Below are positions 1-64,000 of a stretch of DNA of 64,000 nucleotides, piece after piece. Each line of letters begins with the position of its first letter. Position 1 is the first letter of the stretch. Below the pieces are notes generated by a model. It had not been told where the DNA came from. It was given only the letters and a program-made list of their open reading frames with translations, and made no database searches. The stretch comes from Bolinopsis microptera (taxonomy: Eukaryota > Ctenophora > Tentaculata > Lobata > Bolinopsidae), in assembly GCF_026151205.1 (NCBI RefSeq), contig NC_087078.1:17563118-17627117 (forward strand). Reading direction: 5' to 3'. A program made the translations under genes and the position numbers.

Positions 1-271
1 ACGTGGGAACATGCTATTTTTAATTTGTTGCCATTTATATTGATTGCTGCAGTTAAGCGACACTAAGGGAGCTGTAATGCTGTAATGGTGGTTTGATGAT
101 TGAATCAGACGGGCGACACTCTAACTTAAAATGAACGACGATATTATACGATATATCACATCATTTTGATTTTTATTTATAACTTTAAAATATTCAGAAA
201 GTGGATATTAAAGAATTGATATATTTCTCAAGAATTGACAGATTAAACTGATTAACTAAGTAAGAACTAAC

Positions 272-3200
272 GTGTAATCGTGAGACTGCTATGTGAAGAG
301 GTGTTTGCCCCTCACCGTTGGTCAGACTGGGCTTCATTCTGTTGTGAAGTAACAATTCTAACATCTCTTCATCTCCTGAAGAGGACAGACTGTTCTACAC
401 TTCTATAATAACAATAATGATAATGTTTGGAGAAACAAATTGTTTGGAGAAACAAATTTTAACTCTAGCTGTCTTGATCTGTACTGATCACCATTTTAGG
501 ATGACTTGATTTCTTTTAGGGGTTTTGAATATTTTAATGGTGTAAACAGTTTCTTAATTAATAATGTTTTTTTTAAAAACATCAACAATCTATACTATGA
601 AACTCTTAAGAAGGTGTAAAATAAAAAGTCGCACCATTAAAAGCGGCGATGTGAAGTAAGGAGACATCTCTAGAATTATCATCCTCTAACCGTGGACCAA
701 ACCCAAGGATAAGTTCTGTCAGGTCGAGGTTTGAGTTTCTGACTGCAGTGTAGAGCAAACTTTCCCCTGAAGTAACTGATTCAACTATCAGGAAATTTTA
801 AACAGGACATTTTGAAATTAAATTTACCAAAATGCATAATTTGCATATTAAACTAGGAATTTCAACATCGACTATTATTCCAATTTCTACTTCAAATTGA
901 TCAATCAATTTCTTGAAGTTGATCTATTACAGGGACACTCAAAATATGTCAATTTTACCAAAGTGCTGCTATGATAATACTCCACCTGGTTCAAAGTTAA
1001 CATCACAATCAAAACAGTTTAGGGAAGTAAAAAAGATAAGAATAAAAGAGTTGTTTTATCTTACCACTCTGGTTAGTCTGATTCACATCAGCCCCGTTTA
1101 GAAGCAGAAGATGTGACATGTCAAGTACTCCATTACTCACAAACAGCTGAACTGGAGTAACTCCTTTCACGTTAGGACAATCTAGATCTGCTGCGTGCTC
1201 CATCAGCTTCAAGATCATGTCTTTCTGGCGGAGAAGGAATTGTCACATTAACAGAGGTTTATAAAATGTACTATAATTGATTGCCATTAATTAACAGGTC
1301 AGTAAAAATCGAGAAAAGCTTACCAGAATGCTGCTCTTATCGGTGTTATCTTTGTGGTAGATATAGAGATTAGAAGCTGTGAAGAGTGAAGTTTCTCTGA
1401 AGTAGTTTCTGACAGAAAGGTCTACACCAAGCTCACAGAGGAAATCCAGCATGGCCAGGTTACTGTTGTTAATAGTCCACAACAGTGCTGTTCTACCTAC
1501 AGGGGTGTATCACGTGTAAGTCACGTGTAAGTCATTCTTAAATCACGTGTTGCCACATTAATTCTTGCCCAGAATAATCTTCAAATTGTAATTATATATC
1601 AAGAGGTAATAATTGGAGGTTTGAACACCTGCTCCATATTAGCTAGGTCCTCGTGTTTTCCCTATTTTTATACTGAAATCAGGCCACTTAGATCCGATTA
1701 GTTAAAGGACCAGTTAACTGAAAAATTTGTAGTCTCCAATTTGGCTAAGATTTAAATCAGTTGTGTCAAACCGGTAAAGAATCGTATCGCCGAAAGAACC
1801 AACTCTCTAGCGTACGTGTAACGCGTGTTATTGCAATAATAAGCTGTGGCCTCGTGACGTCATAAAGTCCCTCAGTGCGCGCTGGCATAGCGTAATAAGT
1901 TGCAAATGTTTATCGTTGTCAATAAAACACCTGTAACTCACTCAAATTTTAGAATTATGACTATTTCCCTAGTTCTCCAAAATCCTTATAGTTTTGGCTA
2001 TCATCCTAACTAAAGGAACAGCTGATTGGATGTACAGTGCTCACGTCATGATTTTAAACAGTGATATAGGTTCTTGAACAGTGGCGGGTGAATGTACGGT
2101 TAGAAAGTTTCTGCTATTACAACTTATATGTCATATGTGATAATTTTGGATTGTTTTCATTGCTAGTTACACAAGCAGGGAGACTGTACCGATTATTTTT
2201 CCCCAGTCCATGAAACTCTAACGAATTTAGAAAGGATCTAGATAAGTAGGAGTTTGTTCCATTCCGAGAGCAATTATATATTTATAGCATAGCGAAATTT
2301 CTAACTTTAGTCCGCATGGCATGTGTCAGCCAGTATAGGAGACAAGAGGTCTGGCTACTTTACGGCCGTTCCTCTGGGACCATTAGTAGAAGTAGCTTCT
2401 ATCAGAACAGTGCCATGGGAACAGAATTCCCGCCATAATACCCGGTCTACCAAATAGTAATACTGATTGGAGTGTACGCGTGTGCGGTGTGTTTTGAATT
2501 AGACTTACGGCTTACCTAGTTGTTATCCTAATTGCATTATCATCGGTACATAACATAAATAAACTACTGGTAAGTTTAAATACCAAGTGCAAACGTGTTC
2601 AGTCAATCGACCCACTGAACAACTATACAATTTCCAAGACCCTATTATTCTTTGGCCATATATTACGGCACGATCGATTGTTAGATGGCTAAACGACCAA
2701 CTTTAATCTATACAATTCTAAAACTATGAGCTAGCACTTTAATCTGAAAATACACTTTTTATATTACTCCTGATTTTTACATTTCACGTAAAACATTGTC
2801 GCCATAGGTTGATCATGGACACTAACAGCTTAATTTGAGATAAATGACTTATGAGTTTCTCTAAAGTTAACTCTAAAGTTGTGTAGTCCAGTCATTTATG
2901 GACATTTATGGAAATGAACCCGCTAATGTTCAGATACTCACGAAACTTTGCACAGACCTTCCCGAAGGTATGAATAAACTATTTTCGTTTGGAGATATTT
3001 TTTGACCGTGGAGAAAACCCAGGAGGGCCACGCCCATATTGACCCAATAACTTAACCGACCCCTTGCTTCTGAAGGTCGTAGAGACTTCAAAATAGGCTT
3101 AAACGAAGCCGCATATGCATGTTTATATAGGAGTTATTGAGCAACACATGGCCTAAAATCCTTACTTTTCGAGAAATTCGCCAAAAACCATTTTGGGCGT

Positions 3201-6200
3201 GGTGCTGAGCCCATTTTCGATAGGATCGTGATAGAGTCTTTAGACAGGGTGCAAAAGAACCGCAATTAGCATATTAATATATGACTTACGAACAAACATA
3301 TGCCTTAAAGTGCTTACTTTTTCAGTTATTGGCCAAAAACTGATTTTCGGTTCCAGAAATCATGCAAAACTATGGGTATCTGGTAAATTGGGCTATGAAG
3401 GCCCTAAAGGTTTTTGGATGTATGCAAATTGTGCAGAATGGCCATGTTTATATACAACTTATGAAGCAACATGTACCCTAAATTACTTACTTTTCGAGTT
3501 ATTCGGGGAAAAACATTGTATTATGTCCATTTTCTACCTGTAAAATACAGTGTCACGAGCTCCTCTGCGCGCGCAAGGGACTTTATGACGTCATCGCCAA
3601 AATAATACAAACGCTATTTACACGCGTTAGAGAGCAGTTAGAGATTTAGGAATTTCGACTCGTTGCTTAGTTTGCTATTTGTCACAATCTGTCAAAATAT
3701 GAGGATAACTTTTTTTTCAGTTAACTGAAAAAAAACTGCGTTTGAGAAGTAAATTATTAATCTTACCTACCGAGCTTATCTTTGCGATCGAAATCTGTCT
3801 CCAATTTAGTCGAGAGTTCCTTGAAAACCTGAAACAAAACAGCTTTATCTAAATTCCCCAGCCAAAAATCACTAGTCACACAATTTGAAAATATATATGA
3901 TCACACAAAGCATTATTCTAGTGGGAGTTTCAGAAAAATGTGGAATTAACCTCAAAATTGTTGGCCTTAGCAGCAATGTGAGCAGCAGTTTGACCGTTGT
4001 TATCAGGAATAGAGGCCAGGGCACCGTGTGACATGAACAAGTCTATAAGTGCAGCGTTCCCCAACTTTATCGCCAGGTGGAGACACGTTTTGCCGTACAT
4101 ATTCTGGATGTTAACATCGCTGAAATTTCGGATATCTGATGTTATGAGCTTTACTCATCGCTGAAATGTCAGATATCTGATTTTATGGAGGCGGTCCTGC
4201 CGTTTTAATCGCCATACTAAATATGGAGATTAAAGGGTATAAGCATAATGCACAGTCTGACGAGTAACTATTAGTTACTAGGCTTAAAAGAGTCATTGTC
4301 CGGCGACTAGACCACACAAGAAGAATTGAGATCATGAGCTGCCACGCTACAGGGAGAGGCGGCAAGAAAGGGAGGAGGGGGGAGGAGACATCTGAAGAAG
4401 AAGGCGCGAGATCTAGACAAATGACCACGAGAAAGGCAAAGTCAGTCAGGCTAGCCGGACAAGTTCAGACGAGCAAGTGCCGGATTGAATGGGATTATTA
4501 GTGAGAGTCATACTCGAGAAAGATATATCAGAGAGAAGTTAACATTAAAGTTTACACAGTGCCTTGTAACTTCAGACCACTCCGGACTAATTTGACTCAA
4601 TTTATATTGAAAAGTTTCAGTTATTTATACTTTTATATCATTTCAGGTTAAACCGGAATTCATTTTATCGGAGCCAAAGATTGGACATGATAAATTGAGC
4701 GCTCGGCACAACTCCAAAACACTTCTCCGACTCAAAGTCACCTGATACCTTGATTATGGTCTACAATTAATCCTAATTCTTTTGATAAGGAGATTTGCGA
4801 TTTGATTCACCGGATAATTCGATCATTTGGGCTGTGATCACTGATTCATCGGATAATTCATAGAATTTAGCAACATCGTGTCCTATTTTAGAGTACTGTG
4901 GGAACTGATGAGTACCGTACGAGGGGGCAAGGGAAATGTAATTTCTCACTAATTATGTAATTATGTAATTATGTAATTTATCACTAAAAGAAGATTTTGA
5001 GGGAATCATATTCGATACTTTCAGTCCCTAAGTCAGACTCGAATGTGGGTCGAATGAAAAATCAAGTGAAGTCACGTGATAGTTAAAATGTATAATTGAT
5101 ATCTTCGTTAGAAAGTTTACTTTTTGGTTATTGTCCTCAATGATCGTTTTTCGCGCTATTCCGGCCAAATTTGATATGTTTTCAACCTTCGCTCTAATAC
5201 CTTCTCAGTTCTCACCAATATAGACACCACGCACTGTGGCTCACCTGTATGCAACACAATTCTCGTCGAAGTTACCTCCTAATGTGAATGTCTTCTAAAA
5301 TTCCTTATTAATGGTAACTAACCTGGTAGTATAACTGTTTTGTTGGAGTATGTTGTGTCTTTGAGTAGAACCCTGAATTGGTCAGATGCCGTGTCTGAAG
5401 ATAAAAACCGCACCTCCTTATCAGTCCTGCTCCAAGTTCCAACACAGCCTTCATTTCCTTTTCAAACCAAAAGTTGATGATCTCTTTATCGTTACAGCTG
5501 ATGATGATGCGCTGTTGGTTTCGCTGAATGTACCAAGTCTTATTCTTTTGGCTCGGAATATCTGCCTGGATGACCTGTGTTGTATCCTGTACACGCGTTG
5601 ATTGTGTACTGCATGGCTGATTTAGCGAAATTCAAGTACAACTGGCGATTACTTTCACCCGCTTTAGTCGGTTCGTATCTGATCGCTACTTTTTCCTCGC
5701 TCTCGTGGGCTGAGTCCGTCTTTATAACGAGAATGTCATCTGCATTGTAGTCATTTCGTGATTGAGAGTCGACACTCTGCCACTCCGGAAAAGGAATAGT
5801 ATTTGCTTTAACTGTTGCTAAATTTAGTAGAACCGCAAGGAATCTGGCAATTCTGGTCATTGCACGGTGCTCATGAAATGAAGATTTGGAGGAGTTGAAA
5901 CAGGTGCTGGCAGAACCACTACATCAGTCCTTAAAGCCTTATCAACTTGTCGAGAAACTTAACAAAATCTTTCAAAAATGTGTCGTGGGCCGAAGAAGTG
6001 AGCTTTTTTAGGGACGGTATGCCTTTTATTACACGTCATGCGCCTTCTGTAATCTGTATTTCCTATACATAAATACCGTCTCGGTTCTCAACGAGGTTTT
6101 CATGACTTGCTAATGATATGGCTTGCTAATGATATATCATATTTACCAGCTATTTATGGGCTATTTTACATAGGATTTCACGTGCTACCCTTGCCGCCCT

Positions 6201-7632
6201 CTATTTTTCGTCGGAACCCATGATCTCGCTCCTTCTCACAAAGGCGGCTGCACTAATTAGTCTCCGCTAATTGGTCTGTAAACGTTATTCTGCTTTAAGT
6301 CATTAAGTTATCCTCTAAGAAGAGGCCCTAAAAGAGTCCCTAAAAGGGCCGTCCAGAGGCCCTAAACCTTCACCAGGCTACCAACAGATATTGGAAAAAA
6401 GTAACCTATAATCAGAACTCACGAGTGGAAGTCGAGCAGAAGCTGAGAAGCCTCCATATCCTCGTTATCTACTGCTATATGTACTGGATGTTGGCCGAAG
6501 TTGTCGAGCAGATCAACTCGACATCCAGCTAGCAGCAGTTTTATTGATAGATCAATTAGGTGATTACTGAAATAAAACACCTGTTTGTTAAACATTCTAA
6601 CATTAAAACATATAATATAGAAGAAGTAATGTGATTAAACTGAAAAGTAGCAATCAGTAGAATGGTAAAAGGGTGCCAGTCACGATCTATAAGTGAAGTG
6701 TACTTGAAGTGGATGTAGTCTTCCTTACATCCAATTCTAGCTCACATTAATGATGTCACTGACCTGTGACCCTGACTTGTACCCAATCCTAACAAACCTG
6801 AGACAGAATTTAAACTAGTGAATAACGAACAAGCAGATCTGTACCAGTGTCAGGGTATAATAACTAGTAGGACTCCTACAGTCCTACTAGTTATTGCTAC
6901 TAAGTGCTAACCTGATAGCAATGTGAAGACCAGTTCTCCCATCCCCGTCAGCCTGGTTAATGTCAGCACCACCTGTTAGGAGCAACTCTAAAACTTCACC
7001 CTAAATAGGAGGATTTAGTTGGAAATAAGTGGAAATTTTGAAAAAGTACATCATCAGACTTCAGAGTATTAGAGTAGCTACAGAATTAAATCTTTATCCT
7101 CTTTTCATGAAACTGTCAGGTTTTATAGACATTTCATTTTTAAGAGTTCACCAAGTCACGACCCTAAAGTCACAAGATTCAAATATCACTAGTTTGTTCT
7201 AGAAGGTGCCTGAGAACATTAAGAACTAACCTGCCTCTCTCGAACAGTGAAATGTAGAGCTGGAGTGTTGTCAATAACCGGGGAGGACAAATCTACATTT
7301 GGCAGCAGCTCTTTTAACTCTTCTACATTCCTGCAATAAGGGACGTAGGGTACAAAAGGGATCAGTTAAATATAACGTAACTCAATAGTCAATATACTGT
7401 TTATATCCATATAGTATCAGCTCAATTCACTGCTGTTTCTGTATGACGCTATTAATAATGGTAGCTATATTATATGCACATAATCCAAGCATATTTTGTC
7501 TCACTTACCTGCTTTAATTAGCTGGCATATAGTTTTGGGGGAGATGTAATTGTCAGCAGTTGCCTGACAATTAGCAAACAACTCCTTGGTTGAGCTTATC
7601 TCATCAAATTCAGATTGGGTGTGGTCTAACAT
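272..7632 (-). CDS. Ankyrin-repeat protein, ten exons, 3' end beyond window
   Basis: Ten exons on the minus strand join in one frame: 7509-7632 (ATG at 7630-7632), 7231-7322, 6912-7000, 6423-6566, 3951-4119, 3771-3828, 1324-1496, 1065-1224, 635-766 and 272-375. Every junction keeps phase and has AG/GT borders. The product is a near-continuous array of ankyrin repeats, recognisable from motifs such as GRTGLHIAI, GKTCLHLAIKLGN, GQTAAHIAAKAN, SLLHIAAFNGDEEMLELLL and GQTPLHIAV. The N-terminal ~40 residues are not ankyrin. No catalytic, membrane or BTB domain is seen in the part present, and no stop codon ends the last exon, so the gene continues leftwards out of the window. Likely a cytoplasmic scaffold. 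The acceptor of exon 2 is chosen because it alone keeps phase; a stronger-looking AG eight bases upstream would bring in a stop. The exact family is not recognised. Confidence 0.88.
1689..3733. mobile_element. Degenerate fold-back/long-TIR DNA element in ankyrin intron
   Basis: Both ends of this ~2 kb block carry CAGTTAACTGAAAAA-like sequence in opposite orientation (near 1690-1706 and 3715-3733). The subterminal regions also match inversely: ACGCGTG near 1820 against CACGCG near 3620, and GACGTCATAAAGTCCC at about 1857-1872 against GGGACTTTATGACGTC at about 3569-3584, each next to GCGCGC-rich sequence. This gives imperfect terminal inverted repeats of roughly 200 bp. No transposase ORF lies inside, so it looks like a non-autonomous element. 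It sits between the exons at 3771-3828 and 1324-1496. Exact ends and target duplication are not resolved. Confidence 0.55.
2900..3545. repeat. Degenerate tandem repeat, about 160-185 bp unit, three copies
   Basis: Within the fold-back element, three diverged copies share the order: a TTTATATA-like motif, a stretch resembling GAAGCAACATGTACCCTAAA, then CTTACTTTTCGAGTTATTCG followed by CAAAAAC. The copies centre near 3120-3200, 3285-3350 and 3440-3515. No coding capacity is convincing; the short open frame at 3310-3543 follows the repeat and is probably chance. Confidence 0.5.
4120..5322. other. Intron stretch, no recognised feature
   Basis: Part of a large ankyrin-gene intron. At 4112-4175 a short sequence around the ATCGCTGAAAT/ATATCTGAT splice-acceptor region is duplicated imperfectly. 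4365-4400 is rich in G and A. An open frame at 4183-4428 on the minus strand resembles no family I know and is not called. Confidence 0.5.
5323..5860 (-). pseudogene. Nested secreted-protein gene with two frame breaks
   Basis: An ATG at 5858-5860 starts a classic signal peptide (MTRIARFLAVLLNL, then polar residues). The protein-like reading continues in frame 1 to about 5580, then in a second frame (WYIQRNQQRIIISCNDKEI), then from about 5440 in a third frame (GCVGTWSRTDKEVRFLSSDT), and ends at a good splice donor at 5322/5323. The three segments read together like one small extracellular domain with a W..., a CN and a C...W motif, but I do not recognise the family. Two single-base shifts point to a pseudogene, assembly errors, or unusual splicing. 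It lies inside the intron between ankyrin exons 6423-6566 and 3951-4119, on the same strand. Confidence 0.5.
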
Positions 7633-8804
7633 TGGTGGTTATCTTCAAGTTATCATATGGAGTGGCTATAACGGATAGTTTTTATACTTCTCCTTGAAAA
7701 AAGTGTCAGGATCATTATTATTGGGGATCCGAACAGGAGTCAAGTTTATAAAATATGGTACATGATAATTACGTTAACTCAGTGGGAGGAATTTCTTCGG
7801 CACAGGATCAAATGCTATAGTGTAAATACTTTGAATAAAATTTAGTTTCAATTTTGGTGCAAACGAAGTTAAGGAGTTCTATTCAATGATTCAACCATGA
7901 GGAAATAAAATGCGGCTTTTTTTAAATCGACAATCTCATTAATAACGACTAATCTCATTGATAAATTTATCATGTATCTTACGAGATAAACAATTTTAGT
8001 CAAAATATAGTCACCTATATTTGTATTTTTTGAAGAATGCACTGATCTATACTCTTTCTATATTCTAAAGGGGTGATTTCAAAAATAAATACTCAATTTC
8101 TAATCTGAAAAAATTTCTTATCTAAAAAACTGTAAACGGTAAACTGTATTTCTGATTTTACTGTACTTGTAAACTTTTAAAAAGTTACGATTATATCTTT
8201 GATACCAAAAAGCCAACATCGTTTGTAATTTATAAAGAAATGACTACGTTTTATATAATATCTACCTGCTATTTACATACTGTAAAAAGATAACACGAAA
8301 ACTTAAACGAAAACACATAAGATGGTAAACAGTCTAATGTATCTAATTAGAACTAAATGGTGCAAAAACTTGAGCAAATTGCACAGCAAGATAAACAACG
8401 CTTCGTGGAAAAGATGATACCGATGTCGTTAATTATAAAATACTGCGGGCTGCCATGCTCAAAATAAAAATCAGATTTATCAATGACAGCTCATTTGGGC
8501 CTAGCCACACGGGCCTTAAAACTGACAAGCTATCGCATAAACTCAAAACAAAACGAAATCTTTTAGTTAATAAATAATTCCTCGACTTACTGACACGGAA
8601 GTCCTGATAACCCTTTCAGCCCCAATTCTAGTTATTTTGGCAGTCGAGATTTTAAACCTGATCAACAAATACACAAAATATGATCACATGTCAAGACCAG
8701 TGTGCTTATTTCAGCAAAATTTTACAGTGGCATACTAGAATAAGTGGACGACGAAGAAGAACGAATCAGAGCTGACAGGGGTATCTACTTTCAGGAAATC
8801 AAAC
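7633..8804. other. Intergenic spacer between ankyrin gene and NEK gene
   Basis: AT-rich DNA between the kinase stop codon (8805-8807) and the first ankyrin ATG (7630-7632), both genes on the minus strand. It must hold the kinase 3' UTR and the ankyrin promoter and 5' UTR, but no TATA box, poly(A) signal or other site stands out enough to call. Confidence 0.5.
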
Positions 8805-11800
8805 TCAGTGGAGGGAAGCAGCGTGCATCTTTTTAGCCACCTCGTGAACATACTGAATATCTGGTCGTTTTTCCGGGTCAGGGTTTATGCAAATGTCCAC
8901 CAAGTCACGAAGCTGAAATGTCGTATATTTTATAAACAGCCAACAGGATATTGTAGCTTTTCATCTAGAATGAAAACAAATTCTTTTCATTATGGAGCCG
9001 GGGACTGGCTACACCTGGTTACAACGCTTCCATTCCATCTTCTCGTAGTTCTAGAATGTTGTAGAAATTAAAACGATATTGTCATTCAGGCGAGATGTGT
9101 GACCCGTGCCTACGGCCGGGACTTCAGTATCTCAGTTGAAACCCACCTATTATATTCGAAAACACGCATTACATTTTCGTAGGTAAAACGGGGTGAAAGT
9201 ACGAAGTCGCTCAGTCCAAACGGACCGTAATTTAATTCTGAGTGCCCATCATGTATCTAATAGTAATACTTGAGAGGAAATCTTGAGTATAATTACCTAA
9301 TTATATAGTAATTCTGTTATGGGGGAGAGAGAGCGAGAGTGAGAGAGAGGGAGAGTACATGAGACACTTTAGTATCACATTTGGGTCAAGACCATCAATT
9401 TAAACCGTTATCACCGGCCGAATTAAAAAACCTTAATTATTTAGCTTCTTCCGAGTTTTATCGAAATTATACCGAAAAAACTAGTCCCATAACTCTTACC
9501 GTTTTCTTGATTTAGAAATTCGGAAATTTCCCATACACAAACGAACGCACTTTTTGGGATTATTGATATAGATAAGTGATTTACTTAATTAAATAAGTAA
9601 CAACCTCTTTGGAGTAGTGTTCGGAGGGCAGGGGAGGGTAGTCACACTTTTCAATCTTTTGGCACAAGGAGTAAAGGTTCATCTTGTCACCGTAAAAAGG
9701 TGATTGCAGGGCAGCCATTTCGTAGAGCAGGCACCCAAGGGACCAGGTGTCAGATTTGAAGTTGTACCCGTTTTCGTGGATTCTTTCTGGTGACATGTAG
9801 TACGGTGTTCCGACTGAAAAGTATTCATCAGGGTTTCAATGCTTTTAGGAACTCTCACGATGAACTTGAAATGGTGTGAATGTCCGTAAGAACTTAAGTT
9901 TGTATTAATACTAATAGTATTCATTTTATTTTATTTATTTATTTTTCATAAGGATGTTGCCATCCTCTGCCTGAAATGACTTCAGAATTCTGTATGTCTC
10001 GGATGTAACTTCTCATCGCCTTAAAGTGACGGTGATTTTATCTAAAACTGATGATCGAACTAAGTAATAAGTAATAACCCCTAATTACGGCATGTTTACT
10101 GTTTAGAAACATTTCGAGAATATAAGTTATAAATTAATCTAGCTAGCTAGCGCGCAGCTCGATTCTTGTTGCACTAACTGCGAACAACTTTATATTGCAA
10201 AATAAATATTACATCGCGCGCTACGTAAAGTTACATTTTTTTGCCACTGTGACAGAGTCAGAAATATGCTTGCGAACTGCTATACAGAGAAACGATCTTC
10301 CGACTTCCTTAGAAAAGAAAAACTTTATTAATTGTCACGTACCAAGGGAGTGGGCAGCTTGAGTTTTTGAACTGAAATATCGGCCCAATCCCAAATCTCC
10401 GAGCTTAACCACGCCCGCAGCTGTTATGAACACATTGGATGGTTTTATATCTGAAATAATGAGATTGGATGACCATTAACCTTGATAACCTGCTATAGAG
10501 AATTAGTCTGGCTCAGTGCCTAAAAATAACATTTCAAGAACACTTTATTGTTATATTAAAAGCTACGATCGTCACACGATTGATCCCTATTTAAAATCAA
10601 CTATTATTACCTCTGTGCATGATACGTCTTGAATGCATGTGCTCCACAGCACTGGTCAACTGTACAAAATATTTCCAGATTGTTCGTTCAGGAATCAACT
10701 TTCCCCCTTTCTTAAAGTGCTGGAAATTGAAATGTCTAGAATAACATTTTGAAATTCTTTTATTACAACAAAGAAAAACAAATAACTGAAAGAAAAACTT
10801 TTATTATAACAAGTTTTGACGTTCATAATTCATGTGTTGGGCTATGTCATACTGGAACGCAAACTTGAGAGGTTAAGGGTCGTGTTGTCATACAATTTGT
10901 ATTTTGTTTGGTTGGGCAAAACTTTACAACACGAAAAAAAACTGGCTATTCTAATTATTCAAATTCTACACAAGGTTTTCAGTTTTCTACGAAAAAGACA
11001 CCGCACAACAGAATTTAAAATGTAGATACTTACACGAATCATTCGAGATAGATCACCAGCATCTGCTAACTCCAACACTATGTTTAGCTGAAAGAGAGCA
11101 AAATATTATGATAAATACATTGTTATCATTATTAGGTAGGTTTCAAAATGTTATTGAAACAACTGAGTGGAGTTCTTATTTGTTGCTCCTTAGGTTCAAT
11201 AACCACCAAAAAAATTCAATTTCCAACTCGACCATCTTACCCTGCTCCGACCACACACAAATGCGTATGTGCATATATAGGTAGTTATAAATGACCGAGA
11301 TCCATCTATGCCTTCAGCATATCGTCATGACGTGTGCAGTGCCTCTAAATATGCATTTATGCTCGAATGGCTCAGACCATAATACATTTTATAGCCTTCA
11401 AAAAAACTGTACAAACGTGCAGTATAAAAACTAGCATGATGATGAAATGCCCTGTAATGTCACACACTTATGCCCTTGTAAAAAATGTATGCATATTCAT
11501 ATTGCATATTATTAAAAAGTTAAGAATTTAATGACGTCACATGACGTGGTAATGACGTAGTAACTAGTAATGACGTCACGTGACGTCATACGACAAAAAC
11601 TCACCTCGTTATCCTCAATGAAGGAAGCCAGGTACTTGATAACGTTAGGATGATTCAATTGCTGAAAATTGCAAACTTTTTAATTCGTTTGTTTTGTCCT
11701 GTTATAACCACCCTATTATATAACCAACTATAGAACGTACGTATTGGGAGCTTATAATTTCATTATGAAACCGATTAATTGACATGCCATATCGAATGGC

Positions 11801-13514
11801 TGAAACATTCTTAGTACACTATTGATATGCAATTATGATTTTATGATGTTCAAATGGCAACCTTTAGAAGATCGATCTCTTTGATACAATCGTTCCTAGC
11901 TTTAGCATCCATCATTTCGTATATCTGAAATTGGGGAGTGGTATAGTATATAGTAGTGGTATAAACAATACACATAATGAGCTGTCACGTGTCAAGACAA
12001 GTGTGTTTAGACAGCTTCCAAATTGGCAAATTGAATACCCGGTTGTTTAATATATTGTTATATATTACAAGCACTAATATATAACAATGAACATACTATT
12101 ATGTTATATTTTCTCATTAAAAACGTTATAATAGTACCCAGCTTATAAGCTTAACGGATGCTTATAGCATTATAGACTGGTAATTTGACTACTAAACTAC
12201 AAACAAGCGTATAAGACACATAAACGTTCTTTAACATATAAAACGATTCTATTGTAATATGTTAACTGTAGAATATATACGTCTTATATATATATTGGTC
12301 ACGTGACTAAGTTTGAAGAGTGTACTTTAATATGCATTCTCTATGCGGCAAGGTGTTCGATATATTCAGTAACTGTATATATTTACACACACATCACACA
12401 TGTACACACATCGTCTAAAATATTGCTTACAAAACGATTCATAGAGCGGGTATTTGAGCACTACAGCAATACTCTCAGTTTCCTAATCTTAGAAGACTCT
12501 ACATCAGCTGCCTCAGCACTAAGCATTATATTATGACCATAGCTTAGAGCAATACATAAGGTTATTTTAAGAGGCAGTTTATTACTGAATTGAATAGAAT
12601 AAACTTATTTACATGAGATTTTTACTTCACCTGGTCAAAATTGGTTCAGTTAACGATTTATTCCAGGCTAAAATTCTTCTAAGAATCATTAACATTGATT
12701 AAAACCTGTTTGATACCGGGAAATTTTATTCCTCTTCATTTTAAAATGAGTCCTTAGTGTTTTGGTTGTGTTGAGTGGTAAGATTGAGCCAATAGTAAAG
12801 ATTGGCATTTAAATATAGAGTTTGGGATAGATTAAAATTTAATTCTAGGCTCGAAATGGAGATCAAAATTCGCAACTTTTATATAGAACTTTTAAAATAA
12901 CGTAACAAGCTGATTTGCTCATAGTTTGTAAACATTTTACTGAGTGATTACAATAAGCATTATATTGAAGTTTATATTAGGAATTATTTTTATTTCATAT
13001 TCCCTAATTGTGCTCAAAACATTTAAGAAATTCGATAAAAATGCGAACCCAAATGAAAACTACTTACCTGCACTTTCTTGAGAGCAACGATGGACATATC
13101 AATGTGAAGTCTGGCTTTATAGACCTCACTAAACTGCCCTTTACCAACCTGTAATTTTATGATTATACTGTCGTAGAGTGTAGAGTGTAGATCTTACCAA
13201 GGTTGATAAGCCAATGGAATTTAGGTATAGCTCACATCTCCCAACATCAACATTAGCGTAGTAACCGTCATTGTAATAAGAATATTGAATAATCGATGAT
13301 AGAAAAGAATTCTCAAAAGTGGCCTTAATTCTTTATACTTGGATGATCATCTTCTGTGGATAATGGAAATGATGGACATGGTAATGCAATTATAACAAAC
13401 CTTTTTGTCTACAATGAAGTTGGAGAGTTTCCCATACAAAATTTGTGGGGGCTCTTTCTTTAGAGAAGCTGCTGGGGGAGGCATTGCACGCTGCTGTTGA
13501 ACTCTTGTGTCCAT
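8805..13514 (-). CDS. NEK6/7: NIMA-related serine/threonine kinase, NEK6/NEK7 type, complete
   Basis: Nine exons, all in phase: 13401-13514 (ATG 13512-13514), 13070-13148 extended to 13068, 11862-11924, 11605-11661, 11034-11087, 10611-10719, 10343-10450, 9605-9813 and 8805-8912. They give 300 residues, the usual NEK6/7 length: a ~30-residue tail, then one kinase domain. Visible motifs are the glycine loop [19 protein letters not shown] (catalytic lysine), the alphaC glutamate in [10 protein letters not shown], the catalytic loop MHRDIKPSNV (split between exons), GDLGLGR (the DLG form typical of NEK6/7 rather than DFG), activation segment [20 protein letters not shown] and [15 protein letters not shown]. 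In the family this kinase acts downstream of NEK9 in spindle assembly, and NEK7 also licenses NLRP3 in vertebrates. The donor after exon 8 (GTTGTT) is weak but keeps phase. Confidence 0.95.
9331..9358. repeat. GA-rich microsatellite in NEK intron
   Basis: GAGA-type simple repeat in the intron between the last two kinase exons. The rest of that intron (8913-9604) shows no other feature. Confidence 0.7.
11532..11588. promoter_or_regulatory. Cluster of CRE-like TGACGT(CA) motifs in NEK intron
   Basis: Perfect palindromic TGACGTCA occurs at 11532-11539, 11571-11578 and 11581-11588, with two more TGACGT half-type sites (TGACGTGG, TGACGTAG) between them, all within about 57 bases. TGACGTCA is the classic CREB/ATF site. 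The cluster lies immediately upstream (in minus-strand terms downstream) of exon 11605-11661. It could be an intronic enhancer or simply part of a decayed repeat; binding is inferred only from the motif. Confidence 0.4.
11925..13067. other. NEK intron, nothing recognised
   Basis: AT-rich intron of about 1.1 kb between kinase exons two and three. No repeats, ORFs or RNA genes are convincing. Confidence 0.5.
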
Positions 13515-13867
13515 GCTCTTAAAAAAGTTTGATTTTATTCAAAATTAGTTATACTCAATTCAACATGATGCAACTAACAGGGCCATAATTCCCGGGGGAA
13601 TTGGGGGAAGATCCCCCCAAGATTTTTGGCCAAAAATTTGAATTTTCTCTGTAGTTTACTACAAATAATAACTTATATCTATAATTAAGATCATTGCATT
13701 GAGAAAAACTGCTTACTGCACAGATCTCTGATCTGGAAGGTGCTGCCAAGACTGATCATGGGGCCTAACTGATCTACCAAATTGCACGGCTGTAGCATCT
13801 AGCGGCCCGTGTAGTATTATAACAGTTTACACTCATTGTATAAATTCTCGTTTTTAGGTTGCTACAG

Positions 13868-15560
13868 CCTGGATACAAGGATACAAGGATACAAGGATAC
13901 AAGGATACAAAAGTGATAATTATTTTATTGAATTCACAATAGTTATAATTCTGAAATAATTTAAGGTTACACAATTCTAGTTATTTACAAATGTGTAGGG
14001 ATAAAATAGAAATGTTTTATAATACTATTTTTGAGGTCCTATAGCATTATGCATTGGCCAGTATTTGAGTGGAAATCTGGGCTCTTATAGTAGGCTGTAA
14101 AATGTTCGTTCACAGAGAGAATTGAATGGATTGCTCTTGCTGTGGCAGTAAATTTTGTAGGGTCTAGTGTTTTATCGGATAGCAAACCGGCTAGGTCAGT
14201 AATATTTTTGGGATGGAAGTTAAATTTTTCTCTAACTGAGGAGTAGAGTAAACAGTCAGTTAGAACATGAATTTCGTCCTCAATAGGCTTAAGCCCCTTG
14301 CTGAGAAAGCAAAAAGTGCACCATCGATGTTCTCTTGGTACTAGGGGGGTTTCGTAACGGCCCCTCTCAATGTAAAGATTGTGGCAGCTAATACGAAACC
14401 TTGTTAAGCTTTTCCGAGCATCGGGGATCTTAACCACTCCTAAGTATGTTTCTGGTTCAAAATCATGTTTAATTTGATTGTAGAATTCTAATTTAGGTGA
14501 GGATGCCTTGGCAGATTTCCAGGTATCCACAAATTCTTCCCTCATGTTGTGACTGATTTGGGTAGAGAGCTTGGATTTTGAAGAGGATGAGTGGGGGAAG
14601 TTATATTTGGTGAGAAGATTAGAGATGTTGGTGTACCAAGGAAGGCCCAGCATAATCTGCTCGTGAAATGCAGCGGAGAGAAGTTCATTTTCAGTGCTTT
14701 CAAGACGACTATAGAAATCTATTGCAAGTTTGCAGGCTTCAAAGAAGAGGGGGTGGCGCCCACTTTCGCCCCAGCAGCCTATATTTGATGCTTTTGAATG
14801 GACAGACAAGGACCACTTGATAAACTTAAGGTGGAATCTTTCATAGTGGTCTTGTGAGATGTACCTGAGAGTATGCTGGGGGTTGGCTTTGCTATCTGTT
14901 TTGGAGAGCTGCTTTCTAGGGGATCTCATACCAAAGGCACGGTATAGGCCAAGTTTAATATTCAAACAAAGTTTTTTCAAACCATACTCTGAGACATGGA
15001 GTTGGTCCTCCTTCAACGGGTTAGGAGAGTCTTGGGATGACTCAGCAGCAGAGATGGCACGGGAAAAGTTTCCAGTATTGTTTACAGTATATAGGCGGCG
15101 GTAAAAGTCACTTAACCCTCTTTTAGCTGAGACAAATTGTGTTATTTCTGAGACAAATTGGTTGGTAAGTTCACTGATTAATCCAGGGGTTGGGGTGGGT
15201 AGGGAGATGACAACCTTTGCGCTGGAGCTCGAGAGGAGTTTATCGATGACTGATTTTGCATCCTCAATCGCTTTATTAACAGAGCAGGTTCTGTATCTGT
15301 AGTCGTTGACTCCAAGCTGGAGAATGTAACAGTCGACCTCTGGCTGTTTAATGACATCTCTCATACAGTGGTCTTTTATCATGTCAGTATAAGAGCCTAC
15401 TTTCATTTTTTCCACCTTGAACCCAGAGGAAAATGACTCAGGTAGAAAGTTGTTCATCTGGGAGTCATGTAGGAGTAGAACCTTTTTCGGTTTTCGCGTT
15501 TGTCTACTAGGCCTGTGTGTAAAGTGTAAGGTGTAGAAAATGTGGGTGTGTGCGTGTGCT
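13868..15560 (-). mobile_element. CR1-like LINE remnant with octamer 3' tail
   Basis: A minus-strand non-LTR retrotransposon copy whose coding part is the ORF at 14039-15457 (extending in frame to about 15540). Downstream of the stop lies a 3' UTR of ~170 bp ending in five copies of an octamer (GGATACAA on the plus strand, i.e. TTGTATCC in element orientation) at 13868-13908. Short octamer tails are characteristic of CR1-group LINEs. The element ends only ~350 bp upstream of the NEK start codon. Confidence 0.8.
14039..15457 (-). CDS. LINE protein: SGNH esterase joined to post-RT tail, no RT
   Basis: 472 codons from the first ATG; the frame stays open upstream to about 15540. The N-terminal ~180 residues are an SGNH/GDSL-type esterase: block I is KVLLLHDSQ, whose nucleophile serine lies just before the first ATG, so that ATG is not the true start; block III is LQLGVNDYR; block V is EDQLHVSEYG with the Asp/His pair. 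From about residue 195 the sequence resembles the tail that follows the reverse transcriptase in many LINEs (SNIGCWGESGRHPLF) and ends with a zinc-knuckle-like CTFC...EDEIHVLTDC. The whole reverse transcriptase that should lie between is absent, yet the frame is unbroken. It may be an internal deletion that kept frame or a domesticated fusion. Confidence 0.75.
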   Translation of the reverse strand: MNNFLPESFSSGFKVEKMKVGSYTDMIKDHCMRDVIKQPEVDCYILQLGVNDYRYRTCSVNKAIEDAKSVIDKLLSSSSAKVVISLPTPTPGLISELTNQFVSEITQFVSAKRGLSDFYRRLYTVNNTGNFSRAISAAESSQDSPNPLKEDQLHVSEYGLKKLCLNIKLGLYRAFGMRSPRKQLSKTDSKANPQHTLRYISQDHYERFHLKFIKWSLSVHSKASNIGCWGESGRHPLFFEACKLAIDFYSRLESTENELLSAAFHEQIMLGLPWYTNISNLLTKYNFPHSSSSKSKLSTQISHNMREEFVDTWKSAKASSPKLEFYNQIKHDFEPETYLGVVKIPDARKSLTRFRISCHNLYIERGRYETPLVPREHRWCTFCFLSKGLKPIEDEIHVLTDCLLYSSVREKFNFHPKNITDLAGLLSDKTLDPTKFTATARAIHSILSVNEHFTAYYKSPDFHSNTGQCIML

Positions 15561-15903
15561 ACTTGCTAGTTGCTAGTAAGTAAGTTTGAACTTCAAAGCT
15601 TCGGCAGTACCCAGATAGCCCGACCCCTGTACGCAAACAACTTTTTTGTGAACAGTTGTACACTATATGCAATATGACCACTTCAATCTATTGATTGGTT
15701 ACCAGATCATATATGACCGCATATAATCAATCATGAAATGTTATGAAATTGAATGGTATGTATGGTATCTTGGATGCAATTAGTTACAACTAGCATAATT
15801 TGCCATTAATTGTAGTAAATTGCTGGATCAAACTATTGATTACAATTCAAATTTGGTCTCTCAGATATAATTAGTTATGAATAGCATTGATTGTAGCGTA
15901 GTA

Positions 15904-16235
15904 CAGGGTGGCCCAAAAGTAACTACCCACACGCAACTCTTTAATGACATACGTTATTCGTGTCAGAATTTCACACAAATTTTAGATAATATAGATATGG
16001 GTCAAACTTAGAATTTGTGAAAGTTTTGCAAAATTTCGTTGATTACAGAGGGTGTGGCAAGACACTCCCTATTTTCACTATTGTCACCATGAAGTAAGAA
16101 CACTTTGAGCTAGTAAAGGAGCTCCAAAGTTTCTAAACACATTTGGTTACATAATTCAAGTGATGTCCCAAAATTTCAAGTTGATTGAACACGATTTAGC
16201 CGAGTTATGACCCATGCTACAATCAATGAGAATAC
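15904..16235. mobile_element. MITE fragment related to the 51533-52101 element
   Basis: Begins right after a TA with CAGGGTGGCCCAAAAGT, a mariner-like terminal sequence, and over about 330 bp follows the same order as the element at 51533 (ACACGCAAC, TAGATATGGGTCAAACTTAG, CAAAATTTCAAGT, CCGAGTTATGACCC). No matching right end was found before the similarity is lost, so this copy is truncated or rearranged. Confidence 0.6.
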
Positions 16236-16806
16236 ATGAAAACATAGTTAGTAATGTCGAATCAAATTATACATCGAAAAGATAATCAAATAGAGTGAAA
16301 AGGAGTTTTGAAATGCACAATAACACTAAAAAACTGCTAAAGTATTTTTGTGATAATATGACAGTAATTGCTTTAGCGCTCGATTTTCATACTATACAGT
16401 GTACATTTAAAAAAATATGCGCGGCGCACCTAAGATTTGGTCTGGTTCCATTGAAAATTAATTTTTGGCAAAAATTATATTTAAGACATTTAAATTAATC
16501 GTTATTGTAAAACATATGGGGAAATTTCCAAAATATAGCGGTAACAATAATAAAGTGCGCGCAAAAAGCTTAAATGTTGACCGCTTTTTTGGCGCTCCTA
16601 CTAAATCGCTCGCCCAAATTTTAAGAAAATTCTTGTGAAAAGGCCCTTTGGGTATGAAAGTGATCTGAATCGGTGTATTTTTGGACGCTGATTCCGAATC
16701 ACCCCCCATGACATAGGGTTAAAATGCTTCCCTGGAGAGTTATTGGCAAAAAACTGTTTTGGTCACGTGACAGGCTAGTAAAATACGAATTCGATTGTTT
16801 AGGGCT

Positions 16807-16885
16807 CGGGTTAGGGTTAGGGTTGTGGTAAGGGTTATGGTTAGCTTCGGGGTTATGGTTAGGGTTACGGTTGGGATAAGGGTTT
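16807..16885. repeat. Degenerate interstitial telomere-like repeat
   Basis: Several GGGTTA units with variants (GGGTTGTGGTAA, GGGTTATGGTTA) over about 80 bases. TTAGGG is the ancestral animal telomere repeat, so this is a decayed interstitial tract. A shorter CCCTAA stretch occurs near 58524-58538. Confidence 0.7.
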
Positions 16886-17423
16886 ATGTAAAACCGTTTT
16901 GTACGGCTGCAAAACCATAAAAACCAAAGTCACGTGAAATTTTTGGGCGAGCGAATTAGTAAGAGCCCTTTTTTGGACTTTTATCCGGGAAAATCATAGT
17001 TTTATTTTAATGCTATTATGTGCCGCTGTTATGTGTATAATGCAAATTTTGCTGATATGCCAAAAGATTTTTGCAATGTATTTTTTCAAAAAATTATTCC
17101 AAAAAGTTATTCCAAAAAGTTATTTCAAAAAGTTTAGTTCCATTTTGGAAGTTTCATTAAAATAAATATAAAGTGTGTAATGTTAACAGATTTTGCAAAT
17201 TTCTGTACTGATCTCAGATCTGATTGGTTGAATTGAGTCATGTAGAAATTGGAATGAGCCAGGCTGCATGTGTGTAATCAGTTAATTTGAGCGCGCGTAC
17301 GTACTATGATACGAGCATAAACTCACTGTGAAGACGTGATCACCTTTATTTAGTCACATGCTTAGCCAGTAAGGTTTGCTGGGCGTAATGCACGTTTGTC
17401 CCTTAGCGTGCACGATAGAGATG
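16886..17423. other. Intergenic, nothing recognised
   Basis: AT-rich with a short stutter of TCCAAAAAGTTAT units near 17097-17135. No gene or element was identified. Confidence 0.5.
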
Positions 17424-17580
17424 TACAATAATAATAATAATAATAATAACGCTTTATTTGTATACCGCTTAGGCCGTATAAGCGACCAAAGTCCAAAAAA
17501 TGGAGTTGATACTGGCCAACAAAGCGGTGCAACGTGTAGCAATGAGCCGCGCAAACGAAACAAAAAGTTAAGCAGCGTTA
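17424..17580 (-). repeat. LINE/SINE 3'-end fragment with AAT tail
   Basis: An (AAT)n run at 17426-17450 is followed by GCTTTATTTGTATACCGCTT and a short self-complementary segment. The layout, trinucleotide run then a hairpin-prone 3' terminus, resembles the 3' end of the LINE at 21241 read on the minus strand, so this is probably a heavily 5'-truncated copy of a related family. Confidence 0.45.
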
Positions 17581-18114
17581 ATTCATAATTTAGTTTGTTA
17601 TTTTAGTTGTTACTGTTTGATTGAACCAGCCAAAATGACAAATCCGAAATACTTGTTGGAAGATTGAATAGAACGAAACGGTCCCTAGTGAAAAGGACCT
17701 CGGATATTCTCAATGCATATTACATATTGCAATACAGACACTGGAGGACATTATCAACTATAGCGACGTTACGTCTAGTTCCTAGTAATTGCACTTAATA
17801 AGGACCTTATAACTATAAGGGCCCTGCACCTTATAAGCACCTTGGCCCTTACAACAAATTCCGATTTGACCGGTATGATTTCTTACACTTGTGATGCTGA
17901 GTTAAGCTTTTTCTTTTAAGTCCCTCTAAAAAGTTATTAAACGGACCTCTAGGTCATCGACGGAACGTGGTATATCTGTTTTATTTTTACCGCCCTCCAT
18001 TTGGTGTCATCGGTTATTGTATTACTTATGTCATTGTGGTACCTTTGATTTTTACTCACGATTTCCGCTATCACTGAGATCAATATGATTTATAATAATA
18101 TAATAATAAACAAC
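17581..18114. other. Intergenic, nothing recognised
   Basis: No ORF, RNA gene or repeat family is recognisable; ends in an (ATA)n stretch at 18090-18110 that abuts the LINE fragment. Confidence 0.5.
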
Positions 18115-19190
18115 AGTTCTCAGATGCAATAGCTCTCAGATACAACCTGAACTTAGTATTGATAATACTGAAAATGACTTGAATCTAGAAATTGATGGGA
18201 TCCCGATCAAACAGGTTACTGAAACGAAATTTCTAGGTGTAATTATTGATGACAAACTGAGTTGGACACCTCATATCGAGAAACTAACTAAGAAATTAAA
18301 CAGCATATGTGGCCGTATTTATCGAATAAAAAACTCCCTCCCCAGCCAGCTGTACAAACAGATATACCACACTCTTTTTGAATCTCATCTAGGATACGGT
18401 ATAACTGTATGGGGTGGTGTATCAATTAATAAGCTTTCACCACTATTCCTTGCACAGAAGAAATGTGTCCGAATCTTATTTGGGGACTCGGAAGCATTTA
18501 GCGACAAGTTTAAAACTTGTTCTCGTAGCAGGCCAATCCAGTGCAGTATAAACAAGAAAGGTCAAATATCCAATGAATCAACTATACCTCACATTAAACC
18601 GTGTTCTATATGTATCAGCTTGAGGAAGACTGGTGATAAACAAGCAAGGCCACATCGCTGCCAAATACTTGGGGCAGAATTCCACTCTAGAGAATCAACA
18701 AAACCTATTTTCCAATCTAAGGAACTAATGACAGTACATAACATATATAGATACAGATGCATTACTGAAACAATGAAGATAGTGAAGAGTCATCAGCCCA
18801 TATCCATGTATTCTCTCTTTAAGAAGTCTGAGCTCAGAGATGACAGATTTGTGACACCACACTCATCTCACAATTTCGCATATAAAGGGGCAAATTTATG
18901 GAATAGGTTTCTTGAGCAGTCAAATGCAGGTGGTAAAATAGGTTCACTAGGTTCAATTAAATCCCGATTGAAGCTTTCTATCATGAAGGCTCAACACCAA
19001 CCTGACAATATTAACTGGCAGGACTTAAACTTCAACACTTTCCTATGAAAAGACCCCCATTTATATTTATATATTTTAGATTTTACACCTGTCACTCACA
19101 TCATATATGCACCACAAAAGAAAAAAGATTCATTCAATCATTACATTATACACTCACTCCACCACACATGCACACAAAACATTAAAGCAG
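18115..19190 (+). mobile_element. 5'-truncated LINE, reverse-transcriptase C-terminal part
   Basis: A plus-strand LINE copy truncated at its 5' side near 18115. Its ORF (18179-19048, open upstream to the truncation) has the post-catalytic RT motif ETKFLGVIIDDKLSWTPHI and the thumb/connection region (YHTLFESHLGYGITVWGG, LFLAQKKCVRILFG) typical of Jockey/CR1/RTE-group elements, then a C-terminal tail with FAYKGANLWN. The catalytic YADD motif lies in the missing part, so it cannot be active. A 3' UTR of about 140 bp follows. Confidence 0.8.
18179..19048 (+). CDS. LINE reverse transcriptase C-terminal fragment
   Basis: 289 codons without a stop, encoding only the region after the RT palm. Key motif: FLGVIID near residue 19 with an adjoining LSW. 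A cysteine-containing middle section (CSICISLRKTGDK) may be a decayed knuckle. The first ATG is arbitrary, because coding similarity starts upstream of it in the same frame. Confidence 0.75.
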   Translation: MNLEIDGIPIKQVTETKFLGVIIDDKLSWTPHIEKLTKKLNSICGRIYRIKNSLPSQLYKQIYHTLFESHLGYGITVWGGVSINKLSPLFLAQKKCVRILFGDSEAFSDKFKTCSRSRPIQCSINKKGQISNESTIPHIKPCSICISLRKTGDKQARPHRCQILGAEFHSRESTKPIFQSKELMTVHNIYRYRCITETMKIVKSHQPISMYSLFKKSELRDDRFVTPHSSHNFAYKGANLWNRFLEQSNAGGKIGSLGSIKSRLKLSIMKAQHQPDNINWQDLNFNTFL

Positions 19191-20054
19191 GTTACACGCG
19201 GGTGTAACGTTCACTTTATCCGAAGGGAAAAATAATACTTTACGTAACGCGCGATTTACGTCCTGGTAGCTAAATTACTCAAGTGCTATTTGTCAGAGCG
19301 ACACAAATGCGCGAGCGCTTGCGCGGCTCACCTATCCAACACTCTTGTTTACATCGTATCAGGCAATGGTTCAGTTTAATTATGGTAAGGGCACAGCCTG
19401 TCAAAAACCCTTTTCGCATGATCCGTCGACACCGCCTGAAGGTGAATGCATAATAACGGATCATGAACGTACGGAATCAAACATTAATAAGCTTGCAGCT
19501 TTCGATGAAAATGTATTCAACTTTGTGTCATGCTTGAATTGGTTTTGGACCTCTTCAATGCTTTTAATTTATTTATTTTTGTTATTTGGTATTATGAGCT
19601 GATATGTATATATACATACGGTATCTAAAATTAAGCGTATAGCGAGCATATTTAACAATTTTTAAGCAATAATGTATTGCGAGCAGCTGTAACTTAAATA
19701 TCGCATAAAAATCATATAATTATAACACAAAACTAAAATTTTATTGGAATCTAGGTTAAACTAAGATAAAATTAATATCAGCCCCTTCGCCACTCTCAGC
19801 AGTCAACCAGGGCTCATAAAAGCTTAACAGCGCCTGGGTCCGTTCACCAACTGTGCTAATGTGAGTGGCGGTGTGGTAAAACCCATTTTAACAGCGTGAA
19901 TATTTATCAAATATAAGCGCGCTAGCTGCTAGCATACTTGTATCATTTAATTTTTAATCAAATTTATTCGGATATATATTTATTGATTATGTATTGAATT
20001 GGTGATAAATAATAAAATTGTCTTTTCTCAAAAAATTGTCTTTTCTCAAAACAT
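19191..20054. other. Intergenic, GC-rich patch but nothing recognised
   Basis: Contains a GCGCGAGCGCTTGCGCGG patch near 19308-19325 and a 16-base direct repeat (TTGTCTTTTCTCAAAA) at about 20018-20050. The open frames here are short and unlike any family I know. Confidence 0.4.
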
Positions 20055-20695
20055 GTAGGTGTGGCCAGAAATACTCAGCAAACCATGCGCTCATCTGCAA
20101 ACTTGGTGGATATGTGTCACTGCGGCACAACTCGCTGAGAGACACCTTTGCAGAACTAATGAGAACTGTGAAATGCAAGGATGTGCAGACTGAGCCAGTT
20201 CTTCTTCCAGTTGATGGTCTAGAGTTACCAAAGGGAACAGTCCTAGGAGACCAAGCCAGGCTGGACATTTCTGCAAGATCGATTTGGAATGCTTCAGAGA
20301 GGGCATTTTTTGATGTAAGGGTATTTCATGCCCCAGCCCCCTCCAATGCAAGCAAACCGATCCCAGCAATGTACCTGTCCCATGAAAATGAGAAAAAGCG
20401 ATGTTACAATGCAAGGGTTCTTGAAGTGGAGAAAGGAAGCTTCACACCTTTAGTGTTCTCCACTTCTGGTGGAATGGGTGGTGAAGCTGAGAGACTGGTC
20501 AAGAAGCTGGCCAGTAAGATGGAGTACCACACTGGCCAGAGGTACTCAGACGCTGTAGGATACATAAGAAAGCGCCTTCGCTTTGAAATCCTCAGAACAA
20601 CAGTGATTTCTCTCCGTGGAGACAGAGGTGCGAGAAAAAACATTGTTGATATAAACAGTCTAGATCTTAACTTGGAGCCACAAGGCCAAGGGTAA
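20055..20695 (+). CDS. Retroelement-associated C-terminal domain fragment
   Basis: About 210 residues beginning with a zinc-ribbon-like start (CRCGQKYSANHALICKLGGY), then SLRHNSLRDTFAE, DQARLDISAR, FFDVRVFHAPAPSN, YLSHENEKKR, RVLEVEKGSFTPLVFSTSGG and a RLRFEILRTT tail. I know this domain as the C-terminal part of very abundant invertebrate retroelement polyproteins. The spaced Asp/Asp/ExK-like residues (LDIS, FDVRV, EVEK) would suit a PD-(D/E)XK nuclease fold, but that is inference. No RT precedes it here, so it is a 5'-truncated copy. The stop lies at 20693-20695. Confidence 0.65.
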
Positions 20696-21026
20696 AAAAT
20701 TTGTTTGATAGTTAAGGGAATTTTTTGAATTCTTAAAGGGTTGATTTTATATAGGGTCATTGCTATATTATGTGTATATTGTTTGAATAATTTATACTTT
20801 TTTTATTTATAATAATAGAAGTTGTAATTTTTTTCTTTGCCTTTTGAGTTAAACTTTTGTTCGCCTTTGCTCACATCAACTTAATACAATAACTTGATCT
20901 TGGGTTGTTATAAAACTCTAAATGTATAACTGAACATTTAGTAGTAGGATTGAACCTCAAAAGCTACCTTAGTGTCGCCATAAGCTACCTTACTGTCGCC
21001 ACATTTCTAGTTCCTTCATAAGAATT
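20696..21026. other. Intergenic, nothing recognised
   Basis: AT-rich sequence, with a short duplication of CATAAGCTACCTTA(G/C)TGTCGCCA near 20965-21002. Confidence 0.5.
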
Positions 21027-21203
21027 CTCTCGAAATTGACTTTACAGTTGTTTCTGATAGAGGGAAGTTATATCTATCTGCTGCTTTTGGTCCCATGGAA
21101 AAATATTATTCCCAGTCGAAGTTATTTTCCGGTGAAATTGTAACGTGCAAGCGATTTTCAATCACGTGCCATGAAAATCGAGTCTAAAAATCTATCTTCT
21201 CCT
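21027..21203. repeat. Dispersed repeat family, copy 1 of 3
   Basis: Shares CTCGAAATTGA, GTTTCTGATAGAGG, TTTTGGTCCCATGG, GCGATTTTCAATC and GAAAATCGAGTCTAAAAATC, in the same order, with sequences at 49398-49810 and 53261-53418. Non-coding; probably a SINE or MITE family of about 180 bp. Confidence 0.65.
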
Positions 21204-21240
21204 TAAATGTTTCTGAGCAATCAACCTGAACTTTTCAGGA

Positions 21241-22616
21241 TAATAATAATAATAATAAGTAGGAATTTATACATCGCTTTATAGCCATAAAGAACTCAAA
21301 ACCCAAAGATTCAGTTCAAACCATCTAAAGCGACTCATGAGTAACATGTACACAAGAACTTATTTTTATGAAGTATGGATTTTATGAGAGAGGTAATACA
21401 TGATACTTATACAAATACGTTTTCAAAGAGATGAGTTTTTAGTTTCTTTTTAAATAAGACGATATCAGTTAGTGTTCTCAATTGATAAGGAAGCTGATTC
21501 CAAACAGAGGGTCCGCAGTAGCTGAAACTTCTCTCGGTTTTACTATAGTTTGAAATAGGAGAAACATTTAGGAGGAAATAGTCTTCTTCAGTTCTTAGTA
21601 CACGTACAGGTTGACTCTTGATGTCAATACATTTGGTGATATACTCCGGCGCTATGTTGTTGACGCATTTGAACACGGTTAGAGCAATCTTATACTCTAT
21701 TCGTTGTCGTATTGGAAGAAAATGGGCTTTTTTCAGGAATGGAGTGACACTGTCCCATTTTTTGATAGCTTTCCAACCAAACAAGAATCGAACACAGGAA
21801 TTTTGTACCTTCTGGAGTTTCTTTATGAGAAGATCGGGTAAACCGTATAAGAGTCCATTGCAGTAGTCTAGTTTTGAAAAGATCAAGCAGTGAATGAGCT
21901 GTCTTTTTAGATCATAGTTAAGCTTTGAGCCTATAACTCGAAGGTTCCTCAGATGGATGTTGCAGCAACTGATAATTGAATTTATTTGATCTTCAAATGT
22001 TAGGAATTGATCAAATAGGACACCTAAACTTTTCACTGTGCGGGATGCCTCCACAGGGTCAGCTGCATTGTCAAGTTGTATTGAATCGACTGGACATGAA
22101 GAGTAACTGTTCTTGGTCTGTACTACAAGAGCTTCTGTTTTGTTTTGGTTCAGTTTGAGTTTATTTTGGGTCATCCAGGTTTTAATATCTTCAAAACAAT
22201 TTGTTATTCTCTCTTCGATTGTTGACAGATCTCGAAATAGTGGGTTAAACTCAATGTACAGTTGAGTGTCATCTGCGTACATATGGATGTTAAATCCATG
22301 TCTCTTTGCGATCTGATTGAGCTCCTTTGTGTAAAGTATAAACAGAATTGGACCTAGAATTGAACCTTGCGGGACTCCAATTCTAAGGAAGCATCTCTTT
22401 GATCTTGATTTATCAATAGTTACTGCGAAGGATCTGTTATTAAGGTATGATGTAAACCATTCGAGAACAGTACCTTCAAAACCAAAGTCCTTTTTTAGTT
22501 TTTTTAGGAGCAAGTGATGATTTACAGTATCAAAAGCAGCACTGAGGTCCAAAAGGAGGAGGATAACCTTGCTTTTCATGTCACTGATACAAAGAAGATC
22601 ATTGTGTTCTAGGGAT
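21241..22616 (-). mobile_element. 5'-truncated CR1/L2-type LINE with RT domain
   Basis: Minus-strand LINE copy. It is bounded at the 3' side by an (AAT)n tail at 21241-21260 and at the 5' side by loss of frame at about 22616. Between the tail and the ORF stop lies a ~150 bp 3' UTR. The coding portion holds the RT palm and thumb (see ORF entry). The tail and UTR layout resembles the fragment at 17424-17580. Confidence 0.85.
21407..22579 (-). CDS. LINE reverse transcriptase, palm to C-terminus
   Basis: 390 codons, intact. RT motifs in order: LLDLSAAFDTVNH (motif A, first catalytic Asp), GVPQGSILGPILFILY (motif B), HMYADDTQLYIEF (motif C, catalytic DD), TEALVV, VKSLGVLFD, then thumb sequence YCNGLLYGLPDLLIKKLQKVQN and a C-terminal SFSYCGPSVWNQLP motif. 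This signature is CR1/L2-like. The upstream endonuclease and RT finger region are missing (5' truncation), so the copy is dead, although its frame is well preserved and the insertion may be recent. Confidence 0.9.
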   Translation of the reverse strand: MKSKVILLLLDLSAAFDTVNHHLLLKKLKKDFGFEGTVLEWFTSYLNNRSFAVTIDKSRSKRCFLRIGVPQGSILGPILFILYTKELNQIAKRHGFNIHMYADDTQLYIEFNPLFRDLSTIEERITNCFEDIKTWMTQNKLKLNQNKTEALVVQTKNSYSSCPVDSIQLDNAADPVEASRTVKSLGVLFDQFLTFEDQINSIISCCNIHLRNLRVIGSKLNYDLKRQLIHCLIFSKLDYCNGLLYGLPDLLIKKLQKVQNSCVRFLFGWKAIKKWDSVTPFLKKAHFLPIRQRIEYKIALTVFKCVNNIAPEYITKCIDIKSQPVRVLRTEEDYFLLNVSPISNYSKTERSFSYCGPSVWNQLPYQLRTLTDIVLFKKKLKTHLFENVFV

Positions 22617-24419
22617 CATTTAGAAGATATTGCTGGGCCAGAATGTTGGGAAGCGTTTATAAAAGTTTTTTAAATGTAAAACCATTGTTAATCATAAAGT
22701 ATTTTTCCTCTTTGGATCTCCGTTGCATTTTAGTTTAAATTTATGTTTTATCTACAATCATGGAAGGACTCCGTTTTGAAAGGGATTATCAAACATTACG
22801 CGTTCCTGAACTTTGGCAAATATAAATCTCCTTAAGTCCTCCCTTAAGTTCTGGTGTAGGCACCAGAAGTACACTCCCATTCTCATACTGGCATGTTGCA
22901 TCACAGGTTGATTGTCTTGATGAAATTTTTAGTCGAGATCCTTTAGCAGAAAAGCAGGGTCAGTCTCGTTGTTTAATTAATTTAACATTACAATCTTATT
23001 CAAGAAAAAACAAAGAAAGAAAGAAATGTACGAGATGAGGGTCAGTATCATTATTTAATTTAGCATAACAATCTTACTCAAGAAACAACAAAGAAAGAAA
23101 GAAATGCATGAATTGAATAACAAGGTGACATCACATGATGCTAAACAAATTTCGATCCTTAACATGAACACTAACAGTTTGTACCATTTTGCAGAAGGCT
23201 GTAAAAATTATGATAAGACTTATTCGGATCTAGGTTCTAAATTGTAAGTCACAGTTGTTTCATTTTCCAAGTTGTTTTTTTTGTTTTTTACTCCTGTCCA
23301 TGTGTTTTGAATTTGTCAGTGCACTGACATTGCCACCCTATTAAAGGATATTAGATAGTAATCACTTCTTGCCATTTCTGTTGCCAAATTTTCACAAATA
23401 ATCACCTTACTGCACCTTTCAGTTTTCACTCTATGATTTATGATACCGATTTATACCATTAAATAGCATGAAATTAGAAATAAACTTTTCTGAACCTGAT
23501 TCTTACACTTGTTGATGTATATTTTGTATCTTGTACCAATTTAGTTTCGTACAACTTTATACCCAGTCTTAAACTTGGTTCTTCAAAGATTTATCATTGC
23601 TTATCAGATTTGTCAGTGCTCATATCATTTAATATATTATCCATCTTAGTATTCAACTGAAGCTTTATTTGATGACCATTAAATTTGGTACGTTACCAAT
23701 ACCATGGTGGTCAATCACTTTCCTAGCGAGTTAAATCTTAGTAATCCTGTCTCTCATTAACAGAATAAAATATCCAATTGCAAAGGTGAATTGCAATGGA
23801 TTGATTAAGTCAATGCAATTTGTGGAACAATTCAAAATAGTGACACCTATCAACTCAACTTACCTGATTAACTGTTCAGTTGAGACAATTTTGATAACTT
23901 CTGTCCTTTTGGTTTTTCTGTTGAAAAAGCAGAACAGCTGCCACTAATCATTTGTCCTTTTACTATCCTTGAGGAAAAATCCAAACAGGACAAGCACAAA
24001 TATAACCAATTACCCTTTCTTTAGAATTAGATATAATGTTGAATCATAGTAATAATCCTCTGCAATAAATGTGGGTAATGGTGAGTAAGTTTCTTTCAGA
24101 AGAAGAGATTCTTTACCCTAAATTTAGGAAAGTTCCTGTTACCCCAGGCCCATTGCTGATACCCATATCTTAAAAACTTTTAAAATAAATACTAATCATA
24201 CACCTTAAAGTAGCTCTACAAGCTCGCCTTTTATAACGTTTTGCGGAACAGAGAAACTCATCCAATTAGTAAAACACACGAAATGTCGTAAGTTACATCA
24301 CAGAGAATGTATTTCTTAACTTTTCTTACTTTCTCCTTTACACTACTCACTGTGCAGTTTTCCTTTGCTTTACTTTCTTTTAAATTATTCCCTACTTAAA
24401 AATCATTTAAAATTAGAAA
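22617..24419. other. Upstream region of the Ena/VASP gene
   Basis: AT-rich, no ORFs of note. A ~72-bp direct duplication lies at about 22961-23105 (both copies contain CAAGAAA and ACAAAGAAAGAAAGAAATG). The Ena/VASP promoter and 5' UTR must lie here or further upstream, but no core element can be called with confidence. Confidence 0.5.
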
Positions 24420-24608
24420 ATGAAGACAGTAAATTGTTTCAGCGAGGTGAGCATAGTAAATGCTCGCGCGAACGTGATGGTGTATGACGAACAGCAGAAA
24501 AAGTGGCTTCCGAGCGGAAACAGTCCTGGAATGGCAAAGGTTCAAGTCTATCATCATACTGTCAACAATACTTACAGAGTCGTCGGTCGGAAGATAAATG
24601 ACCATGCA
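24420..24608 (+). CDS. ENA/VASP: Ena/VASP exon 1: first half of EVH1
   Basis: Encodes 63 residues including [18 protein letters not shown] and [18 protein letters not shown]. The tyrosine of MVYD and tryptophan of KKWLP belong to the conserved aromatic cluster that grips FPPPP ligands. The donor GTGAGT follows directly. The ATG lies about 10 residues before the domain, as in other family members. Confidence 0.95.
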
Positions 24609-27600
24609 GTGAGTACATTTAATGTATAAAGTTATTATCATGTGGTGTGAGAAAAGTGAATTAAACCTTTAGCTGTAGGGCATAATTCTTTAATTCTCTC
24701 TGCTGAATTTTTGTGTGTAAGGTAGAACAGGCTAGAATTTGTTAATCAATTTGTTGAATTAATGATGTGTTTGTGCCTTGTCCCCACTCTCGTTACAAGT
24801 TTAAAAAATGATCCTACTAGTTTTTAGTGTTAAGTGTTTATATATATATTATATAATCATCCATCAATTTATTACAGTAATGCAGTGATTTGCCTGCCAT
24901 CCAGAAACAGAAAATGTGTGATAATACTGTGTGTAGACATAATAGCAAACTAGCACAATGAGATTCTCAGCCCGTGTCACATTTTTCTAAAACATTTTTC
25001 TTTAGTTTTAAACATTATAGTAGTATCGCATATTAAGTTGTCATATTATTCATAATTACTAATAAAGTCATGCAATATTATAAAAGCTGCCTTGAAAACT
25101 CGGTTTTGTAAGATTGGAGTAGGGCCTTCCAAAAATGTTTAGAACATTTAATTGCTCATAAAATTGATAGTTGTAGCACGAAAGATAGCCTAAAGTCTTA
25201 AGAATCTGAGAATCACTACGCATCATCATTAATTAATATTAGATCACTATGGACGAATTAATTTCTCAACTGTGTGTTCAAACTCTGGAATGTGGTTTAT
25301 CTCCCTGAGCTAACTCAAGTAACATCTAAGAACTCAGCTTAACCACGCTGCCTCGTACGTAACCAAAGTAACCTCTCCAAGAGTTTCCATGGCAACGACC
25401 TGTGTATTAACAAACTACGGCTAACTTCCGTGTACACTACACCATGTTAAATAACTACCTCTCTGTACCGTCCCTTACTCCGTACCACTATCTAGTATAT
25501 TATAATCTTATAATGGAGCCTTTTAATCTCTAATTTAAGTATAAATATCTCCGGGATTTCGACGCGGGATCATATTATCACTCAGCCCGGCCCGCTGTTA
25601 GATAAACATCTCAAGGTGATATCATCCCGCCCCGGAAATTTGTATAAACCCGGCCCGCTTTTTAGTCATAACTGATGTTTATCATTCAATTCTCCGACTT
25701 ACAATAATCAATGATACTGCTGATTAGAACTCGATAATAGTAGAACAGTTAGACGCGCGATCACGTGGGCGCGTCACGTGCGTACCACGTGCCACCAATA
25801 GCATACGCCGAGTCTATACCACGTGACACGAAAGCGCACCACGTGATATGAAACATCGTAACCGTCCACTTCTTTTACACGCAAATTCCTGGGAACGTTG
25901 CCAAAGCAGCTAATTCTTGGAATTTCTCCAACGCGTGGCGTGAGAAGTTGGCGACTAGCCAGCTACCCTTGTCCGTGCCCTAAAAATAGTATTGTTTTGC
26001 TTGCTCTCCTTCCAGCTCTTGTTCCTGCTAACGTTCAAGCTATTGCTCCACTATGACAGATCGGTTTGACATTCAGATTGATGAACTGCTTTCCAATCGT
26101 GTTCCTGGGAACGTTGCCAAAGTATAAATCCCTTGTCGAAATCGCCGGAGATAATTATAATCCATAAACACTTCACGCTCAGGGCTAAATAAATGTAATC
26201 CCTCAGCTGGCGCTTCGGGATTACATATTAACACAAAACTCGTGCGCTGCGCGCACTCGTATGTGTTTATCAGATCATCCCGCTAGCGCGGGATGATCTG
26301 TTATATAATCCCTTTGCGTGGCGGGTTTATGTTATTGTAACCCTGACTCTGTGGCGGAGTGTACTGTGTACAGGGAGGGTGTAGAGAGTATTTAAGAGTG
26401 GCGTTGAGAGTTATTAAGTGTTATTTGGATTGATAATCAACTCTTGTAATCAATACTAGCTTTTAGCATTTGTTAAATATCTGATTACTCAAAATTACAG
26501 TTCTATGGAATTTGCAGGGTTTCTTTGGAAATCAATAATGTTTTGATCCTAATGTGTCTAACGAAACCTCACATAATATGATCTTCATTGACATTTCAAT
26601 TGTTCCGTCCTTAATTTGTAATAACCAAACATTACTCAACTTGAGTTGAGTAGCGAGTTCACAGTGTACCTCAGACCTCAGTGTATCTGTATGTATATTC
26701 TATAATGAATTGTCTAGTTTATAATTGACACAGGCCCGTGGTTCGTGCAATCCAGGGCCCACTTTACACTAACAGTGCACGTACAGTGCACGTGTTAGCG
26801 CACGTGACACGTAAACACAATATATAATCCAATTTACGGTGAATTATATTAAATCTATGAGTTCGCGAGAAGTAGGGAGATCAGTTCATCATTTAATGTT
26901 TACCTGGGATCTGCTTTGTTGATAAAATCGATTATAAAATTCATGGTACCATACGTAAATGAATTTAAAATAGATAAAATCCAATATTTGTATATTTAAA
27001 CACGTTTTGACAATGAATACCCTAAAAGGATATAATATTCAAGTCATTCGAACGTGACCGAGTAGGGGAAAAAAACTACTTAAGCCTTATAAATCCATTT
27101 TTAAATACTCAGCTCGGGCCAAAATTAGTTAAGAGACACATTTGACGTTGAATAATTAGTTATATCTTGTTTGAAAATGGGGTATTTAGTTTGGAGAGAT
27201 GCTCTGACGTCAGCATTTTATATTGTCAATGACAATATCTATTATTGATATGAGTGTCCTATGAATATTAAATACCCTATACTTTCCTTTTAAATTATGA
27301 CATTTAAGTGACATATGCTGTCGTATCTTGAGAGATTTTGTCAAAAACTTTCCAAATTTCAAGAATAGATTTACACAGTGTCATCCTCAATTAATCTTTG
27401 TTAACTGTTTAAGGTTCGAAAATGTTGGGAATTCCCTAAAATCCTCTAATTTGGAATGGCATCAAACCAAACTGTGAACTCTAAGCACTAAGGTTGTACT
27501 ATGATCACGTGGGTCCCCAGGCAGCAGATTTGTACACAGTGTGTACTACACACACGGTGCGGGGTACTGGGGACCAGGGGACTGTTTCCCAAGACTAATC

Positions 27601-30600
27601 CCACATTCTGTCATCTGAATATAAATATTTATAAGATAGCGCGCCTATTGTGTTAAAACTCGACAGCTAATTGGTTCTGCCCCATTACCAGGACAATAAA
27701 CCAGACCCTTCTTCTCAGTGAACTATTTATAGTGATTCCTCACTATAACCAGTTCGCGGTGCTCCTCATTACCCTCCTCCTTCAATCTCACACCATTGTA
27801 CTAATATAATGTATACGTCTTAGTCATGGTCATATTATATCGGTATATAGCTAAACGTAAAGGGTACTCAAACGTATAACCGTATTATACTAAAACGTGT
27901 AAAAAGGCTCTCAAATAGGGCAGATATGTATCTACTATCTTCAGACGCTAATTTAACTTAATCGGACTATAACCAGAACAGTACACGCCCGATTAGGCTG
28001 AGTAACCTGTGTATTATAGTACTGTGTGAGTATAATTGTGCTGGAATGTGGGCCCTGTATTATCCTACTTCTACACGCTCTATGTATATAATAAGGTGTG
28101 TATAGTAGCCATTAGTCACTGTGCTCCTTGTGCAGCTCACCTTGTATTATAATGATGATGTAATGTGTAGCTTAGTGAGAGTCGAGAGAGAGAGATAGGG
28201 CGAGAGAAGGAGGGAGAGGAGGAAGTTGATATCCTACCGTTTATTATATTTATCCTGTTATTGTGTAGGTGAGTTTGCATATTTTCAGAGTGTGGGTTAC
28301 ATGCAGCACTTAATTGGATGTTCCTCTTAGAATACCTGTCGCTTAGGAAAATATGTGAGATTTTAAAGCCCGTTCAATACGGCTGGATAATGACAGCCAG
28401 AGAGACATGTTTGTTACTAGACTTTATTATTATTAGTGAGTCAGAGTGGTGTCACACGCGTACTAATTATCTGGTTTTATTATTTACATCTCCCACCACA
28501 GCTACAGTCTATAAGTATCTTATTGTTAAGGGTGTAAAGTTAGGAGTAAACAAAAGGAAACAGTTTAAATGTGGAAATTTATAATATCTAGAATCTAGAA
28601 TCTAGAATCTAGAGGGGTGGTTTAAATCACCAATCTACTTCATTACCAACTACACTAGCTCAATTTCTATCCAGACAGTGTCTACTCTCTAGCAGACACG
28701 TTAGTCAGCTTGTACAGAAATCCACTGAACTCGGTTTTGTAATGAGAATCTGCTGTACTGGTGTAACTGTGGCGTGGTGTAACAGTGGCGTGGTGTAACA
28801 GTGGCGTGGTGTAACAGTGGCGTGGTGTAACTGTGGCGTGGTGTAACAGTGGCGTGGTGTAACAGTGGCTTGGTGTAACAGTGGCGTGGTGTAACTGTGG
28901 CTTGGTGTAACAGTGGCGTGGTGTAACAGTGGCGTGGTGTAACAGTGGCGTGGTGTAACAGTGGCGTGGTGTAACAGTGGCGTGGTGTAACAGTGGCGTG
29001 GTGTAACAGTGGCGTGGTGTAACAGTGGCGTGGTGTAACAGTGGCGTGGTGTAACAGTGGCGTGGTGTAACTGTGGCGTGGTGTAACAGTGGCGTGGTGT
29101 AACAGTGGCGTGGTGTAACAGTGGCGTGGTGTAACAGTGGTGTGGTGTAACTGTGGCTTGGTGTAACAGTGGCGTGGTGTAACAGTGGCGTGGTGTAACA
29201 GTGGCGTGGTGTAACAGTGGCGTGGTGTAACTGTGGCTTGGTGTAACAGTGGCGTGGTGTAACAGTGGCGTGGTGTAACTGTGGCTTGGTGTAACAGTGG
29301 CGTGGTGTAACTGTGGCGTGGTGTAACTGTGGCTTGGTTACGTTACAGTCACGTTTTTGTTAATGTCCACACCTTCTCTATCTCACTATCACACCTACCT
29401 TGCAGTATATTACGGATATTGTATCATAAGGATGTGTCACCTACACCAAGATAGTATCTCACTTCATACGTAATAATTATCCAGTTCACTTACAATTTAC
29501 ATATTTATTATTGAAATGAGGTAATCATTAAATCATGTTGTACGCATACCTTTGCACATTCTTTTACATACCGAGTAAATTGAAACCCCAAGAGTAAAGC
29601 AGGTCATAGATAGTTAAATACCCAGAAAACATGAAAAAACAGTCGGATTATAGGTTTGGTATGAATTGCGATCGAACTTGTTCCCCGTAGGAATCCAATT
29701 GTGACTCATGACTATTTTGTTATAAAGAAAAACTGATATCCGTTTATTTTACCGCCAAAATATAAATGCAATATTGATCGAATTACTGGAGTGCTGAGAG
29801 TTTTAGTCCATAATAAGATCTACAATGTCAGTCCTATCTGTGTGTAATAATGCAGTACACACACAGCATTCTGTGTTATGATCAAGTGCGTTAAGGCTGT
29901 TGATAATAATGCCACAAAACCCGGATCGTCCGATCGTTCACATATAACGGGGGGGGGTGTCACGTCCGTCTATGTCCGCTTGTCTCATAGAATCCAAAAA
30001 GGACAGGACATAGGCGGACATAGGCGGACATAGACGGACATAGGCGGACATAGGCGGACATAGACGGACATAGGCGGACATAGGCGGACATAGGCGGACA
30101 TTAATGGACACCTAAATTGCTAAATAAAATGTTCAATTTCTGCTGTTATAGGGGGATCATGTTTTTTGTCCGTTCGGTACCCTATATTTTCAAAACGGAC
30201 AAAAAATAGAGCGGACAAAAACGGACAAAAATGGACAAAAACGGACAAAAATTGAAATAACATTTAGATGCTTCCTCCTCCTACTCTTCCTCCTCCTCCC
30301 CCTGGGTCTTCCTGATCTTCCTCAGTCCTCTTCCTCCTCCCCTCCTCAGTCCTCCTCCTACTCCTCCTCCTCGTCCTCAGTCCTCCTCATCAGTCCTCAA
30401 CAGTCCTCCTCCTCCCCAGTCCTCCTCCTCCTCCTGAGTCCTCCTCCTGGGTCCTCCTCCTCCTCTTCATCCTCCTCCTCTTCCTCCTCAGTCCTCAGTC
30501 CTCCTCAGTCCTCCTCCTCATCCTTCTCCTCAGTCCTCCATCCTCCTCCTCAGTCCTCCCTCAGTCCCCCTCCTCCTCCTCCTATTCAGTCCTCCTCCTC

Positions 30601-33600
30601 CTCCTCCTCCTTCTCAGTCCTCCTCAGTCCTCCTCCTCCTCCTCCTCCTCTTCCCTCTCAGTCATCCTCCTCAGCCATCCTCCTCAGTCCTCCTCAGTCC
30701 TCCTCCTCCTCTTCATCCTCCTCCTCTTCCTTCTGAGTCCTCCTCCTGAGTCCTCCTCCTCCTCCCTCTCAGCCATCCTCCTCAGTCATCCTCCTCAGCC
30801 ATCCTCCCCAGCCATCCTCCTCAGCCATCCTCCTCAGTACTCCTCAGTCCTCCTCCTCCTCTTCATCCTCCTCCTGGGTCCTCCTCCTCATCCTTATCAT
30901 CAGTCCTCCTCCTCCCCAGTCCTCTCCCAGTCCCCCTCCTTCTCCTCCTCCTATTCAGTCCTCCTCCTCCTCCTCCTCAGTTCTCCTCAGTCCTCCTTCT
31001 CATTTCTCCTAAGTCCTCCTCCTGAGTCCTCCTCCTGAGTCCTCCTCCTCTTCCTTCTGAGTCCTCCTCCTCCTCCCTCTCAGTCATCCTCCTCAGTCAT
31101 CCTCCTCAGCCATCCTCCCCAGCCATCCTCCTCAGCCATCCTCCTCAGTACTCCTCAGTCCTCCTCCTTCTCAGTCATCGTCAGTCCTCCTCCTCGGTCC
31201 TCCTCAGTCCTCCTCCTCCTCCTGGGTCCTCCTCCTCCTCCTCCTCCTCCTCTTCCTCCTCCCCTCCTCAGTCCTCCTCGTACTCTTCCTCCTCGTCCTC
31301 AGTCCTCCTCATCAGTCCTCAACAGTTCTCCTCCTCCCCAGTCCTCCTCCTCCTCCTGGGGCCTTTTCCTGGGTCCTCCTCCTGGGTCCTCCTCCTCCTG
31401 GGTCCTCCTTCTCCTCCTCAGTCCTTCTCCTCCTCCTCAGTCCTCTTCCTCCTCTTCCTCCTCCTCCTCCCTCTCAGTCATCCTCCTCAGCCATCCTCCT
31501 CAGCCATCCTCTTCAGTCCTCCTCCTTCTCAGTCCTCCTCAGCCATCCTCTTCAGTCCTCCTCCTTCTCAGTCCTCCTCAGTCCTCCTCCTGAGTCATCC
31601 TCCTCAGTTCTTCTTCTCCTCCTTCTGGGTCCTCCTCCTCCTCCTCCTCCTGGGTCTTCCTGATCCTTCTCCTCCCTCTCAGTCATCCTCCTCAGTCATC
31701 CTCCTCAGCCATCCTCCTCAGCCATCCTCTTCAGTCCTCCTCCTTCTCAGTCCTCCTCAGCCATCCTCTTCAGTCCTCCTCCTTCTCAGTCCTCCTCCTG
31801 AGTCATCCTCCTCCTCAGTCATCCTCCTCAGTTCTTCTTCTCCTCCTCCTAGGTCCTCCTTCTGGGTCCTCCTCCTCCTCCTCCTCCTGGGTCTTCCTGA
31901 TCCTTCTCCTCCCTCTCAGTCATCCTCCTCAGTCATCCTCCTCAGCCATCCTCCTCAGCCATCCTCTTCAGTCCTCCTCCTTCTCAGTCCTCCTCAGCCA
32001 TCCTCTTCAGTCCTCCTCCTTCTCAGTCCTCCTCCTCAGTCATCCTCCTCCTCAGTCATCCTCCTCAGTTCTTCTTCTCCTCCTCCTAGGTCCTCCTTCT
32101 GGGTCCTCCTCCTCCTCCTCCTCCTGGGTCTTCCTGATCCTTCTCCTCCCTCTCAGTCATCCTCCTCAGTCATCCTCCTCAGCCATCCTCCTCAGCCATC
32201 CTCCTCAGTACTCTTCAGTACTCTTCAGTACTCTTCAGTACTCTTCAGTCCTCAAAATGTTTGTCCGCTAATGTCCACCAATGTCCGCTAATGTCCACCA
32301 ATGTCCATCCAAGTCCGCCAATGTCCGTCTGGGTCCGCCAATGTCCGTCCGAGTCCGCCAATGTCCGTCCGAGTCCGCCAATGTCCGTCCGAGTCCGCCA
32401 ATGTCCGTCCGTGTCCGCCAATGTCCCAAAAAACACGTCCGTTGTCTCATAGAATCCAAAAAGGACAGGACATAGGCGGACATAGACGGACATGACACCC
32501 CCCCCTATAACGTAAGCCAGACTTTTGACAGATCCCAGACTCCCCTTCCCCTTCCCTTTATCCCTCCGTGAGTAGCTTTACGAATAGCCATTCAGTAGAA
32601 GTAGCACTAGTGTAACCTGAATTCCATACCCCTCTCCCTGGCTCATGTAATTATATGTGAATGATCCCTGAGGAACTTAATTCCTTTCTCTGGAATCAGT
32701 TCATTTTTAAAAAGATTAAATTGTGAGCATGCTACAAATGTTGACAATACTCATACTTTATTTAGAATTTTGAATCCCACACAGGATTAACATATAATAT
32801 GTTTGGGACAGTGATTCAGTGAACATATTATTATTACATTATTGCATATTATTAGAACACTCCTCATTAAAATTAACGTCATAATCGCAAAAATCTCCGC
32901 TAAATTCCGGAGGTCAAATTAGCGGCTAAACTGAACATTTCCAGCGAACTTTCGTCTTTTTAATTGCAGCGAAATGTGCGTAACTGAGCTAAAATGACGC
33001 AAATCGTGTTAGACCCAAAAATACCCATCTCAATAAGACCAAATCGGTATATTAATACATACACCAACTGCTGGTGATAAATGTACCAGATCGAAAGATT
33101 ATTATTGATCTAATAATAGCTTGCTTACAGCTTGTATTGTCTAGCAATATACTGCAACAAAGCTCTGAGCTACTTGGCCAGGCACGCCCGTTATTGAGCA
33201 TGTAGTGATGTCACCAGGGTGTTACACAGGGTTAAATAGAAGCAGTCACCTGGGATCACCTTGACAATCACCTGGGATCACCTTGACAATCACCTGGGAT
33301 CACCTTGACAATCACCTGGCATCACCTTGACAATCACCTGGGATCACCTTAACAATCACCTGGGATCACCTTGACAATCACCTGGGATCATCTTGACAAT
33401 CACCTGGGATCACCTTGACAATCACCTGGGATCACCTTGACAATCACCTGGGATCACCTTGACAATCACCTGGGATCACCTTGACAATCACCTGGTATCA
33501 CCTTGACAATCACCTGGGATCACCTTGACAATCACCTGGGATCACTGACCTGGTATCACCTTGACAATCACCTGGGATCACCTTGACAATCACCTGGGAT

Positions 33601-36600
33601 CACCTTGACAATCACCTGGGATCACCTTGACAATCACCTGGGATCACCTTGACAATCACCTGGCATCACCTTGACAATCACCTGGGATCACCTTGACAAT
33701 CACCTGGGATCACCTTGACAATGCGTAGTTGTGATAATTGAATCGTATAAGTATTAAGTAACTTATTATAATACCATAGTGTAATCGTAATAACACGCAT
33801 ACTATGATGATAGATGATAATATATATTATATATATTATGTATAATTGTAGTAATTGCTGAGTGATTCCCATCTACAATACTTGGTGGCGTAAAATTTGT
33901 TTATTCTGGCATAATTATTTTACTTTGTCTATTTTAATCCAGGTGCGAATATAATTAGATACAATGAATAATAGACCTGAACACAGCACACGCGTGCCAA
34001 ATAGCATTGAAATCAATGTAACCGTAAGTGTAAACAAATGGCTGAGAAATCTCAATGGTTAATGTTAATAATATGATTATATAATTGCGTCTGCAACCCT
34101 TAGACTATACTAGTTGAAATGTGGATCTCTCTAGACCGCAAGATGATATGAATTATTCATTCTTTTAATACTTCTTTACGACTTGGCTAGTTTGGACAAT
34201 ATGATATCCATCCCTGAAAACTGTTTTGGAGTCGCAGCCGTTTAAGAGCCGTTTAGTGACCACTTAAAGGATGTGGGTTGATTGTAGGTTAAGCCCAGCT
34301 AGTGACGGTTACAGACGACTAATTATGGGTGTGAAATATACTCCCTCAAATATACTAACTGGACATGCGCGAGTTCGCTAGATGTATCAGATGAGATACA
34401 CGTGTTTTTAATCAACCGTTTATAATAAATAAAATATGTGAATGTTCCTGTTTCCGGTTACTAATCATTTCGATGCTTACTGTGACAATACAATACATCA
34501 GCCTTCTTTGTTTAAAATTAAAAATCTCAAATATGCACATAACATTGCAAATATTTAAATTAACAACAGCATTTTCCTAATTCCTCCCCTTTGAACACAT
34601 TCCATATTCCAGTTAAAATGTCTAACATCGCCTCTTCCCCAGGTAGTTATAAACTGCGCACTGTTAAAAGGGTTAAGATACCACGTCGCAACAGAGCGCT
34701 TTCACCAGTGGCGGGACCAAAGACAAGTGTACGGGCTAAACTTTGCGTCAAGCGCCGAGGCGGAGGAGTTCGGAAATATTGTACGGGACTGTCTGGCAAA
34801 ACTTTCTGGAACTGTTTGTAAGTTTTTGTTTTCTATTAATGTTAACAAATAATTACAAAATTGAACTGTAATTATGCATAATTTTGTTGTGCGTACGAGA
34901 ATTATTTAACGTAATTATGCTCTGAGTAGTCTTTTCTATCGTAGCATGACATGAAATATGTCATGGAACTTCATATGATTTACAGTCTAAAGAGAAGCAA
35001 ACTTGAATGAGGAAAACAGTGTGTGTGATTTTGCGTGTATGTGTGATTGTGTGTGTGGAATATAGTGTGTGATTGTAATCATGCTTGTCCACGTTTATCG
35101 AGCTATATATTAACTTGATCACACCATATTGTGAACTCTTTGTACTCTCACGAGTAACCATTCTTCTTCATGTTCTCACCTCTCCAAACAATCCAGCAGA
35201 ATATAAAACATTCTCAAATTCTCGTGTGATTTCGTCCTGACAGTTTTTAAAATATCTCGAATTATTAAATACATCTTAAAAGAAGCTCGTGAATAATAAT
35301 TGTACACGTGTTACACAGTTGTGCAGGCAGCAGCAGTAGTAGTAGTATAGTTAGCAGTAGTAGTCAGTTGACACAATTCACAGTCAATAAGTCAACCTCA
35401 ACTTTTGAGAAAGATCATCCTGTGCTGTTGCAATTACAAAATTCCGTCATTTGACAAGTATGCTTAAGGAATGCGAGCGGGAACTTGAACACAAGTTTTG
35501 TGTAGTATTTTGTATGGAATAAAGCCACGCCATGCACGAATGATTTTATTATGGTATGACGTCACATAATCTCAGTATTCCTCAGAGAATTTCTGTTCTT
35601 GATCATGGAAATTATTTAATCCGTGCGTATCATATACGTGTGTGGCAGTATCTATACAGTCAACAGATCTTCTCTGTCGGTTATGGTTATTTGATATGAA
35701 CTTTACATACGCACTAGATTTATTGTGTTGAAACGTTTGAAAGAAGACAAAAAAGGGCCAATTTAATTCCTTTGGGGCTGTGTAACGTTGTACACGCCAA
35801 AGTAATCCATACACTATATATAATTAAGTAGTGTGTAGGGTGTGTAGTGTGTAATGTATAAAGACTTAGTCCAAGAATGTTGATCATTTGTTTCCTATAA
35901 CATGTATAAAATGTATATTGTCAGGATTATGACTCTTACACGGCTTAACAGGGTATTTTTAGCATTTTATACTCGTCCAAACAAAATTCTGATAAAAAAC
36001 CGGCATATATAAAAGAGATGGTATCTCTATTTATATTCATATATAATATATAGATATATATCTATAAAACCTTGGTGTGTACCCAGCAAATCGAGGTATG
36101 AAATTTTGAGTGTATAATATCAGTTCGTCTACATATTTTAACAGAGAGTGTATTGGCAGCCCACCCGTTAGTCCATTATCCCACTCTAGATCGATTACAC
36201 GGATCCAGCATTTGCTTTATAATACAATATATACTTTATAATATTCTAATAATACAATTATCGCACGTTCTATTCTCAACTGCCATAAAGCGAGGCAGGG
36301 CTGGGCAGGTACAGAAAAGTCAAAAGCAAGACCTGGTTCCCTGAAAAGTGAACAATGAACCTAACTCAAAATCCTATGATCTGATCTGAAATTATGTGTT
36401 ATTATGTTATGCACACGTTTTTGACTATCACTTTATGGGCAGGCCTGATAGCGCCAAATAAAGTTTAGGTCCGTTTATTGATTTATATTTTTTTGTTGGC
36501 CTCCACATCTTGTAAACATGGATTGATGGATCGGTCAAATGGATCCACGTGGAGGCGGTGTGTGGTAAACTGCTATTTAGTGCTACAGCAATACTATTAC

Positions 36601-39600
36601 CCGTTCCACTCTCATTTTAAAATATTCCTTTAAAGTAAATTTTACCTTACATTCATGAATCATGATTTCAAGGTCGTGACCATCAAACATCAGTTCTACC
36701 TTTTTTTCCTCTTCCTTATTTTACTACTTCTCAAATAGAGATTTGGTTCTTTCATATCCGTTCACGGAAATGAAAAGCGAAAATGCCTTGACAACAATTT
36801 AGTGTGCAGACAACATAAAATTTTGTGCAGATAGGGTTCATATCAATTTACGTTTGTTTACAAAAATTTGGATTTGCAGTAAGAATTGCTCTTGTGCAGG
36901 CCTCACGGTTACCAGGTTAATTTTTCTTGTCTACCTACGAAAGCGAATCTCTGTTGATTGTTGTTAGGATTTGTGACTGTAAGATGTTATTATGGAGTAA
37001 GCTGCAAAGATAGAAACATAGCAAATGTTACCGTATCAGGTTACCGTTGCCTCATGAGATATTGTTTATATTCGCGGAAATGTAGGAAATGTAGGAAGTA
37101 GATGGGTATTGCTATTATTCATGTCTTTAACGTCACTAAACCGTCAATACAACTGTCCAATAAGTGTAAAGAAGAATCGTCGGAGGCGGTGCACGCAATG
37201 CTCCTCAAAATGCAAGTCACCTTAACAGTATCCCAGTCCTAGTCGGACAGTTTGTAAATTGTTACAGTTTATATTCCATTTACACTATAATTTTTCAACA
37301 ATACTCATATTATTTGACATAATCATCATTTCTTATGCCTGACATTTCCTAGAACACGGAATGCATTAATACTAGAGATAGGGTTTTGGAATTTGTGGTA
37401 TGTGTCGACAAATGGTACCAATAGTTTATCTAACATATTATATCAATTGCTGTCTACGTTCATCCCCAAAGGTTTCGAGTGACAATTGATGATAGAATGC
37501 AGACAGCTGCTGGTATGCTCTGTTGCAAATTGGGTTACATAATCAGTGGAATTTTTTAGGCTTCACGCTTCCTTATCTGTTATCATCAAGTAACAATTAT
37601 AGAAATATCATTATACCCTAAGGGATAACATGGTCTTGGATTACAAATTCCAATCATTTTCCTTGGAAATGCCAGTCATACTAATAAAATAAATCTGCAG
37701 CGCCTGCTATGGATACGACGGCACAACAGAGGGCACAGGAAGAAGAGCAAAGGCTGGAGGACGAGCGGTTAAGGATAGAGGATGAAAGAAGAAGGGCCGA
37801 AGAGGTGCGAGTCAACCTTTTTTGCTTGTTTTATCATAAAACTTGTTTGGAGAGTTTAAACGTTATGTCCGCGTCATCGGGGAAATTTTACACTTGAACC
37901 CCCTTTCATTTAAGTTATATACTGTAAGGTGTTGTCAGATAAAAAATGGCGCTGAGATCACCGGAAGTTACGCCCTTTTCCTGTTTTAATGTGTATTTAG
38001 GCAAGTCTTAGTGATCTGATCTCACACTCTAGTTCCATCTGGTAGCAGTGCTATTATAAGTGTTATTGTCGATAAGATTACTTGATACAGTAAGCAAACA
38101 AATGGTTCAAACATTATCGAATAGAAGAATAATTATATAGAATCTTAAAATCTTGATGAGTTTTATCACGGATTGTTAATCAATAGTTTCATGCTTTGAT
38201 AAATTGCTGGAATATTAAGTAAAACGATCACTCAGGAAATTGCAAGACGAAATGAAGAAGAAAGATTAGCTATGGAAAAGATTCAAGAAGAAGAAAGACA
38301 GGTAATTTGTCCTTTCAATTGCAAGTTTCGAGGACCTTAGGTCAGATGATCTTTCTGACATAAGGTCATTCCTTTCCCCTGAATATTTCTCCAACATTTT
38401 TTTTCGAAAAATTTGACTTTATTTCCGACAATTTAAGATTTTAAAAAGACAAAATTTTAAAAGTTACCATTATCTTGAAATACGAAATATGAAATACGAA
38501 ATTTGATACAAGTTGGGTAAGTGAAGATGTTAAGTTTGGTTACCGAACAGTTGTTTCTCCGATCGTTTGACAACATCATCTTGACCACCACTCCTCACTT
38601 CTGTACGACAATTAGTTAGACGTTTTCGCTTAGAGGAAGATATTCCTCTAAGCGATATACATCATCCAGTATATTTAGTGAAATCCTAATTTTTCACGAC
38701 ATATAGATCGAAATCATGACATGTGGTCAAAAGTAATCAACTTTTGCACTACGGTAAATCATATTTCGCTGCGATTCGTGGTTTGATTTTGGGAAATAGT
38801 TGTACTTTATTGAATAAAAGAAACATAGACGAGCCTATTACTAACTTTCTTAGTCACCTGACACTCGTTTATAATATGATATACTGCAGTAATACGTAAG
38901 AGATTGTACTTTGACATTATATACAATATGGTTATTCATATCACTCAGGATAACCAAAATATTTCCCATTTTCGATCAGAATTTGGGGAAAAGAAAACAG
39001 CCGCGGTAAATTGGGTCTTGGTACATCAGATTATCACTGCATTTTGTAAATTATATTCTGTGTGTCATACTTCTCATTTTCCGTAAACTTTTTCCTTACT
39101 GATGGAGGAACCGAATTGTTACTTGCAGGAAGCCGCGACGACTCTTTCGTTACAAAAGGTTCTTTGGGAATGCGCGCGCATCCGCGCGGTCTAAATTATA
39201 AATCAAACTTGCTGATGCATGAGAAAATTCGATTTTCGACTTTTTTTTTATACTTCTGAATTGTTTGAAGTTGCTTAAAACAAACAAATGCGCTAATTGA
39301 ACATAATTATGACTACAAATAAATGCACTGTAGATTAAGTCACACCATTCTATACACAGAAATGTCGATAAGTGATTCGAACCTCTGTGGTCTGTAACGG
39401 CCAGAGTTTTGGGACCGCAAATGTAATTAGGACTCGTAACACGATATGACAGTAATCCGTGACAATCATGCGCCATGAGGTAATCAGTAACTGTCATTTT
39501 TATTCTCGTATTCTACGAGGTGTTAGTCTCGGTAAATCAGCATAGGAAGGAAGTAGGAACCATTACACAAACTTACTGTTCCGCTGAGAGTTGAGACGAA

Positions 39601-42600
39601 GATTTTGACAAGCTTCTAAACATCTCAATGTTGACAATATTTCACATTCACACCACTGAGTTGGAAGGATACTACCCAGACGGACTGCCTCAGCTCTTCA
39701 CTTGACATAATTCACAGTTGAAGTCAATTCAGAATAAATATCCATTCTGAAGGCTCCATAGCTCTCGTATCACCTTGTATCGTATTTTGACAGATCAGGT
39801 AGACTTTTCGCAGCATGATGATGTAGCAGTATAGCTGTGCCGTGGCAATACGAAATCTTGATTGGTCGACAGAGAACTAGATGTCATGTCGGTCGAGCTT
39901 TATTTATCATATGCATTTCTAGTTTGAAGCTAGACAAGTTGAGGCGTTGAATCGGTTCTTTGTAGTTAGTGCAGGTTCTCCGTTTAACCGCCTATATCTG
40001 CAACTTATAAATTTTGGTAAGCCACATTTCTGTAAAATACCTTAAATTTACACATGTGTAACCTCAATCAACCGACATTACACTATATCATATATAATAA
40101 TAGTACATACTTAGTTGGAAATATTTTATATTTATGATGCGATCTTAGCATGGTAAATCTAATTTAAATTCGTTTCAGAGACAAATGGCACCTGCATTAC
40201 CGTCATCAGCACCACCAGCTCCCAGAGCACCTGCAGCTCCTCCTGCAGCACCTGCAGCCCCCGCTGCACCCGCCGCACCCGCTGCACCTGCTGCACCTCC
40301 AGCTCCTGCTGCACCAGCGGCACCTGCTGCACCTCCAGCTCCACGAGCCCCTCCAGCACCTAAAGCGCCACCTGCACCTGCAGCACCTCCTGCTCCGAAA
40401 GCACCTCCTGCTCCACGAGCTCCTCCGGCACCTGGAGCTCCACCCGCGCCTCCAGCACCAGGGGCTCCAGCACCGAGAGCGGCACCGAGTGAGTCATTTA
40501 TCATCGACAATAACTTTGATACTATCCCAAAATCTGAACTAATTTCTGGATCATTTCTATGCTGCTATTAAATCTCACCCAGGATTTCACTTTACAGCAA
40601 TTGCCCAATTTAATCTATCTCTGCTTCAGGTGGTGGAGGTCTTGGTATGGGTGATCTTGCTGCGCAACTTGCTGGCGCAACTTTGAAGGTGATAAAGACT
40701 AGTGTTAATTACTTCAGTTTTTGTCTTTACCTTTTGAATAGCTTATTTGATTCTTTGGTTAGTCCAATTGATGTTATTTATTTGATACTTTAGTTAGTTC
40801 GTCATATATCATCGACTAATTGTAATCGTTTTCAGTCCGCAAAGAGCGCCAACAGACCCGCTCCAAAACCAGCCCTGAGTCTACAGGATGAGATGCGGCT
40901 GAAGCTTGAGAGGAGGAAAGCCAAATTGTAAGTTCAGCCTCTTATCTTGACACTTTTTGAAATATCTTTAAAAAACTTGTCTTAAGTCTCGCTTAATTTC
41001 AAGACCATTAAAACCTCGATTTACTGCAATCATAAACTATGCCATTATAATTAATACAGTTTCAAAATAAGTTGACTCCTTTATAAGCTCGTATGATCTG
41101 ACTCGCTAGTACGATTTACAAATATAATCGTCATGTACCCCAGGGCTGACGATTCAGGGTCCACAGGAGGAGGTTCGGGGACTGTCACACCCACACCATC
41201 GGTAATTAATTAATTAATTAATAGGCAATTTACTAATTAACTATATTTAATTTTTGTATGGCTGATCTTTTTTGTATTGTTAGATTCATTTGTCTGCGAT
41301 GGCTGTGACACACTTAAGAAAATGTTTTTAAAAAGCAGTGGATCAGCTATTGTGTTGGAGTCGTTTTGAATTGTTGTGACACTCGTCATGTCGTTGTTTA
41401 CAATAAGTGTCGTTGTTCACCGCTCGAAAATGGCATTTGATGTCTTGTTTGCACTTTTGTATAATGTATTTAGTTAACACTCACTCAAGTTTAAGGTCCT
41501 TGTTAAGATTTCTTTGTTAAACTTATTTTACAGCTACAGCATCTTTCACACCTCTTCATACATCAACTCCAGACCTATCATCTTTACACAGGAGAACACG
41601 GACACGCTTGTTATTGATTTCAAAAAAGGACTCAAACCCAGTAATTCACAAAAACTAAAAGCACTAGACGATCACAATCAAGTAAGTATTGATCATTACA
41701 TCCTATTAATCATGTTCATATCACGCATCCATTGAATATATCACCTTGAAATTCACATTTGTCTATCATCATTGCCCAATCACCAACCTTTAATAGTTTA
41801 ATCTTCACAAGCAACTCACTCACACAGGGTGACACTGACGGTACAGACAATAAATTATTTGACTTCAAAAAGACATTGAAACCCAGCAAATCATCGCAAT
41901 CACATAAAATACCCCAAGAAGTGAGTAGGACTCTCAGAATGCGGTTAGCAGTAGCAATTAACTAACTAACTAATCATGGTGGTTCGACTAGACTATAACT
42001 AGAAGCTCACTATATAATGTTTCATTGGTTTAATCATCGGAGGAGATATTGAAATAATAGAAAATGGTCGATAAGCTCATCCATACCAGTGATATTATTC
42101 GTATCACCTTGATTCAGGAGAAAACAGAGAACAGAGTCTTCGGTTTCATGAGGTCTTTAAAACCGAGCAAATCATCCACCAAAACACATTCACCACAAGA
42201 CTCAACCCCGCGCATGGAGGTAAAAGTAAAACTTACTGCCCTATTTAGTATGTAGCTAACATCGTAAAAATATGGTAAAAGAGCAAAGTTTTAACAAAGC
42301 GTTGAAAATAGAAGTTGGCATACCGGAATGTATTATCTAAGGACACTAATAAGTAGAAAATCGAAATGTTTGACTCTAACTAATTTTGACGTCATTTCAC
42401 CATCTTGACTGAATTGTTTCCTTGCTGTTCTGTAGGAAGCCGACTCTCCAAAACATAAAAGCAAATACTGTGTAAAAGAAACTTTCAACACGGTTTCAAC
42501 TCTCAAACAAACTACGCGTATGTTCGAAAAGAATAAATCACCAGTGAGTCAATCATTCATTTTCATTTCCATACTTATGTTCATATTCACATTCATATTC

Positions 42601-45448
42601 ACATCTGTCAATTGATGTTCATGACGTAAGCTCTGCTAATCGCATCTGCATGTGTTATTTAACCTGTCGTCCTTTGTAGTCCTCCCTGTAGTTCACTTTC
42701 CCCTGTTCCGCATACTGTCCTACTGTCCTACTATCTGTTGTTCTGTATAGTATAGTTATATATCTGCCGAAATGCACCGGTCCAATGATCGGTATAACAG
42801 TACGATTAGTTGATCGGTGTATTTCGAACGATGAGGTTTAATTGTGAACATAAAAACCATTAATTACTAATTTTTGGGAGTTTTGCTCGGTATTTCGAGG
42901 CAAATGGTAAACAAACGATCTTCTAACGATCTAGTGTTGTCATACAATTCAACGTATATTTACACAATAATCTTATTTTATAGGTGGCACCACCAGACCC
43001 TCTTACTAAGGTAAAATGTCGCTAGAAAATCAATTTTTTCCAAAAAAATCAAATGATTTATACGTTTAAATGTTCAATCAGTGTTAATTAATTAGTGAAA
43101 CTAATTTTACGAGAATATGATGTATAAGACACGGATTCTCTCAGAATAATCTTATAAATTATGTTATTTGACTTGTCAATAGTATTGGATGACGGTCCGT
43201 AATGATAATCTTATATATATATATAAAAGTTATATTTGTCCTAGAGTTTTCAGTTTTTGCATATCTTCCAATGAGATGGAAGATTTTTTATCATTAATGA
43301 TGAATCTTTAAAAATTGTTATAATATAATTATATATTAAAACATAAAATCTAAGGGAATGTTGATTCAAATCAAGTTTGATTAACTTGATTATTAACTTG
43401 ATTCCAAATGTTTCAAATTTTGTGACCCCAGGCTCTTGTATCTTATCTTCTGATGGGTTGCCTTGATCCTCTTATCTTAAAATTAATTCAAAGCCGTTAA
43501 AACTCCTGCATGTCTTGATTTCCAATTCCTGCATTCTGAATGTTTTAAATGTAAAAAAGTTCCCAAATTTTTACTTATCAGCTACGAACTAATCGGAATT
43601 AATTAATCTCACTGGTGATAAGATACGCATTCGTTGTGTTCTTTGTAGCAACGATTGAGTGTCGTAACAACCACAGCTGATTATACTACGACGGTTAAAA
43701 TATCAATGTTTGCCACTCACTGTCTAAACTCTAAACTCTAAACTGATTACACTTAAATAACTACGTTCGTTGACAGCCTAACGGAACCTGGAAAGGACCC
43801 AAGAAGGTACAGTTTTTGCAGTGCGCCCAGTGTATCATGCTTACCCTTACCAATCTACCCTTACAATCTACATTCCGATCCCACATATTTGTCTGATAAC
43901 TGATTGTGTGGTGTAGTTGTCGTCCTCAGATGATTACATCTTATCTTGTACAGTATGGGTCAGAATAGAGACCTTTATATAGACCTCTATTTTGGCCCTA
44001 ACTGTATTGCTAGATTGCACTTTATCTGTGTGTTGTTAAACTGCAGCTATAGTAATGTAGCTACAACATGCTACAGGGCTCATTACAACAAGGACTGATT
44101 TTACCGACTCTTTTCTTGCTGCTAGTTTCTTCTAATGGGGGGGGGGGGGTGCCACCCCCTCTTCTAATCACTTCTTTTAATCACTTCTCCGACCTCTTCT
44201 CAATTGTTTTTTCTGGAACGATCAATGATATTGATTGCTTAAAACCGTTTTATGATTTTAATTTTCAAACGGTTAACTTCTGTGATCATATCAGTATGAT
44301 CAAATACCGATTTTGTGTGACTCTGAGGGGAAAGCTAATTAGCCCCATCTTTCCAAGTTCAATTTAAACTAAGGACTTGTTAAATAGTTCGATGCAAATT
44401 TAGGCAACCCCAGTAAATTGGTGCACGATAAATTGGAATTTGGCTTGTTCAGCCTCGGAAAAGTCTCCGGAATAAATTTATGTGTTACAAGTTGCATATT
44501 TAGTCAAAGATCAACGGGAATCCTTCACTTAGTCCTGGTTCGGGTCAAACATGGCTTATTTAGGGAATTCCGGTCCCGGACAAAATTTGTGTTAAACTTA
44601 AATGTTTTATTTCATGTATTTGATATCGCAGGTAGCGGACAGTAGTGCACCATCCTCGCCCTCGCCTAAACCTAAATGGAAACAGGACCTCGAGAGTAAG
44701 TATTCTCTTTCTGTAAATCATATTATCCTGAATGATGTTTATACGCCTATTCCAAGTTTCAATCCAACATTGACAAAATAACTGAGTTGAATTCAATAGC
44801 ATTTATTTTCTCCTCATTTCAGAGAAAAATAACAACGGATCTAATACCCTAACGTGGTCACAGAAACAAAAGCAGAAAGAATCTTTACAAAATGGAACTC
44901 CAGGTAAATATCGGGTATTGTTTGCTGAAGGTGGGGAGGGGAGAGGAGGTGTCATCACCATCGCTATTTCCCAGAAATTTAAAAAGTCGATGGTGAACGA
45001 GAAGACACGTAAACTGTCAAAATGTAGTTTTTGATATATCTTATCACCTTTTCTATATTTAAATTTTAGTTATGTCGCCTGTTGGTTGATGTTTATAAAT
45101 TTCCCGATTTCCAGATAGTCAAACAAGTAGTGGTGAAGTGCTAGATGCCATAGAAAGAATGAAGGAGGAGCTAATCAACGCCTTTAGAGAGGAGATCAGT
45201 GGCTTGAGAGACGAAGTTAAAGGTTTGTTACTTTTATTTAGAGGGATCAAAAACTTTGAATAAAATTTTAAATTATATACCAAGTGTTTAAAACATGTCA
45301 GGAATTAGTATTAATGATAAATAATACTAGAGGGAGGGAGCAACAACCCAAAAAGTGCCTCATCTATGCTCATCTTGTTATTTAATCTGTTTATGTTGAT
45401 AACAGACGTGTGTTTTCAGAACTAAAGGAGCAACTAGCGAACAGATAA
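24420..45448 (+). CDS. ENA/VASP: Ena/VASP actin-assembly protein, complete, 18 coding exons
   Basis: Exons in phase: 24420-24608, 34643-34817, 37701-37804, 38236-38301, 40179-40488, 40630-40688, 40836-40927, 41144-41201, 41592-41681, 41828-41920, 42118-42219, 42436-42543, 42984-43010, 43777-43806, 44632-44695, 44823-44903, 45115-45222 and 45420-45448 (TAA). They sum to 1785 nt, 594 aa. Order: EVH1 (about residues 10-120), Glu/Arg-rich helix (135-178), Ala/Pro-rich region (181-281), WH2-like G-actin motif ([11 protein letters not shown], ~290-301), F-actin-binding-like basic motif ([14 protein letters not shown], ~319-332), three LKPS exons (352-446), linker, and C-terminal tetramerising coiled coil. 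The protein would act at leading edges and adhesions, elongating actin filaments. Exon 2 had been hidden under a wrong-frame ORF; its EVH1 motifs settle the frame. Confidence 0.95.
25762..25845. promoter_or_regulatory. Five CACGTG E-boxes in 84 bp
   Basis: CACGTG at 25762-25767, 25775-25780, 25786-25791, 25820-25825 and 25840-25845, spaced 13, 11, 34 and 20 bases. CACGTG is the canonical bHLH-ZIP (MYC/MAX/USF/CLOCK) site. The cluster sits in Ena/VASP intron 1, about 1.3 kb after exon 1, and could be an enhancer. It may also belong to a repeat, since the neighbouring sequence looks transposon-derived. Confidence 0.45.
25885..26127 (+). mobile_element. Two rearranged fragments of a possible recombinase-type ORF start
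   Basis: 26053-26127 reads [19 protein letters not shown] and NVAKV then stops. 25885-25983 begins with the same PGNVAK segment and continues [17 protein letters not shown] before a stop. The shared 21-base sequence TCCTGGGAACGTTGCCAAAG(C/T) occurs in both, ~217 bp apart, so the two pieces look like overlapping halves of one N-terminus in swapped order. The style (short acidic start, then an NxxK..W..F..W segment) resembles N-termini of tyrosine-recombinase (Crypton/DIRS) proteins, but no catalytic part is present, so the family is uncertain. Confidence 0.35.
26194..26300. repeat. Chain of three perfect hairpins
   Basis: TGTAATCCC (26194-26202) pairs with GGGATTACA (26217-26225). GTGCGC-TGC-GCGCAC follows near 26243-26257. 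CAGATCATCCCGC-TAGC-GCGGGATGATCTG lies at 26271-26300, a perfect 13-bp stem. All three lie within 107 bp in an intron. They resemble subterminal structures of DNA transposons, but no bounding repeats were found. Confidence 0.6.
28587..28613. repeat. Short TCTAGAA tandem repeat
   Basis: Four head-to-tail copies of a 7-base unit (TCTAGAA) in Ena/VASP intron 1. Between 26301 and 28586 the intron shows only a GA-rich run near 28184-28226 and E-box-like sites, nothing else recognised. Confidence 0.75.
28761..29336. repeat. 16-bp minisatellite, about 36 copies
   Basis: Tandem array of GTGTAACAGTGGCGTG with few variants: A or T at the eighth base (AACAGT/AACTGT), CG to CT (GGCTTG), and a single GGTGTG. 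Array length is about 576 bp with no length change between units that I could see. The strand is G/T-rich throughout. It lies in Ena/VASP intron 1. Confidence 0.95.
29337..29948. other. Intron 1 stretch, nothing recognised
   Basis: About 600 bp of AT-rich sequence between the 16-bp minisatellite and the G-ended element. No ORF or repeat is visible. Confidence 0.5.
30001..30105. repeat. 10-bp GGACATAGGC/AGAC tandem repeat
   Basis: About ten units of GGACATAGGC or GGACATAGAC inside the left part of the G-ended element. A shorter GGACAAAAAC relative lies at 30196-30250. Confidence 0.9.
30255..32250. repeat. 2-kb polypyrimidine (TCC/TCAG) tract with 237-bp higher-order repeat
   Basis: Nearly every base on the plus strand is C or T, broken by CAG, GGG and GAG interruptions (units such as TCCTCCTCAGTCCTCC and AGCCATCCTCC). 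A higher-order repeat is visible: TGGGTCTTCCTGATCC occurs at 31651, 31888 and 32125, exactly 237 bp apart, with the sequence between nearly identical. Such purine/pyrimidine asymmetry can form triplex (H-DNA). Confidence 0.9.
32255..32440. repeat. 20-bp GTCCGCCAATGTCCGTCCGA-type tandem repeat
   Basis: About nine degenerate units built from GTCCGCCAAT/GTCCGTCCGA and GTCCACCAAT inside the right part of the G-ended element. The many overlapping open frames here on both strands are shadows of the repeat, not genes. Confidence 0.9.
32512..33245. other. Intron 1 stretch, nothing recognised
   Basis: About 730 bp between two repeat arrays in Ena/VASP intron 1, with no visible gene or repeat. Confidence 0.5.
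33246..33722. repeat. 22-bp minisatellite, about 21-22 copies
   Basis: Tandem units of TCACCTGGGATCACCTTGAC plus AA with sparse substitutions (GGCATC, GGTATC, CTTAACAA, ATCATC) and one shortened unit near 33541-33556. It lies in Ena/VASP intron 1, about 0.9 kb before exon 2. Coding frames across it are accidental. Confidence 0.95.
34643..34817 (+). CDS. ENA/VASP: Ena/VASP exon 2: second half of EVH1
   Basis: 58 codons plus one base, beginning [13 protein letters not shown] and containing the family hallmark [17 protein letters not shown], then the C-terminal EVH1 helix. The acceptor is CCCCAG and the donor GTAAGT, with phase 0 in and phase 1 out, matching exons 1 and 3. An overlapping 76-residue frame at 34591-34821 is a shadow. 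Confidence 0.95.
34818..37700. other. Ena/VASP intron 2, nothing recognised
   Basis: About 2.9 kb of AT-rich intron. It contains TG/GTGT runs near 35017-35065, a small CAG/TAG run near 35327-35365 and a TATATA-rich patch near 36035-36065. No ORF or element is convincing. Confidence 0.6.
37701..38301 (+). CDS. ENA/VASP: Ena/VASP exons 3-4: Glu/Arg-rich helical segment
   Basis: Exons 37701-37804 and 38236-38301 encode about 57 residues dominated by E, R, Q and L ([38 protein letters not shown]). It is a predicted single alpha-helix or coiled coil placed between EVH1 and the proline-rich region, as is the LERER repeat of vertebrate Mena (ENAH), which binds integrin alpha5. Homology to LERER is inferred from position and composition only, because such low-complexity helices can arise independently. 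Confidence 0.85.
38302..40178. other. Ena/VASP intron 4, nothing recognised
   Basis: About 1.9 kb, AT-rich. A short inverted repeat TCGCTTAGAGGAAGATATTCCTCTAAGCGA lies near 38626-38655. No genes are seen. Confidence 0.6.
40179..40488 (+). CDS. ENA/VASP: Ena/VASP exon 5: Ala/Pro-rich region without polyproline
   Basis: 103 residues, almost entirely Ala and Pro with scattered Arg, Lys and Gly ([21 protein letters not shown]). No run of three or more prolines occurs, whereas vertebrate and fly proteins have GPPPPP-type profilin sites here. The opposite strand also gives an open Gly/Ala frame, which is a shadow. Acceptor TTTCAG and donor GTGAGT; phase 0 in, phase 1 out. Confidence 0.9.
41592..42219 (+). 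CDS. ENA/VASP: Ena/VASP exons 9-11: three tandem LKPS-motif exons
   Basis: Three consecutive phase-0 exons of 30, 31 and 34 codons share a core: [25 protein letters not shown] and [13 protein letters not shown], each after an acidic/Thr-rich start and before a basic tail. They look like exon duplications. The core resembles the DFRxxL actin-binding motif of smooth-muscle myosin light-chain kinase, which would suit an actin regulator, but this is by eye. Confidence 0.85.
45115..45448 (+). CDS. ENA/VASP: Ena/VASP exons 17-18: C-terminal tetramerisation coiled coil
   Basis: Exons 45115-45222 and 45420-45448 encode a final helix containing [24 protein letters not shown] and ELKEQLANR before TAA. 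Family members end in a right-handed coiled coil of about 35-45 residues with a 15-residue hydrophobic pattern that makes tetramers; length, position and spacing match. Confidence 0.93.
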
Positions 45449-47074
45449 TTTGACGTGATCTCCAGACGACTCAATCTACTCTTATATCAGAGCTCCTCAA
45501 AATTCTGGGGCACACATAACCACGAACTAGTCTGTCACGTGTGACACGTTTCCATGGTCACGTGACACGTTTCCATGATAACACTAGTGACCTCACGTGA
45601 TCGTTGAGGTGGGACAATTGTTTCAGAAATATCACAGGAAAACAGTCAGATGATTAAATATTCGATGTATGAGATCTAGGAACATATTTAGTTTTTTGAT
45701 TATTGGATTCATAAGATTCATGACATAATCGGCGTTCACTCAATTCAACTGATGAAAAAGACACCGAAAAAAAATTGAAAAACGTTTTTAACGACGCACA
45801 GATTTATTTCCGTCGACTGTGTTAATACGAATTTGTAATGATGAAGGTTTCCCGTGTGTATGTTCACTGTTCAGGTAACAAATGCTCACAAATTTTTGAT
45901 TTCTTGCGCAGTTTTTATGTAAAACAATGGGTTTCACAAGTTCTGATGAAATTTGCCCTAAAATCTAAGTTTGATACCCCCGTTATCAAGCACCGTTTTT
46001 AATGATGATTTTGACTTTTAAAATGTGATATAATAATTATGATATTGTGTATTTTGTCTAGATGGGCAAGTGGACTGGAATTTAAGAAGATTTTCAGTAT
46101 AGCCTAGTATGATTGCGATGTTTAATTCACCAACATTGTAAGGAGATGACATTAGATTACCGTGACGATAGATTTCTAATTTTTATGATCGTTGCACTGC
46201 TATAAATACATTTAAATGTTTAGGTGATCGGCATTGTGTTTCATATTCTTAGTTCAAAATGTATTTATAACTATTTGGGATGAAAATGTAGGGATTTTTG
46301 TGAAAAAATCGACCAAATTTACCATATTTTGGCTGTCAGAGCTAGACTTAATGATAAATTTTCCCGGTACCGCGGTACTAGAAAGCTCCTTTTCCGGTTC
46401 TTTTGTAAGACTCATTTTGTTGTTTCACGGTTTTTTTCGTACTAATGGTATTTTTGTCCGCGTCTAGTGTTTCTACTACTTGATCCATTATTCAATACTT
46501 AAAGGTTGGAGCTCCAGATCGGAAACGCTTATCTTGCAATGGAACTTATGGTCAAGGGGGTCTAACCTTAATTTTGTCAGTGCCCATCTTAAAAAAGGCA
46601 AAACTGAATCCCCAAAGTTTGGGTTATGACCCACCCTGGCCCCAGTTACAACATACAAGTGATGGTGATACCGATTTAGGGGATGCGAAGCACGGTTTTC
46701 AAGATTGATATGTGCTGCGCAGTGTGCAATAGAATGTGTGTGTTGATCTACTAATGTTGTTATATTACTGTACATTTTGTATAGAAATTATTACTCTGTT
46801 ACAATTGTTGAGTCTTCTTTAGCATTGAGGGCTTTCCCTTCAAAAGTAAAATATCATCGGTACCATAAATCCACAATGTTAAACATTAAAATTGAAAATA
46901 TCTCCACTTTCACCAAAGGAAGTTCAACCTCTTTCCGAGGTAGGAAAAATTAAGGTCGATCCCCTAGAATTTTGCTAATTCAGACACGAGAACATACAAA
47001 CCTTTAAAACAGTACACAAGTCCCCTTGTTATGAATAAATTAGACTTTGATATTATACGTTAAGGGTTCTATAG
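45449..47074. other. Ena/VASP 3' flank, nothing recognised
   Basis: Must contain the 3' UTR. CACGTGACACGTTTCCATG-like sequence is duplicated near 45536-45576. No further ORF, element or RNA gene is convincing. Confidence 0.5.
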
Positions 47075-48712
47075 TTCCAGAACTTTAATTTGGTTTCATA
47101 CCATCATCAATTAACTGCAACTGACTAATTGGTTTCTGGGCGAAAAGTTAATCCCATCAAATCTATCAAATTTGTGTTCAGGAAATTTCATATTTGAAAA
47201 TGGGACAGAATTTTGAAAAGAGAGCTTTTTGGTTTGTTAAGCTTTCTGCTGTGGGCTTCCTCCGACCGAAATCAAACTTCCAGCACCTCAATCGTGTCAT
47301 ATGCCATCCATAGTTGACTTACTAATTGGTTGCGGGTGAATAAATCAGTCAAAACTGTAAAATTTGGGTCCTGGAAATTTCATCTTCAAAAACTGAAAAT
47401 GGGACAGAATTTGGGACAGTATGATTTTTCAATTTTCTTCGGGATTTTGACTTCCAGTACCTTAATTTGGTTTCATACCATCATCAATTAACTGACTAAT
47501 TGGTTTCTGGGCTAAAAGTTCATCCAATCTATCAAATTTGTGTTCAGGAAATTTCATATTTGAAAATGGGACAGAATTTTGAAAAGAGAGCTTTTTGGTT
47601 TGTTAAGCTTTCTGCTGTGGGCTTCCTCCGACCGAAATCAAACTTCCAGCACCTCAATCGTGTCATATGCCATCCATAGTTGACTTACTAATTGGTTGCG
47701 GGTGAATAAATCAGTCAAAACTGTAAAATTTGGGTCCTGGAAATTTCATCTTCAAAAACTGAAAATGGGACAGAATTTGGGACAGTATGATTTTTCAATT
47801 TTCTTCGGGATTTTGACTTCCAGTACCTTAATTTGGTTTCATACCATCATCAATTAACTGACTAATTGGTTTCTGGGCTAAAAGTTCATCAAATCTATCA
47901 AATTTGTGTTCAGGAAATTTCATATTTGAAAATGGGACAGAATTTTGAAAAGAGAGCTTTTTGGTTTGTTAAGCTTTCTGCTGTGGGCTTCTCCGACCGA
48001 AATCAAACTTCCAGCACCTCAATCGTGTCATATGCCATCCATAGTTGACTTACTAATTGGTTGCGGGTGAATAAATCAGTCAAAACTGTAAAATTTGGGT
48101 CCTGGAAATTTCATCTTCAAAAACTGAAAATGGGACAGAATTTGGGACAGTATGATTTTTCAATTTTCTTCGGGATTTTGACTTCCAGTACCTTAATTTG
48201 GTTTCATACCATCATCAATTAACTGACTAATTGGTTTCTGGGCTAAAAGTTCATCAAATATATCAAATTTGTGTTCAGGAAATTTCATATTTGAAAATGG
48301 GACAGAATTTTGAAAAGAGAGCTTTTTGGTTTGTTAAGCTTTCTGCTGTGGACTTCCTCCGACCGAAATCAAACTTCCAGCACCTCAATCGTGTCATATG
48401 CCATCCATAGTTGACTTACTAATTGGTTGCGGGTGAATAAATCAGTCAAAACTGTAAAATTTGGGTCCTGGAAATTTCATCTTCAAAAACTGAAAATGGG
48501 ACAGAATTTGGGACAGTATGATTTTTCAATTTTCTTCGGGATTTTGACTTCCAGTACCTTAATTTGGTTTCATACCATCATCAATTAACTGACTAATTGG
48601 TTTCTGGGCTAAAAGTTCATCAAATCTATCAAATTTGTGTTCAGGAAATTTCATATTTTAAAATGGGACAGAATTTTGAAAAGAGAGCTTTTTGGTTTGT
48701 TAAGCTTTCTGC
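47075..48712. repeat. 365-bp satellite, about 4.5 tandem copies
   Basis: The phrase AATTTGGTTTCATACCATCA recurs at about 47088, 47465, 47830, 48195 and 48560. Spacing is 365 bp for the last four and ~377 for the first, which has a small extra segment. Copies are almost identical, implying recent amplification or gene-conversion homogenisation. Short ATG frames in each copy are repeat shadows. The last copy breaks off abruptly at CTTTCTGCTG. Confidence 0.95.
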
Positions 48713-49397
48713 TGAATTAACCCATCGCAAAATTGTACTATTTACTCATGAGCTGGCTTGTGGCTGGGGTCAATCTCCGAAATTAAAAGAAATAAATCTA
48801 GATCTAGCTAGACTCCCGGTTTTTTTGTTAACCATTGTTATAACAATTGATGGACTTGCCCGCCCCGTCGCTTTCTACGAGAAGAAAGCAGCGCGCGCGC
48901 TACTTCGAAGAAATTTAGACGAGTAACATCAAATATCCGTCAAGTTTTTTGCAAAATATTCGCCCTGTAAAAATTTGCTTCATGTTGTAGTAAGCCCGCT
49001 ACGCACGATTGCGCGGCTGTATCTTGGCTGTTGCTTCGATAATCGATATTCTCACTAAGTGAAATGACAATTGGTGTCACGACGTGATACAATACAAATA
49101 GGTAGTGCGCCATCGTGCATCGACAGTGAGCCGCGCGTGCCAACTGTAGGATGGTTTTTTAGCGCTAAAATTGGTAAGCTTACTCGTAAACTTACAAGGA
49201 AAGTGTCCGAAAAGTTTAAAGCATATCCAACCATCAAACATTATGTTACAGTTTTGATTCACGATGTCAATCCTTCGCATCTCGCCGATCTGCATAAGTG
49301 TGGTTGCGAGAAGCATTATTGGATGCGCGCGCGCGACCCAGTAGTGCATCGCGCTACAAGTTACAGTTATGGGGGCAGGGGGGTCTTTATGAAATTT
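48713..49397. other. Unrecognised region with GC-rich patches
   Basis: Follows the satellite break. Contains GCGCGCGC patches near 48889-48900 and 49326-49335 in otherwise AT-rich DNA. Open frames at 48597-48926 and 49071-49418 have no recognisable domain and begin partly within the satellite, so they are not called. Confidence 0.4.
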
Positions 49398-49810
49398 CTC
49401 TCGAAATTGATTTTATAGTTGTTTCTGATAGAGGGGAGTGATATCTACCAGATATTTTTGGTCCCATGGTAAAATTTGTATCACGTTGCGACCCCCACGG
49501 TCGTTTCATTCACATAGCCATGTGCCTACGCGTACTGCGTGACGCGCTTGTTTACGGCGGTCGCGCGCTACTGTGTACTGCAAGTGAGAGGGCTCTGGTT
49601 AGAGCAAGTCGTTTCACTATCGTCCTGACGATACAGGGGGAGCCGCGCACTTCGTGCGCGGCGGGTCATACAACGTATGACAAGGTAAAATTTTGTTCCT
49701 AGCCGAAATTATTGCCGGTCAAAGGTCAGCGCTCATGTGTAATTGTATTGCGCGAGCGATTTTCAATCGCGCGCCCTGAAAATCGAGTCTAAAAATCTAT
49801 CTTCTCCTAC
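49398..49810. repeat. Dispersed repeat family, copy 2, with a ~215-bp insertion
   Basis: Same order of motifs as the copies at 21027 and 53261, but split after GGTCCCATGGTAAAATTTGT. The intervening GC-rich ~215 bp ends with GGTAAAATTTTGT, an imperfect duplicate of the pre-insertion sequence, suggesting a target duplication around a short element. The insert contains the hairpin CCGCGCAC-TTC-GTGCGCGG near 49643-49661. Confidence 0.55.
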
Positions 49811-49899
49811 ATTTTTTAAAGGCCTATCTCGAAATTCTAAAACGAGCAAAAGTTTCTAAATGGTCCTTAGAACATATCCTAAAAGTTTCAAGGTGATTG

Positions 49900-50700
49900 T
49901 ATTTATATTTGTGTCCGAGGAACATCTCAAGTGGAATGTTCCTTTGTCACTGAGTGTGGCCTATTCGGAAGGAAGGGTTCTGGTCCTATGGGGATACTGT
50001 TGGATTGATCGTCCCTTGCGAATTCGTCCGCTAGTTCTTTACCGTATACTCCTTCATGTCTTGGAACAAAGTTCTACTCGATGAGAAAACCTAGCAAGTT
50101 GAGTTGGTCTGAGATGTTCAGAACGAACCTGGAGTTAAAATTGGTGCTGTTAAGGGCTTTAAATGCAGCCTGGGAATCTGAGAGGAATTTATGATTGATC
50201 GAGATCCTTATTTATCATTAGTCCAGATACTTGCCATGTATAACGCAAATAGCGGGTACGATTTCCTCAATGAACCTGAAGAAAGAATATCTGTCCTGAA
50301 TTGATACCATGTAACTTCAAGCTTAAAAATGAATCAAAAGTTCGAGTAAATCGTTAAACGTTGTATGTCCTATTTGCATCCCCTAAGCATTGCATTGATG
50401 TTTATTCCTGGTCCGGTTAGCTTTGCGTCTCAGAACTAAAGAGGTCCACTATGCTTTAGTGAGCTATGCTGTCCACCAGGGTACTGTAGATCTATGGGTT
50501 CCCCGTGTAATGGGGCAGGCTGTGATAAAGCATCTCTGCAGGATGTCCGAGATGAACTGTTTCGAGTGTTGAGAACTTCCGCTGTAGAAACTGAATAGAA
50601 CCAGTAAGGGTGTTAGTCAAACTCTGCTGCTACTAGATGATTGTAGAGCGTCCAGTCACACTTAAATAAAGAGTGTGGCAAAGCTAACCCGGTCCCCTGA
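49900..50700 (-). mobile_element. Degenerate LINE with RNase H remnant
   Basis: On the minus strand, 50190-49910 reads FLSDSQAAFKALNS, then after a stop NFVPRHEGVYGKELADEFAR, matching the RNase H layout (SDSQAALKAL...WVPGHxGxxGNExADxLAR) with the tryptophan codon lost to a stop. Further upstream (50500-50400) a VPWW...L...RRKANRTRNK segment resembles the linker between endonuclease and RT in I-group LINEs. The RT itself is deleted. Several stops make it clearly dead. Confidence 0.65.
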
Positions 50701-51110
50701 AAAGTGGTTACTGGAGGAAGAAGTGCCAGGAATTCTCGTTATCAGTGTGTCCTCGTAGTCAGAGTTGAAATCCCTAATTCTGTCTTATCACGTTCCTGTG
50801 TCTAGCGTGTGTCAGCCCTTACGCATTAGCTGTCTTAACTGAAAAGACCTGAAAAGTGGTTACTGGAGGGAGAAGTGCCAAGACTACTCATTATCAGTGT
50901 GTCCTTGTAGTCAGGATGAGCGAATTGGAATCCCTAGCTCTGTGGTGGGTGACTTCGATGGGACCTGAAAGCTGAAAGAGAATTTCCTGGTGATTTAATA
51001 GCTCTTAGAGCTAGGTATCTGTGTCTAACGTATCGTCATTTGTGTGTGTACTATCTTGTAACCTGATATCTGAAAGAGAAATTTCCTGGTGCTTGGTAGC
51101 TGTTAGTGTT
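50690..51110. repeat. Imperfect ~150-bp direct repeats
   Basis: CCTGAAAAGTGGTTACTGGA with following AGAAGTGCCA occurs at about 50697 and 50847. CTGAAAGAGAA(A)TTTCCTGGTG occurs at about 50971 and 51070. Probably part of the same decayed LINE or of nested repeats. The 51110-51532 stretch that follows shows nothing recognisable. Confidence 0.5.
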
Positions 51111-51532
51111 GACTTCCTGGTTCCTATGGGAACTTTGAGTTGGCAAGTCCCAACCTTAGTACTCAACAAGAGAGCACACCACCCGTTAGTGCCAACCAGG
51201 CCACACCACGTGGAGGTTCGGAGAGGATTTCGTGACCCTAGAACCAGTACACAGTATAGCCCAAAATGTTCTACTAACAAATAAAAAGAACTTGCAGGTT
51301 CATGGTCCTTTGAACGCGCATACACATCTGATCGGAAATATGTAAAGGGAATTTATTTTCAATTCTTTTACTGCTGGCTGCAACTTAAACCAGCCGAACA
51401 CAAAAATATATTATCATCACTAGTGGGTGGATTGATTCCCATAACAGGACATTTATCAGCACGCAGCACTAATATGAAGTTTATTATCGAATTTAGATTT
51501 GGCATATGGAACGTTGTATATACAGGGTGACC

Positions 51533-52101
51533 CACACGCAACCCTTTAATAACTCACGTAATTCTTCTTAGAATTGCACAGAAATTTCAGAGAATATAGA
51601 TTATAGATATGGGTCAAACTTAGATTTCCCGAAAGTTTCGTCAAATTAAGTGAGAACGCTTTCAGTTAGGAACTTCAAAGTTTCTAGACACATATGGTTT
51701 GATAATTAAAGTGCTTTCCCAAAATTTCAAGTCGGTTGTTCACAATTTAACCGAGTTATGACCCTTAAATGCCCTGATTGGTTGGAAACTGCTTATAGGA
51801 TGTTATTGGAATAAAACAAAAATATATCAAACATATAAATCAAATAAATCATATAAATGAATCCATAACAATTAGCAGGATGAAATCAACGAACGAAAAG
51901 GTGTGAGTGTATAATCACCCAGTCAATTTTATTAACGAGATACATAAAATGCTTGATAACTTCGTCATTTCTAATCCGTTTTGCCTCATGTTTTCAGATC
52001 ATATGCAACATTCAATAATCTACCAGCTCTCAAATATAAAACGCGGCGGAGCTATTAAGGCCAACGTAATACGTATGTACACTGACTTTTGGCCCACCCT
52101 G
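51533..52101. mobile_element. 569-bp mariner-like MITE with TA target duplication
   Basis: Starts CAGGGTGACCC just after TA (51531-51532) and ends with ACTTTTGGCCCACCCTG just before TA (52102-52103). The right terminus reverse-complemented is CAGGGTGGGCCAAAAGT, matching with one mismatch the left terminus of the related copy at 15904. The left terminus of this copy has lost ~16 bases after CAGGGTG. No transposase ORF; TA duplication and termini fit Tc1/mariner-type non-autonomous elements. It inserted ~25 bp beyond the exon at 52127. Confidence 0.75.
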
Positions 52102-52126
52102 TATATTGTTTAATAAGTGCTCATAC

Positions 52127-52280
52127 CTGCTCTGAAAAAAGAGGTTGTGGGAAGATTATCATATTTTTTTGTGTCAGCCTGCTCGGTTACGTCTGATGCA
52201 TGAACAGTAGGAAGTTCATCTGTCATTTCCTGAGAGGATGGTTTGTCCAAATTCATCCGGCATCGCTTCTTCTTTTGCAT
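52127..52280 (-). CDS. Putative first coding exon, unknown protein
   Basis: ATG at 52278-52280 opens a 51-codon frame (MQKKKRCRMNLDKPSSQEMT... ending near TTSFFRAG) that stops at a consensus donor CAG|GTATGAGC at 52127/52126. The hydrophilic, lysine- and Ser/Thr-rich product has no recognised domain. Downstream exons would lie at lower coordinates, but I could not identify any, and a MITE has inserted just inside the intron. The gene is divergent from the candidate gene at 53603. Confidence 0.4.
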
Positions 52281-53260
52281 TATAGACACTATGGAGTTAT
52301 AACAATTGTAATTTAGTTTTCATCGCTTTAATTGCAGTAAACAGTATACAAAATCGGTTCCCAATCAATAATCAATCTTTCCTATTTTGTTGTCTTTTGT
52401 CATATTATAATAATCATCAAAATGATAGCAAATTGAGCAAAAAATGATACTCAAAAATGTTTTTTACGATATTGTTCCATATTGCCCTATTGAAGAAAAC
52501 TGATAAACACGGCTACAAAACGCTATTTTTACTGTGAAAGTTACTACTGATAGTATAGTAACTATTAGATAGATAAGATAACTTCACAAAAACGAGTGGT
52601 ATGCCTGTCCTACGGACTATTAAGGTTCAGGGTCAGGAATTGAGCTGGAAAGGTGGAGAACCAAACATGGAGGATCAAATCAGAGGGTCAGAGGCCCTGC
52701 AACTAATTGCAGGGCTAATTAAAACTAACTGCTCACAGTAGTGAGCAGCTATGTTGCCTTAAATTTGATTTCATATTGTTATTGGTGAACAAAGCTTTGC
52801 TTAATTTTTATTAACTTTTTGTAATTTGCTTTTCCATTAAATTAAAGATTAAAAATTAATATGCCATTAGTTGAAGTTTGTTACGATATATAACATTTGA
52901 CATCACTTTTCTATTTGATTTTAATATATTTTCTAGAAGTTATGACTTATGTTTTCAGAAGTGCCCATTGGGGTTTTTATTTTTAACTGATTATTATGTA
53001 AACAATAAATTAGTCCATAAAGACGATCCCCTTACTCCCTTACGAGGGGCTTTCAATTTCAGCTTTACGGGTTTCAGCTGAGAAAATTCCTGAGAAAATT
53101 CCTGTAGACACATCCTCGGCCCGGGGTTTGAGACCCGAGACAGTTCAAGGAACCCCTCAGAAGCAAATTAAGCTAGGATAGATTTTATGAATATGGGGCA
53201 GGTTTGAACTGTGAACCCTGGGTCAGAAGATCTGTCTACGGGAATATTCTCAGATCCATG
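52281..53260. other. Spacer between divergent candidate exons
   Basis: AT-rich; could contain a bidirectional promoter if both flanking exons are real. A short duplicated phrase, GAGAAAATTCCT(GT/GA), occurs at 53081-53105. No ORF is convincing. Confidence 0.4.
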
Positions 53261-53418
53261 AGAGGAGTGATGTCTATCAGCTGCTTTTAGTCCCATGGAA
53301 AAATATTGTTTCTAGCCGAAATAATTGCCGGTCAATGGTCAGCCCTTATGTGTATTGTGCGGGCGATTTTCAATCGTGCGTCCTGAAAATCGAGTCTAAA
53401 AATCTATATACTCCTACA
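53261..53418. repeat. Dispersed repeat family, copy 3 of 3
   Basis: Contains GAGTGATGTCTATCAGCTGC, TAGTCCCATGGAAAAATATT, GATTTTCAATCGTGCG and TGAAAATCGAGTCTAAAAAT in the order seen in the copies at 21027 and 49398. Non-coding. Confidence 0.65.
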
Positions 53419-53602
53419 GATTTGATTCGAGCCGAATTTTGAGATAGGCCTTTAAACATTTTTTATTCGACTTTGAAAATCTTGGACCTCAAAAAATTGT
53501 TAAAATCGATCTGAGTGTAAATATTGTATTGTTTCGATATACAATATATGTTTAGATATATAATACCTATTTTGTAACAAACTGATGCCATTGACAGTAA
53601 GT

Positions 53603-54517
53603 ATGACAGAGCATTGCAAGACAATTTCTCACCCTTGGGTCAGGACACCCCCCTATTATCCTGTAGAAGGAGCCGAAAAGATTGGACCAAGTGGTCACTA
53701 CCCGTTCAAGCGACCTGTCAATTTGAAGGTGAGCCAGAAATTAAGAATTTGAGTTGTTTGTTATTTAATTTGTTTATTGGGACAATTATTTGGGTTACAC
53801 CACAATATACATTTATTTTACAATCTAACTTGTGTATTTGATTTCTATCTATTACTTGGATGTGTGTTCATCAGTTGGGAAATAACTGAAAGCTCCTGTA
53901 CATTGTACAGAGGTAATTCCTCATGAGAATTTAAGAAATTTAAAGACCAAGTCAGTATTAATGTTTCTACAAAACTTTCGGCCAGTCAATTTTCTACCAA
54001 TGAGGTCTAATAAGAGTAAGTAACTCCGTCACTCAGGAAAATCCCACTCATTGGACTTTGAAGAGGTACACTGGATTGCCAGTGGACTGTAGATTGAGCG
54101 CCCCTGTGCCTAGTCGCAAGATTAACAGCGACCAGGGCGTACACCTCAAAGGTTAATTTTAGATATGATATTATATAAATGATAAAATGTCATGAACAGC
54201 AGTTGTGCTAGTTCAATCTTTAGACCAACTGACATGGATTTAGGAATCTTACATATATAGTTATAACTTATGGTGGTGCAGTTTAATTAATAATTAGTAG
54301 CTAAACACTAAACACTAGCACTAACATTACCAATTTTTTGATCATAATCTTTTCTAATAATGATCTTATCAATGTTTTAAATACTACGATTTCTGATTTT
54401 CAAAATGTTGCAGTTGAAAATTACTGGCTGGCCCCATCGCCGGACCATCCCCGCAACTTTTGTAGGACTGTCGAGGAGCCGGTTATGTATTCTAGCAAGC
54501 CAGCAACTCGATGTGAG
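53603..54517 (+). CDS. Putative two-exon gene start, unknown protein
   Basis: Exon 53603-53728 (42 codons, MTEHCKTISHPWVRTPPYYP...GHYPFKRPVNLK) ends at donor AAG|GTGAGC. A second exon candidate, 54414-54517, has acceptor TTGCAG and donor GTATGC. Its strictly in-phase reading is LKITGWPHRRTIPAT..., while another frame (YWLAPSPDHPRNFCRTVEEP) looks more protein-like but would need a different join. The short, Pro/Tyr/Gly-rich, charged product is reminiscent of small ciliary microtubule-associated proteins, a weak impression only. No stop codon was located, so further exons are needed. Confidence 0.35.
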
Positions 54518-55661
54518 GTATGCTCTACTTTTGACATTCTGATTACTGTGTTGTATTCAATAAAACTATAGTATTTCAACTGAATTTAAACAGAGCAGAA
54601 ATTCAGTTTAGCACAGTGCAGTTCTGTCACACAGTAGTAGATTGTTAAGTTGTTGTCAAATAATATATAACAAGCGAATAATATTAGTCACTTGTTAGTT
54701 ACACCTTTTCTGAGGTGTAGCGAACGCCGAGTTTAAAAATTATGAAGTTTATAATCAAGTCATAATGAGGAATAAATCCTAATTGCCGATCAAATTGAAA
54801 ATTTTAGAAGAGTTATAGGATGGCCTCGAATAAGGTAAAATTCAAAATCGAAGGCCAAGGTTCGACCTTGGACTGTGGCAACGTACTAACGTGGCACAAC
54901 TAATTTTCCATTCTGTGAAGCTAAGTGAAGAGACTCACTGTACATGTAATAACATTCTTTCGTTAACATTACCACCGGCATCAACTAAATAATATACCAG
55001 ATATCTATCTATGTTATATTATAAACTTGGCGAAATCTCCCAAGCAACGGCATAAAAACACTGAAAATTGGTCAAAAACCGACCCTAATTCGATCTGACC
55101 AATGTCAGCTCGCAAATTGAGTTGAAAACTAGCAATTTTTAGCAATACTAAGGCAATGGGACTACTGCGGACCCTCCACCGGCCAAACCTTGTTAACAAA
55201 GCCGTAGTCAAGGTTTGGTGAACGGTACTAGTTAAAAGCGTTTAAGGGACATAAGTCAAAGTGGTAGAGCAACATCATGTAGTGGACATCTTGAGAAATG
55301 AGTAATAGGTAGAATGCAAATGTAAGGTTGCTCCTTCAAAAATCGTCTTCCTACTCCGATAATAAATTACATCAAGTCTTGAAAATTATTCGAGAAGAAT
55401 CTCGAATAATTGATGAATGATGTTGCTCTACGAAAGTCGAAACCTTGTTCAGCTTTTTTCTATAATCCCGATTTAAAGATCCTGATATTAAATCTACCTT
55501 TATCAGGAGTGGTCGACGTTGAGATGCATGTTACCCTCACAAGGGGTCCTCAACCACCAGAAACCACCCAAGTGGGGGACGGGACACGCGCTACCACCAA
55601 TCCGTGGGGACGATAAAACCACTTACACCTTCTACAACAGCCCAATGACAGAGTAAGTTGT
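54518..55661. other. Intergenic or intronic, nothing recognised
   Basis: Contains a short hairpin (CCAAGGTTCGACCTTGG near 54858-54874) and a duplicated inverse phrase TTATTCGAGA/TCTCGAATAA near 55387-55410. An open frame ending at 55614 (TTNPWGR then stop) could be a last exon, but phase and homology do not support it. Confidence 0.35.
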
Positions 55662-55975
<314 letters not shown>

Positions 55976-56650
55976 GAAGCCAGTCTTTCATCTACCGCAC
56001 CAGCCAATCCTTGTTAATTAAGAGGAGAGTAGATCGGTTCATTGAGTGAACGTTCATTTCTGAAAAATTTGGTACCTTTTTTATTTTACACAATACTTAC
56101 CTCGGTCGTGTGGCAGGTTAGTAGGTACATACCTACTTCGCAATTTGATACTTACAATTATTGGGGTTTATAACATCGTTTTGAATGTTTTAGGCTTTAA
56201 TTTCTACGATCACAAAGGCCTCATTAGTTTGGCTTATCGTCCTCCGTAAGAGGTTCTATTGGCTTCACTTTGGATGACTAAATTTCGCTACTAACTACTA
56301 ATACGTTGAAATAGATGAGATATAGTTCACTAACTCCACTTTGGCATCTTTACAGTACAACATGCAACAATAATCATCGTACACTGTACACTGTACAGTG
56401 TCTATGACTATATTATATAATAAGAAATGTACAAATTTTCTCCGTTGAGCGGATAATGTAGCGGAGAAAGAAATCATCGTATTTTTAAAATGACAAATAT
56501 TTCCCTCTCCGTCTTGCGTAATGAGTACTCTCTAATTCTCTGGAACATGGTCACAGGCCAAACGAGAATATGATCGATCGTCTATTGGTTGCCAGGGAAA
56601 CAGCATCAATATATTTGTTTTATACAGCAGTTTAATAACGTGATTGCATA
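55976..56650. other. Left flank of the inverted-repeat element
   Basis: No recognised gene. A short palindromic run TGTACACTGTACACTGTACA lies near 56378-56400. Confidence 0.5.
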
Positions 56651-57518
56651 TAGATGTGGATACTGGCGGGGAGGTGATCATTGTTTGTTTACATTAATAG
56701 GGAACACATGTTCAGGAGGCTGAGGAGGTGATCATTGTTTGTTTACATTTTAGGTGGAACACATGTTCAGGAGGCTGAGGAGGTGTTACATATTTTGTAT
56801 TATAGAAGGCTTGTAACACATGTAACGCCTTCTTGTTACCCCCCTTTGAGGACCCCGAATTATTTTCTGAACGAAAGCTCAAAAATAACCGAGAAATCGA
56901 CCTTCTTATTAACTCATTTTGATGACCGTTTCTAACCTAAAATTGCACGAAAAATCGATTTAGCTAGGTTTCAGAACCTATAAACACTTCCTTATCCCTC
57001 AAAATCGATGTTTTATAGGTTAGAATGCAAGCAACAAGCAACATATATTTTGATCCTTCGGTTCTACAGCTCTTGACCTAGGGCTGAAACCGAAAGATCG
57101 AGGCAATCCTAACCTTAACTGATCGAACTTGAGCGAAGAGCAGAGTACGACAAAACACAGCAGGTAAGCATCTCATTTTTGTGACTGTTCCTCACCTGTA
57201 CAACGTTGCACGAGAAATCGATTAAAGTTGGTTTTACAGCCCAATAACGCTTCCTTTTTCCTCAAAATTGTTGTGTTACTCAAACAAAGAACATGTTGAT
57301 TCTGCAACGAAAGAACAAGGAGATCGTCTCATTAACAACTCAAACAGGTTCAACAGGAAGAGTGAGCACTGAGCAGAGGGACATTATATCGTATGTTTAC
57401 ATTTCTTATCTGTATTTGACCCTTTGTTCACATTGTTATCTCTGCCACAGGTTGGCAATTTCAAGGTGCTCTTATCTGCAGACTGCACCTCGGTACACAC
57501 GCCATGATTACGTCATAC
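56651..57518 (+). repeat. Left 868-bp inverted arm
   Basis: Outer end carries a ~54-bp tandem duplication (GAGGTGATCATTGTTTG to AGGAGGCTGAGG, at 56671 and 56725). Inside are the phrases ...ACAAAACACAGCAG|GTAAGC (a strong splice-donor context at about 57160) and CGAGAAATCGATT twice. The short frames at 56735-56935 and 57293-57526 are mirrored exactly in the right arm. Whether the arm holds real exons or promoter sequence is unknown. Confidence 0.9.
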
Positions 57519-58101
57519 AGAACTAGAAATTGTGTGAACCGTGACCATTACAACCGTGCCCAGTGCCCATGTACAATGCTAACTGTTGGGGGGGGGGGGG
57601 GGGGGGTGGGTTGGGGGTTGTTTACGATAGTCAAACAATCTTGATAGTGTATCAAGGTCTCTCCTCCAACTGACTGCTGTGCTTATCGTCCAGTCAGGAA
57701 CAGAATAATAACATGATTTTTTAGTTATAGTATGTCTCGGCTGAACTGCGGAGATAAGTACAGTTTGCTGTAATATGTACAGTTTGCTGTAATATGTGGT
57801 CGCGATTATCAACTCAGTGGAATTTCAAATGATGAACTGTGCTTTAAGTTTACACCAACTGGAACCAAAGGAATATACCCATGAGTGCTCCCTAACTTAA
57901 CTTGGACGGTAAGTGTTTGACAATAAAAACTAGGACACGAATTCTCTGACAAGAAATGTTAGCAGGTTTAAATAAAATATACCTGCAGTTAGCAGGTTTA
58001 AATAAATATACCTGCAGTTAGTTTAAATAAATATACCTCCAACTGACTGTGGTGCTTATCGTCCAGTCAGGAACAGAATAATAACATAATTTTTTATTTA
58101 T
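57519..58101. repeat. Poly-G run and short direct repeats inside the element
   Basis: A run of 19 G at 57588-57606 is followed by GGGTTGGGGG. GTGCTTATCGTCCAGTCAGG with ...ATAATAACAT occurs at about 57678 and 58050. TACAGTTTGCTGTAATATG is repeated at 57760 and 57779. AGCAGGTTTAAATAAA(A)TATACCTGCAGTT appears about three times at 57961-58035. AATAAATAAAAAATTATG just after the transposase stop gives its poly(A) signal (minus strand, near 58085-58101). Confidence 0.8.
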
Positions 58102-60424
58102 TCAAGTAGCCCTGGTCATTTTAAAAAAATCGTTGTCCACCTCCCTTAAAAAAACAGGGTTCAAATTGACCAGTTGGGCACACACGAATGCGATGTCGCT
58201 CAGATAAGGCAACATCTTCGCCACAACTTTGTTTCCCAAAATCTTGTACCGCTTCAGATAGCCAATAGAGCGTTCCACGTGGATGCGGGCGATGCTGACT
58301 TTCCTGCTGGCTGCTACTTCTTCCGGCGTGAACTGAGTCTTGCCCCACATCCCCGCTGGGATGTTTAGTGTAACTCCTGAAATTTAATTCGCTTTTTATT
58401 CCGCTTATTCTTAACTAACCGGACGATGATTAATCACTCTACACTCAACTACTCAACTAGACTGTTACGTGACGTTTCAACACGTTTTCTAGCTGGCTCT
58501 GAAACCTTAACCACCCAGAATGACCCTAACCCTAACACAAACCCGATTTCTAACTTAAGCGTATGCTGAAACCTTAACGAGAAATTAGAAACCATAAGTC
58601 ATAGCACGTTATCTCGCGAGAGGAGCATCATTTGGGTGATTCGCAATCAGCATACAAAATATAAATACTACGATTTAAGTTGGTTTTAACTGTTAGTGTT
58701 ATAGGGGCCCGTTCAGAAAAATCTCATATTTCGAGTGTAGCACGGTTGGAACTAACCTTCGGGCAAAATGTCGTGAATGAGGAACCCCTTGTCAGCCATC
58801 ACGTTGTCACCAACAGTCACCTTCTGCAGTATGGCACTATCCACTACAATTTCCTTATCGGTTGTGCCACCAGGGTAACAGCGGCTGACATACGTGATTA
58901 CCCCACTGGGCGCAATTCCGATTAGTAACTTGGCTGTGTGCGTAGCTGGAGATGGAACAGAATGATTATGCAGGGGAAATTGTATGAGGTACGAAAGCAG
59001 AAGATCTGTAATTTACGTTGCAAGTTCAGCATTACTGAAAGGTATGATCTTCTGAACTTACACTTATAATGGCTGTAACATTTGGCGCTCGACTCAATGT
59101 TGGACGGAGCTTCAATTGGGACCTGTGGATTGTAGGAACTTTCAATTGCTACAACTGCAATAACAAAATGAAATTTTGAACATCACAATTCGCACCCCGC
59201 CGTAATTGTACTGCTGTAGAGAACACCAATTCACTGGTCACGTTTAAAGTGAAATGTTGTGTCAATTTATCTATTGTGACTGTTATAATTCTGTCTGAGC
59301 TCTAAAGTTATAGCCGCTCATTCGATTCTGGTAATGGACTCAAATCATACCTCGGTACAGTCAATCACGATCCTAGTGTTGGGATGGGAAGCGAAGCATG
59401 CAGGCATGGCTTTCTGGCACTTCGCTAGTGACGGTAGTTCGTCGCCAACCAGGGTCTTGAATTTGTTGACCATGATATCCAGCCAGGACCTCCATATCGA
59501 TGTTATCTGTGATCTCGATACCTGAATTTACCTGAACTTAGTTCCGTTGCAATATAATAGGAAAAAAGTTTTGAAGCAGTCCCTAGAACAGCTGCATCTA
59601 TTTTTAAATCTCTTTTGAAATGTAAGAAGTCGAAAATCAACATTTGAAAGGTCAACTGCTGTTACCCAAACTACCGCTGTTGCTACTAAAAAGCTTACCT
59701 GAAAATCGACAGCTAAAATATCATCAGGAAGATTAACTCGCAGTTTCTTCAACGTGATGAGCAGTTGGTCCTCGTACAGGAGGGTCGAATGATGGTTGCC
59801 AGTAACAGCGTAGGTGAGGGAGGTTTGGGTGCGATAAGACCGGAGGAACTTCAGCAAGGCAAGAAATACCTCTCCATTAGGTAATCCAGTGTATTGGTGA
59901 ACCTGTGTAAATATTTCATATGCGGTTACGGTTGGGGCAACGTTACCTAAGATGGCGTGACGTGAGAAGTAATAATTATGGACCGGTTAAGTTGAAAACT
60001 TAGTGATTTGTTTAAGTAATGACATTGATTATAGAATAATAATGAAATGTAGGAGTCTGGGATAGTTCTAAAATTGGATACAACAGTTTGACACAATTAC
60101 GATGACAAAGAGCACAAACCATTCGCGCAGAATTCTTTATGGTGGCGAATCTGATTCCCTCCAAAAGAGAGTTCTTGTACCGCTGTTGGTGGGTGTCGCA
60201 TACTCTCGAGTCATTGGTAATCCAAGCCCTGAAAGAGGTTACAGTTTGAGTGGTGTTCTATATAATGGTATTTATGATGATTGCAGGTGTCCAAGGATGT
60301 ACGAATATGAAAGCTGTTAGGATCAATCAACTAACGTGGGGTACGTGAGCTTCACTGATTCAAGGGCTCTTTTTGGTATACGCCGTCTTCCAAACGTACC
60401 ACATCCAGGAATTGAACATTTCAT
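58102..60424 (-). CDS. PIF/Harbinger-type DDE transposase, multi-exon
   Basis: Exons on the minus strand: an N-terminal exon starting at ATG 60422-60424 (MKCSIPGC...DTCNHH, a C-x4-C...C-x2-H zinc motif loosely like THAP; its 3' end is unclear), 59699-59902 (YTGLPNGEVFLALLKFL and LKKLRVNLPDDILAVDF, the HTH part), 59351-59521 (VSRSQITSIWRSWLDIM to RIVIDCTE, first catalytic Asp), 59062-59152 (IEAPSNIESSAKCYSHYK), 58757-58945 (HTAKLLIGIAPSG, VMADKGFLIHD, second Asp) and 58102-58376 (ARIHVERSIGYLKRYKIL, catalytic Glu; VCAQLVNLNP). All DDE residues are present. Phases agree except at the join of 59351 and 59062, where the visible AG leaves two extra bases before the expected Val codon: a small disabling indel, an assembly error, or another splice choice. 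It would act in the nucleus on the element ends. Confidence 0.88.
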
Positions 60425-60667
60425 GTTAATCTTGTTAATGTAAAAGTTAGTATATAAAACTTGTAACAAGTTGACATAGAAGTGCTGCACGTGCATACAA
60501 TTAGATTGAGGAGCAGCGGTTCTGTATCAAAGCTGTTACAATTGATAAAACTGGGCAGTTCGGAAAATTTAAAAATGAGTCGGCAATCGGCATCTACACT
60601 TTCTTTATTCAGCAAATGTTATTTTCAAACAAATAAAGTTTGAGACAAACAATATTATATTATAATG

Positions 60668-61318
60668 TTATTTATATTTACAGCTACTTTCATGTCTGTT
60701 TTTTGCACTACTTACATTAAATTCCATACCACAGTAAGTGCAGGAGTAGGGTTTTGCTCCTGTGTGAACTCTTATATGCACTGTGAGATTACTGTTTCTA
60801 GTAAACCGCTTACCACACACATCACACTCGTGTGATCTCTTACCGGTGTGTATCACAGTATGTCTTTTTAGGTTGTCTGCTCGCAGAAACCGTCTCCCAC
60901 AATACCTACACTTGAACTCATCATCGTCGTGTGTCAGCTTGTGTTTCTTAAGGCCATCAAGTTTTTTGAAAGACATAGGACACACATCACATCTGTATTG
61001 TTGTAGTGCATGCTCTGAACTGATATGATCATACAGTTCCTGTTCAGAGGATTTCTTAACACCACACTCATGATACTGACAATTGTGTGTCTTGTTTGTG
61101 TGGTTACGGTAGATGTGAGTAGTGAGGGTATTTTTCTGAACAGTGGTATAGTCACAATGTGTACACCTGTACTGCTTATCCCCCGTGTGTGTTAAAATAT
61201 GCTGGGTGAGGTGGTGCTGATGATCAGTCCTATATTGACAGTAAGGACAGGTAAGTCTCGCTACTTCATCGTGTACTGTTCTAATGTGTCTTGTTAGACT
61301 CTTTCTCCAACCAAACAT
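60668..61318 (-). CDS. C2H2 zinc-finger protein, eight fingers
   Basis: 216 residues from the first ATG, but the frame stays open upstream to the arm boundary near 61440 and that extra part contains CETCG, the first half of finger one, so the ATG at 61318 is not the true start. Fingers begin at CETC, CPYC, CTHC, CQYHEC, CDVC, CRYC, CDVCGKRF and CTYC. Linkers of TGEKP type are partly kept (THTGDKQY, HTGKRSHEC, HTGAKPYSC). The last finger is C2HC (RHESSC). Upstream, GCLKLF...LELETHKC looks like the remnant of a ninth finger cut at the arm junction. Probably a nuclear DNA-binding protein. It sits next to the transposase on the same strand inside the inverted arms, so it may be a partner protein or captured host gene. 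Confidence 0.85.
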   Translation of the reverse strand: MFGWRKSLTRHIRTVHDEVARLTCPYCQYRTDHQHHLTQHILTHTGDKQYRCTHCDYTTVQKNTLTTHIYRNHTNKTHNCQYHECGVKKSSEQELYDHISSEHALQQYRCDVCPMSFKKLDGLKKHKLTHDDDEFKCRYCGRRFLRADNLKRHTVIHTGKRSHECDVCGKRFTRNSNLTVHIRVHTGAKPYSCTYCGMEFNVSSAKNRHESSCKYK

Positions 61319-61442
61319 GTTCCCGCACGTCTCACACTTGTGTAGTTTCTCTTTCCCCTTCCTTGATACTTCTCGAGTCGTCCCACATTTGTGTGTCTCC
61401 AGCTCTAGCTGCGTCTTGAACAGCTTCAGACAACCGGTTGCA

Positions 61443-62310
61443 GTATGACGTAATCATGGCGTGTGTACCGAGGTGCAGTCTGCAGATAAGAGCACCTTGA
61501 AATTGCCAACCTGTGGCAGAGATAACAATGTGAACAAAGGGTCAAATACAGATAAGAAATGTAAACATACGATATAATGTCCCTCTGCTCAGTGCTCACT
61601 CTTCCTGTTGAACCTGTTTGAGTTGTTAATGAGACGATCTCCTTGTTCTTTCGTTGCAGAATCAACATGTTCTTTGTTTGAGTAACACAACAATTTTGAG
61701 GAAAAAGGAAGCGTTATTGGGCTGTAAAACCAACTTTAATCGATTTCTCGTGCAACGTTGTACAGGTGAGGAACAGTCACAAAAATGAGATGCTTACCTG
61801 CTGTGTTTTGTCGTACTCTGCTCTTCGCTCAAGTTCGATCAGTTAAGGTTAGGATTGCCTCGATCTTTCGGTTTCAGCCCTAGGTCAAGAGCTGTAGAAC
61901 CGAAGGATCAAAATATATGTTGCTTGTTGCTTGCATTCTAACCTATAAAACATCGATTTTGAGGGATAAGGAAGTGTTTATAGGTTCTGAAACCTAGCTA
62001 AATCGATTTTTCGTGCAATTTTAGGTTAGAAACGGTCATCAAAATGAGTTAATAAGAAGGTCGATTTCTCGGTTATTTTTGAGCTTTCGTTCAGAAAATA
62101 ATTCGGGGTCCTCAAAGGGGGGTAACAAGAAGGCGTTACATGTGTTACAAGCCTTCTATAATACAAAATATGTAACACCTCCTCAGCCTCCTGAACATGT
62201 GTTCCACCTAAAATGTAAACAAACAATGATCACCTCCTCAGCCTCCTGAACATGTGTTCCCTATTAATGTAAACAAACAATGATCACCTCCCCGCCAGTA
62301 TCCACATCTA
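61443..62310 (-). repeat. Right 868-bp inverted arm
   Basis: Reverse complement of 56651-57518, from GTATGACGTAATCATGGC at the inner edge to CCAGTATCCACATCTA at the outer edge. Being 5' of the zinc-finger ORF, it could carry that gene's promoter and first exon; a GTAAGC donor read on the minus strand lies near 61795. The outer edge abuts ATAGATGTGGAT, forming a palindrome (CCACATCTA-ATAGATGTGG) at 62302-62320. Confidence 0.9.
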
Positions 62311-64000
62311 ATAGATGTGGATCTTTATATCATTGACGGTAGGAGTTGAGTTTTGTTGGACTGATCAGCTCATGGACTGAAATAAAGTCAGAAATGTTGC
62401 GATAAATTCAATCTGTCTGAAATATTATTTGCTAAATTCTTTTAAAAAAAATATTTTGTTCGAGTGTTATTGGAATGAGGTTGTGATATGTGGTAAGTCC
62501 TGTTCAACACACCAATTTTGTTTTCAGTTATGTGGATGATATGCACGCAAGCAACAAGCTATTTAAACTCTTCTAGAATTGCAATGATACTTGGATCTCC
62601 TCGGCTGCTATTCAGTGATGTGCTGCAAAACTTTAAAAATCTCCTGAGACGATTTTAATAGTTCTTTAAGCAAAAAAGGCGGCTACAAAATCAGGACTGA
62701 CAAATATTTTTCGTGATGAAAGCGATTACTGATGTTTTTCAACAATAATCAGTCGAGAGACTATATTCAAGGAATATAAGAATGAATGAAATTTTTGTCA
62801 CTCAACGTCAATGTAATTAATATGGCATTGTGCCAAGGATTTTAGATTTTAGATACAGATTTATTTGCTAAGAAAAGATTTAATTTACACATCATTATGA
62901 TTGTCGAAAGATTTACATTTTATTTTTAAATCGAATTGATGAGATATGTAAATTTACTTTGTTCTAAGTAAGGAAAAACTTGGACTAATGCTGGACGTGA
63001 TACATTGTCATAAATCATAATAATGATTTCATGTGCTATAAAATGCGACAAATTTCTGGACCAGGGGTATACTTTAATTGTTATCAACGTACTACATTTG
63101 TCATTTGTTGACTCGACAACAAGCCTATTCGAAATATAATTTGTCATAACCTTCAAATGACATGGCTGCAGCCTAAATAAAAGTGTAGAGCGGCAATCCT
63201 CCTTATTTATCATAACAAGCTTGAAATATTACAATTTAATAATTTGATCATGCATTGCATGATATGAATAATTTTTATTAAAATCAAAAATATCCTGAAT
63301 AATAAATGTTAAATAAATATTCCTTTTAAAATGTTCCTATAACTATTCCCAGAATAAGGGTAGTTACAAGTGAAACATATTCGACAGTACAAATTATATC
63401 CTGACGATTTTTCTTCTCGAGAAAACGTTTCCATGGAGTCTTATGATGAAATTTTATGTGATGTGTGAAATTAAACGAATGATGATTTTATGCATACTTA
63501 TCTTCATAGAAGCTAGAATACAAACTCAACAGTGAGTACTTATTATTATTATTTTGATTATTTGAGCTGTTGCATAAGTGCACGGAATTTTCTGCTCGAA
63601 TTACCAATCTTGATCTGAATCACTTCAGTACTCTCTCCAAACTTGCTGTTGTGTGACGCGCGTGTGTCCCGACCAATTTTCATTTTAAATACTGAAACTT
63701 AGCGCAGCGCGCGAAATTAGATTTAAATGGTAGTAAACAAAAAAGATCATCGACTGTGACAGAAATTCGGTAATTTAACACCATATTCATAACGCGCACC
63801 AATTCAACCTTACAGGCTTACCGGTATAATCTGCACAAACCGATGGTTAATTCCCAGCAACCGTTCTACAGGTTGGCCGATGTGGCTTGGGTCGAGGTTT
63901 ATTTAGTCGATCGGGAATCCAAAATCCCGGGTTTCCTGAATATCAGTAATCAACCACCAATTCAGAAATTTTAGATTCCAATATTTTGTCCCGATTTTCA
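62311..64000. other. Right flank, nothing recognised
   Basis: AT-rich, without convincing ORFs, repeats or RNA genes. The frame at 62926-63213 (minus) has no recognisable domain and AT-biased composition, so it is not called. Confidence 0.5.

Follow-up and report, generated by a model that had tools for sequence, protein, structure and literature searches.

A probable internally deleted copy of a large ISL2EU-type transposon, with the remnant of a putatively captured PRDM9-like C2H2 gene, in the ctenophore Bolinopsis microptera

The window, i.e. the whole 64,000-nucleotide stretch of Bolinopsis microptera DNA analysed here, contains a 5.66-kb unit bounded by two inverted arms of 868 bp each that are 100% complementary. 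Between the arms lie a transposase gene and a C2H2 open reading frame at 60668-61453, both on the minus strand (Table 1). The original prediction had described this arrangement of identical arms around a DDE transposase and an eight-finger C2H2 open frame on one strand, and all of its parts were recovered. The direct repeats at the arm tips are candidate protein-binding sites. In the abnormal right flank, AGATGTGGAT is a 10-bp remnant from the end of another family.

Table 1. Features of the unit in window coordinates (transposase exons were converted as window position = 71975 - C1-element position, C1 being a full-length copy described in the text)
Feature	Position	Strand	Remarks
Left AT	56650..56651	.	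expected 2-bp target duplication
Element proper	first base 56652		opens AGATGTGG...
Left arm, portion identical to right arm	56651..57518	+	868 bp
Direct repeats at arm tip	56670..56785	+	spacing 54-55 bp; mirror copy 62176-62291
Inner 441 bp of parental inverted repeat	57519..57959	+	left side only in window copy
Transposase exon 7	58102..58376	-	HVERSIG, catalytic E; stop codon
Transposase exon 6	58757..58945	-	MADKGF, second catalytic D
Transposase exon 5	59062..59122	-	
Transposase exon 4	59351..59521	-	HTH_Tnp_4 end; VIDCTE, first catalytic D
Transposase exon 3	59699..59902	-	HTH_Tnp_4, first part
Transposase exon 2	60120..60228	-	C-x2-H by eye
Transposase exon 1	60336..60424	-	start codon 60424-60422; C-x4-C motif by eye
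C2H2 array exon (3', eight fingers) of putatively captured PRDM9-like gene	60668..61442	-	5' exons deleted in window copy
Deletion junction	61443..61444	.	2-bp overlap; 9.66 kb of parent absent here
Right arm	61443..62310	-	868 bp
Abnormal right flank	62311..62322	+	...CATCT then AAT + AGATGTGGAT; without matching AT duplication

All gene models are predictions based on splice signals and conservation. The seven-exon model of the transposase is open and gap-free in five of five copies, and the frame is intact in the window copy. In Pfam, the protein matches DDE_Tnp_4 (4.6e-40) and HTH_Tnp_4 (5.4e-12), and the D, D and E motifs are readable in its sequence. By eye, exons 1-2 together contain C-x4-C-x31-C-x2-H, the spacing of which is shorter than what we take to be the THAP consensus, and THAP (PF05485) had no match in the transposase at a Pfam E of 1 or below. 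Similarly, Pfam gave no match to a SWIM domain, a comparison of the transposase with solved structures gave no match, and the NCBIfam search returned nothing but a sub-threshold match to IS5.

The arm matched at least 70 stretches in the same genome (40 of the 823 candidates were scored), and its 25-bp tip, with at most one mismatch allowed, occurs 371 times genome-wide (190 + 181 occurrences) compared to 0 + 0 for the reversed control; the copy number of tip and arm is far above chance. Across the family, the inverted repeats measure 0.6-1.3 kb and begin with AGATG; long inverted arms were found at 12 of 20 loci, and many copies are short and without the C2H2 gene. The 2-bp flanks match in 16 of the 17 complete copies examined (AT/AT in 15, AG/AG in one), and the only mismatched flanks, AT on the left and AA on the right, are those of the window copy. 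The next base outward is T in 33, A in 29 and C in three of 65 distinct ends, i.e. insertion sites are mostly W|AT|W. Thus, the window unit appears to belong to a real mobile family, as originally proposed, with the same ends in copies throughout the genome rather than in a single one. The prediction had also raised the prospect of arms standing alone in unrelated contexts: in a hand count of 100 listed tips, 66 form 33 inverted pairs within 20 kb and up to 34 have no listed partner, the latter being an upper figure because the listing held mismatch-free tips only. Moreover, the ATA noted on both outer sides of the unit is present, but it is not a target duplication because the family duplicates 2 bp; a 3-bp ATA duplication is ruled out by the 16 other complete copies.

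Four copies (C1, C4, C5 and C12) are full-length, at about 15 kb (range 14.7-16.8 kb), and carry four predicted genes, encoding a Ulp1-like protease, a YqaJ nuclease, a C2H2 protein (the third gene) and the transposase. Matches to the YqaJ gene of at least 87% over long stretches were found only in these four copies. In Pfam, joined exon cores, in which some junctions are uncertain, matched YqaJ at 2.9e-16 and Peptidase_C48 at 1.4e-9, and single open reading frames gave weaker matches (2e-7 and 0.0067, respectively). When the exon cores of the four genes were compared between C1 and C4, C5 and C12, there were zero stops and pN/pS was 0.17-0.54 (0.17-0.20 for the transposase and YqaJ, 0.39-0.54 for the C2H2 gene), which points to purifying selection on all four genes, in tests that are not independent because C4, C5 and C12 are closely related.

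The window unit aligns to C1 (C1:8303705-8318994) with 99.2% identity over 4794 bp and then jumps to the far arm. The 9.66 kb missing from it held genes one and two along with the upstream exons of the C2H2 gene, and also took in 441 bp from one of the inverted repeats; at 1309 bp in the C1 parent, the repeat was thereby shortened to 868 bp on that side. A genome-wide search that allowed up to two mismatches recovered the junction a single time. We conclude that the window unit very probably derives by internal deletion from a DNA transposon of ISL2EU type (PHIS superfamily) that measures ~15 kb and has four genes and kilobase inverted repeats.

The identity of the arms had been taken to imply a recent origin or conversion. 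Over ~470 bp, the mean difference is 0.6% between the two arms of one element and 5.5% between elements; however, when each within-element pair was compared to all other arms, it was closest in only 4 of 17 elements, tied in eight and beaten in five, and identity alone was dropped as proof of either. Because the within-element pair is closest so rarely, the case for conversion consists mainly of one base, at arm position 501, which is A in both C1 arms and C in 21 of 21 other readable arms (a count without the arms of C4, C5, C12, C9 and C8 type, which have no alignment there). The window arms carry C at this position, unlike both arms of C1. The original prediction had further suggested a large inverted duplication created around an element. 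That the palindromic unit is such a local duplication, or an assembly artefact, would agree with the 100% identity of its arms and with flanks that are unmatched only in the window copy of 17, but we consider it extremely improbable: 16 other complete copies, whose 2-bp flanks match, have the same ends as inverted pairs, for which reason a duplication origin of the arms was rejected, the window arms differ from those of their nearest relative at position 501, and a simple deletion from the parent accounts for the junction.

Like ISL2EU elements, the element found here combines a DDE_Tnp_4 and HTH transposase with a YqaJ gene in the parent, an AT duplication in an AT-rich site and an animal host. 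The portions available of a survey of ISL2EU (Han et al. 2015, PMC4482050) describe elements of ~4.8 kb on average with YqaJ as the second gene, inverted repeats of 6-259 bp that usually start with GG, and an AT duplication at A|AT|T, whereas the full-length copies here are about three times that average, with 0.6-1.3-kb repeats, AGATG ends and W|AT|W targets in place of the strict A|AT|T. They also have two additional genes, the Ulp1-like and the PRDM9-like C2H2 gene, and no Pfam-recognised THAP, an HTH or THAP domain being ascribed to the ISL2EU transposase in the part available of another source (PMC9179366). We treat the repeat length and GG start of the survey as described ranges and not as a definition, and keep the element in ISL2EU. 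Internally repeated inverted repeats of over 1 kb are shared with Galileo/Foldback elements, and in Galileo they contain several sites at which the transposase binds (Marzo et al. 2013, PMC3688188, portions available); however, the Galileo transposase is of the P superfamily (THAP + P-type) and the one here of PHIS type. Among the literature matches listed, no paper combined YqaJ, Ulp1, transposon and transposase, in a search that covered neither Repbase nor preprints.

In the original prediction, the unit was a Harbinger-like element with a C2H2 protein as partner, and YqaJ was a feature of ISL2EU relatives instead. The relationship holds in the wide PHIS sense, in that PIF/Harbinger elements also have a DDE transposase related to this one and a DNA-binding accessory protein, but the element is not a canonical Harbinger: it duplicates 2 bp, in contrast to the 3-bp TWA of PIF/Harbinger (PMC4482050, portions available), its parent does carry a YqaJ nuclease, and no Myb/SANT domain was matched in the 24 open reading frames and joined-exon strings scanned (8 + 10 + 6). 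The window array matches that of C1, in which eight fingers were counted, from its third residue on. Because the 5'-most 11 bases of the window C2H2 frame fall inside the right arm, this frame is a truncated exon; moreover, all four full-length copies have upstream exons of the gene that the window unit lacks. The start inside the arm and the missing 5' exons refute a complete gene, and the frame is the 3' stump of the parental third gene. Thus, the proposed partner gene exists in all four full-length copies, and only a 5'-truncated fragment of it in the window. That the 5.66-kb unit is a complete autonomous Harbinger-like subfamily, with the C2H2 protein replacing a Myb/SANT partner, could be argued from the transposase and the C2H2 array, which are both open between family ends, and from the constraint on the C2H2 gene of the parents; however, the truncation of this gene, a junction that occurs only once, the 2-bp duplication and the YqaJ gene of the parent make it very improbable.

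The C2H2 gene of the elements is homologous, introns included, to PR-containing host genes that lie in tandem arrays and combine PR exons with a C2H2 array. Pfam PRDM2_PR was matched in two host stretches, L066 and L067 (4e-11 and 2.2e-12); a third exon scored 0.0017, which is below the cut-off, and the first PR exon alone had no match. Among solved sequences, PRDM9 was the best of 14 matches to the host PR domain (5.9e-17; next other PRDM, 7.7e-12), and the PR domain with the preceding Cys/His segment is closest to PRDM9 among solved structures; PRDM9-like here denotes this best match and not tree-based orthology. The host paralogues also resemble PRDM9 in their tandem copies and in their C2H2 arrays, in which variation between paralogues affects 28 of the 32 contact columns versus 60 of the 228 other columns (p = 3.4e-11; six of seven fetched arrays, one having yielded no array). 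The DNA-contact residues of the host arrays are hypervariable. Pfam recognised neither KRAB nor SSXRD in the host paralogues; by eye, their N-terminal exon looks KRAB-like, and a PDB search with it returned nothing at E below 1. In the portions available of the literature found to name both PRDM9 and ctenophores, a ctenophore PRDM9 is apparently untreated, and the titles and abstract openings among the matches listed mention no transposon-borne PRDM9.

The transposon copy departs from PRDM9 in being without PR exons. None of 61 genome matches to the PR exons lies at an element copy, and C1, L028 and the window unit likewise have none; in C4, C5 and C12, weak tblastn matches (34% identity, E 0.08-0.10) fall near element position 1.8 kb, at a distance from the C2H2 gene. 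Host arrays and elements share one genome, and their homology extends through introns, as would be the case if the host arrays had been domesticated from the transposon. This direction is nevertheless very improbable: the PR exons, with PRDM9 as their best solved relative, are in the host genes and not in the elements, and L066 and L067 show no match to the element arm. Because a PR-less copy cannot supply PR exons, the direction would be from host to transposon. We conclude that the C2H2 gene was probably captured at the DNA level, with its introns, from the tandem host PRDM9-like family, that the PR exons were lost, and that the capture appears to predate the split of the two sublineages of the element.

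Transposons often carry host gene fragments, and the captured gene in the parents could be passive cargo with no role in transposition or host interaction. The higher pN/pS of the C2H2 gene compared to the transposase and YqaJ, and the many short copies that do without it, fit this explanation, which we regard as quite possible although short of probable. Against it, the whole C2H2 gene has a pN/pS of 0.46, which differs from 1 (p = 1.8e-4, C1 vs C12), and zero stops in the 618 codons compared in each of the three other full-length copies (one codon was touched by an indel), i.e. constraint follows a capture that would be older than the sublineage split. The excess of variation at contact residues within the elements is weak (7 of 32 versus 24 of 228 other columns, p = 0.08).

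The captured protein would most likely serve as an accessory DNA-binding factor, in arm recognition or germ-line target choice. In the mechanism that we propose, the transposase would bind the long, internally repetitive arms and excise the element, and insertion would follow, mostly at W|AT|W, and duplicate 2 bp of the target. For the loss of the 9.66 kb, the simplest route would be gap repair left incomplete, or else end joining that used the 2-bp microhomology. The element would have captured a host PRDM9-like gene, dropped its PR exons and kept the C2H2 DNA-binding protein. A further step is tentative and, on balance, rather unlikely: by binding the arms or host PRDM9-like target sites, the PR-less protein, with its N-terminal and zinc-finger parts retained, might direct insertion or repair towards sites of germ-line recombination, or interfere with the host PRDM9-like arrays.

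In many vertebrates, the sites of meiotic recombination are set by PRDM9, a protein with unusually fast-changing zinc fingers. With these findings, the ISL2EU group would come to include elements of ~15 kb that have four genes and inverted repeats of kilobase length; how such large elements shrink to transposase-bearing derivatives would be exemplified by the window copy. A PR-containing tandem family with hypervariable contacts in a ctenophore, together with a constrained PR-less copy in a transposon, would link mobile DNA to the PRDM9 system; this link would lie close to the root of the animal phylogeny and would offer a concrete test of transposons exploiting a PRDM9-like system.

The 868-bp arms (terminal inverted repeats) of the window copy are exact inverted copies, as the original prediction of equal-length identical arms had it; between them, the transposase exons and the C2H2 ORF, with eight fingers counted, lie on the minus strand, which also agrees with that reading. 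The arm had at least 70 matching stretches in the whole genome (best 40 of 823 candidates scored). With at most one mismatch, its 25-bp tip occurred 190 times forward and 181 times reverse genome-wide, while the reversed tip, used as control, gave no match. Inverted arms of 0.64-1.26 kb were present in 12 of 20 fetched loci; the other eight had one end, no end or short inverted matches only. In a hand count of 100 listed tips, 33 inverted pairs were at most 20 kb apart and 34 tips had no partner in the list; all 100 were mismatch-free, so that partners with a mismatch fall outside this count. The arms belong to a real family, many copies of which are broken. The genome search proposed earlier finds several copies with the same ends, and the unit is not the only copy of its family. 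Tip pairs ~170-200 bp apart at C2:119854-120025 and C3:4548343-4548543 are miniature derivatives.

The reference copy of the parent element, on contig C1, is 15.29 kb long, and further full-length copies lie on C4 (14.7 kb), C5 (16.8 kb) and C12 (15.5 kb). The window copy has the same arms as the C1 element, with 99% identity in the corresponding part of the core. It aligns over 4794 bp and then jumps, with a 2-bp overlap, to the far arm; therefore, 9.66 kb is missing from it. The deletion junction sequence occurs once genome-wide. Of the four genes, only that of the transposase is complete in the window copy; g3 is reduced to its 3' exon with the eight fingers, its 5' exons being gone along with g1 and g2, and the C2H2 open frame starts within the right arm. 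Therefore, the unit is a shortened derivative rather than a two-gene system.

Features of the parent element, the window and the host genome. Positions of g1-g4 are C1-element coordinates, all on one strand; exons were delimited by splice signals and conservation.
Feature	Location	Description	Evidence
Parent reference	C1:8303705-8318994	four-gene element
g1	2518-4708	Ulp1-like protease	Peptidase_C48 1.4e-9 (joined exon cores), 0.0067 (one ORF alone)
g2	5725-8181	YqaJ	2.9e-16 (joined exon cores), 2e-7 (one ORF)
g3	8806-11304	N-terminal exon, acidic region, C2H2 array	one open frame, five exons
g4	11551-13873	transposase, seven exons, 365 residues	HTH_Tnp_4 + DDE_Tnp_4
Window arms	window 56651-57518, 61443-62310	inverted copies
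Tandem array	window 55619-56004	short, with units spaced by 8 and 12 bp, immediately left of element	open in more than one frame
Reverse transcriptase ORF	window 21410-22615, minus		RVT_1 2.2e-24
508-residue open frame	window 14042-15565, minus	weak GDSL-lipase similarity	E 0.09; no above-threshold Pfam match
Host gene clusters, PRDM9-like PR domain + C2H2 array with hypervariable contact residues	C10 350-387 kb, 857-894 kb, 13.12 Mb, 18.25 Mb; C13 14.49 Mb; C5 22.43 Mb; C2 13.35 Mb; C3 12.25 Mb; C129

In each of the five copies compared, the window copy among them, the g4 model had an open frame without gaps. Between C1 and C4, C5 and C12, the exon cores of g1-g4 contained no stop, and indels touched one g1 codon and one array codon; the C4 copy lacks 109 codons of g2. 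In these three mutually dependent comparisons, pN/pS was 0.28-0.30 for g1, 0.19-0.20 for g2, 0.17-0.20 for g4 and 0.39-0.54 for the two parts of g3; for whole g3, C1 versus C12, it was 0.46 (p = 1.8e-4). The exons before the g1 protease part resemble zinc fingers by eye, the best zf-C2H2 match having E 0.38, and a CxC..CxH motif ahead of YqaJ in g2, SWIM-like by eye, had no Pfam match. YqaJ exons with at least 87% identity over long stretches were found only in the four full-length copies; YqaJ-like matches elsewhere in the genome were more distant. YqaJ-like ORFs at C3:4458082-4458633 (34% identity) and C2:14997078-14997647 (28%) possibly belong to other elements.

The ends read AGATGTGGATACTGG. 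Among 17 complete copies with both flanks available, 16 had identical 2-bp flanks, 15 AT and one AG/AG, and because of the latter the dinucleotide is duplicated target rather than element sequence; the 3-bp duplication originally proposed does not hold. The next outer base at 65 distinct ends was T (33), A (29) or C (3). The sole exception is the window copy, in which AT on the left faces, on the right, ...CATCT, then AAT, then AGATGTGGAT (window 62311-62322). The 10 bp of AGATGTGGAT are the remains of a further family end. The ATA noted on both outer sides is indeed present as letters; it is part of this anomalous flank in a family that duplicates 2 bp. At this right end, two family ends abut with a 3-bp spacer, and the source could be a neighbouring lost copy, imprecise excision or a circle/dimer junction.

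Because the family has the transposase, the YqaJ and the AT duplication of ISL2EU, we conclude that it is an ISL2EU-type element. Judged against the description of the 25 ISL2EU families surveyed in 2015, as far as available in PMC4482050, it differs in the length of its arms, the sequence of its ends, its size and the genes it carries. The accessible parts of PMC4482050, PMC9179366, PMC12730594 and PMC9587614 mention no comparable gene set for ISL2EU, Repbase and subscription literature lying outside this scope. ISL2EU is described as cutting AT-rich sites with a 2-bp duplication (PMC4482050, in part), and by analogy the transposase of this family probably does the same. The 1.2-kb arms of Galileo are described, in the available part of PMC3688188, as carrying several transposase-binding sites in tandem repeats; by analogy, the repeats in the window-unit arms may be binding sites. 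Both C1 arms carry A at arm position 501, where the 21 other readable arms all have C, which points to conversion between arms. Homogenisation of arms within elements is thus possible, an arm distance test of 17 elements being equivocal. The outer flanks of the C1 element (fetched loci L009, L010), CCAATATAA and TTATATTGG, are mutually inverted; therefore, its insertion point is the middle of a palindromic target.

Among the matches listed in a search with the eight-finger array, full-length relatives at 61-69% identity clustered on C10 and C13, with single ones on C2, C3 and C129, and partial relatives lay on C5 and C10. The N-terminal part of g3 found the same loci. In two fetched host stretches, L066 (C10) and L067 (C3), extra exons separate the acidic part from the array and match PRDM2_PR (4e-11 and 2.2e-12); a third exon matched at 0.0017, below the cut-off, and the first PR exon alone had no PR domain match. 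Against solved structures, the joined host PR exons matched PRDM9 best (5.9e-17), followed by PRDM12 (7.7e-12) and PRDM11 (6.3e-10). Pfam recognised no KRAB domain in this family, for which PRDM9-like refers to sequence similarity and not to orthology.

Across six host arrays, 28 of 32 DNA-contact columns were variable versus 60 of 228 others (p = 3.4e-11); the seventh fetched locus, on C2, yielded no array and did not contribute. PRDM9 diversity is likewise concentrated at DNA-binding residues in the part of PMC5519329 available; however, that measure runs across the fingers of one PRDM9 array and ours between paralogues, so that the two are related, not identical. Element copies had a small contact-residue excess (0.161 versus 0.083), not significant for C1 versus C4 (p = 0.08). 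In a tree of non-contact codons, they formed one group (support 1.000), whose place among host genes is not fixed by this tree, which included the empty C2 row.

All 61 genomic PR matches fell within the host loci named above or a degraded C8 cluster near 0.95 Mb, none at element copies. Moreover, no PR exon was found in the five units and the further locus (L028) tested directly; near position 1.8 kb, the C4, C5 and C12 copies had weak PR matches (34% identity, E 0.08-0.10). Homology between element and host extends through introns, and in place of L066 positions 931-3071, which include the PR exons, the element has ~120 bp. Therefore, the C2H2 gene was captured as DNA from the host family, with the PR exons lost afterwards or along with capture.
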